Below are positions 1-64,000 of a stretch of DNA of 64,000 bases, piece by piece. Origin of the DNA: Methanomicrobiaceae archaeon (GTDB lineage Archaea > Halobacteriota > Methanomicrobia > Methanomicrobiales > Methanomicrobiaceae); NCBI GenBank assembly GCA_029762625.1, contig JARVGI010000002.1, forward strand, positions 126,772-190,771, in the 5' to 3' direction. Below the pieces are notes generated by a model, which was not told where the DNA came from, did no database searches, and worked only from the letters and a program-made list of their open reading frames with translations. The position numbers were made by a program, and so were the translations under genes. How positions within the stretch are numbered: the first letter of the stretch is position 1; each line of letters opens with the position of its first letter.

Positions 1-902
1 CCTTCGGCGTTCAGCTCCCGTTGTGCCTGCGCAAGAAGGGCTTTCTTTTCTTCGTCGACCGGAGGAAAGGTGAGATCGAGCGACCGGATGGTGCTCGTGA
101 GGATGGTTGCCACCGCGGTGCGGGCGATCCACTTGCGGTCGGCGGGAATCACGTACCAGGGCGCCCATTCCGTGCTCGTCGCGCCGATGGCCTCTTCATA
201 TGCCGCCATGTACGCATCCCAGAAGCGGCGTCCCCTCAGGTCGGAGGCGGAAAACTTCCACTGCTTTTCCGGGTCGGTGAGCCGCTCCATGAACCGCTCT
301 TTCTGCTCTTCTCTCGATATGTGCAGGAAAAATTTCAGGATTACGACGCCGTTTCTCACCAGGTAGCGCTCGAGCATTGCGATATCCTCGTAGCGCTGGT
401 TCCAGAAGGCCGCGTCGATACGCAATCCGGGGGGGAGCTTGTGCCGGTCCAGCAGGCCGGGGTGCACCCGCGCCGCGGTTACGTCCTCGTAGTAGGAACG
501 GTTGAAGATCCCGATCATGCCCCGCTCGGGGAGCACCTGCACGTAGCGCCAGAGGTAGGTGTGGTCGAGTTCCATGGTGGAGGGCTCCTTGAAGCTCCAG
601 ACCCTGCATCCCTGGGGGTTCACGCCGGTCATGACGTGTTTGATGGTGCCGTCTTTGCCCCCGGCATCCATCGCCTGGAGAATGATAAGCACGGAGTAGC
701 GGTCGCCTGCCCAGAGCAGCTCCTGCGCCTCTGCCAGTTCACGCCGGTTTCTCTCCAGGAGTATCTCTGCCTGCCGTTTCAGGACCTTCTTCTCGAGCTC
801 CTTCATCTCGCCGGTTTTTGGAAGGGTCGTGGGCATTTCCCGCAGGCTGACCCGGCTCCCTGCGGGAACTTTCAGCGTTGCAACGCTCTCCCTCGTGAAC
901 AT
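1..902 (-). CDS. ppk2: Polyphosphate kinase 2 (PPK2) family, 3' end cut by window edge
   Basis: PPK2 enzymes move phosphate between polyphosphate and nucleotides in the cytoplasm. About 300 codons are visible, and the frame stays open to base 1. After a roughly 60-residue charged N-terminal helix region comes a Walker A-like loop MDAGGKDGT (about residues 78-86), then a Walker B-like GIFNRSYYED (about 131-140), then the conserved tail WYVIPADRKWIARTAVA, all in the usual PPK2 order. The ATG at 902 is chosen because GGAGAG lies about 8 bases upstream. Only the last few residues are missing. Nucleotide preference (GDP, ADP or AMP) cannot be read from the sequence. The gene stands alone, facing away from the ATPase cluster. 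Confidence 0.93.
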   Translation of the reverse strand, partial: MFTRESVATLKVPAGSRVSLREMPTTLPKTGEMKELEKKVLKRQAEILLERNRRELAEAQELLWAGDRYSVLIILQAMDAGGKDGTIKHVMTGVNPQGCRVWSFKEPSTMELDHTYLWRYVQVLPERGMIGIFNRSYYEDVTAARVHPGLLDRHKLPPGLRIDAAFWNQRYEDIAMLERYLVRNGVVILKFFLHISREEQKERFMERLTDPEKQWKFSASDLRGRRFWDAYMAAYEEAIGATSTEWAPWYVIPADRKWIARTAVATILTSTIRSLDLTFPPVDEEKKALLAQAQRELNAE

Positions 903-1109
903 GCTCTTTTCTCTCCACCGTGATTGCCCGGAAAAAGGCACGACCCTGCATCAGGCGGGATATTCGGGAGGTCCGCGGGCGGCGCCCGCATGATGACGCA
1001 TATCGGCTCGCCGGTGCCCGCCATCCGGAAAGCGGGGGGATGGGTGTTTTCTGTGTCATTGCTATCCCCTTCTTGCCCGCACTGCCACTCGCCCATGATG
1101 TTCGTGCCT

Positions 1110-1673
1110 TTATATGCCGATGGGGAGGATCAGGCTATTTTCCCTCTCCTCCTCTTTTTGTTCGGCGATATCCAGCGCGGTGAGGAATTTCGATTCCAGC
1201 ATGAGAAGGGATTCGGGCACCACCAGGCCCTGGGCGAGGAGGATGCCGCCGACATCCCTGAGACCCTCCATCAAGCGTGCAGCCCAGACATGTTCGATGA
1301 GAATCAGTGCTGCTGCGCTCTCCGGCGGTATTGTATGGACGATGGTTCGTATCTCAGTCGCCGAAAGCCCGAAATCATGCTGGATATCGGGGCATTGTGC
1401 GCTGCCCGGGCCACCGGGGCACACCTTTCTGACACGGTCGCCGAGGCCGAGGAGGTCCCCGATCAGCGTGGCATACGGCATCGCCGCCTCTTCACTGAGC
1501 TCGCGGGCGTCAAGCTCGGAGATCGTACCCTCTGCATCCTTGCGGATGAAGAGCAGATCGATCAAACGGATAATTCTCCTCTCCCGGATAACGCGCAATT
1601 TCCTGAGGATACTGGCGTAAAATTCCGGTTCTGTAAATCCAATGACGATCATCTGTATCGGACCGAATACCAT
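1110..1673 (-). CDS. DUF6325-like protein, paralogue 1
   Basis: This 187-residue protein opens with VFGPIQMIVIGF followed by RLIDLLFIRKDAEG, the N-terminal pattern of the DUF6325 family. That family is of unknown function and often sits near membrane or stress genes. Its middle and end (ESAAALILIEHVWAARLMEGLRD, then GLVVPESLLMLE) align well with the second copy at 25879-26442, so the window holds two diverged paralogues. This copy has a Cys/Pro-rich patch CPGGPGSAQCPD (about residues 85-96) where the other copy has a longer Ala-rich segment. The start is supported by GGGTGA six to eight bases upstream. No membrane segment is evident, so it is probably a soluble, regulator-like protein; the function is unknown. 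Confidence 0.75.
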   Translation of the reverse strand: MVFGPIQMIVIGFTEPEFYASILRKLRVIRERRIIRLIDLLFIRKDAEGTISELDARELSEEAAMPYATLIGDLLGLGDRVRKVCPGGPGSAQCPDIQHDFGLSATEIRTIVHTIPPESAAALILIEHVWAARLMEGLRDVGGILLAQGLVVPESLLMLESKFLTALDIAEQKEEERENSLILPIGI

Positions 1674-2161
1674 GATTCACCCACTCCCTGTGCTTCTTGC
1701 ATCCTCAATTTGTTCGAAATTGCAACCCGTATCGCCTGCAATAGCAGCATTCTTCTCATTTGCGGCCTGCATGGTGCTACCTGCCAGGCGATTTCTGCGG
1801 ATGGTCATCCTCTCAGTCGCCGCACGTCTGTTTCAATCCCTGCATCGTTGGGTGGAGATGCCCGTTCCGGGGTGCACGTTCGCTCGTGAAATTCCCCGGG
1901 AAAAATGCTCAGATCGGTGAGGGAGAGAGGGCGCCCGTGGGAGGGATTTTATCTATCCCGATATATAATATTTTTCACCCCGCTGCTTTTTCCTGTTCGC
2001 CATCGGGAAGCATCGATCCTCGCCTGCGGATGAGACCGTTATTGCCGGGAGCCGTATCATGTGCGTGTGAACCTCATTGCCGGGTGCGACACATTTAGAT
2101 ATATGCAGAGAAATATATACCTCGTGTATTATATAATCACTCCTCGTGATGATGATCCAGA
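1674..2161. other. Intergenic region, 488 bases
   Basis: No convincing gene is seen; the short open frames have poor codon character and no ribosome binding sites. Two AT-rich patches stand out, ATATATAATATTTTT near 1961-1975 and the block 2098-2138. The second is the likely promoter of the plus-strand ATPase operon; the first could be an upstream promoter or a regulator site. Confidence 0.6.
2111..2120 (+). promoter_or_regulatory. Putative TATA box of plus-strand ATPase operon
   Basis: AAATATATAC lies 42-51 bases before the ATG of atpH. Transcription starting about 25 bases downstream would give a leader of roughly 20 bases. A GTGAT anti-16S match (2146-2150) then precedes the start codon by 11 bases. 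A second AT-rich string, TATTATATAAT (2127-2137), lies just after it. Confidence 0.5.
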
Positions 2162-2539
2162 ATGGCTAACAGGGAAATTGACAGTATCAAGCAAATTGAG
2201 GCAGATTCCCTCTCTCTTCTTCAAAAAGAACGAGAAGAAGCGGAAAAACGGATTCGGGATGCAGAGAGGAACGCCGAAGAGTTGATACGACGCAGGCAGC
2301 ATGAAGCACACGAAACTGTGCTCCGGATGAAGGTCGAAGCCGAGGAGGCAGCAATCGCTGAAGCTGAGAAAATCCGGAGAGAAGGAGAGAAAAAGGTCGA
2401 AGAAATGAAAAAACACCATCTCCACAGACTTTCCATCGCTGTCAAATCCATTCTAATGCATATTTTGGGTGAGAACAGTGCTGTTTCCGCAAACGATGAA
2501 ACAGGTATATCTCGGGTTGCACCGGGCGTACCTGAATGA
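2162..2539 (+). CDS. atpH: A-type ATP synthase subunit H (peripheral stalk), cluster 1
   Basis: This 125-residue protein is almost entirely a charged helix (EREEAEKRIRDAERNAEELIRRR and so on). It matches the long coiled coil of subunit H, which pairs with subunit E in the peripheral stalks tying A1 to the membrane stator. It is the first gene of a nine-subunit cluster in the order H-I-K-E-C-F-A-B-D, as in other euryarchaea. Its 3' end overlaps the start of subunit I by about 60 bases, an unusually long overlap suggesting translational coupling. The last 25 residues (after HILGEN) are not coiled-coil-like and lie wholly in the overlap. Family assignment rests on position and coiled-coil character. 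Confidence 0.85.
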   Translation: MANREIDSIKQIEADSLSLLQKEREEAEKRIRDAERNAEELIRRRQHEAHETVLRMKVEAEEAAIAEAEKIRREGEKKVEEMKKHHLHRLSIAVKSILMHILGENSAVSANDETGISRVAPGVPE

Positions 2540-4460
2540 ATTGCTCTCGGATCTGCATGAAGCAGGGCTTCTTGAGATCACCAATATCTGGGATGCCGAA
2601 GGCACGCTCTGCGCTGCCCTGAATGAGGGTGAACGCCGTCCCGAAATTGAAAAATGCGCTGAGAGTATTCAGGATATCGCCACCCTCATTGATGTGCTGG
2701 GGGAATCCCGCGAGGAGGAGGAGGAGGGGATCCTGCACCTTCTGCTGTCACCCCGGCCGCCACGGAAAATCTCTGTGGAGAAAAAAGATTTCCACCAGCT
2801 CTGCAGGGAAGCGGAGGAGGTCATGTCCGGAGCCGGTGCAGCAGTCGACGTGAAACGATCGCTCGATGCCCTTCGTGCACGCATCGGGATTTTACATGAA
2901 CAGCAGGAGTCGATCGCCATGCTGGCGCCATTTGAGCTGGATCTCGGGTATCTCGGAGAGTCGGAGCTTCTCTACACGGTTCCGGCGGTGATCGACACCC
3001 CGGCATACCGGCACTTTGCTGAAAAGATCGATAAAGAACGCTTCGACACCCTCCATATCTCCAGGATTGCTGCCGGATCGCAGACGGTGGTGATCCTCAC
3101 GACGGTCAGGGAGGATCGGGACCATCTCGATCATCTTCTCCAGGAGCCATATATCAGGATCCTCGAGATCGAACCCTTCACCGGTGCCCCCCGGGAAACG
3201 ATTGCCGCCATCCAGTCTGAAATCGAGGTGCTCGGCCGGGAGGAACGTGAACTCATGGATGTGTTGCGGGCGACCGACGCGCGGTACGGCGAACACCTGC
3301 GGCAACTTCACGAGGAGGTGTGCATTGAAAAGGACCGCCTGATGACGCACACCCATTTCGGCTGGACGCACGATACGGTGGTGATTGAAGGCTGGGCGGC
3401 GGAGAAGGACTGTGACAGGCTGCAGGAGATCTGCGATGCGTCGACGGCGGGGCACGTTTTCTGCAAATTCCATGATCCGGACGGCACGTCGGACAACGTT
3501 CCCGTATGCTATGACAATCCAGGGTGGCTGCGCCCCTTTGAGGCGGTCACTACGATGTTTGCCCGGCCGCGGTACGGAGAAGTCGACCCCACCCTCTTTA
3601 CTGCGCCCGTTCTCATTCTCTTCTTCGCCCTCATGCTGGGCGACGCGGTCTACGGGCTGATTATCACCGTCATCGCGGCAGTGCTGTACCGGGGGGCGGG
3701 AACGGTCAGCAGCACCATCCGCGACGGGAGCATCCTCCTCATGGCCGCGGGTGTGGCGACAATCGTATCGGGCATCCTCCAGGGCGGGTATATGGGCGAT
3801 TTCCTCCCGCGATTTCTGGGAATAACACCGCCCTTTGTGATAATCAACGCACTGGAGGAGCCGATCGTGTTTCTCAGGCTCGCCCTCATCATCGGTATCG
3901 TCCAGATAAATCTGGGCCTGTGCATCGCGGCGTACCAGAACCTGAGGAAGAAGAGGTATACGGAGCTGCTCAAGGGCCAGGTATCGTGGTTTTTCCTGCA
4001 GCCTGCCGCAGCCATCATGCTGTTTGCCTTTTTCGGGTGGGGGACGTTTGCGCGCGCCGTGATGATCGCGTCGGCGCTGGCAGCGGTTGTCGGGATTGGC
4101 CTGATCCTGCTCAGGTCCGGCCCGCTCGGTTTTTTCGATCTCACGGGGTTTCTCGGGGACTGGCTCTCCTACGCACGCCTTCTCGCCCTCGCGCTGGCGA
4201 CGGGAGGCATCGCGATGACGGTGAACATACTTGCCCAGATGGTCGCCGGCGACAACCCCCTCTGTATCATCCTCGCGGCGTTCATTTTTATCGCCGGACA
4301 GACGTTTAATTTTGTCCTGCAGACGCTGGGGGCCTTCATTCATTCACTGAGGCTGCAGTTTGTCGAGTTCTTCGGGAAATTCTACACCGGAGGGGGGAAG
4401 GAATTCTCCCCCTTCATGGCAAAAAGAGAGATTACCGAGCTCAATGGAGGTGATGTCTGA
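2478..4460 (+). CDS. atpI: A-type ATP synthase subunit I (a-subunit, ion half-channels), cluster 1
   Basis: This roughly 660-residue protein has a soluble N-terminal half (to about residue 370) that forms the stator arm, then a C-terminal membrane half with about eight helices starting near FTAPVLILFFALMLGDAVYG. The conserved LSYARLLALALATG segment holds the arginine (about R567) that faces the rotor carboxylate in this family. The GTG at 2478 is preferred because GGGTGAG (2468-2474) sits just upstream and the resulting N-terminus (MLFPQTMKQVYLG) fits the family; a GTG at 2469 is also possible. The stop overlaps the atpK start (TGATG), and GGAGGTGAT lies within its last codons, so I and K are tightly coupled. 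Confidence 0.95.
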   Translation: MLFPQTMKQVYLGLHRAYLNELLSDLHEAGLLEITNIWDAEGTLCAALNEGERRPEIEKCAESIQDIATLIDVLGESREEEEEGILHLLLSPRPPRKISVEKKDFHQLCREAEEVMSGAGAAVDVKRSLDALRARIGILHEQQESIAMLAPFELDLGYLGESELLYTVPAVIDTPAYRHFAEKIDKERFDTLHISRIAAGSQTVVILTTVREDRDHLDHLLQEPYIRILEIEPFTGAPRETIAAIQSEIEVLGREERELMDVLRATDARYGEHLRQLHEEVCIEKDRLMTHTHFGWTHDTVVIEGWAAEKDCDRLQEICDASTAGHVFCKFHDPDGTSDNVPVCYDNPGWLRPFEAVTTMFARPRYGEVDPTLFTAPVLILFFALMLGDAVYGLIITVIAAVLYRGAGTVSSTIRDGSILLMAAGVATIVSGILQGGYMGDFLPRFLGITPPFVIINALEEPIVFLRLALIIGIVQINLGLCIAAYQNLRKKRYTELLKGQVSWFFLQPAAAIMLFAFFGWGTFARAVMIASALAAVVGIGLILLRSGPLGFFDLTGFLGDWLSYARLLALALATGGIAMTVNILAQMVAGDNPLCIILAAFIFIAGQTFNFVLQTLGAFIHSLRLQFVEFFGKFYTGGGKEFSPFMAKREITELNGGDV

Positions 4461-5182
4461 TGGCGATGGGGACCGGCACGGTGCTGGTGGTGATCGGTGC
4501 CGGCCTCTCGGTGGGGCTCTCGGCAATCGGTGCCGGCATCGGGGTTGGCATTGCAGGCGCGGCTGCTTCAGGCGTCACGGCGGGTGACAAGGAGAAATTC
4601 GGACTGGCACTCGTATTTCAGGCACTGCCGCAGACGCAGGGGATCTATGGCCTGCTGGTCGCCATCCTGCTGCTGATGTCCACCGGTATCCTGGGAGGCA
4701 ATCCGGTGGATGTACCGGTATCGGTGGGGCTTACCGCGATCGGCGTGGGTATCGCCGTCGGGCTTGCGGGGCTCTCGGCAATCGGCCAGGGCATTGCGGC
4801 AAGCAGCGGAGCGGCTGTTTCGGCGAGAGATCCGGAACTCATGGGAAAAGGCCTTGTATTTTCTGTGCTCCCCGAGACGCAGGCAATATACGGGTTGCTG
4901 GTGGCCATTCTCCTCATGGCCTTCAGCGGCATGTTCACCGGCGTATTTACCATCTCCGAAGCGGTGGGATTTGCGGCGATCGGGAGCGGTCTTGCAGTCG
5001 GGTTTGCGGGTCTTTCGGGAATCGGGCAGGGTATTACCGCAGGAGCCGGTATCGTGGCTACCGCGCAGCAGCCGGAGGTGATGGGCAGAGCACTCATTTT
5101 CGCGGTCATGTCGGAGACGTTCGCCATATTCGGCCTGCTGGTCGCCATCCTGATCATGTTCGGGAGCGGTCTGATGGGCTGA
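4460..5182 (+). CDS. atpK: A-type ATP synthase subunit K, triple-hairpin rotor proteolipid with Na+-type ligands
   Basis: This 240-residue protein consists of three fused two-helix hairpins of about 80 residues each, so six membrane helices rather than the usual two. The ion-site carboxylate position is Gln58 in hairpin 1 (LPQTQ), Glu139 in hairpin 2 (LPETQ) and Glu219 in hairpin 3 (MSETF). The partner Gln is present in helix 3 (AIGQG, Q110) and helix 5 (GIGQG, Q190) but is Ala25 in helix 1. By analogy with the Enterococcus hirae Na+ rotor (ligands Leu, Thr, Gln, Gln, Glu), this gives two complete Na+-type sites per subunit and one dead position. A triplicated proteolipid with Gln in hairpin 1 is known from Methanocaldococcus jannaschii. 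Start: ATG overlapping the atpI stop. Confidence 0.95.
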   Translation: MAMGTGTVLVVIGAGLSVGLSAIGAGIGVGIAGAAASGVTAGDKEKFGLALVFQALPQTQGIYGLLVAILLLMSTGILGGNPVDVPVSVGLTAIGVGIAVGLAGLSAIGQGIAASSGAAVSARDPELMGKGLVFSVLPETQAIYGLLVAILLMAFSGMFTGVFTISEAVGFAAIGSGLAVGFAGLSGIGQGITAGAGIVATAQQPEVMGRALIFAVMSETFAIFGLLVAILIMFGSGLMG

Positions 5183-5201
5183 GGGTGAAGGCGGCGGCAG
5201 T

Positions 5202-5801
5202 ATGGGAATGGAGATGATAATCGCCAGAATCAAGGCGGACACGGATGCCGAGGCCGAGAGGATCCGATGCAGCGCAGAGGAGCGGATAACGGCTCTCCAC
5301 GATGCGGCACGGATCGAGGCGGACAGGGAGCACGACCGCATCATTGCAGAAGGGATGCGAGCCATCAGGGTTCTTTCCGGCAGGATACGTTCCCAGGCAG
5401 TGATGGATGCACGGCGCATGGTCCGCGAAGAACGGGAACGGGAGATCGCGCTCTGTTTCTCCGAAGCGGAGAGAGAGCTGAATCACCGCATACAGACGGC
5501 GGACTACGAGCGTATTTTGAGAAACCTGATCCGGGAGGGTATCGATGATCTGGGCGTCGACGAGGGTGTCGTCATCCCCACCGAGCGCGACCGGAACCTC
5601 GTCCGGTCCATTCTTTCTGCCAGTTCCGATCGCTACGGGGGATTTGTGGTAAACCCCGAATGTGTACTTTCCGCCGGCGGCGTTGTCATCAGGTCCGCTG
5701 ATGGAAGGATTACCCTCGATAACACCATCGAAGCGAGAATCGAGCGGTTCAAAAGCGATCTGGTGTATATCGTCGCGAACGTGCTCTACCAGGAGGCCTA
5801 G
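5202..5801 (+). CDS. atpE: A-type ATP synthase subunit E (peripheral stalk), cluster 1
   Basis: This 199-residue protein has a long charged N-terminal helix (IKADTDAEAERIRCSAEERI and on) and a compact C-terminal domain ending in the typical pattern GGVVIRSADGRITLDNTIEARIERF. Subunit E pairs with H and caps the A3B3 head. The gene follows atpK after 19 bases and is followed by atpC after 2 bases. A GGGTGAAGG sequence precedes the ATG at 5202; an ATG at 5214 right after GGAG is an alternative. Residues in the C-terminal domain agree with the minus-strand copy (GRIVVRNTLESRLERS), although the helices have diverged greatly. Confidence 0.93.
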   Translation: MGMEMIIARIKADTDAEAERIRCSAEERITALHDAARIEADREHDRIIAEGMRAIRVLSGRIRSQAVMDARRMVREEREREIALCFSEAERELNHRIQTADYERILRNLIREGIDDLGVDEGVVIPTERDRNLVRSILSASSDRYGGFVVNPECVLSAGGVVIRSADGRITLDNTIEARIERFKSDLVYIVANVLYQEA

Positions 5802-5803
5802 CA

Positions 5804-7000
5804 ATGGCGGCAGGCGGCGATGTGCTCGGTCTCTCTCTCCTCGGCGGGGGTTCGGTGCCGCCTTCCATTCTGGCAGCGGTCTTCGCCCTCGTGCTGTTCG
5901 TGATCCTTTTCATCACCAAACTGATGGGGTATTTCAAGATATTGTTGAATATCGCGACGTTCACATATCCGAATGCATTCGTTTCGGTGAAAGGCAATCC
6001 CTGTATCCAGGAGCGCGCGCTGAACCGTCTCATCGAGAGCGGCACCATTCCGGAGGTGCTGGCACTGGTGAGGGGGTACGGATTTGCGATCGATATCGGG
6101 GACTATGCGACGATGGAAGAGATTGACCGGTGCTTTGAGGAATATTTCCGCAGTGAATGCACGGAAATCGAACATATGGTCCCCGTTTCCGTGCAGCCAT
6201 TTTTCAGGGCTTTCAGCATGTTCCAGGAAACAGAAGTCCTGAAAGCGGCGTTCCGCCTGAAACATGCGAGTGTGGCGGCACGGGAGATGGAATCACTGCT
6301 CGGTCCGGTGGGCATTATCAGCCAGCCCTTGTTGCAAAAAATGATTGATGCGCGGAATGTCGACGAACTGGTCCGCCTCCTTCAGCCCACCGTCTACGGA
6401 CCCACGCTTCTCAGCGCGCTTGGCGATGCGGCAATGGAGCGGACAACGCTTCCCTTCGAGCGCGCGCTTGACACGTTTGCATGCGAGCATCTTCGCTCCT
6501 CGCTTGCGCACAGCGATGCCCTCCAGACACCACCCCTCATGGACTTTGTTGCCTTCTATTTCGACATCACCAATATCAAAATCGCTCTCAGGGGATTGAG
6601 GGACGGGGTGGAGATGGATGTACTGGCGCAGTATTTCCTCCCCACGGGGCATCATATCACGCGCGATGTGCAAAAAAGGATGTCCGAAGCCAGATCCGTC
6701 CATGATATGCATGGGCATCTCCAGCACACACCGTACTTCGACGCCTTCAATGCGGCATTGATGGCGTACGAAAAGAGCGGAAGCCTTCAGCCCATTGAAG
6801 CGGCTCTCGACCGGGCGCTGCTGGATGCGGTCATCAGGCTCTCGCTGGTGTACCATTCCGGTCCGGCCACATTGCTCCGGTATCTCGTCGCGAAAAAGTT
6901 CGAACTCCAGAATGTCAGGGCGATTGTATGGGGTCTCCAGAACAGGATTGCCCCTGAAACGGTGAGAACACTGCTGATCCGGCAGGGAGGTGCGGCATGA
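5804..7000 (+). CDS. atpC: A-type ATP synthase subunit C (central stalk socket) with extra N-terminal membrane helix
   Basis: Subunit C connects the central stalk to the rotor ring. This copy is 398 residues, about 50 longer than the 349-residue minus-strand copy. The extra length is N-terminal: a Gly-rich start, then a strong hydrophobic helix (SILAAVFALVLFVILFITKLMGYF, split here only for description; residues about 20-43), then the family start FTYPNAFVSVK, equivalent to YVNARVRGMK in the other copy. The all-helical body follows, with the conserved FYFDITNIKIALRG and RYLVAKKFELQNVRAI. GGAGG lies 8 bases before the ATG at 5804, so the extension is probably translated. Membrane anchoring of a rotor-socket subunit is unusual to me; I recall somewhat longer C subunits in class I methanogens but cannot check. 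Confidence 0.9.
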   Translation: MAAGGDVLGLSLLGGGSVPPSILAAVFALVLFVILFITKLMGYFKILLNIATFTYPNAFVSVKGNPCIQERALNRLIESGTIPEVLALVRGYGFAIDIGDYATMEEIDRCFEEYFRSECTEIEHMVPVSVQPFFRAFSMFQETEVLKAAFRLKHASVAAREMESLLGPVGIISQPLLQKMIDARNVDELVRLLQPTVYGPTLLSALGDAAMERTTLPFERALDTFACEHLRSSLAHSDALQTPPLMDFVAFYFDITNIKIALRGLRDGVEMDVLAQYFLPTGHHITRDVQKRMSEARSVHDMHGHLQHTPYFDAFNAALMAYEKSGSLQPIEAALDRALLDAVIRLSLVYHSGPATLLRYLVAKKFELQNVRAIVWGLQNRIAPETVRTLLIRQGGAA

Positions 7001-7326
7001 AGGTGGCGGTCATCGGCGATATGGACGTGACCTCGGGATTCGGGTTGATCGGGGTGCACTCCCGTTTTACCGCCACACAAAAGAGTGAGGTGGAGGCCGC
7101 CCTGTCTGCATGCCTCGACGATCCCGCTGTGGGCGTGATCATCCTGCTCGCCCCCCTTGCAGAGATGGTCCGTGATTCCCTCACCCGGATCAGGAATACA
7201 CGGGTGTACCCTCTGATCGTCGAAATTCCGGGAAAGACCGCCCCTTCGCACGAGGAAGACGCGATAGCAAGGCTGGTGGGAAAAGCGGTCGGCATCCCGC
7301 TTCACGGGGGAGGGCTGTCACGATGA
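6997..7326 (+). CDS. atpF: A-type ATP synthase subunit F (central stalk), cluster 1
   Basis: This 109-residue Rossmann-like protein opens with [20 protein letters not shown] and has the central [14 protein letters not shown] strand, the classic subunit F pattern. F and D form the rotating central shaft, and F helps regulate ATP hydrolysis in this family. The start codon overlaps the atpC stop by four bases, and its own stop overlaps atpA by four bases, so C, F and A are translationally coupled. The C-terminal half ([23 protein letters not shown]) corresponds to the flexible helix that contacts the catalytic head. Confidence 0.93.
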
Positions 7327-9122
7327 TCGAAGAAGGAACGATCGTCATGGTGACCGGACCGGTCGTGACCGCCGATACCATGACCGGGTCGAGGATGTAC
7401 GAGCTCGTAAAAGTGGGGCATGAACACCTCATCGGGGAGATCATTGAACTGGAGGGCGATATCGCGACCATCCAGGTCTACGAGGAGACGACCGGGATCA
7501 AGCCGGGAGAGCCCGTCGTGGGAACAGGGATGTCGCTGTCCGTGGAACTGGGACCGGGGCTGCTCGGCACCATCTATGACGGAATCCAGCGTCCCCTGCC
7601 GCTCCTGCACGAGGAGAGCGGATTTTTTATCAGGCGCGGCATCCAGGTCCCTTCGCTTGACAGGCAGAGATCCTGGGAGTTTACGCCCGTCGCCGGTGCC
7701 GGGGATGCTGTCGGGCCGGGGGATGAACTGGGTCGTGTTGCCGAGACGAATACCATATCCCACAGAATTCTCGTCCCGCCGGGGACGGAGGGCACGGTCG
7801 TGGAGATCGCTCCGGCAGGGCGCTACACAATCGAAGATGTCATCGCGCGGGTGAGGGGGGACCGTGATGTAGCGTCCGTCTGTATGATGCACCGCTGGCC
7901 GGTACGCAAATCAAGGCCTTTTGCAGAGAAACTGGAGCCGAAGACGCCCCTGATCACAGGTCAGCGGGTGATCGATACGTTTTTTTCCATGGCAAAAGGC
8001 GGCACGGCGGCGGTTCCCGGGCCGTTCGGATCGGGGAAGACGGTTGTGCAGCAGCAACTGGCAAAATGGGTCGATGCGGACATCATCGTCTACGTGGGGT
8101 GCGGCGAGCGTGGGAACGAGATGGCCGACGTGCTGCGTGAATTCCCCGGTCTTGAAGACCCGAGGACCGGCGAGCCGCTGATGAAGCGAACGGTGCTCAT
8201 CGCCAACACCAGCAATATGCCGGTGGCGGCGCGTGAGGCAAGCGTCTATACAGGTATCACCATTGCCGAATACTACCGTGATATGGGGTACGATGTCGCC
8301 CTGATGGCGGATTCCACCTCCCGCTGGGCGGAGGCGCTGCGGGAGATATCGGGGCGGCTCGAGGAGATGCCGGGTGAAGAGGGGTACCCGGCGTACCTCG
8401 CCTCTCGCCTCGCGGATTTCTACGAGCGGGCAGGGAAAGTCCTCACGCTGGGCCGGGAAGGCCGCAGCGGATCGATCTCGGTGATCGGTGCGGTGAGTCC
8501 GCCGGGGGGGGATTTTTCCGAACCGGTGACGCAGAACACCCTCCGCATCGCCAAGGTCTTCTGGGCACTGGATGCGGACCTTGCCAACAGGAGGCACTTC
8601 CCGGCGATCAACTGGCTGGAATCCTATTCCCTGTACGGGGGAGAGGTGAGCGAATGGTGGCACGAGCGCATGGGCAGCGACTGGGATGCCATGAGAAGAC
8701 GGATGATGGGCATTCTCCAGAAAGAAAGTGAACTCGAGGAGATCGTACAGCTCGTCGGCCCGGACGTGCTCCCGGACGCCGACAAACTTGTTCTCCTCGA
8801 GGCCGAGATTATCAGGGAGAGTTTCCTTTTCCAGAACGCCTTTCATGCGGTCGATACGTTCTGTTCGCCCGCACGGCAATACCGGATGATGCAAATTCTT
8901 CACCGGTTTGATGAGCTGGCACACCACGCCCTCACCGAGGGCGCTGGTTTTGAAAAAATCAACGACCTGCCGGTACGAAGCAGCATGGCTCGCATGGCGA
9001 GGATCCCGGAGGACACGTATGAAGGAGTCTATGGTGAAATCGAGGAGGAGATGCGCGACCAGTTCTCGCGCATCTCCCCCCAGGGACCCGGAGGCCGTGA
9101 AGGGATGGCGGTGGATGAATGA
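7323..9122 (+). CDS. atpA: A-type ATP synthase catalytic subunit A, cluster 1
   Basis: This 599-residue protein is full length for the family. The beta-barrel start [16 protein letters not shown] is followed by the non-homologous region, then the P-loop GPFGSGKT (residues 233-240), the standard archaeal form. Next come [12 protein letters not shown], with the catalytic glutamate in the GER motif, and [48 protein letters not shown] and the C-terminal helical domain. It hydrolyses or makes ATP at the A/B interface. It starts four bases inside atpF and its stop overlaps atpB. The minus-strand copy diverges throughout and has a different P-loop, which argues against recent duplication. Confidence 0.98.
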
Positions 9123-10525
9123 TGCGTTCCAGCAGTAACAGGGAATACTCGACCGTTGCAAAGGTCAGCGGACCGTTGATTGTGGTGCACCGGATCAGGG
9201 ATGTGGCGTACGGCGAGGTGGCGGAGATCAGGCTGCCATCCGGGGAAAAACGGCTGGGGCAGGTGCTTGAAGCGCGCAAAGACCTTGCCGTCGTGCAGGT
9301 GTTCGGCGGGACCCGTGATCTCGATACCGATATCACCTCCATCCGGTTTACGGGCTCATCGCTCAAAATGGCTGCATCGGAGGAGATGCTCGGGCGGATC
9401 CTCGACGGTGCCGCCCGGCCGCTGGACGCAGGCGAGGGCGTCATCCCCGAAGTGATGCTTGACATCCATGGATATCCTCTCAACCCGTATTCGAGAGACT
9501 TCCCGCGGGATTTCATCGAGACGGGCATTTCCTGCGTCGACGGGATGAATACCCTTGTCCGGGGGCAGAAACTGCCTATCTTCTCGGGAGCGGGGCTTCC
9601 CCACAACCAGCTTGCCGCCCAGATCACGCGGCAGGCGAGGGTTCTGGGAGAGGAGGAGGAATTTGCCGTGATATTCGCGGCGATGGGAATCACGCACGAG
9701 GAAGGGAATTTCTTTGTCAGGGATTTTCAGAATACCGGCGCCCTCGCCCGCACGGTGATCTTCCTCAACCTCGCCGACGACCCGGTGATCGAGCGGATCA
9801 TCACTCCGCGGCTTGCCCTGACCGCTGCGGAGTTTTTCGCGTTCGAGAAGGACATGCACGTGCTGGTCATCCTCACCGACATGACCAACTACTGCGAGGC
9901 ATTGCGGGAGATCGCCGCCTCACGCGAGGAGGTGCCCGGGCGCAGGGGCTATCCCGGGTACATGTACACCGATCTGGCCTCATTGTACGAGCGTGCGGGA
10001 CGTATCAGGGGTAAAACCGGCTCGATCACCCAGATGCCCATCCTGACCATGCCGGACGACGACATCACCCATCCCATCCCCGACCTCACCGGCTACATCA
10101 CGGAGGGGCAGATCGTGCTCTCCCGCGATCTCCACCGGAAAGGCATTTATCCGCCTATCGACGTCCTCCCCTGCCTCTCCCGCCTCATGCAGGGGGGGAT
10201 CGGCCTGGGACGGACGCGGGAAGATCACCCTGATGTCAACACCCAGCTTTATGCCGCATATGCGCGGGGGAGAAAGCTGCAGAGTCTTGTTGCCGTTGTC
10301 GGCGAAGAAGGCCTGAGCAGCACCGATCGCCAGTATCTCGCATTCTCCGACCGTTTTGAGAAGGAATTCGTCACCCAGGACTATACGGTGGGACGAAGCA
10401 TCGAGGAAACCCTCGAGACTGCATGGTCGCTCCTCTCCCTTCTCCCGGAATCGGAGTTGAAGAGGATCGACCGTGAGCTCATTGCCCGCTATCGCCCGAG
10501 GACGGAGGGGGAGCGCTATGCATAG
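9119..10525 (+). CDS. atpB: A-type ATP synthase non-catalytic subunit B, cluster 1
   Basis: This 468-residue protein begins [13 protein letters not shown] and has the degenerate nucleotide-binding segment [17 protein letters not shown], where a P-loop lysine is absent as expected for B. It also has [45 protein letters not shown], the strongest signature of the family (read as two adjacent motifs). Three B subunits alternate with three A subunits in the head. The start overlaps the atpA stop (ATGA). The stop is a TAG that overlaps the atpD start by eight bases, and this normal-length protein shows that TAG acts as an ordinary stop in this genome. Confidence 0.97.
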
Positions 10526-11159
10526 AAAAGGGATACGCGGGGTCCGGCCGACACGTATCGAACTGCTGAAACTGAGAAAACGGGAAGTTCTGGCACAGAA
10601 AGGGCATGACCTGCTGGAAGAAAAACGCGACGCCATGGTCATCGAATTGTTCCGCCTGCTCAATGATTTCCGCAACCGGCGGCGTGCGCTCGACATCGCG
10701 ATGAGCGATGCGTATACAAAGCTGGAACTGGCGCAAATGGCGGTGGGAAACCGGAAACTGCGGGAAATTTCCTGCGGTGTTCCGCCGAAGGGCGAGATAG
10801 TGATCGATGTGCGGCACATCATGGGCGTCGGCATGCCGGTGGTCCGTGCCGCCGGGCCGCCTCCCTCCTCCCGGCTCCGGGGATACGGCTATGCCTTCAC
10901 GTCCGCCGCGGTGGATGAGGCTGCGGACAGATTCGAGCGGGTATACGGGGAGGCGCTCAGCCTTGCGGAGATGGAAGGATCCCTGGTGCGGCTGGCGCAG
11001 GAGATCGAGCGGACCAAACGGCGGGTGAATGCGCTCGAATCGATCGTGATCCCGCAGCTGCAGGCAACGCAGAAACATATCGAGACCCATCTCGAGGAGC
11101 TGGAACGTGAAGACATCTTCAGAAGAAAGCGGACAAAGATGCTGCTGCAAAAAACCTGA
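10518..11159 (+). CDS. atpD: A-type ATP synthase subunit D (central shaft), cluster 1
   Basis: This roughly 213-residue helical protein has the diagnostic N-terminus [32 protein letters not shown] (abbreviated) and the C-terminal [23 protein letters not shown], the two long helices of the rotating shaft. The ATG at 10518 is chosen over an earlier GTG-type start at 10473. It follows GGAGGGGGAGCGCT and leaves only eight bases of overlap with atpB, and it aligns with the other D subunit in the window. The last 15 residues are basic ([13 protein letters not shown]). It is followed after 18 bases by a small membrane-protein gene. Confidence 0.95.
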
Positions 11160-11177
11160 ACCGGGGAGTGCATTGCG

Positions 11178-11342
11178 ATGCGGAATGGCAGGGTGAATGA
11201 TCCGTGGCTCGAGCACCTGTTGCACCGTCCTGACGTGCAGGCGCGGGTGCAGATCGTCATCCTTCTTGCACAGCTCTCCTCGCTCGCAGGTCTCGCCGCA
11301 GGAGTCCTCCTCCTCGTGGTGTACTGTGCCTTTCCCGGGTAG
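11178..11342 (+). CDS. Small membrane protein at the end of ATPase cluster 1
   Basis: This 54-residue frame lies 18 bases after atpD, with a GGGGAG sequence upstream of its ATG. It has a short charged N-terminus (RNGRVNDPWLEHLLHRPDVQARVQ) and one strong hydrophobic segment (VILLAQLSSLAGLAAGVLLLVVYC, described in two overlapping pieces), so it is a likely single-pass or hairpin membrane protein. Methanosarcina aha operons end with a small gene, ahaG, after ahaD; this gene has the same position, but homology is not established. The minus-strand cluster has no equivalent after its atpD. It could be an assembly factor or accessory stator peptide; that is inference. Confidence 0.6.
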   Translation: MRNGRVNDPWLEHLLHRPDVQARVQIVILLAQLSSLAGLAAGVLLLVVYCAFPG

Positions 11343-11480
11343 CCGGCCGCACATGATCGGTCGCTCCCCCCCGCTGCGGCGCACGCGGGTCTTGGTGGTA
11401 GTGCCGGGCATGAGGGGGCGACTTTTTATTCTTCAAAAGGTAGAAAACATTTCCAGAGGAAGCTCACGGAATGAAGGTAC

Positions 11481-11816
11481 ATGCCGGAAATTACCGACGA
11501 TGAACTTGGCAGGAGGATGTTCCAGATCCGCAAGGAGCGTCACGTAGAGGAGACGATCGATAAAATCCGTCACTCCCTTGGAGACGAATGGACGGCAATC
11601 CCCCACGAAGAAAAGAAAGTCCTCCAGGATCTGCTCGGGGATGCGTGGATCGCCATCGGGCGGCAGGAATGGGGACGGTACGCGTTCAGCAGGCTCACAA
11701 AGGCGGATCTGGATAGGCTGATCGGTATCGGGTATGCAAGGGAACAGAAGAATATCCAGGAATCAGCCGCTATTGAAGAGGTAAAGGCAGTACTTTCCCA
11801 TACCCTGCAGCCCTAG
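11481..11816 (+). CDS. Small helical protein, function unknown
   Basis: This 111-residue soluble, charged protein (begins MPEITDDELGRRMFQIRKER) has no recognised domain and no membrane helix. It lies in the 490 bases between the 3' ends of the two ATPase clusters, with its own AT-rich element (CTTTTTATTCTT, about 11421-11432) and an AAGGT sequence just before the ATG, so it may be transcribed independently. Its stop lies 16 bases from the 3' end of the opposing atpD. It contains a regular helical layout (EEKKVLQDLLGDAWIAIGRQEW, then SRLTKADLDRLIGIGYARE). An ATG at 11472 is in another frame. I do not recognise it. Confidence 0.6.
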   Translation: MPEITDDELGRRMFQIRKERHVEETIDKIRHSLGDEWTAIPHEEKKVLQDLLGDAWIAIGRQEWGRYAFSRLTKADLDRLIGIGYAREQKNIQESAAIEEVKAVLSHTLQP

Positions 11817-11832
11817 CAGGGGCGGTCCGGTT

Positions 11833-12531
11833 TCATGCGGTCTTGATGGCGGCATCCCCGAGTGCGTGCTGTGGAAGAGGGGCGGTTTTCTCCTTCTTTG
11901 CTTTCTTTTTCCGGTCCAGTATTTTTTTCACTTTTTTCAGCCTGAAGAGGTCCTCCCGTTCCCGCTCTTCGATGGTGATCCTGATGTATTTTGCCTGTTT
12001 CTGGAGTTCCGGAATCATCACCTGGTCGAGTGCGTTCACCCTTCGACGGGTCATCTGGATCTCCCCGCCAAGCCTCCTCAACGCGGTTTCCGTCTCTGCA
12101 AGCGAGATGATGAGATCCAGCTCGCGTTCAAATTTTTCCGCCGCCTCGTCGATGCGTCCGCTCACGCCGATGATGCTGTAGCCCCGCTCGCAGATGGTGC
12201 GCGAGACGCTCTGTTTCTCGATCACCGGCACCGGCACGCCCATGATATTTTTCCCCTTGATATCCAGGCTTATGAAACGCTTGGCGGCAAATGATGCCGA
12301 TGACAGGGCAACCGGATCATCGACCGCCTTTGCCGCGAGCAGGGAGCGCTGTGCCGATTCCGAAAGTATACCGAGGTCTTTTCGGGAATCTGACACCATA
12401 TCCATGAGCTGGAATAATTCATGGATGAGCGCATCCATCTTCTCTTTGAGGAGGTCCCTTCCCTGCTCTGCGAGGCGGATCTGCGCATTTTTTTTAATGA
12501 GCTCCATCCGCGTCGGATTAACCTGCTCCAC
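11833..12531 (-). CDS. atpD: A-type ATP synthase subunit D (central shaft), cluster 2
   Basis: This roughly 232-residue protein carries [22 protein letters not shown] at the start and [19 protein letters not shown] near the end, the shaft signatures of subunit D. The C-terminus is a long basic tail ([17 protein letters not shown]) extending about 20 residues beyond the cluster 1 copy. The GTG at 12531 gives the expected family start and follows GGGGAGG; an ATG at 12549 without a clear ribosome site is the alternative. Either way it overlaps the end of atpB. It is the last gene of the minus-strand cluster. Confidence 0.95.
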
Positions 12532-13929
12532 GCGCCTCCCCCCCTGCATAGTGCGGATGGTATTTCTGGATGAACTCCATCTTCACCCTCTTTAATTCGT
12601 ACTCGGGCAGCAATGAGAAGAGTTCCCACGCAATCTCGAGGGTCCTCCCGATGCTCCGGTCTTCGTTCCCCTGGGAAACGAACTCCTTTTCGAATTTGTC
12701 CGCAAAGTTCAGGTATTTCTTATCCACCTCGGTCAGCGCCTCTTCGCCGACGATGGAAACCAGTCTGCGGAGATCCCGCCCGTAGGCATAGGACGCATAG
12801 AGCTGGTCTGCCACGTTGCGATGGTCTTCGCGTGTCTTTTCCGGCCCTATCCCGAGGTTCATCAGGCGTGAAAGACAGGGGAGGACATCGATGGGCGGTT
12901 TTGCACCGCGCCGGAAGAGGTCACGGGAGAGCACGATCTGCCCCTCCGTGATGTAGCCGGTGAGATCGGGAACCGGGTGGGTGATGTCGTCATCCGGCAT
13001 GGTCAGGATGGGGATCTGGGTGATTGATCCCCTGTTTCCCGTAATGCGTCCCGCCCGCTCGTACAGTGAGGCCAGATCGGTGTACATGTACCCCGGATAG
13101 CCCCGCCGCCCCGGCACCTCTTCGCGTGCCGTCGATATCTCCCGCAGGGCTTCACAGTAATTTGTCATGTCGGTGAGGATGACCAGCACGTGGAGACCGT
13201 GGGCGAATGCGAGGAATTCGGCGGTGGTGAGAGCGCACCGGGGCGTGGCAATCCTCTCGATGGTCGGGTCGTCGGCGAGGTTCATGAAAAACACCACCCT
13301 CTCCAGCGCCCCGCTGCGCTCGAAATCCCGCATAAAGAAGGATGCCTCCTTGTGCGTGATCCCCATCGCCGCGAACACCACGGCGAACTGCTCCCCTTCC
13401 CCCAGCACCTTTGCCTGCCGCGCGATCTGGGCGGCAAGTTCGTTGGCGGGGAGTCCCGCCCCCGAGAAAATGGGCAGTTTCTGCCCCCGGACCAGGGTAT
13501 TCAGCGCATCGATTGCCGAAACGCCGGTCTGGATGAAGTCGGAGGGTTTATCACGGGCATAGGGATTGATAGGCATGCCGTTGATGGCAAGGCAATCTTC
13601 GGGGACAACTGGCGGGCCCCCGTCCCGCGGGATCCCGATCCCGTTCAGGATCCGCCCGAGCATGTCGTACCCGACAAAGATCTTCGGCGGTTCGCCGGTG
13701 AACCTGACCTTCGTCTTCAGGTCGTCAATCCCGCTGGTTCCTTCATATACCTGTATGATTGCCACCTCGCCGGAGACATCGAGCACCTGCCCCGTCCGCT
13801 CTTCGCCGTCGGGTGCCGTGATCTTTGCGATCTCGCCGTATGAGACCCCTTTCGGACTTTCGACAAATATGAGGGGTCCGGAGACGTAATTGACCGTTTT
13901 ATATTCCTTGGAAGCAAGGCCCTGCTGCA

Positions 13930-13930
<1 letters not shown>
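12518..13930 (-). CDS. atpB: A-type ATP synthase non-catalytic subunit B, cluster 2
   Basis: This 470-residue protein has the family start [14 protein letters not shown], the degenerate loop [17 protein letters not shown], and the [17 protein letters not shown] and [22 protein letters not shown] motifs. It is clearly homologous to the plus-strand B but differs at many positions even in the conserved core, for example [20 protein letters not shown] against [20 protein letters not shown]. The start overlaps the atpA stop (TAATG). The C-terminus ends in a short Gly-rich tail that overlaps the atpD start region. Confidence 0.97.
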
Positions 13931-15669
<1,739 letters not shown>

Positions 15670-15674
15670 GCCCT

Positions 15675-15992
15675 TCACCCCACCACGATGTTGTACCCGA
15701 TTGCTTTCCTGAGCAGTTGCTCGATATACCGCGACCGATCGGCCCCCCTCGTTCCCACGGGAATGGGAATGATGATGGGCCGGTAGGTCTTCTCGATCCT
15801 GTCCATCAGCCGTTCATCGACCATTGCCATGAAATCCTCGTTTACGGCGACGATGCCGGTATCGTCCTTTAAAAGGAGGGTGGGGAGCACGGTGCGCGCC
15901 TCTTCGAGGGTTGCGATTTCCAGCACGTCCACACCCGCCAGACGGAATCCCGGCGCGGTATCCGGATCGGTCACCACGACAAATTTATACAT
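15675..15992 (-). CDS. atpF: A-type ATP synthase subunit F (central stalk), cluster 2
   Basis: This 105-residue protein begins [21 protein letters not shown], the subunit F Rossmann start, with the strand [17 protein letters not shown] in the middle. The ATG at 15992 is chosen because AAGGAGGAGGTG lies 5-10 bases upstream, and it overlaps the atpC stop by eight bases. An open frame reaches further upstream but would run deep into atpC. The C-terminal helix ([20 protein letters not shown]) is typical. It couples translationally to atpA. Confidence 0.93.
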
Positions 15993-17034
15993 AGAGCACC
16001 TCCTCCTTGATCTCCTCTTCGGGCAGGTACGCGCCTTTACAGTGGGAAATAATGCGGATATTGGCGATTTCGTTGTTTTTTGCCACGATATACGCGATCG
16101 CTCCGGCAATGCTCAGGGGATCGCCCCGAAACATCTGGATCCCCTGATCGATGATATACCGGTCAAGCTCTTTCTCGTATTCGGAAATCGTCTCGTTTCC
16201 CACGTTTTTTTCCGGCAATGTGCTGAGAAACGAATACGGCGTATCCCGCAGTGCCGATCTGGCGGCACGGATCGACCCGCTGTTCAGGAGATCGAGCAGC
16301 GCCGGCATGTCCAGGGCCTTGCCCCCTTCGATGAGCACGTTCTTTCCGTCCTCGGGTTTCACCCCGTCCCGGATGAGCCGCAGGACGCTCTTGATATTGA
16401 CCACGTCGATCTCGGTGGTGAGAAGATCCCGCGCCTTCCTGTCGTCGACGGATCTCCCGGCAAGCAGCCGGAGTGCGCGCTCGTAATAGAACCGGTCGAG
16501 AGCGTATTCAAGAATGGCCAGATCCTTTTTTTCCGCGTATTTGCCGAACCGTTCCGTCAGGGGCCGTGCATAGTCGCTCCCCCATGTGGCAAGGAGATCG
16601 ATCACGCCCCGGACGTCGGGCTGCCTGACCAGTTCGAGCAACGTCACCTCGTCCAGCTGTCCTGCCGGCACCAAACAGGCAAGAATCTCATCGGCCGGGG
16701 CATTGATATTTTTCCCCCTCATAATGGTCTTGATGTTCTGGATGTCCCATTTTTCGAGGAAAATACGCACATGTCTCTCGAATTTCTCATTCATGACCAG
16801 CGATAACAGCAGCCTGTACGTCTGCACGAGATGATGGCGCAGTGCCTGATCGATGAGGCCCAGTCCCGACGACTGGACGCTCGCCTTTTCGATTCCCTCG
16901 TGATAGGAAGTTTTTTCGAGCTCGGTGATGATCGCATCGATATCGGGCTTTTTCATCAATTTCTCGAAAAACTCGCGATCCATCAGGTGGCGCTTCATTC
17001 CTCGAACCCGTGCATTCACGTATTCGATGTACAC
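15985..17034 (-). CDS. atpC: A-type ATP synthase subunit C (central stalk socket), cluster 2
   Basis: This 349-residue protein is of normal family length, with the standard start YIEYVNARVRGMKRHLMD and no N-terminal membrane helix, unlike the cluster 1 copy. Helical repeats carry WDIQNIKTIMRGK, TEIDVVNIKSVLRLIRDG and a C-terminal KNNEIANIRIISHCK, the spaced NIK/NIR motifs of the family. The GTG at 17034 is preferred: it follows GGTGAT, lies directly after the atpE stop (17036) and gives the family N-terminus. An ATG at 17064 would overlap atpE by 29 bases. It links the F-D shaft to the K ring. Confidence 0.93.
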   Translation of the reverse strand: MYIEYVNARVRGMKRHLMDREFFEKLMKKPDIDAIITELEKTSYHEGIEKASVQSSGLGLIDQALRHHLVQTYRLLLSLVMNEKFERHVRIFLEKWDIQNIKTIMRGKNINAPADEILACLVPAGQLDEVTLLELVRQPDVRGVIDLLATWGSDYARPLTERFGKYAEKKDLAILEYALDRFYYERALRLLAGRSVDDRKARDLLTTEIDVVNIKSVLRLIRDGVKPEDGKNVLIEGGKALDMPALLDLLNSGSIRAARSALRDTPYSFLSTLPEKNVGNETISEYEKELDRYIIDQGIQMFRGDPLSIAGAIAYIVAKNNEIANIRIISHCKGAYLPEEEIKEEVLYV

Positions 17035-17035
17035 G

Positions 17036-17620
17036 CTAATCACCAAAGAGCGTCGAAAAAACATCCATTCTCAGCGTCTCCTTTGACCTTTCAAGTCTTG
17101 ATTCGAGCGTATTTCGGACGACAATGCGTCCATCGGGCGAACTGGCGTCCAGTCCGCCGATGCAGGTGATGTCATCTACAACCTCACAATGAAGGCCGAT
17201 TTCATCGACGATGCTCCGGCAGAGGTCCGCATCCCGTGCGTCGATATGCAGCCTGATGTCCTGCTCATCCAGTGTCCGCACCGCTTCTTCGAGCAGATGT
17301 CGAAATGTCGTTGCATAAGAGGATGAGTTCCGTATCCCTTCCAGTTCATGCCGTGCAGTGTCGAATGCCATCTCGAAGAGCCGGTTCTGTTCCAGGGTCG
17401 TCGCCGTTTTTGCCTCATGTGCGGCCTTGTAGCGCTGCATGACTCGTTCGCGCGCAACCGTTCTGGCAGCCTGCTCCCTGGTACGGCTCACGATGCTTTC
17501 TGCTTTTTTCCCTGCTTCCTCCCGCGACCTTGCTGCCTCTGCCTCACTATTTGTTCTGATCCGACTGATCTCTTCTGCGGAGTGCTCCTCCATTTCCCGC
17601 TTCAACTGGTCGAGTTTCAT
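17036..17620 (-). CDS. atpE: A-type ATP synthase subunit E (peripheral stalk), cluster 2
   Basis: This 194-residue protein has an extended charged helix (QLKREMEEHSAEEISRIRTN and on, to about residue 110) followed by the C-terminal domain with CIGGLDASSPDGRIVVRNTLESRLERS, diagnostic of subunit E. Its ATG overlaps by four bases the stop of a short open frame that fills the gap after atpK. The heterodimer of E and H forms the outer stalks. The TAG stop is immediately followed by the atpC start. Confidence 0.93.
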   Translation of the reverse strand: MKLDQLKREMEEHSAEEISRIRTNSEAEAARSREEAGKKAESIVSRTREQAARTVARERVMQRYKAAHEAKTATTLEQNRLFEMAFDTARHELEGIRNSSSYATTFRHLLEEAVRTLDEQDIRLHIDARDADLCRSIVDEIGLHCEVVDDITCIGGLDASSPDGRIVVRNTLESRLERSKETLRMDVFSTLFGD

Positions 17621-17760
17621 TCCTCATCCACCATTCCCGGTCCCCCGGGGTTCCTGCATTCCATGCGCATGCGGTGGTTTTCCACCGGAATAATGCGCAA
17701 TGGAATGACCGGCTCTTCTGCGGTCGCGTTCAGACTGACGACCAGCCATCGTCCTTCCGT
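17617..17760 (-). other. Unassigned open frame between atpK and atpE, in frame with atpK
   Basis: Directly after the TGA stop of atpK the same frame stays open for 47 codons and ends in a TGA overlapping the atpE start (ATGA). The translation includes RWLVVSLNATAEEPVIPLR and ends NPGGPGMVDEE, and about two thirds of its third positions are G or C, which looks coding. There is no ATG near its beginning; in-frame starts would be GTG (VENHRMRM) or internal ATGs. A competing 41-codon ATG frame begins just after GGAAGGACG but looks less protein-like. It may be a short accessory peptide, a decayed gene, or a readthrough tail of K. Confidence 0.3.
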
Positions 17761-17973
17761 TCACAGGACCAGTATCATTGCGGCGACCACGAACCCTAAA
17801 ATGACCATCGTTTCCGGGATAGCTTCAAGAATTATCACCGCTCCCGTGAGTTCGGGATTTTCTGCAATTGTTCCTGCCCCTGCGGCTCCGATACGACTCT
17901 GTGCCCAGGCAGTACTGATTGCGCTGACACTGATTGCGAGTGCCGCTCCCAGTGCTACTCCTGTATCCACCAT
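17761..17973 (-). CDS. atpK: A-type ATP synthase subunit K, single-hairpin rotor proteolipid
   Basis: This 70-residue protein is two helices only, the ordinary proteolipid form. The ion carboxylate is Glu54 in IPETMVILGF, and the partner Gln25 in helix 1 (AWAQSRIGAAG) aligns with Gln110 and Gln190 of the cluster 1 protein. The Thr after Glu is kept, but the next ligand position is Met56 rather than Gln, so the full Na+ ligand set is not present. Ion specificity cannot be settled from this; H+ or dual use is plausible. The gene is separated from atpI by 140 bases of AT-rich DNA with a likely promoter, which would help make the many copies needed per ring. A GGTGG sequence precedes the ATG. Confidence 0.93.
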   Translation of the reverse strand: MVDTGVALGAALAISVSAISTAWAQSRIGAAGAGTIAENPELTGAVIILEAIPETMVILGFVVAAMILVL

Positions 17974-18018
17974 GCTAAAACCACCATCTATACAAATATT
18001 TATTATTAATATAACTGG

Positions 18019-18030
18019 TATAAAAATATA
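18019..18030 (-). promoter_or_regulatory. Putative internal promoter for atpK of cluster 2
   Basis: The 140-base gap between atpI and atpK contains TATATTTTTATA (read on the minus strand) about 46 bases before the atpK ATG, in a run of AT-rich sequence from about 17995 to 18055. The spacing predicts a transcript start near 17995 and a leader of about 20 bases. The other cluster has no gap here (atpI and atpK overlap), so extra K expression would fit the need for more copies of a one-hairpin rotor subunit. Confidence 0.45.
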
Positions 18031-18113
18031 ATGATTAATGATGAAGAATATTGTTTGCCTCTCTCCTCGTTTCGTCCAACCAGTGAGAAGGAAAATGGGA
18101 ATGGGGGAAATCT

Positions 18114-20036
18114 CTAATTCGTACGCTCCTGCCGCTTGAAGGGGGTGTAGAACGTGCCGCCCCCTTCATAAAATTTCGAAAAGCACTCCACCACATGGAG
18201 ACGTATCGAATGCAGGGACGGGCTGAACATTGCCAGGACTATGTTTAAGGTATGCAGGAGTATTGCCATCGTCACCCCGATCAGCACGATCCCGAGTGCC
18301 CCGCCGAGCGTGTTTGCCACCATTGCCAGAATGACGGAGGCCATGCCAATCGCCATAAGTCGAGCATAGGATAGAATATTCCCAACGGTTCCCATGATTT
18401 CGATCAACCCCATCGGCCCGCCGCCATAGATGATGAGGGGGACCCCCACGATGAGCGCCACGATGCCCGCCGGGAGCAGCACCGGGGGGAGCGCTCCTGT
18501 AGCAGCGCCCAGTATGAGGATCAGACCGGAAATTGCGGAAATCATGCCTGCCTTTTCGGCAACATGCTTTCTGTTCTGCACGGCGATGGCATTCATGATC
18601 CCGAGGCCCAGCCCCAAAAACACGTGGAGGACCCCGATCGCCACGGCGAGAATCAGCATGGGCAGCATCGCCTCCATCCGGTTCAGGCTTATTCCCATGA
18701 CGTGAACAGGGTGGATCCAGCCCATGACCTCGCCCAGATCGCCGAAGAACTCTCCGTAGAGGAATCCGAAGAAGATGGTGGGAATCGAGCATATGATCAT
18801 GATATTCATGAGGCTCCGGAGCCATTCGAGGTCGGAAAACCGCCGTCGCATGATGAGGCCAAACCCGAGTATCACCAGCCCGTAGCCGATGTCACCGACC
18901 ATGAGGCCGAAAAACAGGGGGAAGAAGATGGCGAGAAACGGACTGGGGTCCACTTCAAGGTATTTGGGGGGGCGTACCAGCTGCATCAGGAACTCGAAAG
19001 GTTTGACAATTCTCGGATTTTCGTACAAAGTGGGGGCCAGATTATAGTCGTCGCGGCTCAGGCTGAGTTCGGTGACGACCACCCGGTTCCCGAATGTCCG
19101 GGCAAGCGCATCACTGGTCGCGGCCAGGTATTTTTCGGGCACCCAGCCCATGACCATGCAGGTGTGGTCGGTGTATCCGAAGTGGCCGAAGGCGTCAATC
19201 TCCTTCTTTTTATCGATAAGGATTTTTTCAAGGACGGACAGCTCAAGGTACCACTCCTCCGACAGGGAGGCGAGCTGCTCGTTGACAGAATCCCTTTCGG
19301 CGTTCGCCTGGCGGGTCTGCTCGTCGATCAACTCCAGAACTTCGTTGAAGGGCCTGCCCATGTATTCAGGAGGAAGCCGGACTTCATTGACATTCTTGGA
19401 GTAGATAAATGCATGGAAGGCATCCGCGTGCCGCTTGCTGAAGACGGTGATGGTGGCAATCGTCTCCTCATCGATCTCGGCGGATATGAGCTCGAACTGG
19501 TCGTCGGTGATCTGTTCAAGCTCCTCCCCGATGAGCCCGATCACGTCCTCAAACTCCTTCTGGATCAGGAGGACCGTTACTTCAAACCCCTCTAAAAACG
19601 GCAGCTGCTCCTCGAGGGGCTGGATTTTTCGGATGGTCTTTTCATACCGTTCCAGTGCGGCAACCCTGAACTGGAGATCGCTTTTTCTGGCTGCAAGGTC
19701 CCGCGTTGTTGTTTCAAGTTTCCGGAATACCTCATTCACCCGGTCAACAAGAGCTCCATGCTCCATCCAGTACAGCGTTTCGTAGATCTCATGTTCCTGC
19801 TCCCGGTCGACCCTGGTGGCGGGCAGGGTTCGAATCACCCCTCCGATTTTGACGAGCAATGCGGTGATGTCATCTCCGTATTCCGTCTTCCATCTTTTCA
19901 GGCCGATGGTCCGGGGGGAGAGCCGGTCGGTCACATCCTCAAGGTGCAGGGTACCCGTGTGATACAGCACGTCCACGATATTGTGGAATTCTTTCCTCGG
20001 GCCTACGACCAGAATGCCCTTCATTTTCAGGAGCAT
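18114..20036 (-). CDS. atpI: A-type ATP synthase subunit I (a-subunit), cluster 2
   Basis: This 640-residue protein has the soluble N-terminal arm (start MLLKMKGILVVGPRKEFHNIVDVLYHTGTLHLEDV, abbreviated family pattern) with long coiled-coil stretches, then a membrane half from about residue 360 (FLAIFFPLFFGLMVGDIGYG). LSYARLMAIGMAS contains the essential channel arginine (about R559). It has about eight membrane helices, including a run near LLILGAATGALPPVLLPAG. It follows atpH after 10 bases. Compared with the plus-strand copy, the soluble half is only weakly alike, while the membrane half keeps the family motifs. Confidence 0.95.
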   Translation of the reverse strand: MLLKMKGILVVGPRKEFHNIVDVLYHTGTLHLEDVTDRLSPRTIGLKRWKTEYGDDITALLVKIGGVIRTLPATRVDREQEHEIYETLYWMEHGALVDRVNEVFRKLETTTRDLAARKSDLQFRVAALERYEKTIRKIQPLEEQLPFLEGFEVTVLLIQKEFEDVIGLIGEELEQITDDQFELISAEIDEETIATITVFSKRHADAFHAFIYSKNVNEVRLPPEYMGRPFNEVLELIDEQTRQANAERDSVNEQLASLSEEWYLELSVLEKILIDKKKEIDAFGHFGYTDHTCMVMGWVPEKYLAATSDALARTFGNRVVVTELSLSRDDYNLAPTLYENPRIVKPFEFLMQLVRPPKYLEVDPSPFLAIFFPLFFGLMVGDIGYGLVILGFGLIMRRRFSDLEWLRSLMNIMIICSIPTIFFGFLYGEFFGDLGEVMGWIHPVHVMGISLNRMEAMLPMLILAVAIGVLHVFLGLGLGIMNAIAVQNRKHVAEKAGMISAISGLILILGAATGALPPVLLPAGIVALIVGVPLIIYGGGPMGLIEIMGTVGNILSYARLMAIGMASVILAMVANTLGGALGIVLIGVTMAILLHTLNIVLAMFSPSLHSIRLHVVECFSKFYEGGGTFYTPFKRQERTN

Positions 20037-20046
20037 GGCTCTTCAC

Positions 20047-20370
20047 TCAGACCTCAAACGCAACTGCCGAGAGGATCTGTTGCACTGCCGCAGGCAGGTT
20101 CTCTTCCCCGCGCGCAAGGGTCTTTGCTCTCTCCTGTGCAGCCCCCTCCCCGATCGTCTCGATCTCCTGGCCCAATTTCGCCATTTCCGCATCGAAGTAC
20201 CGTTGCGCTTCTTCGATTCCCTCCTGCTCGGCCTGCGAAAGAATGCGTGCGGAATCCGCCCGTGCTTCGGCAATGACCTGTTCCGCGTATCGTTTTGCTT
20301 CTTCGAGCCGCATGCAGCATTCTTCCTCTGTGTGACGAATTTCCTGAAGCAGTCCTTTTTCGGCCTCCAT
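20047..20370 (-). CDS. atpH: A-type ATP synthase subunit H (peripheral stalk), cluster 2
   Basis: This 107-residue protein is one long coiled coil (HTEEECCMRLEEAKRYAEQVIAEARADS and on) with a short hydrophobic end (AAVQQILSAVAFEV). That is the architecture of subunit H, partner of subunit E in the peripheral stalk. It is the first ATPase subunit gene of the minus-strand cluster, 11 bases after a small upstream gene; GGAGGAGGAAG precedes the ATG. Sequence identity to the other H is low, as is common for this subunit, so the call rests on position and coiled-coil pattern. Confidence 0.85.
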   Translation of the reverse strand: MEAEKGLLQEIRHTEEECCMRLEEAKRYAEQVIAEARADSARILSQAEQEGIEEAQRYFDAEMAKLGQEIETIGEGAAQERAKTLARGEENLPAAVQQILSAVAFEV

Positions 20371-20381
20371 TCTTCCTCCTC

Positions 20382-20558
20382 CTACAATCCATGCCGATGT
20401 TTCAGCATGGATGTCATTCCATGCTGCCGCCTGCTCGGACCCACAGGTGGAAACAGGTCCTTCTCGTTTTCATGCGCCCTCTGTATCCGGTCCTCGCACC
20501 TCTCCAGCGCCTTTCTTTTCAGATTCTGGATCAGCAGCCGTGTGTTCTGGTTCATCAT
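20382..20558 (-). CDS. Small basic protein leading ATPase cluster 2
   Basis: This 58-residue frame is the first gene after the cluster 2 promoter and ends 11 bases before atpH. The ATG at 20558 follows GGGGAGAG; a longer version starting at 20594 would begin upstream of the predicted transcript start. The protein is basic and helical in its first half (NQNTRLLIQNLKRKALERCED) and ends in a His/Arg-rich tail. I know no family for it. Position suggests a small regulatory or assembly protein for this ATPase, or a coding leader; that is inference. The plus-strand cluster has no equivalent. Confidence 0.5.
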   Translation of the reverse strand: MMNQNTRLLIQNLKRKALERCEDRIQRAHENEKDLFPPVGPSRRQHGMTSMLKHRHGL

Positions 20559-20604
20559 CTCTCCCCTGCCTTCCATGGCAAAGGTACGTATCAATTAACT
20601 TCAA

Positions 20605-20614
20605 TTTATATATA
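20605..20614 (-). promoter_or_regulatory. Putative promoter of ATPase cluster 2
   Basis: TATATATAAA on the minus strand lies 47-56 bases upstream of the ATG at 20558, in a 60-base AT-rich block. A start about 25 bases downstream gives a leader of roughly 25 bases containing the GGGGAGAG ribosome site. This is one of the strongest TATA-like elements in the window. Confidence 0.6.
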
Positions 20615-20670
20615 CATTGCTATAATAATCATAAATGAAGGACCTGGCTGCATGAGGGGTAAATTAACTG

Positions 20671-21120
20671 CTATAGCGACGTATAGCACTTTCCACGGAT
20701 ATCGGCAACTGCAGGGCAAAAGTATTTATAAAAAAATGACAATCGGGTCCATTCCGTAGATAACGTCATTTGTATATCCGGGAATACTTCCCAAAGGGCA
20801 CGGTTCGAGATTGCATTCGGATCTGAAGCGAGTTTTCTGAGCGTTTCACCTGCATCATAGAACTCGCCGTTTTTTGCGAACATGATGGCAGAATCAAGTC
20901 CCTTGAGGATATTCTGGAAATCCTTTTCATGGGTTGCCGCCAGGGCATTCCCAGCCTCATGCAGGACCGATGACATCCCGTTGATGACAACCTCCGATGC
21001 CGCGCCACCTCCCCATGCAGTCTGCAGGTTGCCAGATTTCAGAAGGTAACGGTTGGCAAGCAGACGAAGGATGAGATCGATCTGGCCGCCGGTTTTCAAT
21101 CCGTACTCGTAGCATTTCAA
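20671..21120 (-). CDS. Hypothetical protein, 149 residues
   Basis: The frame begins MKCYEYGLKTGGQIDLILR, is mostly helical (GMSSVLHEAGNALAATHEK, then LDSAIMFAKNGEFYDAGETLRKLASDPNAIS), and has no membrane segment or recognised motif. Codon character looks genuine. A GAGGAGAATAC sequence precedes the ATG. It lies directly downstream of a decayed membrane-protein gene on the same strand. Its 3' end lies about 55 bases upstream of the cluster 2 promoter. The function is unknown. Confidence 0.6.
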   Translation of the reverse strand: MKCYEYGLKTGGQIDLILRLLANRYLLKSGNLQTAWGGGAASEVVINGMSSVLHEAGNALAATHEKDFQNILKGLDSAIMFAKNGEFYDAGETLRKLASDPNAISNRALWEVFPDIQMTLSTEWTRLSFFYKYFCPAVADIRGKCYTSL

Positions 21121-21249
21121 TGTATTCTCCTCGTTTATCCACCCCCTCCTGCCCGAGCCATCCCAGGGGAAACCGGTTCCGTTCTTGTTCAGCCTGCGAT
21201 ACCGACCGGTTTCGAAAGAGGATGAGCGCGAAAACCCCGGGCGTGTAGT

Positions 21250-21652
21250 TCACCGGAGAATCGCCGCAAGGCCGAGCGCACCGAGCGCCACGCCCAGCGT
21301 GGCGAGGAAGAAGCCGAGGGTGACCAGCAGGACCGATTTGATCTTCTCCCAGCGGAAAAGTCATGCGATGACCGGGCATGCGTCGAGAACTTCCTAGATG
21401 GCGAGCACCATCCCGAACGCACAGGAGGTCATCACTGCAAGCACCAGCCCTGCGGAGAGGCCCCCCGACGAGCCCGACGGGCACCGCGGTGGCCTGCAGA
21501 ATGAGGGTGGAGAAGACGATGCCCGGGATTCTGCCCGAGGGGACACCGCCCAAAGCACCGGGGATCAGGGGGATGACAAGGACGGCCACCATCACAATGA
21601 GAAGCGCCCTCGAGATCCGGCGCAACCATGCGAAAAGACCATTTCCGTCCAT
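21250..21652 (-). pseudogene. Decayed small multi-pass membrane protein
   Basis: The start is intact (GGGAGATTTCC before ATG; MDGNGLFAWLRRISRALLIV, then a hydrophobic segment and VFSTLILQATAVPVGLVGG). Coding then continues in another frame from about 21460 (LSAGLVLAVMTSCAFGMVLAI), meets an in-frame TAG and a TGA, and resumes as WEKIKSVLLVTLGFF and LGVALGALGLAAILR before a final stop near 21250. So there is one frameshift and two nonsense codons in what was a protein of about 130 residues with three or four membrane helices. The family is not recognised. Confidence 0.7.
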
Positions 21653-21726
21653 GGAAATCTCCCATCATGATAAGGCGGGGAATGTCGCGCACTCCATCTG
21701 AGCAGGGGTGGAGTACATAGAACAAT

Positions 21727-21752
21727 AGTATAAAAACATTTTTATAATATAT
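21727..21752 (+). promoter_or_regulatory. Putative promoter of the fasciclin lipoprotein gene
   Basis: This is an AT block with AGTATAAAAACA and TTTTTATAATATA. Transcription about 25 bases downstream would give a leader of about 30 bases ending in the strong ribosome site AAGGAGGAGCTGTC just before the ATG at 21797. Confidence 0.5.
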
Positions 21753-21796
21753 TGTAATTTATAGGCGAACAGCTTGATGCGCAAGGAGGAGCTGTC

Positions 21797-22531
21797 ATGA
21801 ACAGAAGTATGTGCTTGATAATTGTGGGACTCTGCATTGTGGGCACGATCCTGATCGCAGGGTGCGCAGAGCAGACAACGCCGGAAGCAACGCCGGCCCC
21901 TACTGAGGAGGTAACTCCCATGGTGCCTGAAATCACGCCCGAAGAGGTGGCGCCGGCAGAGGAGACGACTCCCGGGGAAGTGACAGAGGAAGCGACACCA
22001 GAGGTGACAGAGGAGGCCACCGAAGAAGCGCCGCCGGCCGCGGGCCAGACCGACATCTTTGGCACACTGGAGACGATGCCCGAATACTCGACTCTGCGTG
22101 ACCTGCTGGTCGCCGCGGGTCTTGACCAGACCCTGTCAACCGATGAGGTGCTCGCATCCGGTGCTCAATACACGCTATTTGCACCCAATAACGGGGCATT
22201 TTCCGCACTTGAAGAAGGTACCGAGGAAGCCCTGATGGCTGATATTGAAAACCTTCTCACGCCGGTCCTCTCCTACCATGTGGTGGAGGGCGTCTACACC
22301 GCCGAAGACCTTCAGGATGTCACCTTCCTGGATACGCTCGAGGGAACCCGCCTCTCTGTGGTAACGGTAGATGGTGGGGTAACCGTTGACGGTATCGCCG
22401 TTGTCGAGCCGGATATACTCGCCACGAACGGTGTTATTCACGGCATCGATGCGGTGCTGATTCCGCCGGGGATGACAGTGACGCCCGGAGGGGCGACCGA
22501 AGAAGCGAACGAAACATCCTCGGGGTATTAG
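21797..22531 (+). CDS. Fasciclin (FAS1) domain lipoprotein
   Basis: This 244-residue secreted protein has a hydrophobic signal ending in a lipobox-like LIAGC (Cys23), so it is probably lipid-anchored outside the membrane. Residues about 24-82 are a low-complexity linker rich in Glu, Thr and Pro. One FAS1 domain follows (about 84-228), with the family motifs YTLFAPNNGAFSAL, LLTPVLSYHVVEG and GVIHGIDAVLIPP. FAS1 domains mediate adhesion and matrix contacts. The gene stands alone with a strong ribosome site and promoter. The DNA of the linker is repetitive in GAGGTG/GAAG units, as expected for its composition. Confidence 0.93.
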   Translation: MNRSMCLIIVGLCIVGTILIAGCAEQTTPEATPAPTEEVTPMVPEITPEEVAPAEETTPGEVTEEATPEVTEEATEEAPPAAGQTDIFGTLETMPEYSTLRDLLVAAGLDQTLSTDEVLASGAQYTLFAPNNGAFSALEEGTEEALMADIENLLTPVLSYHVVEGVYTAEDLQDVTFLDTLEGTRLSVVTVDGGVTVDGIAVVEPDILATNGVIHGIDAVLIPPGMTVTPGGATEEANETSSGY

Positions 22532-22705
22532 ACCGAACAACCAATACCCCCCAATTTTCAGCTGCCGAAAGGGGAGAGCGGAGCATTGATCCGACATTTG
22601 TATCCGCAGGGCGGAGGCATCCCGGCATATTCAGGGCGATCGAGATTGTCGCATGCAATGCGTACACGACTGCGGAAACGCCCCGCGTATCCTGTGAATT
22701 GAGAG

Positions 22706-23895
22706 TTACCGGACTTTCATTCCTTCTCGTTGCTCCCGCGCGAGAATTTCCATGACCTCATCGGCGTAGCGCCCCTGCCGCAGGAGATCGGCCATGATCC
22801 GCATTGGGGTGCTGATGTGGGAAAAAACATCCGGTAGCCCTCGCACAGGTAGTTCAAGCCCGCTTCGCCGTCCGGTGTCTCGGCAAACCGGTTCCTGGGG
22901 CACCCGCCCTGGCAGGCGAAGCGGACGGGGCATTTGCGGCAGGCGAGGGGAAGGGTGTCCCGTTTGGCCTGGCCGAACCGCCGCTGCTGTTCCGAGCGGA
23001 CGAGTGCTGCCAGGGGCGTCTCCCTGATGTTGCCCAGGAGGCAGTCCGGCTGCACGAAATGATCGCAGGAGTAGAGGTCGCCGTTGTGCTCCAGTGCGAC
23101 GGCAGCACCGCAGGTGTGCGCAAACGTGCAGAGCCCGGGAGGGTGGCCAACCCATGCAGCGAGAGCCGTATCGAAGTGCTGTACGAACATCTCTCCCACA
23201 TCACGGCGCACCCACTCGTCGAAGACGGTGCAGAGGAACCGCCCCCACTGCGCCGGGCGGACCGACCGATCGGTCGCCGTATCCCCCTCCCGGTCCACGA
23301 TGGGGATGAACTGGACAAATCTCGCCCCGACATCGTCCCGGAAAAAACGGTAGATATCAAGGGGATGATCGCCGTTTGCGGCATGCACCGCACAGAGGAT
23401 GTTGTACTCCACCCCATGCTCCTGCAGTCGTCCAAGCCCCCGCATCACCCGTGCGAACGTCCCCTCTCCCCGCCTGTCCACCCGGCAGGAATCGTGCAGT
23501 GCCTTGGGCCCGTCGATGCTGATCCCGACGAGGAAGTGGTGCTGTTTGAAGAATGCGCACCATTCTTCGTCGAGCAGGGTGCCGTTGGTCTGGATGGTAT
23601 AGTTCACCTGCATGCCGGGTCTGGCGTACTGCCCGGCAAGATCCACCGAGCGGCGGTAGAACTCGAGGCCAATGAGGGTGGGCTCGCCCCCCTGCCAGGC
23701 GATGGTCACCGCGGGCACCTGCTGGGCCTCGATGTACTGGCGGAGAAACTCCGCCAGCAGGTCATCAGCCATGCGAAAGGTGCCGCCGGGGTAGAGCTCG
23801 GCTTTGGGGAGATAGAAGCAGTAGCGGCAGGCGAGGTTGCACTGCGCCCCCGCGGGCTTGGCGAGCACGTGGAAGGAGGGGGGTGGGGTGCTCAT
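22706..23895 (-). CDS. Anaerobic sulfatase-maturating radical SAM enzyme, frameshifted near C-terminus
   Basis: anSME enzymes convert the active-site Cys or Ser of sulfatases to formylglycine. The radical SAM cluster motif CNLACRYC (Cys19, 23, 26) is followed by WQGGEPTLIGLEFY. The C-terminal SPASM region has CTFAHTCGAAVALEHNGDLYSCDHFV and CRKCPVRFACQGGCPRNRF, typical of anSME. At a run of six A (22822-22827, plus strand) the frame breaks. The original frame continues into nonsense-like residues and stops at 22717. The adjacent frame gives a natural end, SHISTPMRIMADLLRQGRYADEVMEIL, stopping at 22706. One extra base in the run would restore a protein of about 396 residues. An arylsulfatase substrate candidate lies 11 kb away. 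Confidence 0.88.
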
Positions 23896-23985
23896 GGGGC
23901 CGAATCGCCCTGTCCCCAGATATACCCTTTCCTCGATGGTTACCGACCACCGATCTCGACCGCAAGAGCATGGGGGAGACGGTGT

Positions 23986-24528
23986 TCACCGCATCATGAT
24001 CCCCGCCACGATGGCTGCTATCCCGCCGAAGATGGCGAGGATGCCGAATGTCCAGGGCAGGATAATGGCGCCGGAGAGGGGGTTGACGAGCAGCAGGATG
24101 CCCAGGACAATGACCAGGATGCCCAGGAGGGCCGTGCCCCATCCCCCGCCCTTCAATCCCCAGGCGAGCCTGACCGCACCGTAGATGATCGCCCAGATGG
24201 CGATCATGATCACGAAGAACGACAGCAAAACAATGGTGCTGTAGATGGGATAGGCCACTATCGCCAGCCCGGCGAGGATGCCCAGCACCCCGCTGAGCAC
24301 TTTCCACCCCCAGTTCGACCGGTCCATAAACAGCCCGACCAGCGAAAAAACCCCGCCGATCAGCCAGAAGATCCCCAGCACGGTGATGAGGGTGACCGTG
24401 GTGATGCCCGGGGCAAAGATCAGGAAGAGACCGACGATGAGGGCGATGATCCCCTCCAGCAGGACCAGCCACCAGGGAGCCGCCATCGCTTCATAGCCCG
24501 GTCCGTATGTGGTTGCAGATGATTCCAT
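23986..24528 (-). CDS. HdeD/DUF308 family membrane protein
   Basis: This 180-residue protein has six closely spaced helices: WWLVLLEGIIALIVGLFLIF, then VLGIFWLIGGVFSLVGLF, VLSGVLGILAGLAIVAYP, LLSFFVIMIAIWAIIYGAVRL, ALLGILVIVLGILLLVNP and FGILAIFGGIAAIVAGI. The repeated GI-x-x-hydrophobic-GLxL pattern and the Pro ending each second helix are typical of the HdeD/DUF308 family, linked to acid resistance in enterobacteria but of unknown role in archaea. It is a single gene, followed 90 bases later by the maturase on the same strand. Confidence 0.85.
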   Translation of the reverse strand: MESSATTYGPGYEAMAAPWWLVLLEGIIALIVGLFLIFAPGITTVTLITVLGIFWLIGGVFSLVGLFMDRSNWGWKVLSGVLGILAGLAIVAYPIYSTIVLLSFFVIMIAIWAIIYGAVRLAWGLKGGGWGTALLGILVIVLGILLLVNPLSGAIILPWTFGILAIFGGIAAIVAGIMMR

Positions 24529-24923
24529 CCAGTTTCACTCCAGAATTTCTTTGGTTTTCAATCTCGTGTGGTAATCATGCCCTACCGAATGGCTGAAGAA
24601 TCTGGAAAAACGGATTATCTGAATATATGCCTGCATGAGGCGGAATTTCGGCGTGTATCCATGTGGGTCATGAGGTATCCCTTCGGTAGAATGAGCCTAC
24701 TGTGCCTCCCCCTCATATAAGGATTGTCCCATACCACGACCGGGAAACGGTGGCATCCGGCGCGTACCTTGAACAGGGGAGGGGCACCCTTCACACCGGG
24801 CCGATGAACCCGGCGTTCATCTCCATGCCACGACCCTGCCCGATGAACCGGACAGGAACTGCAGCACCGTCCCTGATTGGTCATGTATCATTTTTATAAA
24901 CCCGAAAGAATATGGGGTGCAGC
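24529..24923. other. Intergenic region, 395 bases
   Basis: No gene is supported. A TATA-like TTTTTATAAA at 24891-24900 stands about 25 bases before the ATG at 24924 and would yield an almost leaderless transcript of the P-type ATPase remnant. Confidence 0.5.
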
Positions 24924-25710
24924 ATGGCGAAGGGTGAAGACAAGGAGAAAGGGAAGCGCAAGGCAAAAACCAGGGCCGAGGCGCAATCCGGCATTCCCGC
25001 GGCATCCGACCTTCCGGGTCATGAGGGAGCGGGGGATCTACGACAATCTGTTCAATTTCATTCGCTTCCAGATGACATCGCTGGTGGCATACATCGCGTC
25101 GTATCTGGGTGCGGCGTTCTTTTTCATCACCGGTGGTGTGCCGTTTGCTCCGTTCGTCGTCCTGTGTATCAATTTCCTGGTCCAGGTGCCCGTGGCCCTC
25201 GCCCTCGGCTTCGACAAACCCGCACCCGATCTGATGGAGCGCACGCCGCGTCCGCTCGGCCAGCCCGTCCTCACCCGCACGCAATGGGCGCACATCGGGT
25301 TTATCGGGCTTCTCACCGCGGCCGGCACCCTGTTCCTGGCAGCAGTCGCTGAGGCGGCGGGCATTCTGGTGGCCGCCACTATGGCCTTCGTCGTCTTCTC
25401 GCTGTTCTGCGTCTCCCGCGGTTTGAGCTGCCGCAGTGAAACCAAGAGCGCGTTCAACCGGGATGTCCTGCATGATCGACACCAGTTGATGCTCTACGGC
25501 CTTGCCCTGCTGCTCACCTTCCTGCCGACTGAGCTGAACTTCCTGCAGCGCGGCCTGGGGCTGACCTCGCTTGGCGGCGACCAGTGGCTGCTCTGCATCG
25601 GTTTCGCCATAGCCCTTCTGCTTGTCGACGAGGTCATCAAGGTATTCCTGCGCAGCCAGCGCGAGCACGAAGCGACAACTCCTGCAATCGGAGTGCCGGC
25701 CGAGGTATAA
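24924..25710 (+). pseudogene. Cation P-type ATPase remnant with internal deletion
   Basis: Two pieces of a P2-type cation ATPase are joined. The first about 30 codons (MAKGEDKEKGKRKAKTRAEA and on) look like a normal charged N-terminus behind a promoter. Near 25012-25025 the sequence jumps, in another frame, to RERGIYDNLFNFIRFQMTSL. This is the region just after the catalytic core, followed by the whole C-terminal membrane domain (INFLVQVPVALALGFDKPAPDLMERTPRPLGQPVLTR, abbreviated, to the stop at 25710). The actuator, nucleotide-binding and DKTGT phosphorylation regions, about 550-650 residues, are missing. The C-terminal piece remains fully open for about 230 codons, so the deletion may be recent. 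It cannot pump. Confidence 0.8.
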
Positions 25711-25878
25711 ACGCCCGGGCATGCGCGTATTCCTGGCTGCGCCTTCCAGGCTCTCCGGCAACGAGGGTGTTTGGGCCAACCCTCGTATACCGCTGAAAAC
25801 AGGTCCCCTCAGTTCGGTGCACGCATCGGGGACGGGATATTCTGAAATAAATGGAAGAGATTCTGTCCCCGGACTGCT

Positions 25879-26442
25879 TCATCGCGCCGGGGCAGCCATC
25901 GGCTTCTTCTTCTCCTCCGCTTCCGCAGCCTCGACTGCTTTCCGAAGCGCCGCTCCGGCCAGAATGAGGGCTTCCGGGGTGACCAGGCCCTCGGCGATGA
26001 GGAACCCGTTGGCATCGCGGAGCGCCTGCTTGAAGCTCTTCGCCCAGAGGTGTTCGATGAGGAAGACCGCTGCGGCGGTGTCGTTCGGGATGGCGTCGGC
26101 GATGCTCCGGACGTCCTCCTCGGTCATCCCGAAGCTCTGCTCGGCGGCAGCCATGGCGCCGAGCTCGGCGCCTTTCCGTGCCCCCTCCTCTCCGGCGGCC
26201 CCGAGGCCCATGAGTGCGCCGATGGCAGCGCCGAAGCGCTCCCGTTCCTCCTCGTCGAGCTGGGTGGCCTCCATGGCGGTGACATCACCGTCGGCATCTT
26301 TGTACACAAACCGCAAGTCAATCAGCCTGACAACTCCCTTCTCCATCGCCGACCCGAGCGCCTCCCGAATCTGGCCGTGGAAGTCCGGGTTCTCGAACCC
26401 GACGACCAGGAGCTGCATCGGTCCATACATAACTTCAGCCAT
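25879..26442 (-). CDS. DUF6325-like protein, paralogue 2
   Basis: This 187-residue protein (MAEVMYGPMQLLVVGFENPDF, then VVRLIDLRFVYKDADGD) matches DUF6325. The middle is Ala/Gly-rich (IGALMGLGAAGEEGARKGAELGAM), and the C-terminal half (DTAAAVFLIEHLWAKSFKQALRDANGFLIAEGLVTPEALIL, abbreviated) parallels the copy at 1110-1673. The ATG at 26442 is chosen because AGGGGGAATA lies upstream; the frame extends to 26466. It ends in a short Lys/Pro/Ala tail. No function is known; the family often appears with stress-related small membrane proteins, as it does here. Confidence 0.8.
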   Translation of the reverse strand: MAEVMYGPMQLLVVGFENPDFHGQIREALGSAMEKGVVRLIDLRFVYKDADGDVTAMEATQLDEEERERFGAAIGALMGLGAAGEEGARKGAELGAMAAAEQSFGMTEEDVRSIADAIPNDTAAAVFLIEHLWAKSFKQALRDANGFLIAEGLVTPEALILAGAALRKAVEAAEAEEKKKPMAAPAR

Positions 26443-26781
26443 TTCTTGTATTCCCCCTGACAACATTCATGGGTTGCGTGCCCGCACCCGTGATCCGTTG
26501 ATCTCGTGCTGCACTGCGAATGCAGCTGCGGAGTGGCTCCTCCTGCAGTCTTTTCGCCTATCGCCGGAGGTATGCTCACTTGAGGCGGGTCCGAACCACA
26601 ATGGGATGCAGAATATAAAAATATACTTATATTGTTTGGATGGTCCAAAATATCTGAATATTTACCGATTTATGGGCTTTTCCTCCCCATTCGAGATGCC
26701 AATGCCCTTTCGGCTCTTTATGCATCGCTGTCTCGACGGACCTGTTGGTTGCCCGTCGTCCGTTTCATCCCCCATATCGGC
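26443..26781. other. Intergenic region, 339 bases
   Basis: No gene is seen. An AT-rich block (26611-26666) contains near-palindromic ATATAAAAATATACTTATAT. It could serve as a distant promoter for the DUF6325 gene or as a termination region of the gene at 26782-27318. Confidence 0.4.
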
Positions 26782-27318
26782 TTAATCATGCGCCATCTGG
26801 TCGATCGCCGCCGTAATGGCGAGGACGAGTGCGTCATCGTACCCCGGCTCCACCTCCACGCCGTAGGAGTCCCGGATCCGGAACCATTTTTTTGAGGCCT
26901 CCGCAACCCGCTTCCGCCCGGCCTCGATGCGGTACTCGTGGTCGAGAATGTTCCCCTGCACGTCCCAGTCTTCCTGCCCGGAAATCTTCACCGTCCAGTG
27001 GTCACGGAGCGGCGAGATCAGGGCTTTCTTGATCGTCGCCGCCGTGCCGCCTTCCGCCTTCTCGATCTCCATGGTGTCCTTGATATGGAGCATCCTCTCC
27101 TGGATCTTGTAGAGTTCCTGCCCCTCCCTGTTCTGGAGGATCAGGGTGTTGCGTATGCGGAGCGCTTTGCCGTCCACTTTGAATGCTCGCTCTCCCGCTT
27201 CGTTCTCGATCCAGTAGTCGTCTCCGATGGAGACCATTTTTTCACGCATTTTATACCGGTGTGTGCCGCCGGCCTCTTCGCGAGCCCGCAGGCCCCCTTC
27301 TGCTCGTCTTCGCATCAT
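26782..27318 (-). CDS. LURP-one-related (Tubby C-like fold) protein
   Basis: This roughly 178-residue protein begins with a basic stretch and then YKMREKMVSIGDDYWIENEAGERAFKVDGKALRIRNTLILQN (abbreviated). The alternating beta-strand pattern, with YKIQERMLHIKDTMEIEK and DWDVQGNILDHEYRIEA, is that of the LOR family, which shares the Tubby/scramblase fold. The family may bind membrane lipid; the archaeal role is unknown. The end VEVEPGYDDALVLAITAAIDQM fits the usual C-terminal helix. GAGAGGATG lies before the ATG at 27318. Confidence 0.88.
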   Translation of the reverse strand: MMRRRAEGGLRAREEAGGTHRYKMREKMVSIGDDYWIENEAGERAFKVDGKALRIRNTLILQNREGQELYKIQERMLHIKDTMEIEKAEGGTAATIKKALISPLRDHWTVKISGQEDWDVQGNILDHEYRIEAGRKRVAEASKKWFRIRDSYGVEVEPGYDDALVLAITAAIDQMAHD

Positions 27319-27639
27319 GTGACATCCTCTCATGCTTGTATGCGCTGTCGTCGCCCTGTCCTGATTTCGGGTGGCGGTGTGGTTCTTCGACGAGATCGCA
27401 CCATCCTGGTGATCGGACGGTCAGAATCGGCAGGGAAGACAGCTGCCTGCGCCAATTGTATTGCATGTATATTATACTAGCTCTAACAATTGCATTACTG
27501 CGGTTCTGGATGCCGGGATTGGCGCATCCGGCGTGATGAAGCGGTCATGGACGACATGATCAGATCCTGCTTCCAGTGCGCCCGACCATATCGCGGAAGG
27601 AACTGATCCCCCTTCAGATCCCCGGACGGCTTTCCGCAT
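27319..27639. other. Intergenic region, 321 bases, with repeated CAATTG sites
   Basis: No gene is supported. AT-rich DNA at 27453-27497 contains two CAATTG sites 34 bases apart (27453-27458 and 27487-27492), each next to a TGCAT/GCATT sequence and flanking TATATTATA. This may be a promoter with operator-like repeats for the LURP-one gene, although the leader would be about 125 bases. Confidence 0.35.
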
Positions 27640-28023
27640 TCATCGCCCCTTCAGCACTCCTCCCAGCAGCCCTCCCAGATAGCCCATGAGGGCCAGGAGC
27701 GGGATGAGCATCAAGGTGACGAAGACCGTCGATCCAAGGAACTGAAGAAGGATGAGATCGCTCGGGGCGGCTTCGATCCCCAGCATGGCAATGATAACCG
27801 CCAGGACAAGCGCGTTGAAGAGGCCGGTGTAGACCCCTGCTTTTCCTCCCGTGCTCGTTCCTCCCCCGGCGAACCACGCCGCAATAAAACCGCCGATAAA
27901 CGCACCGCCGATCGTAATCAGGTAATTGATGACGAGTGCGACAATAAGCCCGAATATCACCCCGATCCAGAACGTCCGTGGCTCTCCTTCTGGCATGTAC
28001 CGTTCCTGCCTGTTCTCCACCAT
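27640..28023 (-). CDS. Small four-helix membrane protein, DUF5518-like
   Basis: This 127-residue protein has four hydrophobic helices: TFWIGVIFGLIVALVINYLI, GGAFIGGFIAAWFAGG, GLFNALVLAVIIAMLGI and FVTLMLIPLLALMGYLGGLLGG. Glycine zippers and the GG-x-GG loops resemble archaeal DUF5518 membrane proteins; no activity is known. A TATA element (28071-28080, TTTATATACA on the minus strand) lies about 48 bases upstream of the ATG. An internal ATG at 27996 preceded by GGAACGGT is an alternative start. Confidence 0.75.
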   Translation of the reverse strand: MVENRQERYMPEGEPRTFWIGVIFGLIVALVINYLITIGGAFIGGFIAAWFAGGGTSTGGKAGVYTGLFNALVLAVIIAMLGIEAAPSDLILLQFLGSTVFVTLMLIPLLALMGYLGGLLGGVLKGR

Positions 28024-28404
28024 GGATCCGATTGGATACCGCCGGGGAACAGAACGTGAATATTCTCAGCTGTATATAAAGGTGTGGCTATAGAATTTAC
28101 GACTGGCACGTAGGGGAACTCATGACCGCCGCCCCGATAGTGGTCTGCAATTGGACCATGAGGAAACGGACGAGATCACTTGAATGGAGGCCGGATCCAT
28201 CGTTCTACCATCTTCCTCATCGTAAGGTAAACGATTCCCGTCAATAGAGGGAAGAGGGGCATCGGTGATCCCTCACCCCGGACACCGCTCCTTCTGCTAT
28301 CCAACAGGATCTCTGCACGCGTGTTCCTGCGCACCAACCCCATGTGACCCGGTCATCAAACGCCCCGAATCCGGAATCGATCCCCAGGTGTCTCTGTCCG
28401 CGTT
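28024..28404. other. Intergenic region, 381 bases, with promoter
   Basis: It holds TTTATATACA (28071-28080, minus strand), the likely TATA box of the gene ending at 28023. The rest shows no coding character. Confidence 0.5.
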
Positions 28405-28821
28405 TCACGACTGCGGGCAGTTCAGCTCCGCCGTGAGGTTCTGGCGCGCCGCGCGAACGGCCTGTAACTCCGGACGGATGGTCAGGAGTGCTTCTCCGGC
28501 AGTCACATCCTCGGGAAGCGATTGTATGCTGTTATCGAGGTCGTTGTACGCCGCATCGAGCTCGTCGACACGGATATCGGCGACCTGAGCTGCCGATTGC
28601 CTGACATTCTCCATGGCTGTTTCGACCTCGTCCTGAGCATCCTCGATCTCGCCCACGGAGGAGGTCACGTTGATGTTCTCATAGTTATCGAGCGTCACTC
28701 CGAGTGCTTCCAGATCCTGGCAGAGCTGTGCCTCCGCCTCTTCTTCAGAGGGTTGGGTGCATCCGGCAGCAGCGCAGGCCAGGATAAGGACCACAGAGAT
28801 GACATATATCCATGTTTTCAT
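28405..28821 (-). CDS. Secreted lipoprotein with helical domain, unknown function
   Basis: This 138-residue protein has a signal sequence ending in CAAAGC (Cys21), a lipobox-like site. The mature part is acidic and helical (EEEAEAQLCQDLEALGVTL, then EIEDAQDEVETAMENVRQSAAQVADIRVDELDAAYNDLDNSI, abbreviated) and looks like an antiparallel coiled coil. Two cysteines (CQDL and NCPQS near the end) could form a disulfide. A TATA-like AATTATATATATCC (28874-28887, minus strand) sits about 55-65 bases upstream of the ATG. It is likely a membrane-anchored extracellular protein of methanogens; the family is not recognised. Confidence 0.75.
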   Translation of the reverse strand: MKTWIYVISVVLILACAAAGCTQPSEEEAEAQLCQDLEALGVTLDNYENINVTSSVGEIEDAQDEVETAMENVRQSAAQVADIRVDELDAAYNDLDNSIQSLPEDVTAGEALLTIRPELQAVRAARQNLTAELNCPQS

Positions 28822-28887
28822 ACCTATCTCCCGAGCAGGATGACGGTACCTGCTCGATTGGGATAATAAGATAGGATATATATAATT

Positions 28888-29399
28888 ACCGCAATTCCAG
28901 ATGCCAGTTCTGTAGTGTGGTGCTCCGGGCTGTTAGCAAAGGTATTCTCCCGTCCTATCTGGCCGGCGAATACACCTGGAGAGGTCCGTCTACGAGACCA
29001 TGGGTGTCATCATTCCAATTATTGGTACGCGGTTTCCCGTCCGACAACCTTGCGGTCCTCCCCAACGCCCCCTTCCCTGCCGGTTGACCCTGACGATTGA
29101 CGCCCGGATCACGCGTTCCTGCTGGCAATACCGTGTATCCTCCGCTTTGCAACGATGCAATCGCCGAAGGTAATCGTATTGGGGGCGCTCAACGCCGCCA
29201 TCTCCCCCCTGCATCCGGGGGTCGCGTTCCGCTCGGGGAGCCGGCGACCGCAATAGGACTGCCGTGCTCACCAGCGGCAGCGATAATCTCCCCGCATCCG
29301 TGTAACAACACTCTTCTCAGCATCGCGGTGCGGCTGCGACAAAATCCTCCCGATTTCCGATGACCGGAGTATCGAGAAAGCTCCATAACATCCAGTTTG
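28888..29399. other. Intergenic region, 512 bases
   Basis: Short overlapping frames exist, but none has a ribosome site, a recognisable motif or consistent codon character. It lies beyond the 3' end of the broken ClC gene and may be decayed sequence. Confidence 0.45.
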
Positions 29400-30638
29400 T
29401 TATTCGGGCGTGCGCTCCTGCAGTGCAAAGACCCGTACGAGCGACACCGTGATATTTGCGGTAACCACGGCAAGGCCAATCGGAACCATTGCCTCCGGGC
29501 TTATTCCCACCGTGCCGAACGCGATCAGTACCATGGCAATCGGTGCGGTGAGGTACGCGCCGGGTACCGCAGCGAGCATCGCTCCCACACAAAGTGCGAC
29601 CGGGATATCGGGGAACAGTGTGTGTACCAAGAGTCCTGCGGTCCCTCCAATGAAGATCATGGGGAAGACCAGACCACCAAGAAAACCGCTCGATTGGCTC
29701 AGCGCAACTGCGAACATTTTGGCAATCAGGATTGCGGCAACGAAGCCGGCCCCTAATGCGGCAGAAATCTGAAGTTCGGTAGCAAGCTGGCTGCTGCCGC
29801 CGGTCGCCGTGAGGGGGAGCGCACATGCGATGAGGCCGACCAGCGCACCGCCGATGCTCCCACGTACAAGAGGATTGGAAATACGCTCGAATGCGGCAGC
29901 GACCACCTTACTGATGAGGGCAAATCCTATCAGTACGAATGCAGACAACACGCCGAGCAGCGCTCCTATCAGCAGATGAATAGTGTGGAACTCAAACGTC
30001 GGAAGTGGATAGGAACCCAGTATCGTACTCCCTGTTATGCCGAAGAACATGACAAACCCTACCGTCGCTCCGAACAGTTCGGGGATGAACGCGGCCAGCT
30101 AATACCGCTTCGGGGTCGGTGCGAGTTCAGAGGCAAGAACTGTCGCAAACAGGGGAGCGGCAAAAGCGCCTCCAAGTCCACTCGCCATCCCGGTGAGAGT
30201 ATACTCCTGTTTTACTTCTTCATCCGATATTCCCAGGCGGGCCACGAGCCATGAGCCAAACCCGCCAGCCATCACGACAAGGCCGAATGAAGGGCCCAGA
30301 CTTGCGCCGGTAATGAGTGACACCACCGATACCGCAACCCAGTACGGGGCCGTTCCGATATCGATCCATGCCTGCTGAGCGATCTCTACCGCCCCCGGAA
30401 CCTTTGGGGGAATCCTCCATATATTGCGGAGCACGGCAACCGTAAGCCCCCCGAGGGCTGTCAATGGTATCCACCACCATTTTCCGGTCCACCAGCCGGT
30501 ACCGGAATCACCAATGAACAGGCCGGTGCCTGTATCGATGATTCCCATGAAGACGAGGGCCCACACGCCGCCAGCCACACCGAGCACGAAGGCAAGAAGG
30601 AGCAGTTTTTGATACCATGATTGGTCAACCGGAAGCAT
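29400..30638 (-). pseudogene. ClC-type chloride channel/antiporter gene interrupted by an in-frame TAG
   Basis: Reading from the ATG at 30638, the frame gives about 179 residues with helices and the motif TGASLGPSFGLVVMAGG, then a TAG at 30099-30101. The same frame then continues with no break for 232 codons (LAAFIPELFGATVGFVMFFG, later SGFLGGLVFPMIFIGGTAG, the GxFxP-like motif, and ISPEAMVPIGLAVVTANI) to a stop at 29400. Together they make a normal ClC/YfeO-like protein of about 412 residues. The usual gating Glu of the GREGP motif is not evident. Other genes here (atpB and atpE of cluster 1) end in TAG, so amber readthrough or pyrrolysine is unlikely; a nonsense mutation is simplest. Confidence 0.8.
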
Positions 30639-30714
30639 ATCTCACTCCTCTTACCCTTTCCACGCCCTCTTTCTCGTCGGACGACCGGAAGATTACGATC
30701 CCGGAGGCCGTCTT

Positions 30715-31194
30715 TTATGCGGGAACCGTTGCACTGATGCCGAAGGCCTCGGCGATCTCGTCGAGGACCGCCTTTTCCGGGTCGCTCACCGCAACACCAT
30801 GCTCTTTTGCCGCTTCGGCAACCTTCTGACCTATCGCCAGTGCCCACTTCTTATAGGCCATTGCCTCGTCGGGAGATACCCTGGACAACGCTGCGGAAGC
30901 GGACTTCGCTGCCTCGATGGTCGTATTCCGATAGTCCGTCTGGTCATGCCTCAACAGACCCTGTTGTTCTTTCACCAGCGCCTTCTCCTCTGATTGCATC
31001 TCGGCGGATACCAGGCCGACCAGAGCACTCCCGCTTTCTGCTGCCAGCTTCATAGGTTCCTGGATCATGGCTTTCGTCTCGCCCCATGCGCCCAGTACCG
31101 ATGGTGCTGCCGCAATTACTGTCATTGAGATCGCGAACGGCAGACGTACGAGGTTCTTCCATTCGTCCTCCGTAAAATTCTCCTTAAGTTCCAT
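30715..31194 (-). CDS. Hypothetical protein with one hydrophobic segment
   Basis: This 159-residue protein begins MELKENFTEDEWKNLVRLPFAISMTVIAAAPSVLGAWGETKAM (abbreviated). It has a modest hydrophobic stretch (about residues 18-37), then a long soluble helical region (EMQSEEKALVKEQQGLL, then AKSASAALSRVSPDEAMAYKKWALAIGQKVAEAAKEHG, abbreviated). GGGGATGG precedes the chosen ATG at 31194; the frame extends to 31275. The pattern recalls small methanogen proteins seen beside DUF6325 and stress genes, but I cannot name a family. Confidence 0.7.
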   Translation of the reverse strand: MELKENFTEDEWKNLVRLPFAISMTVIAAAPSVLGAWGETKAMIQEPMKLAAESGSALVGLVSAEMQSEEKALVKEQQGLLRHDQTDYRNTTIEAAKSASAALSRVSPDEAMAYKKWALAIGQKVAEAAKEHGVAVSDPEKAVLDEIAEAFGISATVPA

Positions 31195-31374
31195 GTTCCA
31201 TCCCCGGCAGTTCTGGTGCATACATGGTATAAGAAAATTTCTGCAAATCACACGAATCCAGTTGAAACGGCACATAAGCGTTCAATTTGGCCGCACAGAT
31301 GCGTGCCCGTCCGGTTTCCCCATTCTCCGTCATCTCCATCGAGAGGGGCGCAGGAATAGCAACCGTTTCTATGC

Positions 31375-32700
31375 TCACTTCAGGTCCGCTGACCCGGAAC
31401 GGTCATATGAGCCGTATTTCGCACTATCGATGGCGCCTCCCCGCCGGCCGGGTAGCTCCGCCACCTCCTCGTTCTCGGGTGCGCCTGAATGGAGTGCCTC
31501 TGCATGGCGTGCGTAGCGCCGGATCGCAGGATTTGCCGAGATACCGTGGGCGAACACGCTCAGGGTGACCGTGGCCATGACGGCCAGCGAAATGGTCTGC
31601 ATACCGGGGAGCGTTCCCGCCTCTTCGAGCACGGTGAGCAGCAGCACGATGGAGGCGAGGCCCCGGGGGCCGAACCATCCCAGGAACAGGACAGTAGCGG
31701 TGCCCAGGTGGGTGCCGATCATGGCGATGGCCACCGGCAGCATGCGGACGAGGGTAAGGCTCAGCACCGCATAGAGGGCCACGATGATGCTGAAATTCTG
31801 TATCAGGAGGTAGGAGAGGATCCCGAGGATGAAGAAGATGGCATGGCCGAGGATCTCGCCTTCGGCTTTGGTGAAGTCGACGAGCGATCGGACGATGTGT
31901 TGATACACCGCACCGGCAGTAAAGCCAGCGATAAACGCGGCGATGAAACCGGATGCCCCCAGAACATCCGCACCGATCCAGGCGATGATGGCGATGCCCA
32001 TCAGGGCGATCCACTCGTAGGTCTGCTCCATCCACCCCCATTCCACCGCCCTGTTCACCACCCATCCCCCGGCAAGTCCGACCGTTACCCCCACGATCAC
32101 CGCCAGCCCGATCTGGACGATTGCGGAGACGATCCAGAACCCGGGGGTGAGCTGCAGCTCTTCGGTGATGGCGATTGTCACCAGGACGGTGATGACGGGG
32201 ATCACCGCACCGTCGTTGAGGCCCGCCTCCACATTGAGCGCCTGGCGTATCCGCAGTGGCACCTTTTTGCTGGACACGATGGCCTCGCCGAGCGCCGCAT
32301 CGGTGGGTGCGAGAAGGCAGGCGAGGATTCCCGCCTCAAGCAGGGTGAGATCGGAAAAGAGCAGGACACCCACCACGATACCGGCGGCGATGGTCAGGGG
32401 CAGCCCGATTCCGAGCAGGCGGGCGGGGAGATCGCGGCTCCCCTTCAGTGCACGGAGGTTGATGCGCGACGCATCGGAGAACAGCGTGAGCACCAGGGCG
32501 ATCTCGGCGATGAGGAGCACAAACTCTCTCTCGGCGGTCAGGGTGACGAGATCGATGCCGCCCGGGCCGAGCAGCAGGCCTGCGGCGAGAAACACCATCG
32601 GTGCGGTGATAATCGTGTCCTCGATCCGGCGGGAGACGAGGCTGAAGAGGAAGAGCACCGCCACAAAGGCGGCGAGGAAGATGATGACTTCTTCTGCCAT
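31375..32700 (-). CDS. NhaP-type Na+(K+)/H+ antiporter (CPA1 family)
   Basis: This 441-residue protein has about 12-13 membrane helices. Conserved motifs include LAAGLLLGPGGIDL in the first third, CLLAPTDAALGEAIVSS with the helix-break TD, and NVEAGLNDGAVIPVITVLV with the Asn-Asp ion-site pair of electroneutral CPA1 exchangers. A GWFGPRGLASIVLLLTVLE segment near the end matches the FxPRGLAS motif. It probably expels Na+ or K+ in exchange for H+. It has no regulatory TrkA domains. It faces the same way as the BASS gene, about 100 bases apart. In a Na+-driven methanogen it would link the Na+ and H+ gradients. Confidence 0.93.
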   Translation of the reverse strand: MAEEVIIFLAAFVAVLFLFSLVSRRIEDTIITAPMVFLAAGLLLGPGGIDLVTLTAEREFVLLIAEIALVLTLFSDASRINLRALKGSRDLPARLLGIGLPLTIAAGIVVGVLLFSDLTLLEAGILACLLAPTDAALGEAIVSSKKVPLRIRQALNVEAGLNDGAVIPVITVLVTIAITEELQLTPGFWIVSAIVQIGLAVIVGVTVGLAGGWVVNRAVEWGWMEQTYEWIALMGIAIIAWIGADVLGASGFIAAFIAGFTAGAVYQHIVRSLVDFTKAEGEILGHAIFFILGILSYLLIQNFSIIVALYAVLSLTLVRMLPVAIAMIGTHLGTATVLFLGWFGPRGLASIVLLLTVLEEAGTLPGMQTISLAVMATVTLSVFAHGISANPAIRRYARHAEALHSGAPENEEVAELPGRRGGAIDSAKYGSYDRSGSADLK

Positions 32701-32798
32701 TTCATCACGAAATCATCCGGATATTCTTATTTCTTGTCGCTGCTCGTGCGCATGTCACGAACCCGGTCGTCTCATCATGGTGTGTGTAATTTCCTCCT

Positions 32799-33710
32799 TT
32801 ATCCAGTCGGCAATTTTTTCGGTGTTTTTTCCTCGGGGACGGCGTTTAACGCCACCTCCGCCCGCTTACCCAGTTCACCCCCGATGAACATCAGCACCAC
32901 GAGCCCCGCCAGCCCCACGACGAGCACCATGACGAGAACGTCAGGGTCGGTAAAGTTGAGCCCGGCGACGGCGGTTGCCGCACCGAGGTTGCGCTGGGCG
33001 GTCCCCAGCCCCATCACCCGTTTTGTACTCCCCTCGCGGCCGCCAAAGACATAGCCGATGATGAATGCTGCGATCAGGAAGATGATGGATGCAATGATGG
33101 CAGTGCTGCCGATCACCCCGGCGAGCTCAGGGAAGTAGCCCACAAAGAAGGCGACGATCAGCACGATCAGGGCGAGACTTGATGCCTGGGACATGAGCGG
33201 TGCAACACTCGCTGCAACCTCCTCGTAGCGGGCCCGGATCAGGAGACCGATGAACAGGGGGATGAGCATCAGGAAGATGAGCGACCGGGCGATGTCCCAT
33301 GCATTGATCGCCACACCGGTAATCAGCCTGGGAAGGAGAAGTGGAAGATAACCTATGGTCACCACCATGAGGAGCACCATCAGCCCCACCGAAAACGCAG
33401 GATCCCCCTTCGCCACCTGCGTCAGTTTGGGCAGGAACGGGGCACCTGCGGAGAGGGCGACGAGAAGCAGGCCAATGGTGAGCCCCTGGGTGAGGGGAAA
33501 GGCGGCGAGCAGTGTGATCGCCACGATGGGAACGAGGATGAAATTCGCAACCAGTGCCTGCAGTACAAGGCGTATATTTCTCAGCGGCTTTAGGATCTGC
33601 GGCACCGTCAGGGTGAGCCCCATGGAGAGCATGCTGCAGATCACAAACACAAGCACGGCGAGCTGCCCGAAGATGAGGATAAAATCGGTTAAGGATAGTG
33701 TCTCCACCAT
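32799..33710 (-). CDS. Bile acid:sodium symporter (BASS) family transporter 1
   Basis: This 303-residue protein has about nine to ten helices. SMLSMGLTLTVPQIL near the start and GLGTAQRNLGAATAVAGLNF (the crossover RNLGAA motif) are characteristic of the BASS/SBF fold. The substrate is unknown; relatives carry organic anions with Na+. GAGGTG lies before the ATG at 33710. It follows a truncated DUF1254 gene by 24 bases, probably on the same transcript. A second, diverged BASS gene lies at 43925-44824. Confidence 0.9.
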   Translation of the reverse strand: MVETLSLTDFILIFGQLAVLVFVICSMLSMGLTLTVPQILKPLRNIRLVLQALVANFILVPIVAITLLAAFPLTQGLTIGLLLVALSAGAPFLPKLTQVAKGDPAFSVGLMVLLMVVTIGYLPLLLPRLITGVAINAWDIARSLIFLMLIPLFIGLLIRARYEEVAASVAPLMSQASSLALIVLIVAFFVGYFPELAGVIGSTAIIASIIFLIAAFIIGYVFGGREGSTKRVMGLGTAQRNLGAATAVAGLNFTDPDVLVMVLVVGLAGLVVLMFIGGELGKRAEVALNAVPEEKTPKKLPTG

Positions 33711-33734
33711 GCGTATTGCACCTCTTCCATGCGC

Positions 33735-33962
33735 TCACTCCATCGACCGTATGGGCGGCAGGTACCGGCAGGTCTTCGCATCGACCAGCTCATGGGCATG
33801 GCCAAAGGTATTGACCGGCGCACCCATGGGCACTGCCGAGTTCGTGCCCATCTTGTAGATCGTTCCCATGCTCTCAATGAGCGGGAAACCGTAGACAAAA
33901 GCGTCCTTTGCGAGGGCCGGGAATTCTTCTGCGGTGGTTTGTTGTACTTGTGAACCTCTCAT
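33735..33962 (-). pseudogene. Truncated N-terminus of a DUF1254 protein
   Basis: Its 75 residues contain DAFVYGFPLIESMGTIYKM and NTFGHAHELVDAKTCR, the start of DUF1254 proteins (normally over 400 residues with a following DUF1214 domain). The frame then ends PPIRSME at 33735, just before the expected conserved PNxDTLYS region. The 5' signals are intact: TTATATAAAA (minus strand, near 34027-34036) and GAGGAGAGAGACC before the ATG. It looks like a 3' deletion that put the promoter in front of the BASS gene. Confidence 0.7.
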
Positions 33963-34092
33963 CGGTCTCTCTCCTCAATTTCTTGATCACGGGAGATTTT
34001 TCGGATCTGTTCTGAACTATTCTGAGTTTTATATAATTATTGGGGGTACTTCAGGGAGAACCGTTCGGCTACACATAATCAAATTCCGGCGG

Positions 34093-34725
34093 TCAGTGCC
34101 CCCCCAGCACCACCCCGAACACATCGGCGGCACCGCCGAAGATGAGCTGGACGGCGAGGGCGGCGAGAAAGATCCCCAGCACCTTCTCCATCACCAGGAT
34201 GCGCTCGTGGGTGAGGTAGCGGTCGAGGCCGTGGGAGCCGAGAAAGATGGCGTAGTCGATGATCGCCACCACGAGCACCATCCCGGCGAGCAGGAGCAGC
34301 TGGACGGGGTCCGTCGACTCCGCGGAGAAGACGGTCAGGGCCACGATGCCGATGGGGTTGAGGAGCAGGGGGATGCCCATGGGGTAGATAGCCATCTGCA
34401 GGAGCTTCTCCTCGGGAACCGGCCCCTGCTTTCCATTCTCTCCCCGGGAGAGCACCATGGAGAGGGCCAGGACGAGGAGGATGATCCCGCCGGCGACGGC
34501 GAGTGCGCCCCGGGAGAAGTGCAGGATGCGCATGAGCAGCGCACCGGTGAAGAGCAGGAGGATGGAAACGATTGCGGCGGTCTGGACGCATTTTGCGGCC
34601 ACCTTTTTCTGCAGTGAGGGGTCCGCGTCCTTCGTTGCCGCCATGTAGACGAGCAGCACCTTGACCGGCCCCATCCCGATGAAGATGATCAAAAAGAGGT
34701 CGATGAGGGGGAGTTCGGTTGCCAT
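34093..34725 (-). CDS. marC: MarC family membrane protein
   Basis: This 210-residue protein with six helices has the MarC pattern: FLIIFIGMGPVKVLLVYMAAT at the start (the usual NP is here GP), HFSRGALAVAGGIILLVLAL in the middle, AIYPMGIPLLLNPIGIVAL (the second inverted repeat) and a C-terminal GIFLAALAVQLIFGG. MarC proteins are integral membrane proteins of unknown transport role. The gene stands on the same strand as the downstream BASS and DUF1254 genes, with about 130 bases between, and 90 bases after the sulfatase gene. Confidence 0.88.
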   Translation of the reverse strand: MATELPLIDLFLIIFIGMGPVKVLLVYMAATKDADPSLQKKVAAKCVQTAAIVSILLLFTGALLMRILHFSRGALAVAGGIILLVLALSMVLSRGENGKQGPVPEEKLLQMAIYPMGIPLLLNPIGIVALTVFSAESTDPVQLLLLAGMVLVVAIIDYAIFLGSHGLDRYLTHERILVMEKVLGIFLAALAVQLIFGGAADVFGVVLGGH

Positions 34726-34815
34726 TATCGACCTTCCCCTCGCATCATCGCCCCTGTCGGTGTGGTGGGTTCATCCATGGAGACATGGCTTCGTTCCCGC
34801 TTCAGGCCACGGGCA

Positions 34816-37164
34816 TCAGTCCCGCATCACCCAGGCCGTGACCTCCTTCTCGAAGTCGATGTAGGCCTCGCCGCTCACGTCCACTGCCACCCGCTCGATG
34901 GTTCCGCCTGAAAAAGCGAAGGGGGCGGCGTAGTCCGGCGATACCGGGGACCCGCTGTCGCGGCCGACGCAGAGACCGTCGCCGGTGAGGGAAAAGTATC
35001 CCGGCTGGGTTTTGATCCGTCCCCCTCCTACCTTTTTTGTGTCGATGTAGAGCGTGAGGGTGCCCACCGCGCTTCTGGTTTCCGTATCCTCCCCGTCCCT
35101 GGCGAATTCCGCGGTGAAGACGTGCCGTCCGGTGGACACGGCGACATTTGAGGAGATCTTCTGGATGGCGTCCCCGAGCCAGTTGTAGACATAGTGCAGG
35201 CGTCCGTCGGCGATGTACAGGCTGTGGCCGCCGGCCACACCTCCGTGGGCAAACAGCACACCCTGGACATCCGGGCCGTCGATGACCAAACCTGCGGCGA
35301 TGGTGTACGACCGCCCGCGGATGTTGACGGCCACCGACTCGGGAACCTCGGCGGTGCCCGGGTAGTAGATATACCGGTTTCTCGGGCTGGAAGGCTGGGG
35401 TCGCGGCGTGTTGAGGAGCTCCAGCGCGCTGCGGTCATCGAGCGGCATTCCGTGGTAGAGGCCTGCATAGTAGAACCAGAGCCTCTTGAGGAGCTCGAGC
35501 ATATCGGGATTCTGCTCTGCAATGTTCTGCATCTGGGCGCGGTCCTCGTTCAGGTTATACAGCTCCCAGACATCGTGTTCGAAGTTGCCCCAGCCCGAGA
35601 GAGGCGGGTGAAGGGTGTTTGCCAGCCAGCCCTGGTGATAGAGTGCCCGCATGCCCAGCATGGCATAGAACTGGGTCTTCCGACCCGGCGCGTCGGGATC
35701 GGTAAAGCTGGCCTTGAAACTCTCCCCCTCGATCGGGCTCTGGGTGTAGCCCTTCAGCACCGACGGCGGCTCGATTCCCAGCATTTCGTAGAGGGTGGGG
35801 ATGATGTCCACGGCGTGGATATAACAGTGGCGGATCTCGCCGCGGGCCCCGATGCCGCGGGGCCACGCAACCAGGCACATATCCGCGACCCCGCCCTCGT
35901 ACCCGGCGAACCGTTTCCAGTACGGAAACGGGGTGTCGAACGCCCATGCCCATCCGGTGCAGTAGTGGTTGTAGGTCTTGGGCCCCCCGAGCTCGTCGAT
36001 GTGGGGGAGGTTTGCCTCGACCGTATCCGGTACATTGTTGAAGAACTTGTTCTCATTGAACGAGCCGCTGGGACCACCCTCGGCACTGGCGCCGTTGTCG
36101 GAGACAACGACGATGATGGTATTGTCAAGCTGCCCGGACTCTTCGAGATAGTCGATGATTCGCCCGATCTGGGCGTCGGTATAGGTGACAAAGCCCGCAT
36201 ACACCTCGGCCATGCGGATGAACAGCTTCTTTTCGTCCTCGTTCAATGCATCCCAGGGCGCTACGAAGTCGAGAGCAGGCCAGGGCTGGCCGTCGGGCCC
36301 GGTCGTCGCCGGCTCGCCGTGGGGATTGATGAGAGAGAGTTCGGTAGCCTCCGGCAACAGCCCCATCTTCTTCTGGTTTTTTAGGATCTGCTCCCGGATC
36401 TCCTCGTAGCCCATATCGAACCGGCCCCGGTACCGGTCGGCCCACTCCTTGAAGACATGGTGCGGGGCGTGGGCGCAGCCGGGGCAGAAATACATGAACC
36501 ATGGCTTTTCGGGAGCGATGGTCCTCGAGTCGCGGATGAACTCGATCGCTTTTTCGGCGATATCTTTCGAGAAGTGGTAGCCCTCGTCCGGCCGATACGG
36601 TTGTTCCATCGGGTGGTTGTCGTAGACGAGATCGGGGTACCACTGGTTGGTCTCCCCTCCCAAAAAGCCGTAGTAGCGCTCGAATCCCCGCCCGAGCGGC
36701 CAGCGTCCCTTCCACGCGGACATGTCGGTCTCCTCTCCCGGGGTCAGGTGCCACTTGCCGACGGCGTAGGTGTTCCAGCCCCGTTCATTCAGCACCTCCG
36801 AGATAAACCCGTTTTCGAAGGGAATACGGGCGGAAAGCCCCGGAAATCCGGCGGAAGCCTCCGTGATGCAGGCCATGTTGTTGCTGGTGGCGTTGCGCCC
36901 GGTGAGCAGAGAGGAGCGGGTGGGCGAACAGAGCGCCGTGGTGTGAAAATTGCTGTACCGTATACCGTTATCGGCGATACGCTGCATGGTGGGCGTCTCG
37001 ATGGGCCCCCCGAATACGTCCATGGCCCCGTAGCCCACGTCATCCCAGACGATCATCAGGATGTTGGGGGATCCCTCCGGTGCCTGCGGCTGCAGGAAGG
37101 AGTCCCAGTCCGGCACCGAATCCCGGATATCGAGATTGATCGTGCCCTTGAATTGATTTGCCAT
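34816..37164 (-). CDS. Arylsulfatase with formylglycine-type active site
   Basis: This 782-residue sulfatase shows the sulfatase signature C79-S-P-T-R83 followed by SSLLTGRN. The preceding Asp pair for the metal lies in IVWDDVGYGAMDVFGG (residues 38-53), and GKWHL (about residue 137) carries the Lys/His ligands. The Cys must be converted to formylglycine for activity. Residues from about 620 form a beta-rich C-terminal domain (VAVNIRGRSYTIAAGLVID and on) like a sugar- or lectin-type module. No signal peptide is visible, so it is probably cytoplasmic. GGGGGATGATAG precedes the ATG, and a TATA element lies at 37224-37235. A maturase gene lies at 22.7-23.9 kb. Substrate is unknown. Confidence 0.94.
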   Translation of the reverse strand: MANQFKGTINLDIRDSVPDWDSFLQPQAPEGSPNILMIVWDDVGYGAMDVFGGPIETPTMQRIADNGIRYSNFHTTALCSPTRSSLLTGRNATSNNMACITEASAGFPGLSARIPFENGFISEVLNERGWNTYAVGKWHLTPGEETDMSAWKGRWPLGRGFERYYGFLGGETNQWYPDLVYDNHPMEQPYRPDEGYHFSKDIAEKAIEFIRDSRTIAPEKPWFMYFCPGCAHAPHHVFKEWADRYRGRFDMGYEEIREQILKNQKKMGLLPEATELSLINPHGEPATTGPDGQPWPALDFVAPWDALNEDEKKLFIRMAEVYAGFVTYTDAQIGRIIDYLEESGQLDNTIIVVVSDNGASAEGGPSGSFNENKFFNNVPDTVEANLPHIDELGGPKTYNHYCTGWAWAFDTPFPYWKRFAGYEGGVADMCLVAWPRGIGARGEIRHCYIHAVDIIPTLYEMLGIEPPSVLKGYTQSPIEGESFKASFTDPDAPGRKTQFYAMLGMRALYHQGWLANTLHPPLSGWGNFEHDVWELYNLNEDRAQMQNIAEQNPDMLELLKRLWFYYAGLYHGMPLDDRSALELLNTPRPQPSSPRNRYIYYPGTAEVPESVAVNIRGRSYTIAAGLVIDGPDVQGVLFAHGGVAGGHSLYIADGRLHYVYNWLGDAIQKISSNVAVSTGRHVFTAEFARDGEDTETRSAVGTLTLYIDTKKVGGGRIKTQPGYFSLTGDGLCVGRDSGSPVSPDYAAPFAFSGGTIERVAVDVSGEAYIDFEKEVTAWVMRD

Positions 37165-37223
37165 CTATCATCCCCCCATATACTGTGATGCCAGCATTGG
37201 ATGGTGGTTGATACCATTCGGTG

Positions 37224-37235
37224 ATATATATATTT
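37224..37235 (-). promoter_or_regulatory. Putative promoter of the arylsulfatase gene
   Basis: AAATATATATAT on the minus strand lies 60-71 bases upstream of the ATG at 37164. A leader of about 35 bases containing GGGGGATGATAG is predicted. Confidence 0.5.
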
Positions 37236-37299
37236 CCCGCCCCATGCATGGGTGCAGCGCGGGCGGCCCCGTTTGCGCGCAGCCTCTCACCAATATCCT

Positions 37300-38343
37300 C
37301 TATTCTGCAGGCGATGTTGCCGGGCCCATCAGCGCCGCGATCCAGCGGGTCTCCTCGAAGCCTGCCAGCAGGTACTTCACCATCAGGGTGAGGGGGACGC
37401 CGAGAAACAGGCCCGGCACCCCGAGCACCCATGTCCAGAGGAGGATCGAGACGATTACGGTAGGGGGTGAGAGATCGAGCCGCGTGCTGGCCATCTGCGG
37501 AAATATGATAGTGTCCGCAACGAAGTTGACGGCGGCGATGCCGGCGAGGACGATCAACGCCCCGGGAAGCCCGATCTGGAGCCAGGCGATCCCCGCCGGA
37601 GGGATGGATGCGAGGGGGAGCCCGAAATAGGGTATGAAACTCATCACGAAGACCACGACTCCCCAGAGCAGTGCCGACTGGATCCCCATCGCCCACAGCA
37701 GAAGCGCCGTTGCCACCCCCACAATGAAATTGACCTTGATCCTGATGGCCACGTATTCGATCAGCGTGGCACTGAAACTGACGAACTGGCTTATTACGTC
37801 GTGCGCGCTTTTCGGTGTTTTTTCAAGGATGTTTCCCCACTTCGAAACCTCGAGGAGCATGAACACGGCGAGAATCATGACCAGGAGTACGTCGAGAAGG
37901 AACTGGATGAGCCCTGAGACGATCGATGCGATGGTAGGAATGAGGGATGTGGTAGCGCTGATGATATCGAATTCCTCCATATCCGGGACGACAAGGCCAA
38001 GCGGTTCAATCAGTGCCCCAATCCGGTTGATCTGCTCTGCAAGCAGATTCCGGTATGCGGATATTGCTTCCTCCAGTTCAGGGACGGAGAGGTTGAGGGT
38101 GGCGATGAACAGGACGGCGATGAGGGCGAGGCCTGCAATGAGAATGAGGACCGCCCCGATCGTGGGGATCCCTCTGCTCTCGAGGTACCGAAGCGCGGGA
38201 AGAGCGAGGACTGAGAGAAAAAAGGAAAAGAGGACGACATTGATAATGGAAGCCCCGAGGTGCATACCGGCGAGCAGCACCACAGTGCACGCTGCCGCGA
38301 CGAGTGCCCGCATTGGTGCGGAGAGTGTCACGTCCGCGGTCAT
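37300..38343 (-). CDS. AI-2E family transporter (PerM-like) 1
   Basis: This roughly 347-residue protein has about eight helices in the order of the AI-2E/PerM family: an N-terminal pair (MRALVAAACTVVLLAGMHL and following), a soluble segment around residues 90-140, VNFIVGVATALLLWAMGI, FVMSFIPYFGLPLASIPPAGIAWLQ (the conserved F-x-P-x-x-G loop) and VLGVPGLFLGVPLTLMVKYLL near the end. The family includes exporters of signal molecules and, in some extremophiles, Na+(Li+)/H+ exchangers. A second member lies at 59793-60866, only distantly similar. The start at 38343 is preferred over 38358. Confidence 0.92.
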   Translation of the reverse strand: MTADVTLSAPMRALVAAACTVVLLAGMHLGASIINVVLFSFFLSVLALPALRYLESRGIPTIGAVLILIAGLALIAVLFIATLNLSVPELEEAISAYRNLLAEQINRIGALIEPLGLVVPDMEEFDIISATTSLIPTIASIVSGLIQFLLDVLLVMILAVFMLLEVSKWGNILEKTPKSAHDVISQFVSFSATLIEYVAIRIKVNFIVGVATALLLWAMGIQSALLWGVVVFVMSFIPYFGLPLASIPPAGIAWLQIGLPGALIVLAGIAAVNFVADTIIFPQMASTRLDLSPPTVIVSILLWTWVLGVPGLFLGVPLTLMVKYLLAGFEETRWIAALMGPATSPAE

Positions 38344-38369
38344 GGTATTCCAGTGCACCGCCCCCGTCC

Positions 38370-38789
38370 TTATCGCGGGGCAGGGGTGGCTTCGTGTTCT
38401 CGGTAGAGTTCTTCGGGGTTTTCACGCAGCCAGTCCCAGGCATCAACGATCTGCTCTTCCTCAAAGTAGCGGACCTCGGTACCCGAGAGAAGCCCGAATA
38501 TCTTTGCCATCCAGGCGTACATCTCCTCCACTGTGGTCTCGCCGACCACCGCGATACGCTCGATGGTTTTGAGTTTTGGCCAGAGTTTGAGGTCTTCCCA
38601 GGCCCCCCCTGCTGTCCAGCCCTCGAAGTTCTCGAATTTGAGCAGGATCCTGACGTCCCCGTACTCGTCGATCGCCTCCTCGAGCGGGGGAATGAAGTAT
38701 TCTGCATAATCGTCGTCGGTCAGTTTCTCCGAGGCCACAAACCCGATGATCTTTCCTGAGGATTCATCCATCCACTGCATCATGTGCAT
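38370..38789 (-). CDS. SpoIIAA/STAS-like domain protein
   Basis: This 139-residue soluble protein (MHMMQWMDESSGKIIGFVAS, then EEAIDEYGDVRILLKFENFEGW and FEEEQIVDAWDWLRE) follows the SpoIIAA-like (PF11964) pattern. These STAS-fold proteins are often expressed under stress, and their targets are unknown. The gene lies 26 bases or more upstream of the AI-2E permease gene and 86 bases downstream of a DUF1269 gene, all on the minus strand, suggesting a three-gene transcript from the divergent promoter at 39.5 kb. Confidence 0.85.
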   Translation of the reverse strand: MHMMQWMDESSGKIIGFVASEKLTDDDYAEYFIPPLEEAIDEYGDVRILLKFENFEGWTAGGAWEDLKLWPKLKTIERIAVVGETTVEEMYAWMAKIFGLLSGTEVRYFEEEQIVDAWDWLRENPEELYREHEATPAPR

Positions 38790-38875
38790 CTCACTCCGGT
38801 TGGATCTTTTTTTTTCTGGTCGCGATACGAAAAGGTGGCGGGACGCCCGCCACCATCACCGGCGGGTTTGCCGGT

Positions 38876-39397
38876 TCATCCCATCGGCGGTATGCCGGGA
38901 ACAGCCTGTGCGGGCGCTTCGCCGAACGCCTCCCGGAGTTTCTGCTCGTTCTCCTCCGTAAGCGAGGTCTGGATGACTGTGCCCTTAAACTCACTCATCT
39001 GGGCGAGCACCTTGTCGGGCGTGGATTCCTTGATGAGCATGAAGACCGCGGAATTGCCGGGCTGAATCGTCTCCGCAACCTGCTTGATGAATTTGTCATC
39101 GATCCCGTAGTCCGAGAAATGGCCTGCAAGTGCCCCGGTGATGGCGCCGATTGCAAGGCCGAAGAGCGGCATGAAAAAGATGAGGCCCAGTAAGAGCCCC
39201 CAGAAGCTACCGCTGAGTGCGCCGACCCCTGCCAGGTTCACCGACTGTTTGATGTCTGGTTTACCGTCCTGGTGGCGGACGACGACAACCAGATCCTCCA
39301 GTTCGATGAGATGTTCTTTCTGCATCTGTTCCAGCCGGTCTTTCACCCGAAAGGCCGTCTGTTCGTCATCGAATGCAACAACCACTAAATCACTCAT
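38876..39397 (-). CDS. DUF1269 family protein
   Basis: This 173-residue protein has a ferredoxin-like N-terminus (DLVVVAFDDEQTAFRVKDRL), then a Gly-rich hydrophobic hairpin (GVGALSGSFWGLLLGLIFFMPLFGLAIGAITGALAGHF, abbreviated) and a second soluble part (IQPGNSAVFMLIKESTPDKVLAQM). This is the DUF1269 (membrane-anchored general stress-type) layout. Its function is unknown. It is the first gene of the minus-strand run and is transcribed away from the small gene at 39560 from an AT-rich divergent region. Confidence 0.9.
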   Translation of the reverse strand: MSDLVVVAFDDEQTAFRVKDRLEQMQKEHLIELEDLVVVVRHQDGKPDIKQSVNLAGVGALSGSFWGLLLGLIFFMPLFGLAIGAITGALAGHFSDYGIDDKFIKQVAETIQPGNSAVFMLIKESTPDKVLAQMSEFKGTVIQTSLTEENEQKLREAFGEAPAQAVPGIPPMG

Positions 39398-39511
39398 TGT
39401 TCCTCCCCACGATGATCTCGACTCACCGTGCGATCGGTGCGAGGTTGAAACTATACGCGGTGCCGGGTTTGCACCCGCCCGGCATCCCTCACGTTGCCGA
39501 ATATCATTGCA

Positions 39512-39527
39512 AATTATTTATAATAAT
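39512..39527. promoter_or_regulatory. Divergent AT-rich promoter region
   Basis: AATTATTTATAATAAT is near-palindromic and reads as a TATA element on both strands: toward the plus-strand gene starting at 39560 and, at longer distance, toward the DUF1269 gene starting at 39397. For the plus-strand gene the ribosome site GGGGGGGTGAAG follows. Confidence 0.45.
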
Positions 39528-39559
39528 TGGTGAATATGAGGGGGGGGTGAAGCTCGCGC

Positions 39560-39826
39560 ATGGCAGGCGATGATGCCATCGGGAATTCGGCGAGCAGGGC
39601 GGAGTGCGGAAAGGATGACCTCGATCGGGTCGGGTACATCCTGCATGTGCAGGAGAGGATTATCATGACCGACGGGTACGGCCCTCCCGCCCTGATCCTG
39701 TTCTGGATAGGGCTTGCCGCGTTCTACGTCCCGAAACTGCGCCGTGCCTGCAGGCCCGGGCTGCGGCGGTTCTCGCATAGCATCGCGCATCGCTCGATCG
39801 TTGCGCTGTACGGCAGAAGGAGGTAG
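39560..39826 (+). CDS. Small single-pass membrane protein, unknown
   Basis: This 88-residue frame has one hydrophobic segment (PPALILFWIGLAAFYVPKL) followed by a basic tail (RRACRPGLRRFSHSIAHRSIVALYGRRR, abbreviated). The ATG at 39560 has GGGGGGGTGA about 10 bases upstream. An internal ATG at 39665 also has a good site (GGAGAGGAT) and would give a 53-residue protein that starts just before the membrane segment; translation could begin at either. No family is recognised. Confidence 0.5.
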   Translation: MAGDDAIGNSASRAECGKDDLDRVGYILHVQERIIMTDGYGPPALILFWIGLAAFYVPKLRRACRPGLRRFSHSIAHRSIVALYGRRR

Positions 39827-39981
39827 ACGCACACGGCAGGCGAGGCGATCCCGCCGGTGCCGCGCCCCGCACCTGCCGGGCGATCCACTGCGGGCAGCGG
39901 TAGATATAATTGCATCAATATTTAATTGTCTGATATACTATTTCCCGGCGATACCCGGATTCTCCGGCAGCCGGGGCAACG

Positions 39982-41247
39982 ATGGGAGAACAGTACATGC
40001 TACCGCACGAATGCAGGCATATGCGAGAGATCGGGACGGTTGCGTGTATATGCATGCTTGTCCTGGCGCTTGTCTGCGCCGGGTGCACCCATCCTCCGGT
40101 TCCCGGGAGACATGGCGGCGCAGCGGGTAACGTGCCCGCGAACCTGACCGCGCACACCTGGGTGCTGGATCTCTATGTGGCGGGAGACAACCAGTTCAAG
40201 CCCGTGCTTAATGATACCCGGATCACCGCCGTGTTCGGCGCAGACGGGTTATTGAGCGGTTCAGGGGGGTGCAATATCTATGCGGCCCAGTACGACGCCG
40301 GCGGCGAGCTGCTCTCCATCGGCCCGGTTGCCTCGGCAAAGACCATCTGCTCCGAGCCTCCGGAGCTGATGAATCAGGAGGCCGCGTACCTCGCCGCGCT
40401 CCACCGAGTTGCCTTCTTTGCGTTCTCAAGCGGGGAACTGCGATTGCTGGACGGGGATCGCAGGACGGTCCTCGTCTTCTCCCGCAGCGGTCTCTCTGCG
40501 CCTACGGAGCTGACCGGCAGGACGTGGCGGCTGACGCATTTTGACAACGGGATGGGAAAGATCCTGCCGGTCGTCGAGAACACGACGGTCACGGCAAACT
40601 TCGACCCCGAGGGATTCCTGCGGGGATCTGCAGGGTGCAACGCCTATGCGACCACCTGCAATGCCGCCGGAGAGGCGCTGGACATCGGGGTCGTCGACGT
40701 CACGCAGACCTTCTGCAGCCGCCCATCCGGCATCATGCAACAGGAGGCAACGTTTCTCTCCATGCTCAAACGCGCCGATACCTACGAGATCGACGGAAAT
40801 AACCTGGTCATCAGGAATAACGCCGGGGATGTGATCCTCGTCTTCGAGAGCGACAGGTCAGAAGCCCTTCTCCCGCTGGGAGGGACGCTGACGGGGAGGG
40901 GGTGGCACCTGCGGCGCCTTGCCGACAACGCCGGAGAGATGGTGCCGGCCATCCCGCAGGCCACCGTGACCGCGGCGTTCACCCGGGACGGCCACCTGAG
41001 CGGGGCGGCGGGGTGTAACTGGTACGGCACCTACTACCGCGTCGAGGGGGAGCGGCTGTTCGTCGAGGAGATTGCCTTTACCGATTTCTACTGCTCCACG
41101 CCCGAAGGTATCCTGGAACAGGAACGGCAGTATTTTTCCCTCCTGAATCGCACTGCGTCCTACGAGATCAGGGGCGGCATGCTGTCCATCTACGATGAGC
41201 AAAAAACCCTCCTCCTGGAATTTTCCAGCGACCCGCTCGGCGCGTGA
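39982..41247 (+). CDS. Lipoprotein with three META domains
   Basis: This 421-residue secreted protein has a signal sequence ending LVCAGC, a lipobox-like site. Three META (HslJ-type) domains follow in tandem, each beginning with a TW/TGRTW/TGRGW strand and containing the GGCN/AGCN loop: LLSGSGGCNIYAAQY, LRGSAGCNAYATTC and LSGAAGCNWYGTYY. Each has a paired Cys later (TICSEP, TFCSRP, FYCSTP) that may form a disulfide. META domains are linked to heat or antibiotic resistance in bacteria. Alternative starts at 39997 (after GGGAGAAC) and 40021 only change the signal length. The three units were probably made by internal duplication. Confidence 0.92.
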   Translation: MGEQYMLPHECRHMREIGTVACICMLVLALVCAGCTHPPVPGRHGGAAGNVPANLTAHTWVLDLYVAGDNQFKPVLNDTRITAVFGADGLLSGSGGCNIYAAQYDAGGELLSIGPVASAKTICSEPPELMNQEAAYLAALHRVAFFAFSSGELRLLDGDRRTVLVFSRSGLSAPTELTGRTWRLTHFDNGMGKILPVVENTTVTANFDPEGFLRGSAGCNAYATTCNAAGEALDIGVVDVTQTFCSRPSGIMQQEATFLSMLKRADTYEIDGNNLVIRNNAGDVILVFESDRSEALLPLGGTLTGRGWHLRRLADNAGEMVPAIPQATVTAAFTRDGHLSGAAGCNWYGTYYRVEGERLFVEEIAFTDFYCSTPEGILEQERQYFSLLNRTASYEIRGGMLSIYDEQKTLLLEFSSDPLGA

Positions 41248-41557
41248 GGAGGGGCGGAGTGATGAGAATCATCCGTTTCAGGAACCTTCTGCAGGTTTGT
41301 CCGTGATCATTGCGGGGGGTTCTCCCGGAGCGCCTGGCGTGTACGTGCCGGGTACCGGAGAGAGATGCAACAGGCCTGCACTGTCTTCACGGCCGGGGGG
41401 TCCATCGACCCTGCGACGTCTCACGGGTTGGCATGCCTGCGGTCGTCATCGGTATATTCGTCATCGGTATATTAATGGTGCCCAACCCCCGACCGTACCG
41501 GTATTCAGGAGCGCTGTGTGATCGGAGATGGAGGGTATTCTGCAGGTGATATGAGCG
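41248..41557. other. Intergenic region, 310 bases
   Basis: No convincing gene is seen. A repeated CGTCATCGGTATATT (about 41445-41472) forms a short tandem repeat overlapping a TATA-like GTATATTAATGG, possibly the promoter of the universal stress protein gene at 41558. Confidence 0.4.
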
Positions 41558-42388
41558 ATGTTTGAGAAGACGCTGGTTCCGGTGGCCTCGGGCGAGAGGC
41601 CCGGGGAACTGAGTAAGATTGGCTTCATCCTGAAGAGCCTCGGATCCGGATCGGTCTGTCTCTTCCATGTGAACGAGGCAGCCTCCTTTTTCCGGGGGTC
41701 CGATCTCTCGTGGCTCGGGCCGCTTGCGCAGGCACTCGAAGATGCGGGCCTGTCCGTGGAGACAAAGACCGGAAACGGGCATATTGCCTCTGCTATCGCG
41801 GAAGCAGCGCTCATGGAGGGTGCCGATGCGGTCTACATGAAGGCAAAGCGCCGCTGGCATCTCGAGACGATGTTTCTCGGGAGCGTCTCGCGGGACCTCC
41901 TCCGCCTCTCCGATGTCCCCGTATTCGTCCACAAACTACGCCCCCGCCTCCCCGACGAGGAGGATCGCCTCGGCCGCGAAGACCTGATCGTGCTCTATGC
42001 GACCGATTTTGATGCGGCGTCGGTCCGCCCGCTCCCCTCTGTCATGGAATTTCAGGGGGCCCGGTGCCATGTCCTCCACGTCAGGGGGAGGATGGCCGAC
42101 CCCGCGACCGAACGGCGGCGGAAAGAGGCTGTCGACCGGGAGCTGCACGCCGTGGAGGAGGATCTCCGCCCGTACTTCGGGTGGGTCACCTCGGAGCAGA
42201 GGATCGGGAATCCCGGCGCGGAGGTGCTTCGCGTCTCGGAGCAGGTCAGCGCCGACATCATCGTCCTCGGGAGAAAAACGCCTGCATTTTTCTCCGTCCC
42301 GATGGGTGACACGGCAGAGCGGGTCGTGAACGAGTCGAAAGCGTCGATATTCCTTGTGCCGCACCCGGGGACCCCCGATGGTTCGTGA
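41558..42388 (+). CDS. Tandem universal stress protein (UspA-type)
   Basis: This 276-residue protein has two Usp domains. The first starts MFEKTLVPVASGERPGE and the second near EDLIVLYATDFDAASVRPL. The second ends with IVLGRKTPAFFSVPMGDTAERVVNESKASIFLVP, related to the G-x2-G-x9-G(S/T) nucleotide-binding pattern but with substitutions, so ATP binding is uncertain. The last 11 bases overlap the start of the BCCT transporter gene, so the two are co-translated. Usp proteins often regulate membrane carriers, and pairing with a glycine betaine carrier suggests control of osmolyte uptake. Confidence 0.9.
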   Translation: MFEKTLVPVASGERPGELSKIGFILKSLGSGSVCLFHVNEAASFFRGSDLSWLGPLAQALEDAGLSVETKTGNGHIASAIAEAALMEGADAVYMKAKRRWHLETMFLGSVSRDLLRLSDVPVFVHKLRPRLPDEEDRLGREDLIVLYATDFDAASVRPLPSVMEFQGARCHVLHVRGRMADPATERRRKEAVDRELHAVEEDLRPYFGWVTSEQRIGNPGAEVLRVSEQVSADIIVLGRKTPAFFSVPMGDTAERVVNESKASIFLVPHPGTPDGS

Positions 42389-43874
42389 TTATCTCAGGAG
42401 AGAGGCGGTCTTTTTCGTCTCGTCGGCAATCATCCTTTTCTTCATCGCCATCGGCGCCGCGAGGCCGGACCTCCTCGACGCCCTCTCTTCCGCCATCCAT
42501 ACCGCAATTCTGGACCATTTCAGCTGGCTGTACCTTATTTCGTCATTTTTCTTCCTGTTGTTCGCGGTAGGCCTCGCCCTCTCGAAGTTCGGGACGATCA
42601 AGCTGGGGCATGATGCCGAGCGACCGCAGTACAGTTTTTTCGGCTGGATTGCGATGCTCTTTGCTGCCGGCATGGGGATCGGGCTCCTCTTCTGGGGAGT
42701 CTCCGAACCGCTCATTCATTACCTCCAGTCGCCCCCCTTCCTCACCCCGGAAACCCCCGCCGCCGCGGAATTCGCCATGACATACGCGTTCTTCCACTGG
42801 GGGATCCACCCGTGGGCGATCTACACGGTCGTCAGCCTGTCGATCGCGTATTTCTCGTTCCGCCGCGGGATGCCAGCGCTGATCAGTTCGTGCCTCTACC
42901 CGGTCCTCGGCGGGAGGATCTACGGCCCGGCAGGAAACCTGGTTGACGTGCTGGCGGTCTTTGCGACTGTGTTCGGGACCGCGACGTCGCTCGGGTTCGG
43001 CGCCCTCCAGATCCACAGCGGGTTTACCCATCTCTACGGCATTTCGTCCGCGATCTCCGTGACGATAGGGCTCATCATCATCGCGACCGCCCTCTTTATG
43101 GCGTCCGCGATCCTCGGGGTCGAAAAAGGCGTCCAGATACTCTCGAAGATCAACATCATCCTGGCATGCGCCCTCCTCCTCTTCCTCCTCGCCCTCGGAC
43201 CGACCCCCTACCTCTTCAACATCTTCTCGTCCACGCTCGGCGGGTACATCAACAATATCATCGACCTGAGCCTCCAGTCCTATCCATTTGCAGGAAACGA
43301 GTGGAGCAGGGAATGGACGGTCTTCTACTGGGCATGGTGGATCTCGTGGTCGCCGTTTGTGGGCCTCTTTATCGCACGGATATCGAGAGGGCGGACGATC
43401 CGGGAGTTCGTCCTGACCGTGCTGACGGTGCCGCCCCTCTTCACCTTCCTCTGGTTTTCGGTCTTCGGCGGGTCTGCCCTGTACCTCGAGCAGATGCCCG
43501 GCGTGGATCTCGCGGCAATCGCAGGGAATGATGTCTCGTTCGTCCTCTTTGTGTTCCTTGAACACTACCCGTTTTCAGCGCTCCTCTCCCTCATCGCGAT
43601 CTTTTTATTGATCGTCTTCTTCATCACCTCGGCGGATTCCGCGACGGTGGTCCTGAGCTCGCTCACGTCGGGGGGGAGCATGATCGTTCCCCTGTACAAG
43701 AAAGTCTTCTGGGCCCTCGCCCTCTCCACCGTCGCCATCATCCTCCTGATCACGGGAGGTCTCTCCGCCCTGCAGGTGATGGCGATCATGGCGGCGTTTC
43801 CCTTCATGATCGTGATGATCCTTCTCTGCTATACGCTCACCATCGGCCTTGCACAGGAGTCGGTACGGCAATAA
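42378..43874 (+). CDS. BCCT family betaine/choline/carnitine-type transporter
   Basis: This 498-residue protein has 12 helices. The substrate-site stretch GMGIGLLFWGVSEPLIHYL and the later WAWWISWSPFVGLFIARISRGRTIREF (abbreviated) are the two strongest BCCT signatures. The Met-Gly stretch GMGIG in helix 3 is the form found in Na+-coupled members such as BetP. It probably imports glycine betaine or a related compatible solute with Na+. The N- and C-terminal tails are short (C-terminus LAQESVRQ), so it lacks the long osmosensory tail of BetP. It is co-translated with the upstream universal stress protein. Confidence 0.94.
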   Translation: MVRDYLRREAVFFVSSAIILFFIAIGAARPDLLDALSSAIHTAILDHFSWLYLISSFFFLLFAVGLALSKFGTIKLGHDAERPQYSFFGWIAMLFAAGMGIGLLFWGVSEPLIHYLQSPPFLTPETPAAAEFAMTYAFFHWGIHPWAIYTVVSLSIAYFSFRRGMPALISSCLYPVLGGRIYGPAGNLVDVLAVFATVFGTATSLGFGALQIHSGFTHLYGISSAISVTIGLIIIATALFMASAILGVEKGVQILSKINIILACALLLFLLALGPTPYLFNIFSSTLGGYINNIIDLSLQSYPFAGNEWSREWTVFYWAWWISWSPFVGLFIARISRGRTIREFVLTVLTVPPLFTFLWFSVFGGSALYLEQMPGVDLAAIAGNDVSFVLFVFLEHYPFSALLSLIAIFLLIVFFITSADSATVVLSSLTSGGSMIVPLYKKVFWALALSTVAIILLITGGLSALQVMAIMAAFPFMIVMILLCYTLTIGLAQESVRQ

Positions 43875-43924
43875 CGAGTGGAGCTCCGGCCCCCGTCACC
43901 GGACCGGCACGGAGGGGGTCTCCT

Positions 43925-44824
43925 TCACCCTCCCGCCTCTCTCCTCCTTTTCTTCTCCATCCGCCCCCATTTTACCGAGATAAGGCCTGACACGAGCGTC
44001 TGCACAATCGCGTACACGATGATGATGATGAATGCCTCGCCGTAGGCGGCAAGGGCCGATGCCCCGACGAGCAGGGAGACGCCAAGGTTTCTGTTCGCCG
44101 AACTTGTCGCAAGGACCTGCCGGTTCCCGCGTTCGGGGCCGCCGAGGCACCAGCCGAGCAGCATCGAGAGGGTGACGATGAGAACGGTGGCAAGGACCGC
44201 CGTGATGCCGACTTTGACGAACATCTCGAAGAACCGGACCTCGCCGGTGATCTGCACGGCGATGAAGATGATCCCGAAGAGGACGATGGAGAGATTGGAG
44301 AGGAGAAACGCCCCGTGGCGGATTCTGTCGGCGAACGCCTCCGTCCAGGTGTTGATTAGAAGGCCCGCCATCATCGGGACCAGGATGAAGATGACAAGGG
44401 TGGTCATCACGTTGCCGAAGTCCACCTGTCCGGTGATGGCGCCGGGCAGGATGAGGAGGAGGGTCGCGGGGGTGGTAAAGATGGCGAGGACGCTCAGAAA
44501 GAACATCAGGTGTATCGCAAGCGAGATATTCCCTTTCGAAAACTCCGCGAGCTTCGGGCCGATCGTCGACCCCGGGGCGCAGGCGACAATCAGAATGCCC
44601 GCTGCCACCGCCGGGTCCATGGGAACCACCCGGACCACGAGGATCGCCGCGAGGGGGATGAGGAGGAGGTTGATCAGGAAAGCGATGCCGACGAGACGGC
44701 GCTGGTGGAGCGATTCCACGATCCGGGATGGCGTCAGTGCAAGGCCCATCGAGAACATCGTGAGCACCAGAAAGAGGTAGATCGATAGCTCGAGCGGCAG
44801 CGTCAGGCCCACATCCGGCAGCAT
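43925..44824 (-). CDS. Bile acid:sodium symporter (BASS) family transporter 2
   Basis: This 299-residue protein with about nine helices has TMFSMGLALTPSRIV at the start, VACAPGSTIGPKLAEF in the middle (the crossover of the first repeat) and TSSANRNLGVSLLVGASAL in the second repeat, the BASS/ACR3-like core pattern. It shares layout but limited sequence with the copy at 32799-33710, so substrates may differ. A TATA-like ATTATTATAGG (44849-44859, minus strand) lies about 26-35 bases before the ATG and no ribosome site is visible, so the mRNA may be leaderless. Confidence 0.9.
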   Translation of the reverse strand: MLPDVGLTLPLELSIYLFLVLTMFSMGLALTPSRIVESLHQRRLVGIAFLINLLLIPLAAILVVRVVPMDPAVAAGILIVACAPGSTIGPKLAEFSKGNISLAIHLMFFLSVLAIFTTPATLLLILPGAITGQVDFGNVMTTLVIFILVPMMAGLLINTWTEAFADRIRHGAFLLSNLSIVLFGIIFIAVQITGEVRFFEMFVKVGITAVLATVLIVTLSMLLGWCLGGPERGNRQVLATSSANRNLGVSLLVGASALAAYGEAFIIIIVYAIVQTLVSGLISVKWGRMEKKRRREAGG

Positions 44825-45432
44825 CTGTACAGATAGTGGCAGGAATTCCTATAATAATGCCGGTTTACGCACTATTTACGAATTGAATCGAGAATACTGG
44901 TTTTCGAATGCTCACGGGAACACGGGGGTTTGCGAATGAAAAAGGATCTCCATGAAGGTTTCGGCATGGAGCGGCACTATGGCGGGCACTCTGCATACGG
45001 CGGCATCACCGCCCTGCCTGCATTGTCAACGGAGGTATGGCGGGGAAAATGCCCGCGTTCCCGGGAGGCCCAGGTGCTCCCGGTTGTGGGAAGCCCCTGA
45101 ACATCGATGCATGGCACACCCCGTGTGCCTGCCATTCCCTGTCATATGCAGAGTGCAAAATTCGGGCCACGAAATTCAAGAAGAAGAATCCAGCGTGAAC
45201 GAACGCCCCCGAAACAGGCGGTCCGGTGATTTTTATGGAGGTCGTCCCTCCTGCTGTACCGCTACATATCTGATCTTTGGCAGAACGGTGACGAGGTACC
45301 AATACGCACTTTCACGGAACCATGGCCCCGGGGCAGTGATACGACGCTATTGGGGCCAGCATGGCAAGGAGAGCCCGCCGCCGACGGTACCGAACAGTAT
45401 AAGTCAGGGCCGGATCACCATAATTCCTTGAG
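44825..45432. other. Intergenic region, 608 bases
   Basis: It holds two divergent promoters: ATTATTATAGG (44849-44859, minus strand) for the BASS gene and CAGTATAAGT (45395-45404, plus strand) about 30 bases before the SLC13 start. One 160-codon frame (44952-45431) has Cys/Arg-rich shadow-like composition and is not accepted as a gene. Confidence 0.5.
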
Positions 45433-47223
45433 ATGGAGACCGGGGTCATCCTGATGCTCATTGTCATCGCGACAGCTGTCGCGCTCTTCGTCACCGAACG
45501 CCTCAGGGTCGACATGGTCGCCCTCCTCGTCCTGGTCATGCTCTTCTGGTTCGGCCTGGTGACTCCGCAGGAGGCGATATCCGGCTTCTCCAGCAACGCC
45601 GTGATCGCCATCATCTCGGTGATGATCCTGGGCGGCGGGATCGAACGCACCGGCGTGACGGGCCACCTGAGCCGGTTCATCGTCGGGATCGCGGGAAAAA
45701 ACGAAAAACGGCTTCTCGCCACATTTTCTGCCGCAGTCGGCGGTCTGTCCGCTTTCATCCAGAATATCGGGTCGGTCGCCCTCTTCCACCCCGCCCTGAT
45801 AAGGATCGCAAAGACCACAGGGATTCCGCCGTCCCGCCTCGTTATGCCGATGGGGTTTGCGGCGATCACCGGCGGCACCCTCACCATGATCGGTTCGGGA
45901 GCTCTGATCATCCTCAACGATCTCCTGGTCGCCAGCGGCGCAGAGCCCTTCGGGTTCTTTGCAGTGACGCCGGTGGGCCTTCTCCTCCTCTGCACGGCAA
46001 TCCTGTATTTCCTCCTGCTGGGCCCATACGTCCTCCCCGGAGGCCACCCGGAGTCCCGCAGGCCCGGAAGCCAGGAGGCCCTCGTGGACACATGGCAGCT
46101 CCCCACCGAGATGCACCACTACCACATCCCGGCCGCCAGCCCTCTTGTCGGCAAGGAACGGGAAGAGGTGCGCCTGAAAACAGATTATTCCCTCCACCTC
46201 CTCGCCGTGACCGAAAAGAAGGAGGTCTCCTATGCGCCCTGGCGGCACGCCACTCTGCGTGCCGGGCAGTACCTCACCCTCCTGGGCAGAGCGGAGGACG
46301 CGGAAAGGTTCGCATCCGACTACTCGCTCCAGCGCAGCCTCTACCAGGAGCGCCTCTCCGCGGAGGTTGGGGGCGTGTATGCCGGTTTTGCGGAGATCGT
46401 GGTCAGGCCGCACGCACAGATCGCCGGCAGCAGCCTGCGGGAGATCGCATTCAGAAAGACCTACGGCGTCGAGCCCATCATGTTCTCCTCAGGGGGCGCC
46501 GAGACGCGCATGGGGTTCTTCGACACCCCCCTCTCGGCCGGCGACGCCATCGTGGTCTTCGGGCCGTGGAGCAGCATCCACACACTGGCCGCCGACCCGA
46601 ACTTCATCCTCTCCACCAGGGTTGAGGAACCCGCCATGCGGAGGGAGAAGGCACCCGTTGCCGTCCTCTGTTTTGCCGGGGGGATCGCCCTCACGCTGAC
46701 CGGGATCCCGATCTCCATGGGCCTTCTCACCGGGGCGCTCGTCATGATCCTCACCGGCGTGCTCAGCATCGACGAGGCCTACCGCTCGATCGACTGGAAG
46801 ACCATATTCCTGCTCGCCGGGCTCATCCCGCTCGGTACGGCGATGATCAACACGGGGACGGCAGCCCTGATCGCCGGCAGCGTGCTCCCGCTCATCGGGG
46901 GCGCCCACCCCCTCCTGCTCTTCATCGGCATCGGGGCACTCGCGACCCTGTTCACCCTGCTGATGTCCAACCTCGGGGCCGTCGTTATCCTGGTCCCGAT
47001 CGCCCTCCTCATCGGCGCTGAAACCGGGATCGACCCCCGCGGCCTGGCCCTGCTCGTCGGGCTCTGCGCTTCCAACTCATTCCTCCTGCCGACGCACCAG
47101 GTGAACGCCTTTCTCATGTCATCGGGCGGCTACCATACGTCCGACTACCTGAAGGCCGGCAGTATCCTGACCGTTCTCTTCCTCGTCGTCGTTTCGGGAT
47201 GGGTTTATATGCTCTTCGTATGA
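45433..47223 (+). CDS. SLC13 (DASS)-type permease with two internal TrkA-C domains
   Basis: This 596-residue protein has a membrane half at each end (GFSSNAVIAIISVMILGGGIERTG, then NIGSVALFHPALIRIAK at the N-terminal side; LLMSNLGAVVILVPIALLIGAE and LLPTHQVNAFLMSSGGY at the C-terminal side). A central soluble insert (about residues 215-400) holds two TrkA-C/RCK-C-like domains (SPLVGKEREEVRLKTDYSLHLLAV and SSLREIAFRKTYGVEPIMF, abbreviated). This layout is that of SLC13-family sulfate or dicarboxylate carriers seen in archaea and algae. It is followed after about 36 bases by a sulfur-enzyme fusion gene, which favours a sulfur oxyanion or related substrate. Confidence 0.92.
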   Translation: METGVILMLIVIATAVALFVTERLRVDMVALLVLVMLFWFGLVTPQEAISGFSSNAVIAIISVMILGGGIERTGVTGHLSRFIVGIAGKNEKRLLATFSAAVGGLSAFIQNIGSVALFHPALIRIAKTTGIPPSRLVMPMGFAAITGGTLTMIGSGALIILNDLLVASGAEPFGFFAVTPVGLLLLCTAILYFLLLGPYVLPGGHPESRRPGSQEALVDTWQLPTEMHHYHIPAASPLVGKEREEVRLKTDYSLHLLAVTEKKEVSYAPWRHATLRAGQYLTLLGRAEDAERFASDYSLQRSLYQERLSAEVGGVYAGFAEIVVRPHAQIAGSSLREIAFRKTYGVEPIMFSSGGAETRMGFFDTPLSAGDAIVVFGPWSSIHTLAADPNFILSTRVEEPAMRREKAPVAVLCFAGGIALTLTGIPISMGLLTGALVMILTGVLSIDEAYRSIDWKTIFLLAGLIPLGTAMINTGTAALIAGSVLPLIGGAHPLLLFIGIGALATLFTLLMSNLGAVVILVPIALLIGAETGIDPRGLALLVGLCASNSFLLPTHQVNAFLMSSGGYHTSDYLKAGSILTVLFLVVVSGWVYMLFV

Positions 47224-47259
47224 CTATCTGCTCCAGAGAAGAACGGAGTGAATGAGAGA

Positions 47260-48624
47260 ATGGTAATTCAGCAGTTTTTCCTCCCGGGCATCGCGCACAG
47301 CTCGTACCTGATCGGCACCACGGGGACGTGCGCCATCATCGATCCCGCACGGGACGTCGACCGCTACATCGATGCCGCATCCGATCTCGGCCTTTCGATC
47401 ACGCATATCCTTGAGACGCACCTGCACGCCGATTTCGTCTCGGGCCATATTGACCTGGCGGAGAAGACCGGCGCCCGGATCTATGCGCCGAAATCCGGGT
47501 CCTGCGAGTTCGACCACGAATCGGTGGGCGACGGCACGCAGTTCTCGGTCGGCGAGATCAGGTTTGATGTCCTTGATACGCCCGGCCACACCCCTGACGG
47601 CGTCGCCTACGTGGCCACCGACCTCTCCCGCGGCGACGATCCGTTTGCCGTCTTCCCCGGCGACACGCTCTTTGTCGGCGACGTCGGGCGGCCCGACCTC
47701 TTTCCCGGGCAGGCCCGGGACCTTGCAGCACACCTCCACGAAAGCCTGCACACGAAGATCCTCGCGCTGCCCGACCACTGCATGCTCTTTCCTGCGCATG
47801 GCGCCGGTTCGCTCTGCGGCCGGGCGATGGGATCGATGCGCTCCTCCACCATCGGCTACGAGCGCCGGTTCAACGGGGCGCTGCAGATCGCCGACCGGGA
47901 GGAGTTCATCCGCTCGCTCACCGAGGGGATGCCGCCGGCCCCGGACCATTTTGCCCGGTGCAGCGAGATCAACCGCCGCGGCCCAGCTCCTGTCCGCACC
48001 CTCCCGGTGATCCGGCCGATGAAGCCGGCCGAGTTCAGGGAGCGGGCGGAACGGGGCGATACAACTGTCCTTTCAGTCAATAATTACGCCGCCTTCGGGG
48101 GGCAGCATGTCCCGGGGAGTTTCCACATCGACCTCGGCGGGAACTTCTCCACCTTTGCCGGGTGGGTGCTCCCGCCGGAGCGCGAAATCCTGCTCGTCGC
48201 CGACAGCCCGGCACAGGCGGAGGCGGCGGTGGTGCTGCTCCGCCGCGTGGGGCACGACCGCAGCGTCGGCTATCTCGAAGGGGGGGTGCATGCGTGGGCG
48301 ATGGCGGGCTATCCGACCGCCCATGTCCCCCAGGTCTGGCCGGCCGAGGTGCATGCGATGACCAGGGAGGGAGGGGCAATGCTCGTGGACGTGCGCACCG
48401 CCGAAGAGTACGACGAGGGCCATGTGGCCGGTGCGACCAATATCATGGTGACGGACCTGAGGGAGCGTGCCGACGGACTCGATCCGGCGCGGCCGGTCGT
48501 CGTGATGTGCAGGACCGGGCAGCGATCGAGCCTGGGGTGCAGCATCCTGAAGCGGAAGGGGTTCGCCAGCGTCTACAACGCCGCGGGCGGGATCACCGCC
48601 TACCATGCGGCCGGATATTCCTGA
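47260..48624 (+). CDS. CstB-like metallo-beta-lactamase fold persulfide dioxygenase fused to two rhodanese domains
   Basis: This 454-residue three-domain protein starts with a metallo-beta-lactamase-fold domain (residues 1-240) bearing ETHLHADFVSGH, the ETHE1-type iron-site motif, plus DTPGHTPDGVAY and FPGDTLFVGDVGRPDL. The second part (about 255-350) is a rhodanese-like domain that lacks the catalytic cysteine (LLVADSPAQAE). The last (about 355-450) has the active loop CRTGQR. This order matches CstB of Staphylococcus, which oxidises persulfide with O2 and passes thiosulfate on. In an anaerobic methanogen it may serve oxygen/sulfide stress. The start at 47260 (MVIQQFF) is preferred over 47248. 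Confidence 0.93.
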   Translation: MVIQQFFLPGIAHSSYLIGTTGTCAIIDPARDVDRYIDAASDLGLSITHILETHLHADFVSGHIDLAEKTGARIYAPKSGSCEFDHESVGDGTQFSVGEIRFDVLDTPGHTPDGVAYVATDLSRGDDPFAVFPGDTLFVGDVGRPDLFPGQARDLAAHLHESLHTKILALPDHCMLFPAHGAGSLCGRAMGSMRSSTIGYERRFNGALQIADREEFIRSLTEGMPPAPDHFARCSEINRRGPAPVRTLPVIRPMKPAEFRERAERGDTTVLSVNNYAAFGGQHVPGSFHIDLGGNFSTFAGWVLPPEREILLVADSPAQAEAAVVLLRRVGHDRSVGYLEGGVHAWAMAGYPTAHVPQVWPAEVHAMTREGGAMLVDVRTAEEYDEGHVAGATNIMVTDLRERADGLDPARPVVVMCRTGQRSSLGCSILKRKGFASVYNAAGGITAYHAAGYS

Positions 48625-48806
48625 GAGGGAGGGAAGGTCCGGACGTCGTATCGTGCCGGTGCCGGGATCGGCATGCTCTCCCGGCTCGCGCCTCCCCTCT
48701 CGGACCGCCCGGACGGGCGGGATGATCGAGCGGTCGTCCGTCGGGAAGCGGTGCTGGAACGGGCCGATCAAAGACATACTATTTTCGCGATTTCTCAAAA
48801 AGGGGA

Positions 48807-48878
48807 TGGGCCCGGTGCGATTCGAACGCACGACCGTCCGGTTATGAGCCGGACGCTCCACCACTAAGCTACGGGCCC
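48807..48878 (-). tRNA. tRNA with CAT anticodon (Met or Ile2)
   Basis: The 72-base cloverleaf reads 5' GGGCCCG stem, GCTTAGTGGTGGAGC D-arm, anticodon arm TCCGG-CTCATAA-CCGGA with CAT, T-arm GTGCG-TTCGAAT-CGCAC and 3' CGGGCCC followed by discriminator A. No CCA is encoded. It lacks the GGG/CCC anticodon stem typical of initiators, so it is an elongator Met or the lysidine/agmatidine-type Ile2 tRNA. TATATATAC (48910-48918, minus strand) sits about 33 bases upstream, and a T5 tract follows the 3' end (48797-48801). Confidence 0.95.
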
Positions 48879-48908
48879 GCGGGGCATACCGGCAGGGATG
48901 CTGGTGCG

Positions 48909-48920
48909 TGTATATATACA
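48909..48920 (-). promoter_or_regulatory. Putative tRNA promoter
   Basis: TGTATATATACA lies about 31-42 bases upstream of the tRNA 5' end, at the spacing of an archaeal TATA box. Confidence 0.6.
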
Positions 48921-49019
48921 TCAATCGGTGGTAAAAAAGGTTGCCGGGGGGGTTCCCGGGCCCCCGTGTGCGGCGTTCATACCGTACGCCCGGCAGGGAG
49001 GAGGGACGTCCTCTTCGCT

Positions 49020-50399
49020 CTAGAACCCCTTTCTCCGTTTCGGCGTCCTTCTCCGCACCACCACGATACCCGCTCCCACAAGGATAATACCTGCCGCGGA
49101 TAGGCCGGCAAGCCAGACGAGCCCCATATCAAGCTCCTTTTCGATGGTTATCGTGACCGAGCGCACCTCCTCGCCCGGCTCAATGCCGATCACGGTCCAT
49201 GCGGTGGTGTAGCCATCCATCGATGCGGTGAAATTGTAGGAATCCGCCGGCGGGAGACTGTCGCTGATGATCCCTTTCGCGTCGGAAATCCCGAACGAAT
49301 CGCCGTTGACGCTGACCTTCGCCCCGGGGATCACCTGATGGTCCTTATCCTGGACCAGCACGCTGACCGTCGCCAGCTCCCACATCATTTCGGCCGCAAC
49401 ATCCTGGCCCTCCTGGTCGATTACTCTCTCCTCTTCCCAGGCGACGAAGCCGTCTTTTGTGATGCGGATTTCGTAGGTCCCCTGCAGTACGTCCTGAAGG
49501 CTGAACCGGCCGTACGTGTCCGTCTCGCCCTTTGGTTCCCCGTCGAGGAAGACTGCCGCCCCCGCAACCGGGACTCCCGCGGGGTTGACCGCGATCAGGG
49601 AGACGGGGTAGGTGGCCAGCGAGAGCGAGAGATCCAGAACGAGGTCGTCTTTGTTGATATACCGGGAGACCATGAGATCGCGGAAGCTCTCGGCCTCAAC
49701 CCGCAGCTGCACCTGCTTTTTCCGGTCGAGGTGGGTGATGAGGATGCCGTTGCCGCCCGTCACCCCGGCGCTCTTCCCGTCGATGAAGATCCGGGCTCCT
49801 ACGACGGGCGCCTGGTCGTCGGCACTGAGCACCCGCAGGGCGATCCGGTCCTCGTGCACGAGCCAGCGCTGCAGCGTGACGGTATCGGCGTCGACTTCAT
49901 ACTCCCAGGTGTCGGTGACATAGTCGTCCGCACTGACCTCAACGGTATACTTTGCATCTTTCGCGAGTTTGAAGGTGGTACTGCCGTCGGTGCGCGTCCT
50001 CGCCGTCTCCGTCTCGTCGCTGCCTTCGAGGGTTACCTTCAGGCGGGCGTAATCGACGGGCTCGAGCGTGTCGGCGTCGTAGACGAGGATCGTGACGCTC
50101 GCGGTATCAAGGACGAGGTCCACAGAGACCGAGGTGTCGTCTTCGTCGATCCAGTCACTCCAGTCCTTATACCCGCTTTGTCGCACCTCGAGTTCGAAGG
50201 GCTCATCGAGCGAATGGGAATACGAATATTTCCCGTCACTGTTGGTCTTCCCCTCGTAGTCCCCGTCGATATAGATGGAGGCTTCGGAGATGGCGGATCC
50301 ATCATCGTCATCCTGAACGGTGATTTTCAGCGTGGTCGCCTGGACGGCACCAACCAGGAGTACACACGCCATAAGGACAAAAAACAGGCGAATTCGCAT
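49020..50399 (-). CDS. Cell-surface beta-repeat protein (carboxypeptidase-regulatory/PEGA-like)
   Basis: This 459-residue protein has a signal peptide (RIRLFFVLMACVLLVGAVQA) and about five beta-sandwich repeats, each of the form ...ASIYIDGDYEGKTNSDGKYSYS, ARIFIDGKSAGVTGGNG, AAVFLDGEPKGETDTYGRFS or AKVSVNGDSFGISDAKG. That x-DG/NG-x-x-x-G-x-T-x-x-x-G loop is typical of carboxypeptidase-regulatory-like and PEGA surface domains. It ends with one membrane helix (LVWLAGLSAAGIILVGAGIVVV) and a short basic tail RRRTPKRRKGF that anchors it with the repeats outside. It probably has an adhesive or S-layer-associated role. An upstream in-frame extension to 50543 is not a likely start. Confidence 0.88.
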   Translation of the reverse strand: MRIRLFFVLMACVLLVGAVQATTLKITVQDDDDGSAISEASIYIDGDYEGKTNSDGKYSYSHSLDEPFELEVRQSGYKDWSDWIDEDDTSVSVDLVLDTASVTILVYDADTLEPVDYARLKVTLEGSDETETARTRTDGSTTFKLAKDAKYTVEVSADDYVTDTWEYEVDADTVTLQRWLVHEDRIALRVLSADDQAPVVGARIFIDGKSAGVTGGNGILITHLDRKKQVQLRVEAESFRDLMVSRYINKDDLVLDLSLSLATYPVSLIAVNPAGVPVAGAAVFLDGEPKGETDTYGRFSLQDVLQGTYEIRITKDGFVAWEEERVIDQEGQDVAAEMMWELATVSVLVQDKDHQVIPGAKVSVNGDSFGISDAKGIISDSLPPADSYNFTASMDGYTTAWTVIGIEPGEEVRSVTITIEKELDMGLVWLAGLSAAGIILVGAGIVVVRRRTPKRRKGF

Positions 50400-50575
50400 G
50401 AAAAGAGTATTTTCATCTGCCACTTTTAATTCATCGGTTTGCATTGGGAGGGCGGTCCGCAACCGGGCCCGGCAGGATGCTGCCGCACCCGTGTGCGCAT
50501 GCCGGCGCACCGCCATGACCGGGAGAGCGGTTGAATGATACATTCATAGGGGCAGACGTGCCATGCGGGGATGCC

Positions 50576-51730
50576 ATGGACACCGATGCAACCACCGTAT
50601 TCAGCCGGGACATCATGCGCGAGTTTGCCGCCCTGACCGGACTTGAGCCTCCCGGCACCCGTCCCAACCGTTACCTGTGGACGGACGCTTTCGCGGTCTG
50701 CACCTATCTTGCGCTCTTTCGCCGGACGAACGACCGGAGCTTGCTTGACCGTGCGCTACGCCTCGTCAACCTGGTGCACCGCACCCTCGGGCGGCACCGG
50801 GACGACGATCCCAGAGACGGCTGGATCAGCGGGCTCTCCGAGCGGGAGGGGGCGCTTCACCCGACTCTGGGGGGGCTGCGGATAGGAAAGCGCATGAACG
50901 AACGCGGGGCAGACGAACCTCCCGACGCGCACGAAGAATGGAACCGGGACGGGCAGTACTACCATTACCTGACGAAATGGATGCACGCCCTTGCTCGCGT
51001 GGCAGCGGTCACCCGGGATCCTGTGTATCTGCGGTGGGCGATGGAGCTCGCAAAGGCCGCGCATGCGGCGTTCACCTATGCCCTCCCCTCGGGCGGCGGC
51101 AAGAGGATGTGCTGGAAGATGAGCATCGATCTGTCCCGTACCCTCGTCCCCTCCATGGGCCAGCACGACCCGCTCGACGGCCTGGTCACCTATGCTGAGC
51201 TGCAGGGTGTGGCCGCGCGGGATTTCGGAGGATCGGTGCCGCTCGATCTTCTCCGTGAACGTGCAGATGCGGCCGCGATATGCCGGGGCATGCCGCTTGT
51301 CACCGATGATCCGCTCGGGATCGGCGGACTCCTCTTCGACGCCACGCGCATTGCGCATTTGATGGAAGTGGGAGGATTCGGCGACGAAGGCCTGCTCGAA
51401 TCCGTCATGGACTCGGCCATGATTGGTCTGGAATCCTACACAGCAGGAAGAACGCTCGATCTGCCCGCGCAGCACCGCCTTGCCTTTCGCGAGCTCGGGC
51501 TTGCGATCGGGATCACCGGGGTTGCGGAGTGTGCGAATGCGTTTGGCCGGACCGATGCCCTTGAGCGGCGGGCCGAAGCCCTCGTGGGCTATATGCCGCT
51601 TGGGGACGCGATCGAAGGGTTCTGGATGGATGAGAGGAACCGGCAGGCCCGCACCTGGATCGAGCATACGGAGATCAACATGGTGATGCTCGCCGCCCGT
51701 CTCGCACCTGATGAGTTCCTTAGGGTATAG
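50576..51730 (+). CDS. Helical protein with alpha-toroid-like pattern, unknown function
   Basis: This roughly 384-residue soluble protein is rich in Ala, Arg, Asp and Leu. The pattern suggests paired helices (DAFAVCTYLALFRRTNDRSLLDRALRLVN, then YYHYLTKWMHALARVAAVT, then LRWAMELAKAAHAAFTYAL, described in order). The alternation of helices with WxxD/YxxH positions recalls (alpha/alpha)6 barrels such as GH8-, GH88- or GH127-like enzymes, but no catalytic motif is clear. The ATG at 50576 (after GGGGATGCC) is preferred over 50531, which has no ribosome site. The TAG stop sits at the natural end of the protein. I do not recognise the family. Confidence 0.7.
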   Translation: MDTDATTVFSRDIMREFAALTGLEPPGTRPNRYLWTDAFAVCTYLALFRRTNDRSLLDRALRLVNLVHRTLGRHRDDDPRDGWISGLSEREGALHPTLGGLRIGKRMNERGADEPPDAHEEWNRDGQYYHYLTKWMHALARVAAVTRDPVYLRWAMELAKAAHAAFTYALPSGGGKRMCWKMSIDLSRTLVPSMGQHDPLDGLVTYAELQGVAARDFGGSVPLDLLRERADAAAICRGMPLVTDDPLGIGGLLFDATRIAHLMEVGGFGDEGLLESVMDSAMIGLESYTAGRTLDLPAQHRLAFRELGLAIGITGVAECANAFGRTDALERRAEALVGYMPLGDAIEGFWMDERNRQARTWIEHTEINMVMLAARLAPDEFLRV

Positions 51731-51991
51731 GCTGGTTTCGAGGAAATAACAGGATTCCGGCTGCAAACATTGTCACGGTGCATGGGGGTGCCGGAAGGAA
51801 GACCCGGAGAAGGAAATCCGGTGGTTCTCCGTACACGCGGAGATATGGATACATATCCATTGCGGGGCACTGTAGGACGGGAATCATTTTCTGGATCCTT
51901 TTTATCGACAAACTATTATGTATGTGGGAAAACCAGAAAACTCCTGTTTCGGGGGAAAACCCTGAGTGTTGCTATGGAGGTGAGGTGCGGT

Positions 51992-52378
51992 ATGGTTGCG
52001 GATGATGTCAGGAAAGCCATCGATACGGCAAATGAACGGTTCATGGAAGGATTCGTGAAGGGGGATGCCTCGATTACGGCATCGGGGTTTGCAGAAGAGG
52101 CAGTCGTCTTCCCCCCCGATACCCCGGTGGTCCAGGGAAAGAAGGCGATCGAGAATTTCTGGGCGACGGTCATGGCATCCGGGGTGAAAGAGGTGCAGCT
52201 GACCACGGACGAACTCGTCGGGAGTGGCGAGTATGTCCACGAGCGGGGAACCGGGATCCTCACAGTCCGCCCTGCCGGCGGGATACCCACCGAGCAGACG
52301 ATCAAGTACGTCGTCGTCTGGCGGCAGACTGCAGATGGCTGGAAGAACCTCTGGGATATCTGGAACACCTCCCCCTGA
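51992..52378 (+). CDS. SnoaL/DUF4440-like small protein
   Basis: This 128-residue protein (VADDVRKAIDTANERFMEGFVKGDASITASGFAEEAVVFPP, abbreviated, then KKAIENFWATVMASGVKEVQL and QTADGWKNLWDIWNTSP) has the NTF2-like cone fold pattern of the SnoaL/DUF4440 family. The family covers small-molecule isomerases or hydrolases and unknown roles. The ATG at 51992 is chosen because GGAGGTGAGGTG lies just upstream; an open frame reaches back to 51770 but that part lacks family similarity. The gene stands alone. Confidence 0.85.
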   Translation: MVADDVRKAIDTANERFMEGFVKGDASITASGFAEEAVVFPPDTPVVQGKKAIENFWATVMASGVKEVQLTTDELVGSGEYVHERGTGILTVRPAGGIPTEQTIKYVVVWRQTADGWKNLWDIWNTSP

Positions 52379-52588
52379 GAGATGTTCACAGAAAAACTCT
52401 CTTTTTCATGACCCTGCATCCATGCAGCCGTGTGTGCAGGAATGGCAACCGGTCGTCCGGCGTGCGGAGATCCGACAGGTCGGTTTTTATGCATTTGCGT
52501 ATTCCGGGGCCCCGGTTGCTTGTATTCCCGGAAAGAGGGCGCACGGGACCTGCCTCTTACATTCCTCCGAACTCCCCCGGGAGCGCTT

Positions 52589-52930
52589 CTATGCAGGTCG
52601 TGTGATCTCCGGGGTCACTTCCCGTGCCCGGGCCGAGTACACCCTGAACTCCTTGACCTCGGGCGGGCCCGTGAGGTACTTCTCCAGTTCCTCAAGCGGC
52701 TCCTTCAGGGCCCCGGTGGGATGATATAGCTGTTCCGCAGAGGCTTCCATCGCATCTTCGTCGTCCCAGAACGTGAGAATCACCTCTGAATCAGGGTCTT
52801 CCTCCGATAGCAGGATAACGTCCCCGCGAAACCCGCGCATGCCGATTGCCATGATTTTATCGAGCGTTTCAAGCGCCTCTTCCCGCTGGCCGCTTCTGTA
52901 CTTCCAGACAGTCATCCGTGCACCTACCAT
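52589..52930 (-). CDS. Small ABM-like (antibiotic biosynthesis monooxygenase fold) protein
   Basis: This 113-residue protein (GARMTVWKYRSGQREEALETLDKIM, then GFRGDVILLSEEDPDSEVILTFWDDEDAMEAS, abbreviated, then YHPTGALKEPLEELEKYLTGPPEVKEF) has the dimeric ferredoxin-like pattern of ABM-type proteins: strand-helix-strand with a W residue and an EVILTFWDDEDAM core. Function is unknown; such proteins are often stress-related or act on small organic molecules. Confidence 0.75.
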   Translation of the reverse strand: MVGARMTVWKYRSGQREEALETLDKIMAIGMRGFRGDVILLSEEDPDSEVILTFWDDEDAMEASAEQLYHPTGALKEPLEELEKYLTGPPEVKEFRVYSARAREVTPEITRPA

Positions 52931-53232
52931 GATACCCGTTCCCCCTGCAGGCTGTTCGGAGATATGTACATTATGCCGCTCTCCAGATATCCCACCCTAC
53001 GCCGTCTCTCTGCTGCCCGATCTCCGAAGCCGCGTATTATTGCCGGGGAATTATTCTGTGAGATGTGTTTTCGGCCGGGAAATGCAGAAAAAGGTGATTT
53101 CTTTGATGCAACGTAACGGAACGGATTTGGATGGGGTGTGTGCTGAAGGAATAGCGCCACTCCGAAAGAAAGCCCACCCCGTCCTCGAAGAGAGCGGGAT
53201 TTCAGGAAGTATCCCCTGCCGGAGGATTTATC
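52931..53232. other. Intergenic region, 302 bases
   Basis: No well-supported gene is seen. A plus-strand frame from 53083 (MQKKVISLMQRNGTDLDGV) runs 55 codons into the methyltransferase 3' end but has no ribosome site. An AT-rich patch near 53034-53050 may belong to transcription ends or a promoter. Confidence 0.4.
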
Positions 53233-53865
53233 CTATCTCTTCTCCATGAACGCATACACCGCCAGGTGGGGCGCATACTTCCCTGCGATCGTGCGTGTCT
53301 CCAGATCGATGATAGCAAAGTGTGGGGAGAAGAGTTCCGCGAGTTCCTCTTCCGAGGAGAAGTAGAGTACGGTCCCGATAGGGGTTCTCCGGTATTTTCC
53401 CTCGCCCCCGAACTGCGGATCCGATTCGCTGAAGCAGACCGAGAGGTACTTCCCCCCTGGCCCAAGCACCGCATGTACGTTCGCCACGTACTGCTCCCTT
53501 TCATCGGGCATGATATGGTGGAGCAGTTCCCAGTCGTATGCAAACCGGCATGAGTTGCGCATCCAGCCGACGTCTCCGAGCACGTCTGCGACCAGAAAAT
53601 CGGCAGTCACTCCTTTCTTGTCTGCCTTCTCCCTGGCAATCCGAATCGCCGTCGGCGAGATGTCGATTCCGGTCACCCGAAACCCTTTCGATGCCAGGTA
53701 GACGACAGAGGTCCCCGTACCGCATCCGAATTCGACGGTCCTGCACGGTGTCACCCTGCCACCCTCTACCAGATCCACCAGCGCCTCCGGGGGTTCGGAC
53801 ATATCCCAGGGAATAGCCTCCGGATTCATTGTCGCGTAGAGGGTCTCCATGTCGATCTGCTTCAT
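53233..53865 (-). CDS. SAM-dependent methyltransferase
   Basis: This 210-residue class I methyltransferase has the SAM-binding motif I VEFGCGTGTSVVYLA, motif II acidic residue in TGIDISPTAIRIA, LVADVLGDVGW and motif IV FAYDWELLHHI, followed by VHAVLGPGGKYLSVCFSE. The ATG at 53865 gives the typical start MKQIDMETLYATMNPEAIPWD; the open frame continues to 54003 but the upstream part is unlike the family. It lies 134 bases after the GH15 gene on the same strand. Substrate is unknown; the EGKYRRTPIGTVLYFSSEEEL segment is typical of tellurite/thiopurine-type small-molecule methyltransferases. Confidence 0.9.
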   Translation of the reverse strand: MKQIDMETLYATMNPEAIPWDMSEPPEALVDLVEGGRVTPCRTVEFGCGTGTSVVYLASKGFRVTGIDISPTAIRIAREKADKKGVTADFLVADVLGDVGWMRNSCRFAYDWELLHHIMPDEREQYVANVHAVLGPGGKYLSVCFSESDPQFGGEGKYRRTPIGTVLYFSSEEELAELFSPHFAIIDLETRTIAGKYAPHLAVYAFMEKR

Positions 53866-53999
53866 GCCGTTCACCGGTTCGCCGCTCGCAGGAGATAGTG
53901 GGAGTTCGCAGCTGATGAATGGTGCGGCGGCGAGGACGGCAGGTCGCCGGCGGACATCCGGATCAGAGCGATACGCCGGGCATCTGGAGATATACTTCA

Positions 54000-55958
54000 T
54001 CACTGCAGAGGTGCGGGTGCATCAGTACCGCGCGATCCGCCTCCCCCCGCCGCACCGCCCCGGGGCTGCTTGCGGTTCATGAGTGCCCGGTGCTCGGGGG
54101 TTCCGATCGGTGCGTACTCCGAGACCTCCCTGCCCATAGCGTATGCGAGGTAGATGGCGCTGTTGATAAGCCCGATATGGGTGAACGCCTGGGGGAAGTT
54201 CCCGAGGAACGCTCCGGTCACCGGGTCGAACTGCTCGGCGTAGAGGCCGACATGGTTGGCATGGCCGACCATCCGTTCAAAGAGCTCGCGAGCCTCGTCC
54301 ACCCGTCCCGAGAGCGCCAGGACATCGATCAGCCAGAAGGTACAGAGCCCGAATGCTCCTTCCTCGCCGGGAAGACCGTCGTCCGCCAGGTAGCGGTAGA
54401 CGAAGCCGTTTGCCACCAGACCTTCGATCGTCCGATCGATCGTCGACTGCACCCGCTCATCGTCGAAGGGGAGGAACTCCAGCAGCGGTATGCGGAGATT
54501 GGCCGCGTCCAGGGTCTTCGATCCATAACTCTGCACGAATGCACCCACCTCAGTGTCATACCCATGTGCAAGCACCTGCGCTTTGATCTCGCTGCGGCTC
54601 CTCCTCCAGCGTTCCACATCGCCCGTAAAGCCGCACTGCTCTGCCATGTGGATTGCCCGGTCGAGCGCCACCCAGAGCATCACCTTCGAGTAGACGAAGT
54701 GGCGGGGTTCGCTGCGGATCTCCCAGATACCGTGATCCGGCTCATGCCAGAGCGCGCACGCCTCATCGGCGACCCGGGCTAAAAACGCCATTTGATGCTC
54801 TGGCATCTCGAATCCGCGGCGCTGCAGCTCGTATGCGGTGTTGAGCAGCTCCCCGTAGATCTCCAGCTGGAGCTGCGTGGCCGCGCCGTTGCCGATCCGG
54901 ACGGGGCGCGAACCGCAATAGCCCTCGAGATGATCGAGCTCCTCCTCGCCGAGGTCCGATCGCCCGTGGATGCCGTACATGATCTGGAGCGCCGGCCCCT
55001 GTTCGGCCTGCATCTCCGAGACCCGTTCCATCCAGGAGAGGAGTTCGACCGCCTCCGTCTCATGCCCGAGGGCGATGAGCGCCTGCGCCGTCATGGCAGA
55101 GTCGCGTATCCACGCGTACCGGTAATCCCAGTTCCGGACGCCGCCTATCTCCTCGGGGAGCGATGTCGTCGGTGCGGCGGCGATTGCCCCGGTCGCCGCA
55201 TTCGTCAGCATTTTCAGGGCGAGCTCCGACCGGAGAAGCATCGGGAACCAGTCGCCTGCCCATGCCGGTGCGTGGGTCGTGCCGTCCCTGTGCGCCCATT
55301 GGCGCCACGTCGCGATCGTCTCCTCCTCGGCCGCGGTCACGCCACCGGGATCGAAGGTCATATCCTCCGTCCCCCACCGGGTGACCAGAACCCGCCGGTC
55401 GCCCTCCTGCATGGTAACGCGCGCCCTGAGCACCTGCCCGTCACCTTCATCGGCCACCGTCCCCCCGGCAAGGCCGAAGAGCACCATCTCGTCCCTGCCG
55501 TCGGTCGCCAGCCAGCCACCGGGGATGCGCTCGATACCGGTCGGCGACCTCCCGTAGTCCAGCCGCGGCGACCACTCCACTCTCACCTCTGTTGTCCCCC
55601 GGGTGCACCTGAGGATGCGGTGGATCTCGGGCGGGGCGTGCGACCCTCCCCGGCCGGTGAGGTCCCCCGCAAGCGGCATCAGGTCGGTCACCGCAAGCGA
55701 TCCGCGCTCGCCGGGAAACTCCGTCTTCAGTACGTTCGTGTCCTGCACGTAGCGCTGCTCTCCAAGACCCGCCTCCGGGACGGTAACCGCAAACCTCCCG
55801 CCCCGCCGATAATCCAGGATGGCGCCAAAGACACTGGGGCGGTCAAGGTACGGAAAACAGCACCAGTCGATGGACCCGTCGCGTCCGACGAGGGCAACGG
55901 TGCGGAGATTTCCGATGGCGGCATACGCAGCAATCGGCTTGTAATGTCCGCCCTGCAT
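54000..55958 (-). CDS. Glycoside hydrolase family 15 (glucoamylase/trehalase-like)
   Basis: This roughly 652-residue protein carries the N-terminal beta-sandwich domain of prokaryotic GH15 enzymes (start YKPIAAYAAIGNLRTVALVGRDGSIDWCCFP), then the (alpha/alpha)6 catalytic barrel: GGVRNWDYRYAWIRDSAMTAQAL, LWHEPDHGIWEIRSEPRHFVYSK with the general acid Glu, and GLYAEQFDPVTGAFLGNFPQAFTHIGL with the general base Glu. It releases glucose from alpha-glucans or trehalose. The C-terminal tail is Gly/Arg/Pro-rich. The ATG at 55958 follows GGGTGAGGGT and lies four bases after the upstream oxidoreductase stop. No signal peptide: probably cytoplasmic, acting on glycogen or trehalose. Confidence 0.95.
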   Translation of the reverse strand: MQGGHYKPIAAYAAIGNLRTVALVGRDGSIDWCCFPYLDRPSVFGAILDYRRGGRFAVTVPEAGLGEQRYVQDTNVLKTEFPGERGSLAVTDLMPLAGDLTGRGGSHAPPEIHRILRCTRGTTEVRVEWSPRLDYGRSPTGIERIPGGWLATDGRDEMVLFGLAGGTVADEGDGQVLRARVTMQEGDRRVLVTRWGTEDMTFDPGGVTAAEEETIATWRQWAHRDGTTHAPAWAGDWFPMLLRSELALKMLTNAATGAIAAAPTTSLPEEIGGVRNWDYRYAWIRDSAMTAQALIALGHETEAVELLSWMERVSEMQAEQGPALQIMYGIHGRSDLGEEELDHLEGYCGSRPVRIGNGAATQLQLEIYGELLNTAYELQRRGFEMPEHQMAFLARVADEACALWHEPDHGIWEIRSEPRHFVYSKVMLWVALDRAIHMAEQCGFTGDVERWRRSRSEIKAQVLAHGYDTEVGAFVQSYGSKTLDAANLRIPLLEFLPFDDERVQSTIDRTIEGLVANGFVYRYLADDGLPGEEGAFGLCTFWLIDVLALSGRVDEARELFERMVGHANHVGLYAEQFDPVTGAFLGNFPQAFTHIGLINSAIYLAYAMGREVSEYAPIGTPEHRALMNRKQPRGGAAGGGGSRGTDAPAPLQ

Positions 55959-55962
55959 ACCC

Positions 55963-56937
55963 TCACCCGACAAGTGCGGGGAGTACTTCTCGCCCGAAGT
56001 CCTCGATGAAGGTGGCCTGGTCGTCCGTCACGTTATGGAGATAGATCTTGTCAACGCCGAGGTCCAGGAACGTCTGCAGCCACTCGGTATGCAGGCTCAG
56101 GTCCGACGAGACCCGGATATGCTGTCTCAGCTCCTCCCGGTCGACATGTTCCCCCATCGCATCAAACTCGGCGGGACTCCTGATCTCGGTAATGAGCCCC
56201 CCGCCGAAGACCAGGTTCCGCCACTGCTCCCATGCGCCCCGGAGCGCCTCCTCCTCGGTCCGGGCGTACGCAATATCGAGTTTGAGATAGATCCGCTTTC
56301 CTTCGCCACCGCCTTTGCGGAAGAGCTCGATGCTCTCTTTCAGTTCGCAGACCGGTTTTGCCAGGGTGATGAGGCCGTCGGCCCACCCCGCCACCCATTC
56401 CACGGTGCTGCAGGCGTTTGCAGCGGCAAAGAGAAGCGGCGGCTCCGGTGGGCGCGTATAGAGGTGCGCCCGGTCAACCCTGATATGCCCGTCGAATGTC
56501 ACGCGCGCTCCCGCCCAGAGGTCGCGCATCACGCCGGCGCACTGAAGCAGCCGCTCGTTCCTTTCGGAACGGTTCGGCCAGCGTTCGCCGATAATCCCCT
56601 CGTTGAGCACCTCTCCGCTGCCGATGCCCATCCAGAACCTGCCGGGAAACATATCGGCGAGCGTCGCCGCGCTCTGGGCGAGGACGGCCGGGTGGTAGCG
56701 ATAGCCGGGTGCGGTGATGATCCCGAAGGGGATCGTCGTCGCGTGCATCGCGGCACCGAGCCACGACCATGCGAAGCCGCTCTCTCCCTGCGTCTCGCTC
56801 CACGGGTGGAAGTGGTCGGAGGAGAGCACCGACCGGAATCCGGCCGCCTCGGCAGCCAGCGTGAAGGTGAGCAGATCACGGGGGCGGAACTGCTCATGCG
56901 AAGCATAGTACCCAATCTTCTGTCCGTTCTCATTCAT
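55963..56937 (-). CDS. LLM-class flavin/F420 oxidoreductase (TIGR03885-like) 1
   Basis: This 324-residue protein of the luciferase-like monooxygenase superfamily has IGYYASHEQFRPRDLLTFTLAAEAAGF, SSDHFHPWSETQGESGFAWSWLGAA and RFWMGIGSGEVLNEGIIGERWP, typical of the family annotated as probable non-F420 flavinoid oxidoreductases (TIGR03885), related to F420-dependent glucose-6-phosphate dehydrogenases. Cofactor (F420 or FMN) is undecided. The ATG at 56937 follows GGAGGTGCATGC. It is the downstream member of a tandem pair (110 bases apart) and is directly followed by the GH15 gene. Confidence 0.9.
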   Translation of the reverse strand: MNENGQKIGYYASHEQFRPRDLLTFTLAAEAAGFRSVLSSDHFHPWSETQGESGFAWSWLGAAMHATTIPFGIITAPGYRYHPAVLAQSAATLADMFPGRFWMGIGSGEVLNEGIIGERWPNRSERNERLLQCAGVMRDLWAGARVTFDGHIRVDRAHLYTRPPEPPLLFAAANACSTVEWVAGWADGLITLAKPVCELKESIELFRKGGGEGKRIYLKLDIAYARTEEEALRGAWEQWRNLVFGGGLITEIRSPAEFDAMGEHVDREELRQHIRVSSDLSLHTEWLQTFLDLGVDKIYLHNVTDDQATFIEDFGREVLPALVG

Positions 56938-57047
56938 GCATGCACCTCCGGTGCGCAATCCTTCGATCCCACCCGCGTCTGCCGGCACCCGGGGCGGCTC
57001 CACCCGTTCTGGCGGGATATGCAATCAGCGCAGCCGATCGGGCGGCA

Positions 57048-58022
57048 TTATCCGGTGAGGGCAGGCAGCACTTCGTTCCCGAAGTCTTCGATGAACGCGT
57101 CCTGATCCCGGTTCACGTTATGGAGATACAGGCGGGAAAACCCGAGCCCGATATCGGCTTTCAGCCATTCGATATGCTCCTCCGGGTCCGCGGAGACACG
57201 CACCTCGCCGGCAACCTCGTCCGGCGTGATGAACGCGGCGGCGGCATCGAACTGGCCGGGGGTCCTCAGGTTCTCCAGCACCGTGCTGGAGAGGATATTG
57301 GCGCGCCACTGGTCGTGCGCCCCTGCAACCGCCTCCTCGTGCGTCCGGGCGTAGGAGAGATCGACCTTGAGATACCGCTCCTTCCCCGCGCCGCCGCCGC
57401 GGGAAAACGCCGCCGCAATATCCCGGAGGTCTTCAGGAGGTCGTGCGACGGTGATGAGGCCGTCCGCCCATCCGCCCACCCACTCCGCGGTGTCGGCGGA
57501 GAGGGCGGCGCCGAGCAACGCCGGCGGTTCTGCAGCGCGGGTGTGGAGGTGCGCTTCGACGGTGCGGATGGGGCCTGTGGTCGTCACGGTTTCCCCCGCC
57601 CAGAGCCTGCGCATGATGGCCGCCGCCTCCCGCAGCCGCTCGTTTCGCTCCTGTTTCGGAGGGCATGCCTCACCGCAAATCCCTTCGTTGAGCACCTGCC
57701 CGCTCCCGACGGCGACAAAGAACCTGCCGGGGTACATCTCGGCAAGGGTTGCCGCCGCCTGCGCGATGATGGCGGGATGGTAGCGCTGGACGGGTGCGCA
57801 GACAACCCCCGCCGAGAGCGAGGTCGCCTGCAGTGCCGCCCCGAGCCATGACCATGCAAATCCGCTCTCCCCCTGCCGCCAGCTCCACGGGTGGAAGTGA
57901 TCGGAGGAGAGTACGCTGCCGAATCCGGCATGCTCTGCACGGTGTGCGAGCTGCAGCAGAGAACTCGGGCGAAACTGCTCGTGGGATGCGTGGTAGCCAA
58001 TCGCCAGCTCCGGATCCGTCAT
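57048..58022 (-). CDS. LLM-class flavin/F420 oxidoreductase (TIGR03885-like) 2
   Basis: This protein is also 324 residues, with the same motifs as its neighbour: IGYHASHEQFRPSSLLQLAHR, SSDHFHPWSWRQGESGFAWSWLGAA and RFFVAVGSGQVLNEGICGEACP. The two are full-length homologues but differ at many positions, so the tandem duplication is old. The ATG at 58022 follows GGAGGCGGTGCG. The ATTAAATATC element at 58081-58090 (minus strand) sits 59-68 bases upstream and is the likely promoter of the four-gene run LLM-LLM-GH15-methyltransferase. A glucose- or glucose-phosphate-related substrate is possible from the GH15 link. Confidence 0.9.
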   Translation of the reverse strand: MTDPELAIGYHASHEQFRPSSLLQLAHRAEHAGFGSVLSSDHFHPWSWRQGESGFAWSWLGAALQATSLSAGVVCAPVQRYHPAIIAQAAATLAEMYPGRFFVAVGSGQVLNEGICGEACPPKQERNERLREAAAIMRRLWAGETVTTTGPIRTVEAHLHTRAAEPPALLGAALSADTAEWVGGWADGLITVARPPEDLRDIAAAFSRGGGAGKERYLKVDLSYARTHEEAVAGAHDQWRANILSSTVLENLRTPGQFDAAAAFITPDEVAGEVRVSADPEEHIEWLKADIGLGFSRLYLHNVNRDQDAFIEDFGNEVLPALTG

Positions 58023-58080
58023 TCGCACCGCCTCCATCGTGGATTCCGATCCGGGGAACCGGTGATAGACAGCATCGCCG

Positions 58081-58090
58081 GATATTTAAT
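58081..58090 (-). promoter_or_regulatory. Putative promoter of the LLM-GH15 operon
   Basis: ATTAAATATC on the minus strand is 59-68 bases upstream of the first start codon (58022), predicting a leader of about 35-40 bases. Confidence 0.4.
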
Positions 58091-58317
58091 GGTGTCGCCC
58101 GGCACGTCCACGACCTGTCCCCGCATCCGGGGGGCATACGGGATCCCTGCACAGCAGGCGACCGGGCCGTGGTTCCTGAACGTCAGGCGCCGTATCTGCC
58201 GCACCAGCGGTGATGGATGTGCCGACGCAGGGAGCCGCCGGCAAACGACTATCATCTGCTCCCTCGTAATGGGGAGTACGGGGCTGTGCACCCCGGCGAC
58301 ACGGGGGAGAGGATGGA

Positions 58318-59745
58318 ATGAGCATGATCATCGATGTGACCGGGCTGTTCGTCTCCCTGATGGCCCTCGGCGTCCTGCTCCTCATCGGGCAGGCGATACG
58401 GAGCAGCGTGGGCATACTCCGGGCCATCTTCCTGCCAACCTCGATCATCGCCGGGTTCATCGGCCTCCTCATCGGCCCCCAGGCGCTCGGCGCCCTGATC
58501 ACCCGTGTTGCGGGGCCCGATGCGCTCTTTGCCGGCGGCCTCCTCCCTCCTTCTCTGCTGGACGTATGGTCGGAACTGCCGGTCCTCCTCATCAACGTGG
58601 TCTTTGCCGCCCTCTTTCTCGGCAAGGCCATTCCGGGGATCCGCGAGATCTGGTCGGTCGCCGGTCCTGTCATCACCTATGGCCAGACCGTTGCCTGGGG
58701 ACAGTACGTCGTCGGGCTTCTCCTGGCGCTCCTGATCCTGACACCCGTCTTCGGCCTGCCGCCGGAGGCCGGCGCTTTGATCGAGATCGGGTTTGAAGGC
58801 GGTCACGGGACAGCTGCCGGCCTCTCCGGGTCGTTTGAGGCCCTGGGGTTTGCCGAGGCCGCCGACCTTGCCCTCGGGCTTGCCACGGTCGGGGTGGTGA
58901 TGGGTGTGGTCATCGGCGTCGCCCTGGTGAACCGATCGTTCCGCTCGGGGCAGATACCCGCCCCCGGGACGGTCCTGCACCCGGAGGCGGAGGAGATTCT
59001 CGTGTGCGAGACCATGCAGGAGCAACCCCCCGGTGAGGTCGATCATCCCGATATCGCCGCCGAGTCCCTCTCCATCCACCTGGGGGTCGTCTCCCTCGCC
59101 ATCATCATCGGGTGGGTGCTCCTCCAGGCCCTCATCCGGGCGGAAGCAGTGCTCCTTGACCTGGTCGGGATGCAGGACTTCGCCCTGATGCACTACATCC
59201 CGCTCTTCCCGCTGGCGATGATCGGCGGGCTCATCCTGCAGGTGGCGCTGGAACGGCTGGGCCGGAGCGATCACCTGAACCGCCCCCTCATCAACCGCAT
59301 CTCCGGCACCGCCCTCGACGTCCTCATCCTTGCTGCCATTGCCACGCTCTCGCTGACCGTCATCGGGGAGCACCTTGTACCGTTCCTCATCCTTGCCGCT
59401 GCCGGGGTCCTCTGGAACGTGGGCGCATTTCTTCTTCTCGCCCCCCGGCTGATCCCGGAGCACTGGTTTGCGCGGGGCATCCCCAACTTCGGGCAGAGCA
59501 TGGGCATGACCGCGACCGGCCTGCTCCTCTCGCGGATGACCGACCCGAACGACCGCGCCCGGGGCGTAGAAGGGTTCGGCTACAAGCAGCTGCTCTTCGA
59601 ACCGGTCGTCGGGGGAGGGCTTTTTACCGCTGCATCGATGCCCCTGATCGTCCAGTTCGGGCCCGTGGTGATGCTCCTCGTGACGGCGGTCGTTATGGCC
59701 GGATGGCTCATCTTCGGCCTGATCTCGTTTGGCCGTTCCGCCTGA
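58318..59745 (+). CDS. gltS: GltS-type sodium/glutamate symporter
   Basis: This 475-residue protein has about 12 helices. The GltS patterns are IRSSVGILRAIFLPTSIIAGFIGLLIGPQ near the start, GFEGGHGTAAGLSGSFEALGF (the first re-entrant loop) and HWFARGIPNFGQSMGMTATGLLLSRM, then GYKQLLFEPVVGGGLFTAA in the second half. It probably takes up glutamate or a related acid with Na+. A strong ribosome site GGGGGAGAGGATGGA precedes the ATG. The region between helices 6 and 7 holds a longer acidic soluble loop (about residues 215-250) than usual. It is transcribed away from the LLM operon. Confidence 0.93.
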   Translation: MSMIIDVTGLFVSLMALGVLLLIGQAIRSSVGILRAIFLPTSIIAGFIGLLIGPQALGALITRVAGPDALFAGGLLPPSLLDVWSELPVLLINVVFAALFLGKAIPGIREIWSVAGPVITYGQTVAWGQYVVGLLLALLILTPVFGLPPEAGALIEIGFEGGHGTAAGLSGSFEALGFAEAADLALGLATVGVVMGVVIGVALVNRSFRSGQIPAPGTVLHPEAEEILVCETMQEQPPGEVDHPDIAAESLSIHLGVVSLAIIIGWVLLQALIRAEAVLLDLVGMQDFALMHYIPLFPLAMIGGLILQVALERLGRSDHLNRPLINRISGTALDVLILAAIATLSLTVIGEHLVPFLILAAAGVLWNVGAFLLLAPRLIPEHWFARGIPNFGQSMGMTATGLLLSRMTDPNDRARGVEGFGYKQLLFEPVVGGGLFTAASMPLIVQFGPVVMLLVTAVVMAGWLIFGLISFGRSA

Positions 59746-59792
59746 GCCGACAATCCGGCTTCCTGTCCACCGATCGGTCCGGGAACGGGAGG

Positions 59793-60866
59793 ATGGCATG
59801 CAGTCCTGCCACACCCTTTAATAGCTCATCGGTGTACTTTCGGCGTCAATGGGATCCAGCGCGTCTCCTCGACAGTTACGGCGTCCCTCTCCTTGCAGCA
59901 GCCATCTTCGTCGTTGCCGCGGTTGTGTTCTGGCCGCTGCTCGATGTGGTGCTCCTGAGCGTGACCCTCGCCGTGGTTGTCATGCCGCTCCAGAAACGCC
60001 TCAACCGCACACTGCATCCCCCGATCTCTGCCATCATCCTGACCTGCACGCTGGTTGTCCTGCTTTTCGCCTTCGGGTCCTTCATCGCCGCTCTTCTCTA
60101 CCAGAATGCCGATTACCTCATTGAGGGCGTCAGGAGCCTCGTTTCCCTCATTGAGAGGATCCAGGCCGGGGTGTACGGGATGCCCTCCTTCGTCTCACCG
60201 GAGGCGGTGCAGGAATGGTTTGCTGTGCGCCTGGCGGGCGTCCTCGATTCCCTGACCGCGCGAACGGTTGCCGCCCCGGGCGACCTCCTCCGCGCCGCCA
60301 TCTTTTTTCTGGCTTTCTATCTTGCCCTCCTCTCCGGCGAGCGGGTGTATGCCGGAATCCTGCAGAAACTGCCGGGCCGGCTCGCCGGCGCCTTCGGCGC
60401 GGTGGCGGTGCGATCCGCCGATACGCTCTATGCCATCTACGTCGTCGAGGTCATCGTCGCGGTCATCACGTTCTTCATCGCAGTGCCGTTCTTTTTCTTC
60501 ATGGGCTATGAGCGCATCTTCCTGTTCTCCTTTATTACCGCCGTCTTCCAGCTGGTGCCGGTCATCGGCCCCTCGGTTCTTGTGGTGCTCCTTGCCCTGC
60601 TGGCCGTGAGCGAGGGTGATCTCGTGCGGGCCGGCCTCATCATCGCCGTCGGCTATCCGGTCGTCGCCGCCGTTCCCGACATCTACATCCGGCCGTTTTT
60701 GATGGGTGAGCAGACCGGCATCAGCAAGGTGGTCCTCTGGATCGGCATCTTCGGCGGTATCCACGTGATGGGGCTCGTCGGGTTCGTCTTCGGGCCGCTG
60801 ATCCTGACCTGGGTGACGACGATCTATGGCCTCCTTGTCGGCGGGACGGAGCATGGCGGGGGATGA
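59793..60866 (+). CDS. AI-2E family transporter (PerM-like) 2
   Basis: This roughly 357-residue protein of the AI-2E/PerM family has SYGVPLLAAAIFVVAAVVFWPLLDVVLLSVTLAVVVMPLQKRL (abbreviated) at the start, a soluble middle (VRSLVSLIERIQAGVYGMPSF) and VFQLVPVIGPSVLVVLLALLAVSEGDL and GGIHVMGLVGFVFGPLILTWVTTIYGLL at the end. It is only distantly like the copy at 37300-38343. The start is uncertain: ATG 59793 follows GGGAGG at short spacing, GTG 59832 is also possible, and TTTAATAG (59817-59824) between them looks like a TATA box, which would favour a later start. The gene lies 47 bases after gltS. Confidence 0.88.
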   Translation: MACSPATPFNSSSVYFRRQWDPARLLDSYGVPLLAAAIFVVAAVVFWPLLDVVLLSVTLAVVVMPLQKRLNRTLHPPISAIILTCTLVVLLFAFGSFIAALLYQNADYLIEGVRSLVSLIERIQAGVYGMPSFVSPEAVQEWFAVRLAGVLDSLTARTVAAPGDLLRAAIFFLAFYLALLSGERVYAGILQKLPGRLAGAFGAVAVRSADTLYAIYVVEVIVAVITFFIAVPFFFFMGYERIFLFSFITAVFQLVPVIGPSVLVVLLALLAVSEGDLVRAGLIIAVGYPVVAAVPDIYIRPFLMGEQTGISKVVLWIGIFGGIHVMGLVGFVFGPLILTWVTTIYGLLVGGTEHGGG

Positions 60867-60955
60867 TCCGCCGGCGTTCCCCCGCAGATGGGGGTCATGC
60901 GGGGTGGGTGGGTCGGGCCGGACCCGGCCGGAACTGCGGTGGTGTGGGCACCGCG

Positions 60956-62365
60956 TCAGGCCAGTGCCGCGATCTCGGTAGCGATATAGTAGATCGAGAA
61001 GGCCGCGAAGAAGACGCCCACGGCAAAGGTCAGGACCGTGACCGGCAGGGAAGGCCGAAACGGCGCAGGAAGCGTGCGCAGGTTCAGGTAGAGCGTGACG
61101 AACGCCACCACCGGAATGTGGATCGCCTCGATGATCCCCGCGATGGCGAGGTAGGTGACGGGCTCCGGCCTGATGAGAATGAGGATAAGCGGAAGCACCC
61201 CCATCAGCCCCAGCAGGTAGATGCGGCGATAGAACCGCATCGATACCCAGCGCCCCGCCGCCTGCGCCTGGCGGGCGATGAAGATCGAGGCCTGGCCGAA
61301 CATCCTCGTCCAGCCGTCGAGGTTCGCGACGATCGTGCTCCAGAACGCGAAGAATGCGGCGAGGATCATCAGCCATGCTCCCGGCGGGCCCCAGACGTCC
61401 CCGAGGAGCACCGAGAGCACCGCCGTGACCTCGGGCCCTTCGGGGAGGAGGCCCTGCGGGCGGAGGAGCTCCGCGCCCAGGATGAGCAGGGCGACGAGCA
61501 GGACGAGCACGATGGTCGAGGCGATGGTGGTCGAGACGGTCATGATCCGGATCCAGTCCCGGAGATGGCCCTCCTGTGTGCTTTCAAGGTGCGAAAGATC
61601 CGGCAGTTCGGCCTCTTCGATGGCGGTCGTGTCGGTACCCGCAAGCATCTTCCCGCCCTCCTCCCCGTGGACGGTCGCGCAGGCGGCCCCGTAGCCCCGG
61701 GTCGTAAGCCAGTACGAGTACCAGATCAGGCCGGCAGCCCCCGACATCATAAACCCGATCCACGGGAGCAGCTCGGAGAAATCGACGGTATCGGGCAGCA
61801 CCGGCACCAGGCCGGCGGCGAGGGGCCCGGCCCCCGGAAAGACGTAGCCGGCGGTGATGACCAGCGCCGCGATGATGATCAGGGCCATCGCAATCGAGGC
61901 GTATTCCACCCCCCGGTACTTCCCGAAGAAGACCAGTGTCAGCGATATCAACAGAAATATGACCGCCCATGCGGTGAACCCGCCGGGAAGGGCGAGGATG
62001 ATCGCCGAACTGGCCGCACCCGCCATGCCGGTGATGGTGGCGACCGCCACGATGAGCTGGGGAACCAGGATGATCCATATCCCCCAGTTCGCCGGGCCCG
62101 GGAGGTTTTTGAACCCGTGCAGCAGCGATCCTCCGGTGACGACTGCATACCGGCCGATCTCGCGGGCGAGCAGCGCTTTGAGGAATATCGCGAGAACGAG
62201 CGTCCAGAGGACGGTGTAGCCGTAGAGCGAGGCGATCCGCGGGGTGAAGAGGAGTTCGCCGGTGGCGATGGCCGAGATCATCCAGATGATCGCCGGCCCT
62301 ATCCATTGCAGCACCTCACGGCCCCGGGGTGCGGGCGGAACGATGATCCGGTCATTCTGTGCCAT
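60956..62365 (-). CDS. Nramp family divalent metal transporter
   Basis: This 469-residue protein has about 11-12 helices. The N-terminal part IGPAIIWMISAIATGELLFTPRIASLYGY matches the Nramp start (normally GPGxxxSVAYIDPGN), with the DPGN metal-site motif replaced by ATGE. Other regions include AIFLKALLAREIGRYAVVTGGSLLHGF, VIFLLISLTLVFFGKYRGVEYASI and FWSTIVANLDGWTRMFGQAS. The lack of DPGN suggests a substrate different from Mn2+/Fe2+ carriers, like the NrmT/NRAMP-related subgroup. The ATG at 62365 follows GAGGGG. The open frame extends to 63265, but that part is the shadow of the gene on the other strand. ATTAAATAG near 62464-62472 is a possible TATA box. Confidence 0.87.
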   Translation of the reverse strand: MAQNDRIIVPPAPRGREVLQWIGPAIIWMISAIATGELLFTPRIASLYGYTVLWTLVLAIFLKALLAREIGRYAVVTGGSLLHGFKNLPGPANWGIWIILVPQLIVAVATITGMAGAASSAIILALPGGFTAWAVIFLLISLTLVFFGKYRGVEYASIAMALIIIAALVITAGYVFPGAGPLAAGLVPVLPDTVDFSELLPWIGFMMSGAAGLIWYSYWLTTRGYGAACATVHGEEGGKMLAGTDTTAIEEAELPDLSHLESTQEGHLRDWIRIMTVSTTIASTIVLVLLVALLILGAELLRPQGLLPEGPEVTAVLSVLLGDVWGPPGAWLMILAAFFAFWSTIVANLDGWTRMFGQASIFIARQAQAAGRWVSMRFYRRIYLLGLMGVLPLILILIRPEPVTYLAIAGIIEAIHIPVVAFVTLYLNLRTLPAPFRPSLPVTVLTFAVGVFFAAFSIYYIATEIAALA

Positions 62366-62608
62366 GGCAGGCATCCCCTCGCGTCCCGACGGACACGGCT
62401 GCGCACGCCCCGGGCGGATACACCCGGAGATGCCGGCCGTCCGGTGCAACCTGCATCCGCATCTATTTAATGCTTCTCCGGGCTGGCCTCTCGGTCCCCG
62501 TCCTGCCCCCCCTGCCTTCCGCCGGGTGCACCGGCGGCTCTTATGTGGTGCACCACCAACATCCTCTAGTACCGGTGTGTGGAATCGCACGGGGAGGAAT
62601 TCCGGAGT

Positions 62609-63124
62609 ATGGACAAGGGATATATTCAGATGTACACGGGCAACGGCAAAGGAAAGACGACGGCGGCGCTGGGAATCTCGCTCCGGTGCGTCTGTGCCGG
62701 CAAACGGGTCTTTTTCGGCCAGTTCATCAAGGACTGGGGATATAGCGAACTGAAAGCAGGCATCCTGCTCCCGCAATTCGAGATTGTCCAGTTCGGGCGC
62801 GGCTGTTTCATCGACCGCGACCCTGATGAGATGGACGTTGTTGCCGCCCGCGAGGGCCTCGCACGCTGCGACCGGGCCCTGCAGTCTGGCGACTACGACC
62901 TGGTGGTGCTCGACGAGGTCAACGTGGCGCTCCATTACGGTCTCTTCGGGGTGGACGAGGTCATTGCCGTGCTGGAGCGGAAGCATCCCCGGGTGGAGGT
63001 GGTGCTCACCGGCAGATATGCGCCGCAGGAGCTGATCGAGGTCGCCGACCTGGTGACCGAGATGCGGGAGGTCAAGCACTACTACCACGAGGGTGTCGGG
63101 GCGCGCGAAGGCATCGAACGCTGA
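62609..63124 (+). CDS. cobO: Cob(I)alamin (corrinoid) adenosyltransferase, CobA/CobO type
   Basis: This 171-residue protein (MDKGYIQMYTGNGKGKTTAALG) has the P-loop GNGKGKTT (residues 11-18), then GQFIKDWGYSE, YDLVVLDEVNVALHYGL (Walker B and the conserved loop), VEVVLTGRYAPQELIEVADLVTEMREVKHYY (abbreviated) and GVGAREGIER at the end. These are the signatures of the CobA/BtuR/CobO family that adds adenosyl to cobalamin or precorrinoids with ATP. Methanogens need corrinoids for methyl transfer. The ATG at 62609 is chosen over 62579 because GGAG precedes it and the family start fits. The gene stands alone in this window. Confidence 0.95.
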   Translation: MDKGYIQMYTGNGKGKTTAALGISLRCVCAGKRVFFGQFIKDWGYSELKAGILLPQFEIVQFGRGCFIDRDPDEMDVVAAREGLARCDRALQSGDYDLVVLDEVNVALHYGLFGVDEVIAVLERKHPRVEVVLTGRYAPQELIEVADLVTEMREVKHYYHEGVGAREGIER

Positions 63125-63568
63125 AGGAGCGAGAAGGAGGTCGATGGCCTGTGTGGTGTTCATGGTGGCGCTGGTGTTCGTCGGTCCGCAGCGCACCCGC
63201 CCCCCCCCATTCTGCCCCTTTGCCTCTCCAGGGCGTAATACGGACGATCCGGCTGGCAGGAGCATTCCAATACCTTTTTGAAACCGGATGCCGATTTCTC
63301 TTCAGGAAGGGCCTCTCGGCACTATCTTCCCCCTCCCCCGAGGAAGATTCGAGTGTCGAACCATGTGCAACCTGATTTCAACACCACCCCCAACACAGGC
63401 CATTCATTAACTCTCTTGCCAGTATCTCTCCAGTGTGCCCTTCCTGCCCTATTATTGCGGCGTGTGTTTTGTTGTGCGGCACCCTGGGCCGGCCTCCGGG
63501 GCCCTGCGCAATATTCGGGATGCCGGGAGAGAATGGACCTGCGGGAGAGCGATCCCCCCTGCTCGCAG
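63125..63568. other. Intergenic region, 444 bases
   Basis: No supported gene is seen. The sequence has C-rich and T-rich runs and short frames without ribosome sites; ATACCTTTTTGAAACC near 63268 is a weak TATA candidate only. It separates cobO from the convergent ABC permease gene. Confidence 0.45.
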
Positions 63569-64000
63569 CTACATTCTCCACGGTATGTTGCGGCGGTGCA
63601 GAACCATCGCTGCAACGGTGAACACAAGGGCGAATGCGGCGAGTGCTCCGATGTCGGCGAGCACCGGGAAATAGTGGGTGCCGGTAAACGAGTACCGGAC
63701 AATATCGACAAAGTAGGTGAGCGGTGAGAAGACCGCGAGCGCCATTCCCCATGCCGGCAGCTGCTCCAGCGGGACGAAGATACCTGAGATGAAGACGAGC
63801 GGGAACTTCAGTAGCGAGGAGAGCATCATGATGTTGGAGGGCACGTTCGTCGGGGGGACGGCGAGGAGTACCCCGAGGGCCGAGAAGCAGAATGCGGCGA
63901 GGAGAACGGCAAAGGCGAGCACGACGCCGTGCAGGAGCGGAAGGCCGAGTGCGAGGGCGATGAGCAGCGGCACCGTCGTGACGCCGATGCCGAAGAGGAC
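63569..64000 (-). CDS. ABC-2 type transporter permease, 5' part beyond window
   Basis: About 144 C-terminal residues are visible, open to the window edge (VLFGIGVTTVPLLIALALGLPLLHGV, then AFAVLLAAFCFSALGVLLAVPPTN and MMLSSLLKFPLVFISGIFVPLEQLPAWGMALAVFSPLTYFVDIVRYSF, abbreviated). The SGIFVPLEQLPxWGxxLxxFSPLTYFVDxxR pattern is the family signature of ABC-2 permeases (drug/lipid exporters such as the DrrB type). The last helix (LAAFALVFTVAAMVLHRRNI) ends at 63569. The partner ATPase gene should lie upstream, outside the window. Confidence 0.9.
   Translation of the reverse strand, partial: VLFGIGVTTVPLLIALALGLPLLHGVVLAFAVLLAAFCFSALGVLLAVPPTNVPSNIMMLSSLLKFPLVFISGIFVPLEQLPAWGMALAVFSPLTYFVDIVRYSFTGTHYFPVLADIGALAAFALVFTVAAMVLHRRNIPWRM

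Follow-up and report, generated by a model that had tools for sequence, protein, structure and literature searches.

Which ion would drive an archaeal rotor whose subunit fuses three hairpins and carries one dead site, and what would such a rotor do in a cell that also encodes a single-hairpin one? We addressed this question in a window of 64,000 nucleotides, taken from a genome of 2.2 Mb (28 contigs, 99.8% complete) whose closest kin are Methanomicrobiaceae. The three-hairpin subunit, here called K1, occurs at 98% identity in a metagenome bin labelled Methanoculleus sp. It is encoded on the plus strand within an operon for a complete A1A0-ATPase (operon 1, 2162-11159), with the gene order H-like, I, K, E, C, F, A, B, D. 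Our best explanation of the whole locus, to which we assign a probability of about 0.72, is that K1 forms the rotor of a complete A1A0-ATPase of the Enterococcus hirae type, probably coupled to Na+, that its chain is built of First, Middle, and Last hairpins, and that a motor probably driven by H+ lies next to it. Operon 1 contains the following features.

2162..2539, plus strand: H/G-like peripheral stalk subunit, assigned by position, without a Pfam match
2469..4460, plus strand: stator subunit I1 (a), GTG start uncertain; the closest solved protein is the E. hirae Na+-ATPase subunit I
4460..5182, plus strand: K1 (AtpK/AhaK), three-hairpin rotor subunit of 240 aa, identified by ORF, Pfam, NCBIfam, AlphaFold2, and structure match
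4490..4681, plus strand: K1 hairpin 1, First type; donors Thr59-Gln60 present, acceptor gone (Gln58 for Glu, Val29 for Gln)
4739..4924, plus strand: K1 hairpin 2, Middle type; full ligand set of Gln110, Glu139, Thr140, and Gln141
4979..5164, plus strand: K1 hairpin 3, Last type; Gln190 and Glu219 present, Phe221 in place of the donor Gln
5202..5801, plus strand: subunit E
5804..7000, plus strand: subunit C (rotor adaptor)
6997..7326, plus strand: subunit F
7323..9122, plus strand: catalytic subunit A, P-loop GPFGSGKT intact
9119..10525, plus strand: subunit B
10518..11159, plus strand: subunit D (central stalk)

K1 is a rotor subunit of the A1A0/V type, as three ATP-synt_C hairpins (PF00137) were matched within a single chain (1.8e-52, 175.9 bits), and it passes the 220-position K model PRK06271 of NCBIfam with 270.6 bits against a cut-off of 211. 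The three-hairpin fold is supported, not proven, by AlphaFold2: the top model of five displays three hairpins with a pLDDT of 85 and a pTM of 0.84, while the remaining four reached a pLDDT of 62 at most. When this model was compared with solved structures, the top match was the E. hirae K ring (2bl2), with an rmsd of 1.2 over 150 columns. A collapse of the K1 repeats during assembly is unlikely, given that they share at most 72% identity in DNA.

The Na+ ligands of E. hirae NtpK are Glu139 and Gln110 from hairpin 2 and Thr64 from hairpin 1 (PMC2359735). A preliminary description of this DNA, made from the letters, had proposed that K1 matches this ligand set and combines two Na+-type sites with one dead site, and the alignment to NtpK and the register of the residues bear out both points. 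The listed residues were found in the translation (Q58-T59-Q60, Q110, E139-T140-Q141, Q190, and E219-T220-F221), as were the reading frame and its length, with a single slip: the helix-1 position of hairpin 1 had been given as Ala25. The spacing from the helix-1 Gln to the carboxylate is 29 residues in all the other hairpins of the two rotor subunits in the window (110/139 and 190/219 in K1, 25/54 in the single-hairpin subunit K2), so the counterpart of Gln110 in hairpin 1 is Val29 (GIGVG vs AIGQG), which also aligns with Val34 of NtpK. Site a of K1 thus pairs Glu139/Gln110 with Thr59/Gln60, and site b pairs Glu219/Gln190 with Thr140/Gln141. Gln65 of NtpK hairpin 1 is a further Na+ ligand. In total, the E. 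hirae-type ligands and the Leu-Pro backbone are in register at two of the three K1 sites. At the third site, where the last hairpin of a chain meets the first hairpin of its neighbor, the carboxylate (now Gln58), the helix-1 Gln (now Val29), and one donor (now Phe221) have been lost. At the level of sequence, each K1 chain thus has two full sites of the Enterococcus Na+ type, plus a dead junction. In this scheme, the First hairpin would donate only Thr-Gln, the Middle hairpin would both donate and accept, and the Last hairpin would only accept through its Glu and Gln, which would give every chain two internal Na+ sites and leave the junctions between chains dead.

Several parts of this architecture have known counterparts. 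The K subunit of Methanocaldococcus jannaschii and other Methanococci (PRK06271) also has three hairpins, the first without a carboxylate, and the same First-Middle-Last motif (A:PQTQ, Q:PETQ, Q:PETF). The triplication has been known for M. jannaschii (PMC2359735), and a triple K was found in 34 of the 36 genomes of the Methanococci phylum-level group. The Methanococci protein is about 63% identical to K1 and has Ala where K1 has Val29, whereas K1 belongs to a different order, is part of one of three A1A0 enzymes, and adjoins a second operon. NtpK of the E. hirae Na+ V-ATPase (2bl2, 8wci) is the closest solved relative of K1, as the subunit I of that enzyme is for stator I1, and shares with K1 the Na+ ligands, a dead first hairpin (GVG, PxTQ), and a live last one (ETY). 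However, an NtpK chain consists of two hairpins with a single site, and 10 such chains form a ring of 20 hairpins (PMC12018189), a form that does not suit K1, which has three hairpins, since 20 is not divisible by 3. The Methanopyrus kandleri K is likewise a long fused rotor subunit (PMC2359735), but each of its 13 hairpins has a complete site and there is no dead junction. The c1-c2 rotors of Acetobacterium woodii and Clostridium aceticum also contain a fused subunit with one hairpin devoid of carboxylate, which has been read as lowering the Na+/ATP ratio; they differ from K1 in being F-type, in having a mixed ring, and in that the dead hairpin is the second (PMC7911925). The loss of carboxylates in fused rotors is thus already known from E. 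hirae and Acetobacterium (PMC2359735, PMC7911925).

A family survey was seeded with K1-like proteins and took in no more than 30 loci from each genome search and 80 from each contig scan, with records that were mostly metagenome bins; the loci akin to the window include those of Methanospirillum, Methanolinea, Methanogenium, and Methanocalculus. Among the loci fetched, 146 intact distinct chains were tallied, two broken frames being omitted. These chains have 2 (33 chains), 3 (39), 4 (22), 6 (48), 12 (3), or 13 (1) hairpins, and none of the 146 has 5, 7, 8, 9, or 10. The hairpins fall into three types. The First type has neither the carboxylate nor the helix-1 Gln and keeps Thr-Gln (PQTQ or PMTQ), the Middle type has a complete site (PETQ or CETQ), and the Last type keeps Glu and Gln and has lost the donor Gln (ETF, ETY, ETI, etc.). 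All but 7 of the 146 intact chains fit exactly a series of one First, n Middle, and one Last hairpin, of which E. hirae NtpK (First-Last) is the shortest case. When the most similar hairpin elsewhere was identified for each hairpin of 22 loci from several phyla, it was of the same type in 102 of 103 comparisons (22/22 First, 59/59 Middle, and 21/22 Last), and the ligand residues of K1 are conserved in its relatives with three hairpins. With N the number of hairpins per chain, the residue patterns predict N-1 complete sites and a dead chain junction, with few exceptions. The third 12-hairpin chain (L086) obeys the rule with 11 sites, and the other two (L057 and L071) are of a 6+6 form with a dead inner junction; the 6-hairpin chains L078, L085, L138, and L139 are of a 3+3 form with a half-decayed inner junction. 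The genome of L224 encodes a triple K without any carboxylate, adjoining a single-hairpin K that has one.

Some candidates for other sizes were rejected. The apparent five-hairpin chains of L095 and L225 have broken frames in metagenome bins and were left out, and a supposed 9-hairpin gene (G043, a frame of 726 residues) is really six hairpins plus an upstream open stretch. An apparent 8-hairpin chain (L209) is cut by the end of its contig, and a matching 5-hairpin start lies on another contig of that genome; the two pieces are probably one 13-hairpin gene split over two contigs. The sole intact 13-hairpin chain of the survey is from Nanoarchaeota (L102), and this chain and that of Methanopyrus could each close a ring alone.

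The series of sizes bears on the ring. The chain size divides 12 in 145 of the 146 intact chains, the exception being the 13-hairpin one; among forms that need several chains to make a ring, every size found divides 12. In a tree of 60 catalytic subunits, where the multi-hairpin sizes are 3, 4, 6, 12, and one 13, at least 12 changes of size took place. With sizes drawn uniformly from 2 to 13, all but one of about 12 changes would end on a divisor of 12 with a p of about 0.001, under a crude null that is weakened by gene doubling and shared descent. The only single ring sizes divisible by 3, 4, 6, and 12 are 12 and 24. For chains with N of 3 and above, a 12-hairpin ring is thus the more probable reading of the chain sizes. 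For the 12-hairpin chain L086, the AlphaFold2 model (pLDDT 39) is too poor to judge ring closure. The solved E. hirae relative with N of 2, at 20 hairpins, speaks against a ring size that is constant across the whole family.

It is unlikely, although worth serious consideration, that the K1 ring is larger and is made of, say, six or eight chains (18 or 24 hairpins instead of 12); it would then pass at least as many ions per turn as K2, and the low gear would disappear. The 20-hairpin ring of the closest solved relative points in that direction, chains of 3 or 6 hairpins would fit a ring of 18, and all the observed sizes except 13 would fit one of 24. However, an 18-hairpin ring is incompatible with chains of 4 and 12 hairpins, and a 20-hairpin ring would permit sizes 5 and 10, neither of which was found among the chains surveyed. 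Moreover, the single-hairpin ring of Thermus has 12 hairpins (according to the title of Toei 2007, cited in PMC12018189), and a single size for chains of 3, 4, 6, and 12 must be 12 or 24.

An equally doubtful reading is that the sizes 3, 4, 6, and 12 reflect mere tandem gene doubling and shared descent, without any constraint from the ring. Doubling could also favor 3, 6, and 12, and its traces are visible in the 6+6 and 3+3 chains described above. It does not account for the recurrence of size 4 alongside 3 and 6, nor were sizes 8 and 5 ever found intact in the survey, and the probability under the crude null stands against it as well. We thus favor four K1 chains in a 12-hairpin ring, while granting that this count comes from chain sizes.

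The second rotor gene belongs to operon 2, which is complete, lies on the minus strand (20370-11833) tail to tail with operon 1, and has the same gene order. The preliminary description had placed the single-hairpin K beside K1; it is indeed in the neighboring operon, but 12.6 kb away. Operon 2 and the ORF between the operons are listed below.

11481..11816, plus strand: small inter-operon ORF of no known family, conserved at four related loci (42-93% identity)
11833..12549, minus strand: subunit D
12518..13930, minus strand: subunit B
13930..15678, minus strand: catalytic subunit A, P-loop GGFGTGKT intact
15675..15992, minus strand: subunit F
15985..17064, minus strand: subunit C
17036..17620, minus strand: subunit E
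17761..17973, minus strand: K2, single-hairpin rotor subunit of 70 aa with Gln25, Glu54, Thr55, and Met56
18114..20036, minus strand: stator subunit I2 (a); the closest solved protein is the Thermus H+-ATPase subunit I
20047..20370, minus strand: H/G-like peripheral stalk subunit

The four residues of K2, which had been reported correctly, were verified in a single hairpin. When the K proteins were aligned to solved rotors, as had been suggested, K1 went to E. hirae 2bl2 and K2 aligned end to end to Thermus K. K2 has the features of the Thermus type, that is, a single hairpin with Gln and Glu-Thr and without Thr-Gln, combined with the similarity of its stator. The Thermus thermophilus H+ V/A-ATPase, which resembles K2 and stator I2 in these respects, is a bacterial enzyme. 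Stator I1 matched the E. hirae Na+ enzyme (8wci) at 1.2e-49 and Thermus at 2.2e-11, and by this similarity it would be of the Na+ type. Stator I2 matched Thermus at 1.3e-43 and E. hirae at 2.6e-35. Together, these comparisons support a putative Na+ motor (complex 1) adjoining a putative H+ motor (complex 2), and the rotors of the two operons probably differ in their ion besides their gear ratio. We observed that the two stators, in siding with the E. hirae Na+ enzyme and the Thermus H+ enzyme, respectively, strengthen the Na+-type reading of K1. K2 also carries Gln, Glu, and Thr, with which Na+ could be bound, and its likeness to Thermus is one of similarity only. A His-to-Gln change in the stator (GQTFN, E. 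hirae-like) was considered as an ion marker and rejected, being inconsistent among the multi-hairpin relatives.

It is rather improbable that K1 is instead a rotor for protons, or for H+ and Na+ together, that retained its Na+ ligands by descent. A ligand that is present need not be used, and H+ enzymes have been noted to retain some of the Na+ ligands (Mulkidjanian et al., PMC2359735); the H+ rotor of Thermus likewise retains Gln and Glu-Thr. In K1, however, no ligand position of either site varies across the aligned relatives with three hairpins, and the stator of operon 1 is E. hirae-like as well.

The claim that the cell has a second, different rotor held but was incomplete, as a third complete A1A0 operon lies on contig 27. 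Its single-hairpin K has the motif VIPETIVIFG, and the closest solved relative of its stator is that of E. hirae. Identity among the three paralogs in the genome is 60-65% for subunits A and B and just 26-29% for the stators. It is very unlikely that operon 1 or operon 2 is a silent leftover and that ATP is made by the third operon only, a reading suggested by the existence of that operon and by the absence of each window operon from some members of the order, because every reading frame and P-loop is intact and the pair is retained across several genera.

The same two operons are convergent in four related genomes (L037-L040). In Methanospirillum, Methanolinea, and further Methanoregulaceae, the arrangement is tandem, and the multi-hairpin operon is followed by a second stator gene, which is of the operon-2 type. 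Beyond the closest relatives, the operons are often unlinked or just one is present. Among the loci read in 150 genomes of the order, 47 genomes had a multi-hairpin K, 49 had an operon-2-type stator, and 24 had both; in 11 of the 24, the two are no more than about 16 kb apart on the same contig. This co-occurrence is only mildly above expectation (24 vs about 15) and is confounded by kinship, so the pairing claim rests on adjacency. Three AoA1 clusters (Aha1, Aha2, and Aha3) were described in Methanospirillum hungatei JF1 as a "highly unusual feature", and, as in the window genome, two of the three are adjacent, judging by locus tag; the passages of that article on the clusters do not discuss rotor architecture (PMC4704411). 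In a genome bin of M. hungatei (L043), an I gene of the operon-2 type lies downstream of a three-hairpin K, but the operons there are in tandem, whereas those of the window are convergent.

The window itself thus adds to known features, as the triple K and the three AoA1 clusters had already been described. A literature search, with most subscription journals outside its scope, revealed no paper on K subunits of 4, 6, or 12 hairpins, on the First/Middle/Last code, on the pairing of ion types, or on twin A1A0 operons. We found no prior description of the size series or of the First/Middle/Last pattern with N-1 sites, which is not evidence of novelty.

If the K1 ring indeed has 12 hairpins, as is likely from the sizes, its four chains would carry 8 Na+ per turn for 3 ATP, or 2.7 per ATP. 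The A1A0-ATPase of operon 2 would be a distinct enzyme whose single-hairpin rotor is Thermus-like and probably coupled to H+, with one ion per hairpin and 12 ions per turn. By our own arithmetic at 45 kJ/mol ATP, the balance point is about 175 mV for a rotor with 8 sites and about 117 mV for one with 12, so that one and the same gradient could drive the two in opposite directions. Speculatively, a cell with two such motors in its membrane, each with its own ion and gear, might then trade gradients via the ATP pool. We propose, tentatively and with the odds slightly against it, the more general scheme in which the ring is fixed at 12 and the gear is set by the fusion number, with 12 - 12/N ions per turn (8, 9, 10, and 11 for N of 3, 4, 6, and 12), because the First and Last hairpins act as caps that hold each junction between chains dead. 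In this scheme, the twin locus would join a low-gear Na+ motor and an H+ motor with 12 sites into an exchanger of the two gradients, linked through ATP.

The ion-to-ATP ratio is usually approached via ring size; here, a natural series of 2 to 12 hairpins is available, with dead sites that are legible in the sequence, and it occurs in culturable methanogens (Methanospirillum, Methanogenium, Methanocalculus, and Methanococci). If the ring has 12 hairpins throughout, the series would provide a clean test of the tuning of this ratio by silenced sites versus the resizing of the ring, and the paired operons let one ask why a single cell retains two or three gears.

The genome that holds the window also carries a third complete A1A0-ATPase operon, on contig 27 (locus L006, positions 37000-56000).

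L006 3545-11566, minus strand: third complete A1A0-ATPase operon

Its rotor subunit K is a single hairpin of 82 aa with the motif VIPETIVIFG. Among solved proteins, the E. hirae Na+ enzyme is the closest to its stator by sequence similarity.

In the window, an ORF of 111 residues separates the two convergent ATPase operons. Two paralogs that are 37% identical to each other flank the twin region.

Window 11481-11816, plus strand: 111-residue ORF between the operons
Window 1110-1673, minus strand: DUF1269/DUF6325-like paralog, one side
Window 25879-26466, minus strand: DUF1269/DUF6325-like paralog, other side
Window 21797-22531, plus strand: lipoprotein-like fasciclin-domain protein near the operons

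The ORF had no match in Pfam; a counterpart with 42-93% identity occupies the equivalent position in four related twin-operon loci (L037-L040). The fasciclin-domain protein has a linker rich in Thr, Glu and Pro.

Other genomes encode further forms of K, one of them a triple-hairpin protein in locus L224 in which every hairpin has lost its carboxylate.

L224 1418-2149, minus strand: triple-hairpin K without carboxylate (PQTQ in all three hairpins)

It is adjoined by a separate single-hairpin K, a 77-residue ORF with a complete site (PETQ), an arrangement present in just one of the three genomes of its class. A Nanoarchaeota K (L102) reaches 13 hairpins with 12 sites. In a second Nanoarchaeota genome (G469, contigs 8 and 10; L209 and L210), a piece with 5 hairpins and another with 8, each at the end of a contig, are probably a single split gene.

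Finally, Thermoplasmata K proteins with 4, 6 or 12 hairpins (L052, L057, L071, L086, L138-L143) have an additional N-terminal segment of ~120-185 residues, which looks like a signal peptide followed by an Ig-like domain; a PKD domain was detected in the L052 protein (Pfam, 2.4e-17). This extension would be located at the outer face of the ring and hang from there.

Follow-up and report, generated by a model that had tools for sequence, protein, structure and literature searches.

In the F420-binding LLM dehydrogenases, such as FGD and Adf, a non-prolyl cis-peptide bulge lies behind the F420 ring (PMC5352752). The Fgd of T. roseum, the closest solved relative of the proteins described here, uses F420 (PMC12750041). 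A further family of LLM-class oxidoreductases, TIGR03885, is curated in NCBIfam as a hypothetical equivalog; it is named FMN-dependent, the model carries no function, and the name TIGR03885 was not found in the literature searched.

Here we describe two TIGR03885 proteins encoded beside a GH15 glycoside hydrolase in a methanogen, within a window of 64,000 nucleotides, i.e. the whole stretch of DNA that was analysed. We tentatively favour a reading in which the GH15 enzyme splits trehalose or another α-glucoside and the LLM proteins oxidise the free sugar, with transfer of the hydride to a flavin.

The LLM-GH15 unit and its neighbours

LLM1 (57048..58022, minus strand) and LLM2 (55963..56937, minus strand), both of 324 aa, score 472.9 and 452.4 bits, respectively, against the curated TIGR03885 cut-off of 398.7 bits, the scores being taken from slightly longer frames. 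From the ORF listing and the sequence, LLM1 runs from the ATG at 58022 to a stop at 57048 and LLM2 from the ATG at 56937 to a stop at 55963; GGAGG lies ahead of both starts, and the spacer between the two genes is 110 nt. The GH15 glycoside hydrolase with a TREH_N domain (54000..55958, minus strand; 652 aa; PF00723, PF19291) begins with the ATG at 55958, 4 bases past the LLM2 stop, and is followed by a class I SAM methyltransferase of the TPMT/TehB-like type (53233..53865, minus strand). The initial annotation had described exactly this order on one strand, with two tandem 324-residue TIGR03885 proteins and GH15 at four bases, and the family cut-off and the ORF listing bear it out; the common strand and the 4-base gap likewise agree with the operon-like layout that it proposed. 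Approximately 60 nt upstream of LLM1, the TATA-like ATTAAATATC (58081..58090, minus strand), which is near-identical in the close relative L033, is a candidate archaeal promoter of LLM1. Consensus scans gave nothing usable, with 1 promoter-like site against 1.1 expected and 5 terminator-like sites against 2.4 expected, and the neighbour at 50531-51730 has no match in Pfam or among PDB sequences.

Contamination or an assembly artefact can be ruled out, because other methanogen genomes have the same gene order. Among 294 sampled genomes, TIGR03885 is present in 11. With adjacency defined as a distance within 1.5 kb, LLM and GH15 are adjacent on the same strand in all five TIGR03885 genomes of the window's order. 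In family f21, probably haloarchaea, they are adjacent in three of six, two of these being divergent and one having GH15 first, and lie apart in the other three. Of 282 Myxococcota genomes, two Myxococcales MAGs contain TIGR03885, both with GH15 adjacent; these loci were first reached via a GH15 query, and one ends at a contig edge. None of the 19 sub-cut-off LLM relatives (L060-L078) has GH15 within 1.5 kb. One sub-cut-off LLM, in G227, lies ~2 kb from GH15, and the methanogen locus L099 has LLM1 without GH15 beside it. For LLM1, LLM2 and GH15, dN/dS is 0.16-0.21 in comparison with L035 and 0.25-0.43 in comparison with L033, a very close relative. Since adjacency recurs across genomes and given these values, the LLM-GH15 pairing is above chance.

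The conserved unit is composed of LLM and GH15, and the methyltransferase lies outside it. Among the loci compared, only the window's genome and its closest relatives (L033 and G002) have the latter next to the unit, and the named models that it matches are generic methyltransferases, TPMT and TehB. The initial annotation had suggested a sugar-modifying operon with the methyltransferase as a member, which finds no support in these loci and matches; the gene is probably a neighbour unrelated to the sugar unit. Its most likely start is the ATG at 53865 (210 aa), 134 nt past GH15, since the longer frame is interrupted by an indel by which the window and L033 differ in the intervening spacer. An Nramp-like transporter (PF01566; 60956..62365, minus strand) is associated with the unit, with uncertain membership: it adjoins the unit in several other methanogens and is split from it here by two plus-strand genes.

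The glycosidase and its probable substrate

The GH15 protein scores 239.5 bits on PF00723 (cut-off 22) and 77.9 bits on the TREH_N model PF19291, which is also over the cut-off. Its AF2 model has a mean pLDDT of 77.7 and compares with 5z3e at Z 36.2 and an rmsd of 3.0 over 334 residues, so that family membership and, as judged from the model, the fold hold. Glu413 and Glu575 are conserved without exception in the 13 GH15 rows of an alignment that omits L040, L048, the loci from the genome-sample search, and L033 and L038 (a stop in the reference); by their position, they are the putative acid and base. The archaeal α,α-trehalase TreH1 (NF041084) is the best-scoring curated model, at 367.8 bits, and its equivalog cut-off of 820 is missed. 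The second GH15 of the window's genome also matches TreH1 best, and this score is therefore non-discriminating.

Gene co-occurrence points to trehalose. In raw counts that ignore kinship, GT20 (the trehalose-6-phosphate synthase family) is found in 11/11 TIGR03885 genomes versus 51/294 overall, and a related GH15 in 11/11 versus 24/294. Counted in the same way, GT20 occurs in 19/19 genomes with the stronger GH15 versus 32/275 others, and genomes with only sub-cut-off LLM proteins are enriched as well (21/39 versus 30/255). A pathway-gene comparison of 15 hand-picked genomes, six with the LLM-GH15 unit and nine without it, gave GT20 in 6/6 and 2/9, respectively; ADP-glucokinase, at 2/6 and 1/9, shows no clear tracking in this set.

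Thirteen bacterial TIGR03885 loci were also inspected, hand-chosen to span genera among the matching plasmid records (98 and 105); the choice is non-random, and the plasmid gene tables are incomplete. The gene next to LLM encodes a TreS-like enzyme, TreY-MalQ or another glucosidase in five of the 13, and seven have no adjacent α-glucan gene. A TreS-like neighbour occurs in S. meliloti ml21, and S. meliloti 1021 likewise carries a TIGR03885 gene. A gene annotated as D-arabinono-1,4-lactone oxidase lies near LLM in two.

It is quite possible, if not our preference, that GH15 acts on glycogen or maltodextrin and not on trehalose, the LLM step being the same flavin-linked oxidation of a free sugar. 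The nearest solved structures, namely isomaltose, glucoamylase, dextran dextrinase and glucodextranase enzymes, are consistent with such a substrate; PDB sequence searches were dominated by pentatricopeptide designs, the true GH15 matches being the 5z3a set. PF08323 (glycogen-synthase-like) tracks the unit nearly as well as GT20 among the 15 hand-picked genomes, at 6/6 versus 3/9 with many of the matches short, and GlgX is encoded three genes downstream of LLM at one bacterial locus. However, the presence of GT20 in every genome with the stronger GH15 argues against glycogen, as does the score of the oligosaccharide amylase model, 65.5 bits versus that of TreH1. The initial annotation had proposed release of glucose from glycogen or trehalose followed by its oxidation. 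The sugar role survives, with trehalose favoured by the GT20 co-occurrence and by the trehalose/maltose enzymes beside some bacterial homologues, and the part concerning glucose-6-phosphate and F420 finds no support.

Active site and cofactor of the LLM proteins

Aligned to FGD, both LLM proteins keep Glu13, His40, Trp44 and Glu113. His40 is present in all 36 TIGR03885 rows and Trp44 in 35 of them; these and the following counts over the 36 rows include near-identical ones, 22 of 83 rows having been removed from the alignment as core-identical, together with the window's own copies. In FGD, His40 is presumably the base, and Glu109, which we take to protonate N1 of F420, corresponds to Gln in LLM1 and Glu in LLM2. 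Because of this substitution, the two proteins may act on different substrates or at different steps.

The residues that bind phosphate in FGD (Lys198/Lys259/Arg283) read P/L/E in LLM1 and P/I/H in LLM2, the alignment around 198 being possibly off by one residue; the lack of Lys198 could in part be compensated by a basic residue immediately preceding that site. Three basic residues at these columns occur in none of the 36 TIGR03885 rows. Of the 38 other (non-TIGR03885) rows, 36 likewise have an incomplete triad, and its absence thus argues against glucose-6-phosphate rather than for a free sugar. The FGD equivalog cut-off of 420 is missed as well (144.1 bits for LLM1 and 148.5 for LLM2), and glucose-6-phosphate, a substrate suggested earlier, finds no support in either result.

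At the sequence level, the equivalent of FGD1 Ser73, the bulge residue, is missing in 36/36 TIGR03885 rows and present in 38/38 others, and the bulge stretch measures 21-22 versus 23 residues. A cis peptide occurs at the same bulge in FMN luciferases as well. In the tree, which omits 15 of 66 rows, all archaeal non-TIGR03885, and includes no Myxococcales rows, the archaeal TIGR03885 proteins are nested among bacterial members, the clade has T. roseum Fgd as its sister, and the LLM1/LLM2 split falls inside the methanogen clade. The LLM-GH15 unit of the methanogen was probably acquired from bacteria. An AlphaFold model of LLM2 built from nine sequences, with a mean pLDDT of 54.7, was set aside.

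These features make a flavin the more likely cofactor. We consider it unlikely that the proteins act as dehydrogenases with F420 as cofactor, supplying F420H2 from the oxidation of glucose or glucose-6-phosphate made available through GH15. The host has CofD, an F420 biosynthesis protein; both proteins exceed the cut-off of the F420 family TIGR03557 (261.4 bits for LLM1 and 269.3 for LLM2, against 210.4); their closest solved relative uses F420; and the four active-site residues are kept. Nevertheless, both score far higher on TIGR03885 than on TIGR03557, in addition to the missed FGD cut-off, the absent triad and the shortened bulge. F420 had seemed the obvious cofactor, a view weakened further by the FMN-dependent name of the family, the nesting of archaeal within bacterial members and the presence of TIGR03885 in the control genome of Deinobacterium chartae, in which no CofD match was found.

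Quite improbable is a role in an oxidative or desiccation stress pathway, with the α-glucan genes near by shared stress regulation and not by shared substrate: catalase, ferritin-like, general stress or Ku/LigD genes occur in the vicinity of LLM at several of the bacterial loci, and an Nramp-like transporter lies beside it in methanogens and Deinococcus deserti, but the 4-base LLM2-GH15 spacing speaks against such a role, as does the fact that unrelated bacteria combine LLM with glucosidases of different types, and an oxygen-using role is unlikely in methanogens, which are strict anaerobes.

Proposed pathway and comparison with known systems

In the favoured flavin-linked pathway, GH15 would hydrolyse trehalose to glucose, a maltodextrin or an isomaltose-type glucoside being less likely. 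The sugar, free and unphosphorylated, would next be oxidised at C1 to a lactone by LLM1 and LLM2 through their FGD-type His40/Trp44 active sites, and a bound flavin, not F420, would accept the hydride. The resulting aldonate could enter the 6-phosphogluconate route, the dehydrogenase of which is encoded beside the second GH15 of the window's genome.

A wider claim, which we hold to be rather doubtful, is that TIGR03885 is an LLM clade that has gone from F420 to flavin by shortening of the bulge, and from sugar phosphates to free sugars. Paired with GH15 in archaea and Myxococcales, or with TreS-like, TreY or other glucosidases in other bacteria, it would constitute a route, common to both domains and free of phosphorylation, that leads from trehalose or α-glucan to aldonate; methanogens would have obtained it from bacteria and kept it in its flavin version despite abundant F420. 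The glycosidase link, the co-occurrence of trehalose genes and the pocket difference render the substrate and cofactor of TIGR03885 directly testable. If a flavin is used, the family would represent a natural cofactor reversal among F420 dehydrogenases, and the locus a route of trehalose/glycogen turnover in methanogens, which, to our knowledge, are not usually regarded as sugar oxidisers.

Among known systems, the GH15 trehalases TreH1 and TreH2 and the GH15 isomaltose glucohydrolase (5z3a set) share the TREH_N plus GH15 domains with the window's enzyme, the substrate of which is predicted; unlike TreH1 itself, this enzyme scores well below the TreH1 cut-off. Adf of Methanoculleus (1RHC), an F420-dependent secondary alcohol dehydrogenase, belongs to the same superfamily as the LLM proteins and occurs in related methanogens, but in the tree the Adf-type rows are placed outside the TIGR03885 clade, and their bulge is complete. 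FGD and T. roseum Fgd are also of this superfamily, and Glu13, His40 and Trp44 are kept in the LLM proteins, T. roseum Fgd being the sister of the TIGR03885 clade; unlike FGD, LLM1 and LLM2 are without Lys198/Lys259/Arg283, have one bulge residue fewer and miss the equivalog cut-off. With the TIGR03885 family they share a score over its cut-off, the same His/Trp and the same shortened bulge, and their distinguishing features are a methanogen host with CofD, the tandem duplication and the pairing with GH15.

Organization of the gene cluster

Four genes occupy 58022 to 53233 on the minus strand. The first two encode tandem LLM-class oxidoreductases, LLM1 (57048-58022) and LLM2 (55963-56937), both of 324 aa and with GGAGG ahead of the start. 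The glycoside hydrolase GH15 (54000-55958, 652 aa) starts four bases past LLM2 and is followed, after 134 nt, by a methyltransferase (53233-53865, 210 aa). These ORF coordinates confirm the single-strand arrangement described in the initial annotation. A longer methyltransferase, starting upstream of 53865, is unlikely, since its frame is interrupted by an indel that distinguishes the window from L033; L033, a Methanoculleus MAG, is the closest named relative of the window's genome (2.2 Mb, 28 contigs) in the comparison, and the taxon names of other compared genomes were inferred from such relatives. The TATA-like ATTAAATATC at 58090-58081 (minus strand), nearly identical in L033, is a plausible candidate archaeal promoter. 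Of the loci compared, only those of the window's genome, L033 and the genome G002 have the methyltransferase next to the LLM-GH15 unit. Small ABM-domain and DUF4440/SnoaL-like proteins (52589-52930, minus; 51770-52378, plus) adjoin the methyltransferase, in the same order in L033.

In the profile search, LLM1 (472.9 bits) and LLM2 (452.4 bits) exceeded the TIGR03885 cut-off of 398.7, and both exceeded that of the broader TIGR03557. GH15 comprises PF00723 and TREH_N domains, and of the curated models that of the archaeal trehalase TreH1 fits it best, with a score (367.8) well below the cut-off of 820. Its AF2 model (mean pLDDT 77.7) resembles isomaltose glucohydrolase 5z3e (Z 36.2, rmsd 3.0 over 334 residues) and bacterial glucoamylase 1lf6 (Z 35.4, rmsd 3.4 over 533), and Glu413 and Glu575 are invariant in all 13 aligned rows. 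The literature searched yielded no paper containing "TIGR03885" and nothing relevant pairing LLM or luciferase-like proteins with GH15, glucoamylase or trehalose, or LLM with glucose dehydrogenase, trehalose synthase and F420.

Recurrence of the LLM-GH15 unit

The initial annotation proposed a sugar operon, and this idea is well supported by the comparative data, namely LLM-GH15 adjacency, co-occurrence with GT20 (the trehalose-6-phosphate synthase family) and bacterial neighbours. In a sample of 294 genomes of the window's phylum, TIGR03885 was above cut-off in 11, five of the window's order and six of one family that is probably haloarchaeal. GH15 lay within 1.5 kb of the LLM in all five of the former, on the same strand, and in three of the latter six, where two pairs are divergent and one has GH15 first. 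None of 19 sub-cut-off LLM relatives (L060-L078) had a neighbouring GH15. TIGR03885 LLMs lack an adjoining GH15 in G213, G227 and G319, and G227 also has a sub-cut-off LLM about 2 kb from GH15; G033 carries two tandem LLM-GH15 pairs. In Methanoculleus NL_3.1 (L099, 1480-3844), the LLM1 homologue has no GH15 alongside and is followed by a serpin gene instead. Two Myxococcales MAGs, initially reached via a GH15 query, carry LLM followed by GH15 on the same strand, in one case truncated at the contig end; among 282 genomes of their phylum, no others hold TIGR03885 at E 1e-100.

In the midpoint-drawn tree, TIGR03885 forms one clade (100/97) with Thermomicrobium roseum Fgd as sister (98/90). The archaeal group (97/89) falls inside nine bacterial members, and acquisition from bacteria is therefore likely; the LLM1/LLM2 split lies within the methanogen clade (98/88), implying tandem duplication in methanogens.

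Several other neighbours were observed. An Nramp-like transporter (60956-62365, minus) adjoins the unit in other methanogens (L051, L100, L092), and Deinococcus deserti (L124) has one 45% identical near its TIGR03885 gene. An AI-2E transporter is annotated there too, and the window AI-2E gene (59703-60866) gave no match to it at E 1e-4. A 399-aa protein (50531-51730, plus) has no Pfam or PDB sequence match; its homologues, 55-62% identical, directly adjoin other, sub-cut-off LLMs in five loci (L027, L032, L108, L113, L114).

Trehalose and the putative pathway

In raw genome counts that ignore kinship, GT20 occurs in 51 of the 294 genomes and a GH15 related to that of the window in 24; all 11 TIGR03885 genomes have both. 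GT20 is present in 19/19 genomes with a stronger GH15 (at least 374 bits) versus 32/275 others, and in 0/5 with a weaker one. The TIGR03885 genomes thus form a subset of those with strong GH15, which in turn are a subset of those with GT20; at genus level, all nine TIGR03885 genera are among the GT20 genera (33/107). This co-occurrence argument is weakened by the enrichment of GT20 in genomes with sub-cut-off LLMs only (21/39 vs 30/255). It is also weakened by glycogen-synthase-like PF08323, which in 15 hand-chosen genomes tracks the unit (6/6 with, 3/9 without, many matches short) nearly as well as GT20 (6/6 and 2/9). PMC12776343 cites trehalose-6-phosphate synthase expression in a Methanoculleus under high ammonia. 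Overall, the trehalose link is moderately supported.

We inspected 13 plasmid loci annotated TIGR03885, picked to span genera, and in five the next gene encodes an enzyme of alpha-glucan or trehalose metabolism. In Spirosoma this is a TreY-MalQ fusion (L079) or a glucosidase carrying an MGH1-like domain (L125), in Sinorhizobium L080 and Deinococcus ficus L081 it is a TreS-like GH13, broken in L081, and in Streptomyces L126 GH13 genes flank the LLM. In Agrobacterium L084, GlgX comes third downstream of the LLM, and the remaining seven have no adjoining gene of this kind. The TreS-like genes score 533.6 and 559.4, and the L081 piece 146.9, under the TreS cut-off of 678.35. Catalase, ferritin-like and stress genes are frequent neighbours of bacterial TIGR03885 genes, and no sugar gene adjoins that for T. 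roseum Fgd. In Sinorhizobium and D. deserti, the LLM has a gene annotated D-arabinono-1,4-lactone oxidase nearby; the Sinorhizobium one is above the general FAD-oxidoreductase cut-off and below that for sugar-lactone oxidases. Genes annotated as sensory rhodopsin transducers adjoin it in both (L080, L124).

We suppose that GH15 would hydrolyse trehalose or another alpha-glucoside, that LLM1 and LLM2 would oxidise the released sugar at C1 to a lactone, and that the aldonate, possibly phosphorylated, might enter a 6-phosphogluconate route. A second GH15 in the window's genome (contig C7; L095, 453-3270), 34% identical, is convergent with a 6-phosphogluconate dehydrogenase gene (303.5 vs cut-off 297.2). 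On a Haladaptatus salinisoli plasmid (L129, 4981-7863), GH15 follows an SMP-30/gluconolactonase family gene after 177 nt; a phosphogluconate dehydrogenase gene is about 5 kb off. On two other haloarchaeal plasmids (L130, L131), a GH15 of this type has another partner: it shares a four-base overlap with a vitamin K epoxide reductase family gene, and an SDR oxidoreductase comes next.

Cofactor and substrate of the LLM proteins

Residues, bulge, tree, CofD pattern and the FMN-dependent NCBI family name of TIGR03885 together incline us somewhat towards flavin as the cofactor of LLM1 and LLM2, and tentatively towards a free sugar rather than a sugar phosphate; both claims are less firm than the trehalose link. 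CofD, a marker of F420 biosynthesis, is present in the window's genome, and a search of Deinobacterium chartae, which has TIGR03885, gave no match. According to passages of PMC6279831, the types that make up the dehydrogenase branch (FGD, FSD and Adf/FGD2) all depend on F420, and FSDs accept sugars without a phosphate only when these are very concentrated.

The alignment comprised 36 TIGR03885 rows, some of them near-copies, and 38 rows from elsewhere in the family, including FGD1, Rh-FGD1, T. roseum Fgd, Adf and fHMAD (FGD1 numbering). His40 is conserved in 36/36 and Trp44 in 35/36 TIGR03885 rows; position 109 is Gln in 21, including LLM1, and Glu in 15, including LLM2. The initial annotation had suggested F420-linked oxidation of glucose-6-phosphate (G6P), which is disfavoured by the absent phosphate triad, the missing bulge residue and the unreached FGD equivalog cut-off (144.1 and 148.5 bits for LLM1 and LLM2, against 420). 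At the triad positions (Lys198/Lys259/Arg283), LLM1 has P/L/E and LLM2 P/I/H; a basic residue one position before the Lys198 site could partly replace it. Mutating these residues in FGD raised the Km for G6P by about two orders of magnitude, as reported in PMC5352752. Since the triad is complete in just 2/38 other rows, its absence speaks against G6P but is not in itself evidence for a free sugar. The same paper states that a cis-peptide bulge of FGD1, including Ser73, holds the F420 ring. The Ser73 equivalent is gone in all 36 TIGR03885 rows, whereas it is there in all 38 others, and the bulge stretch spans 21-22 residues in TIGR03885 as compared with 23 in the others.
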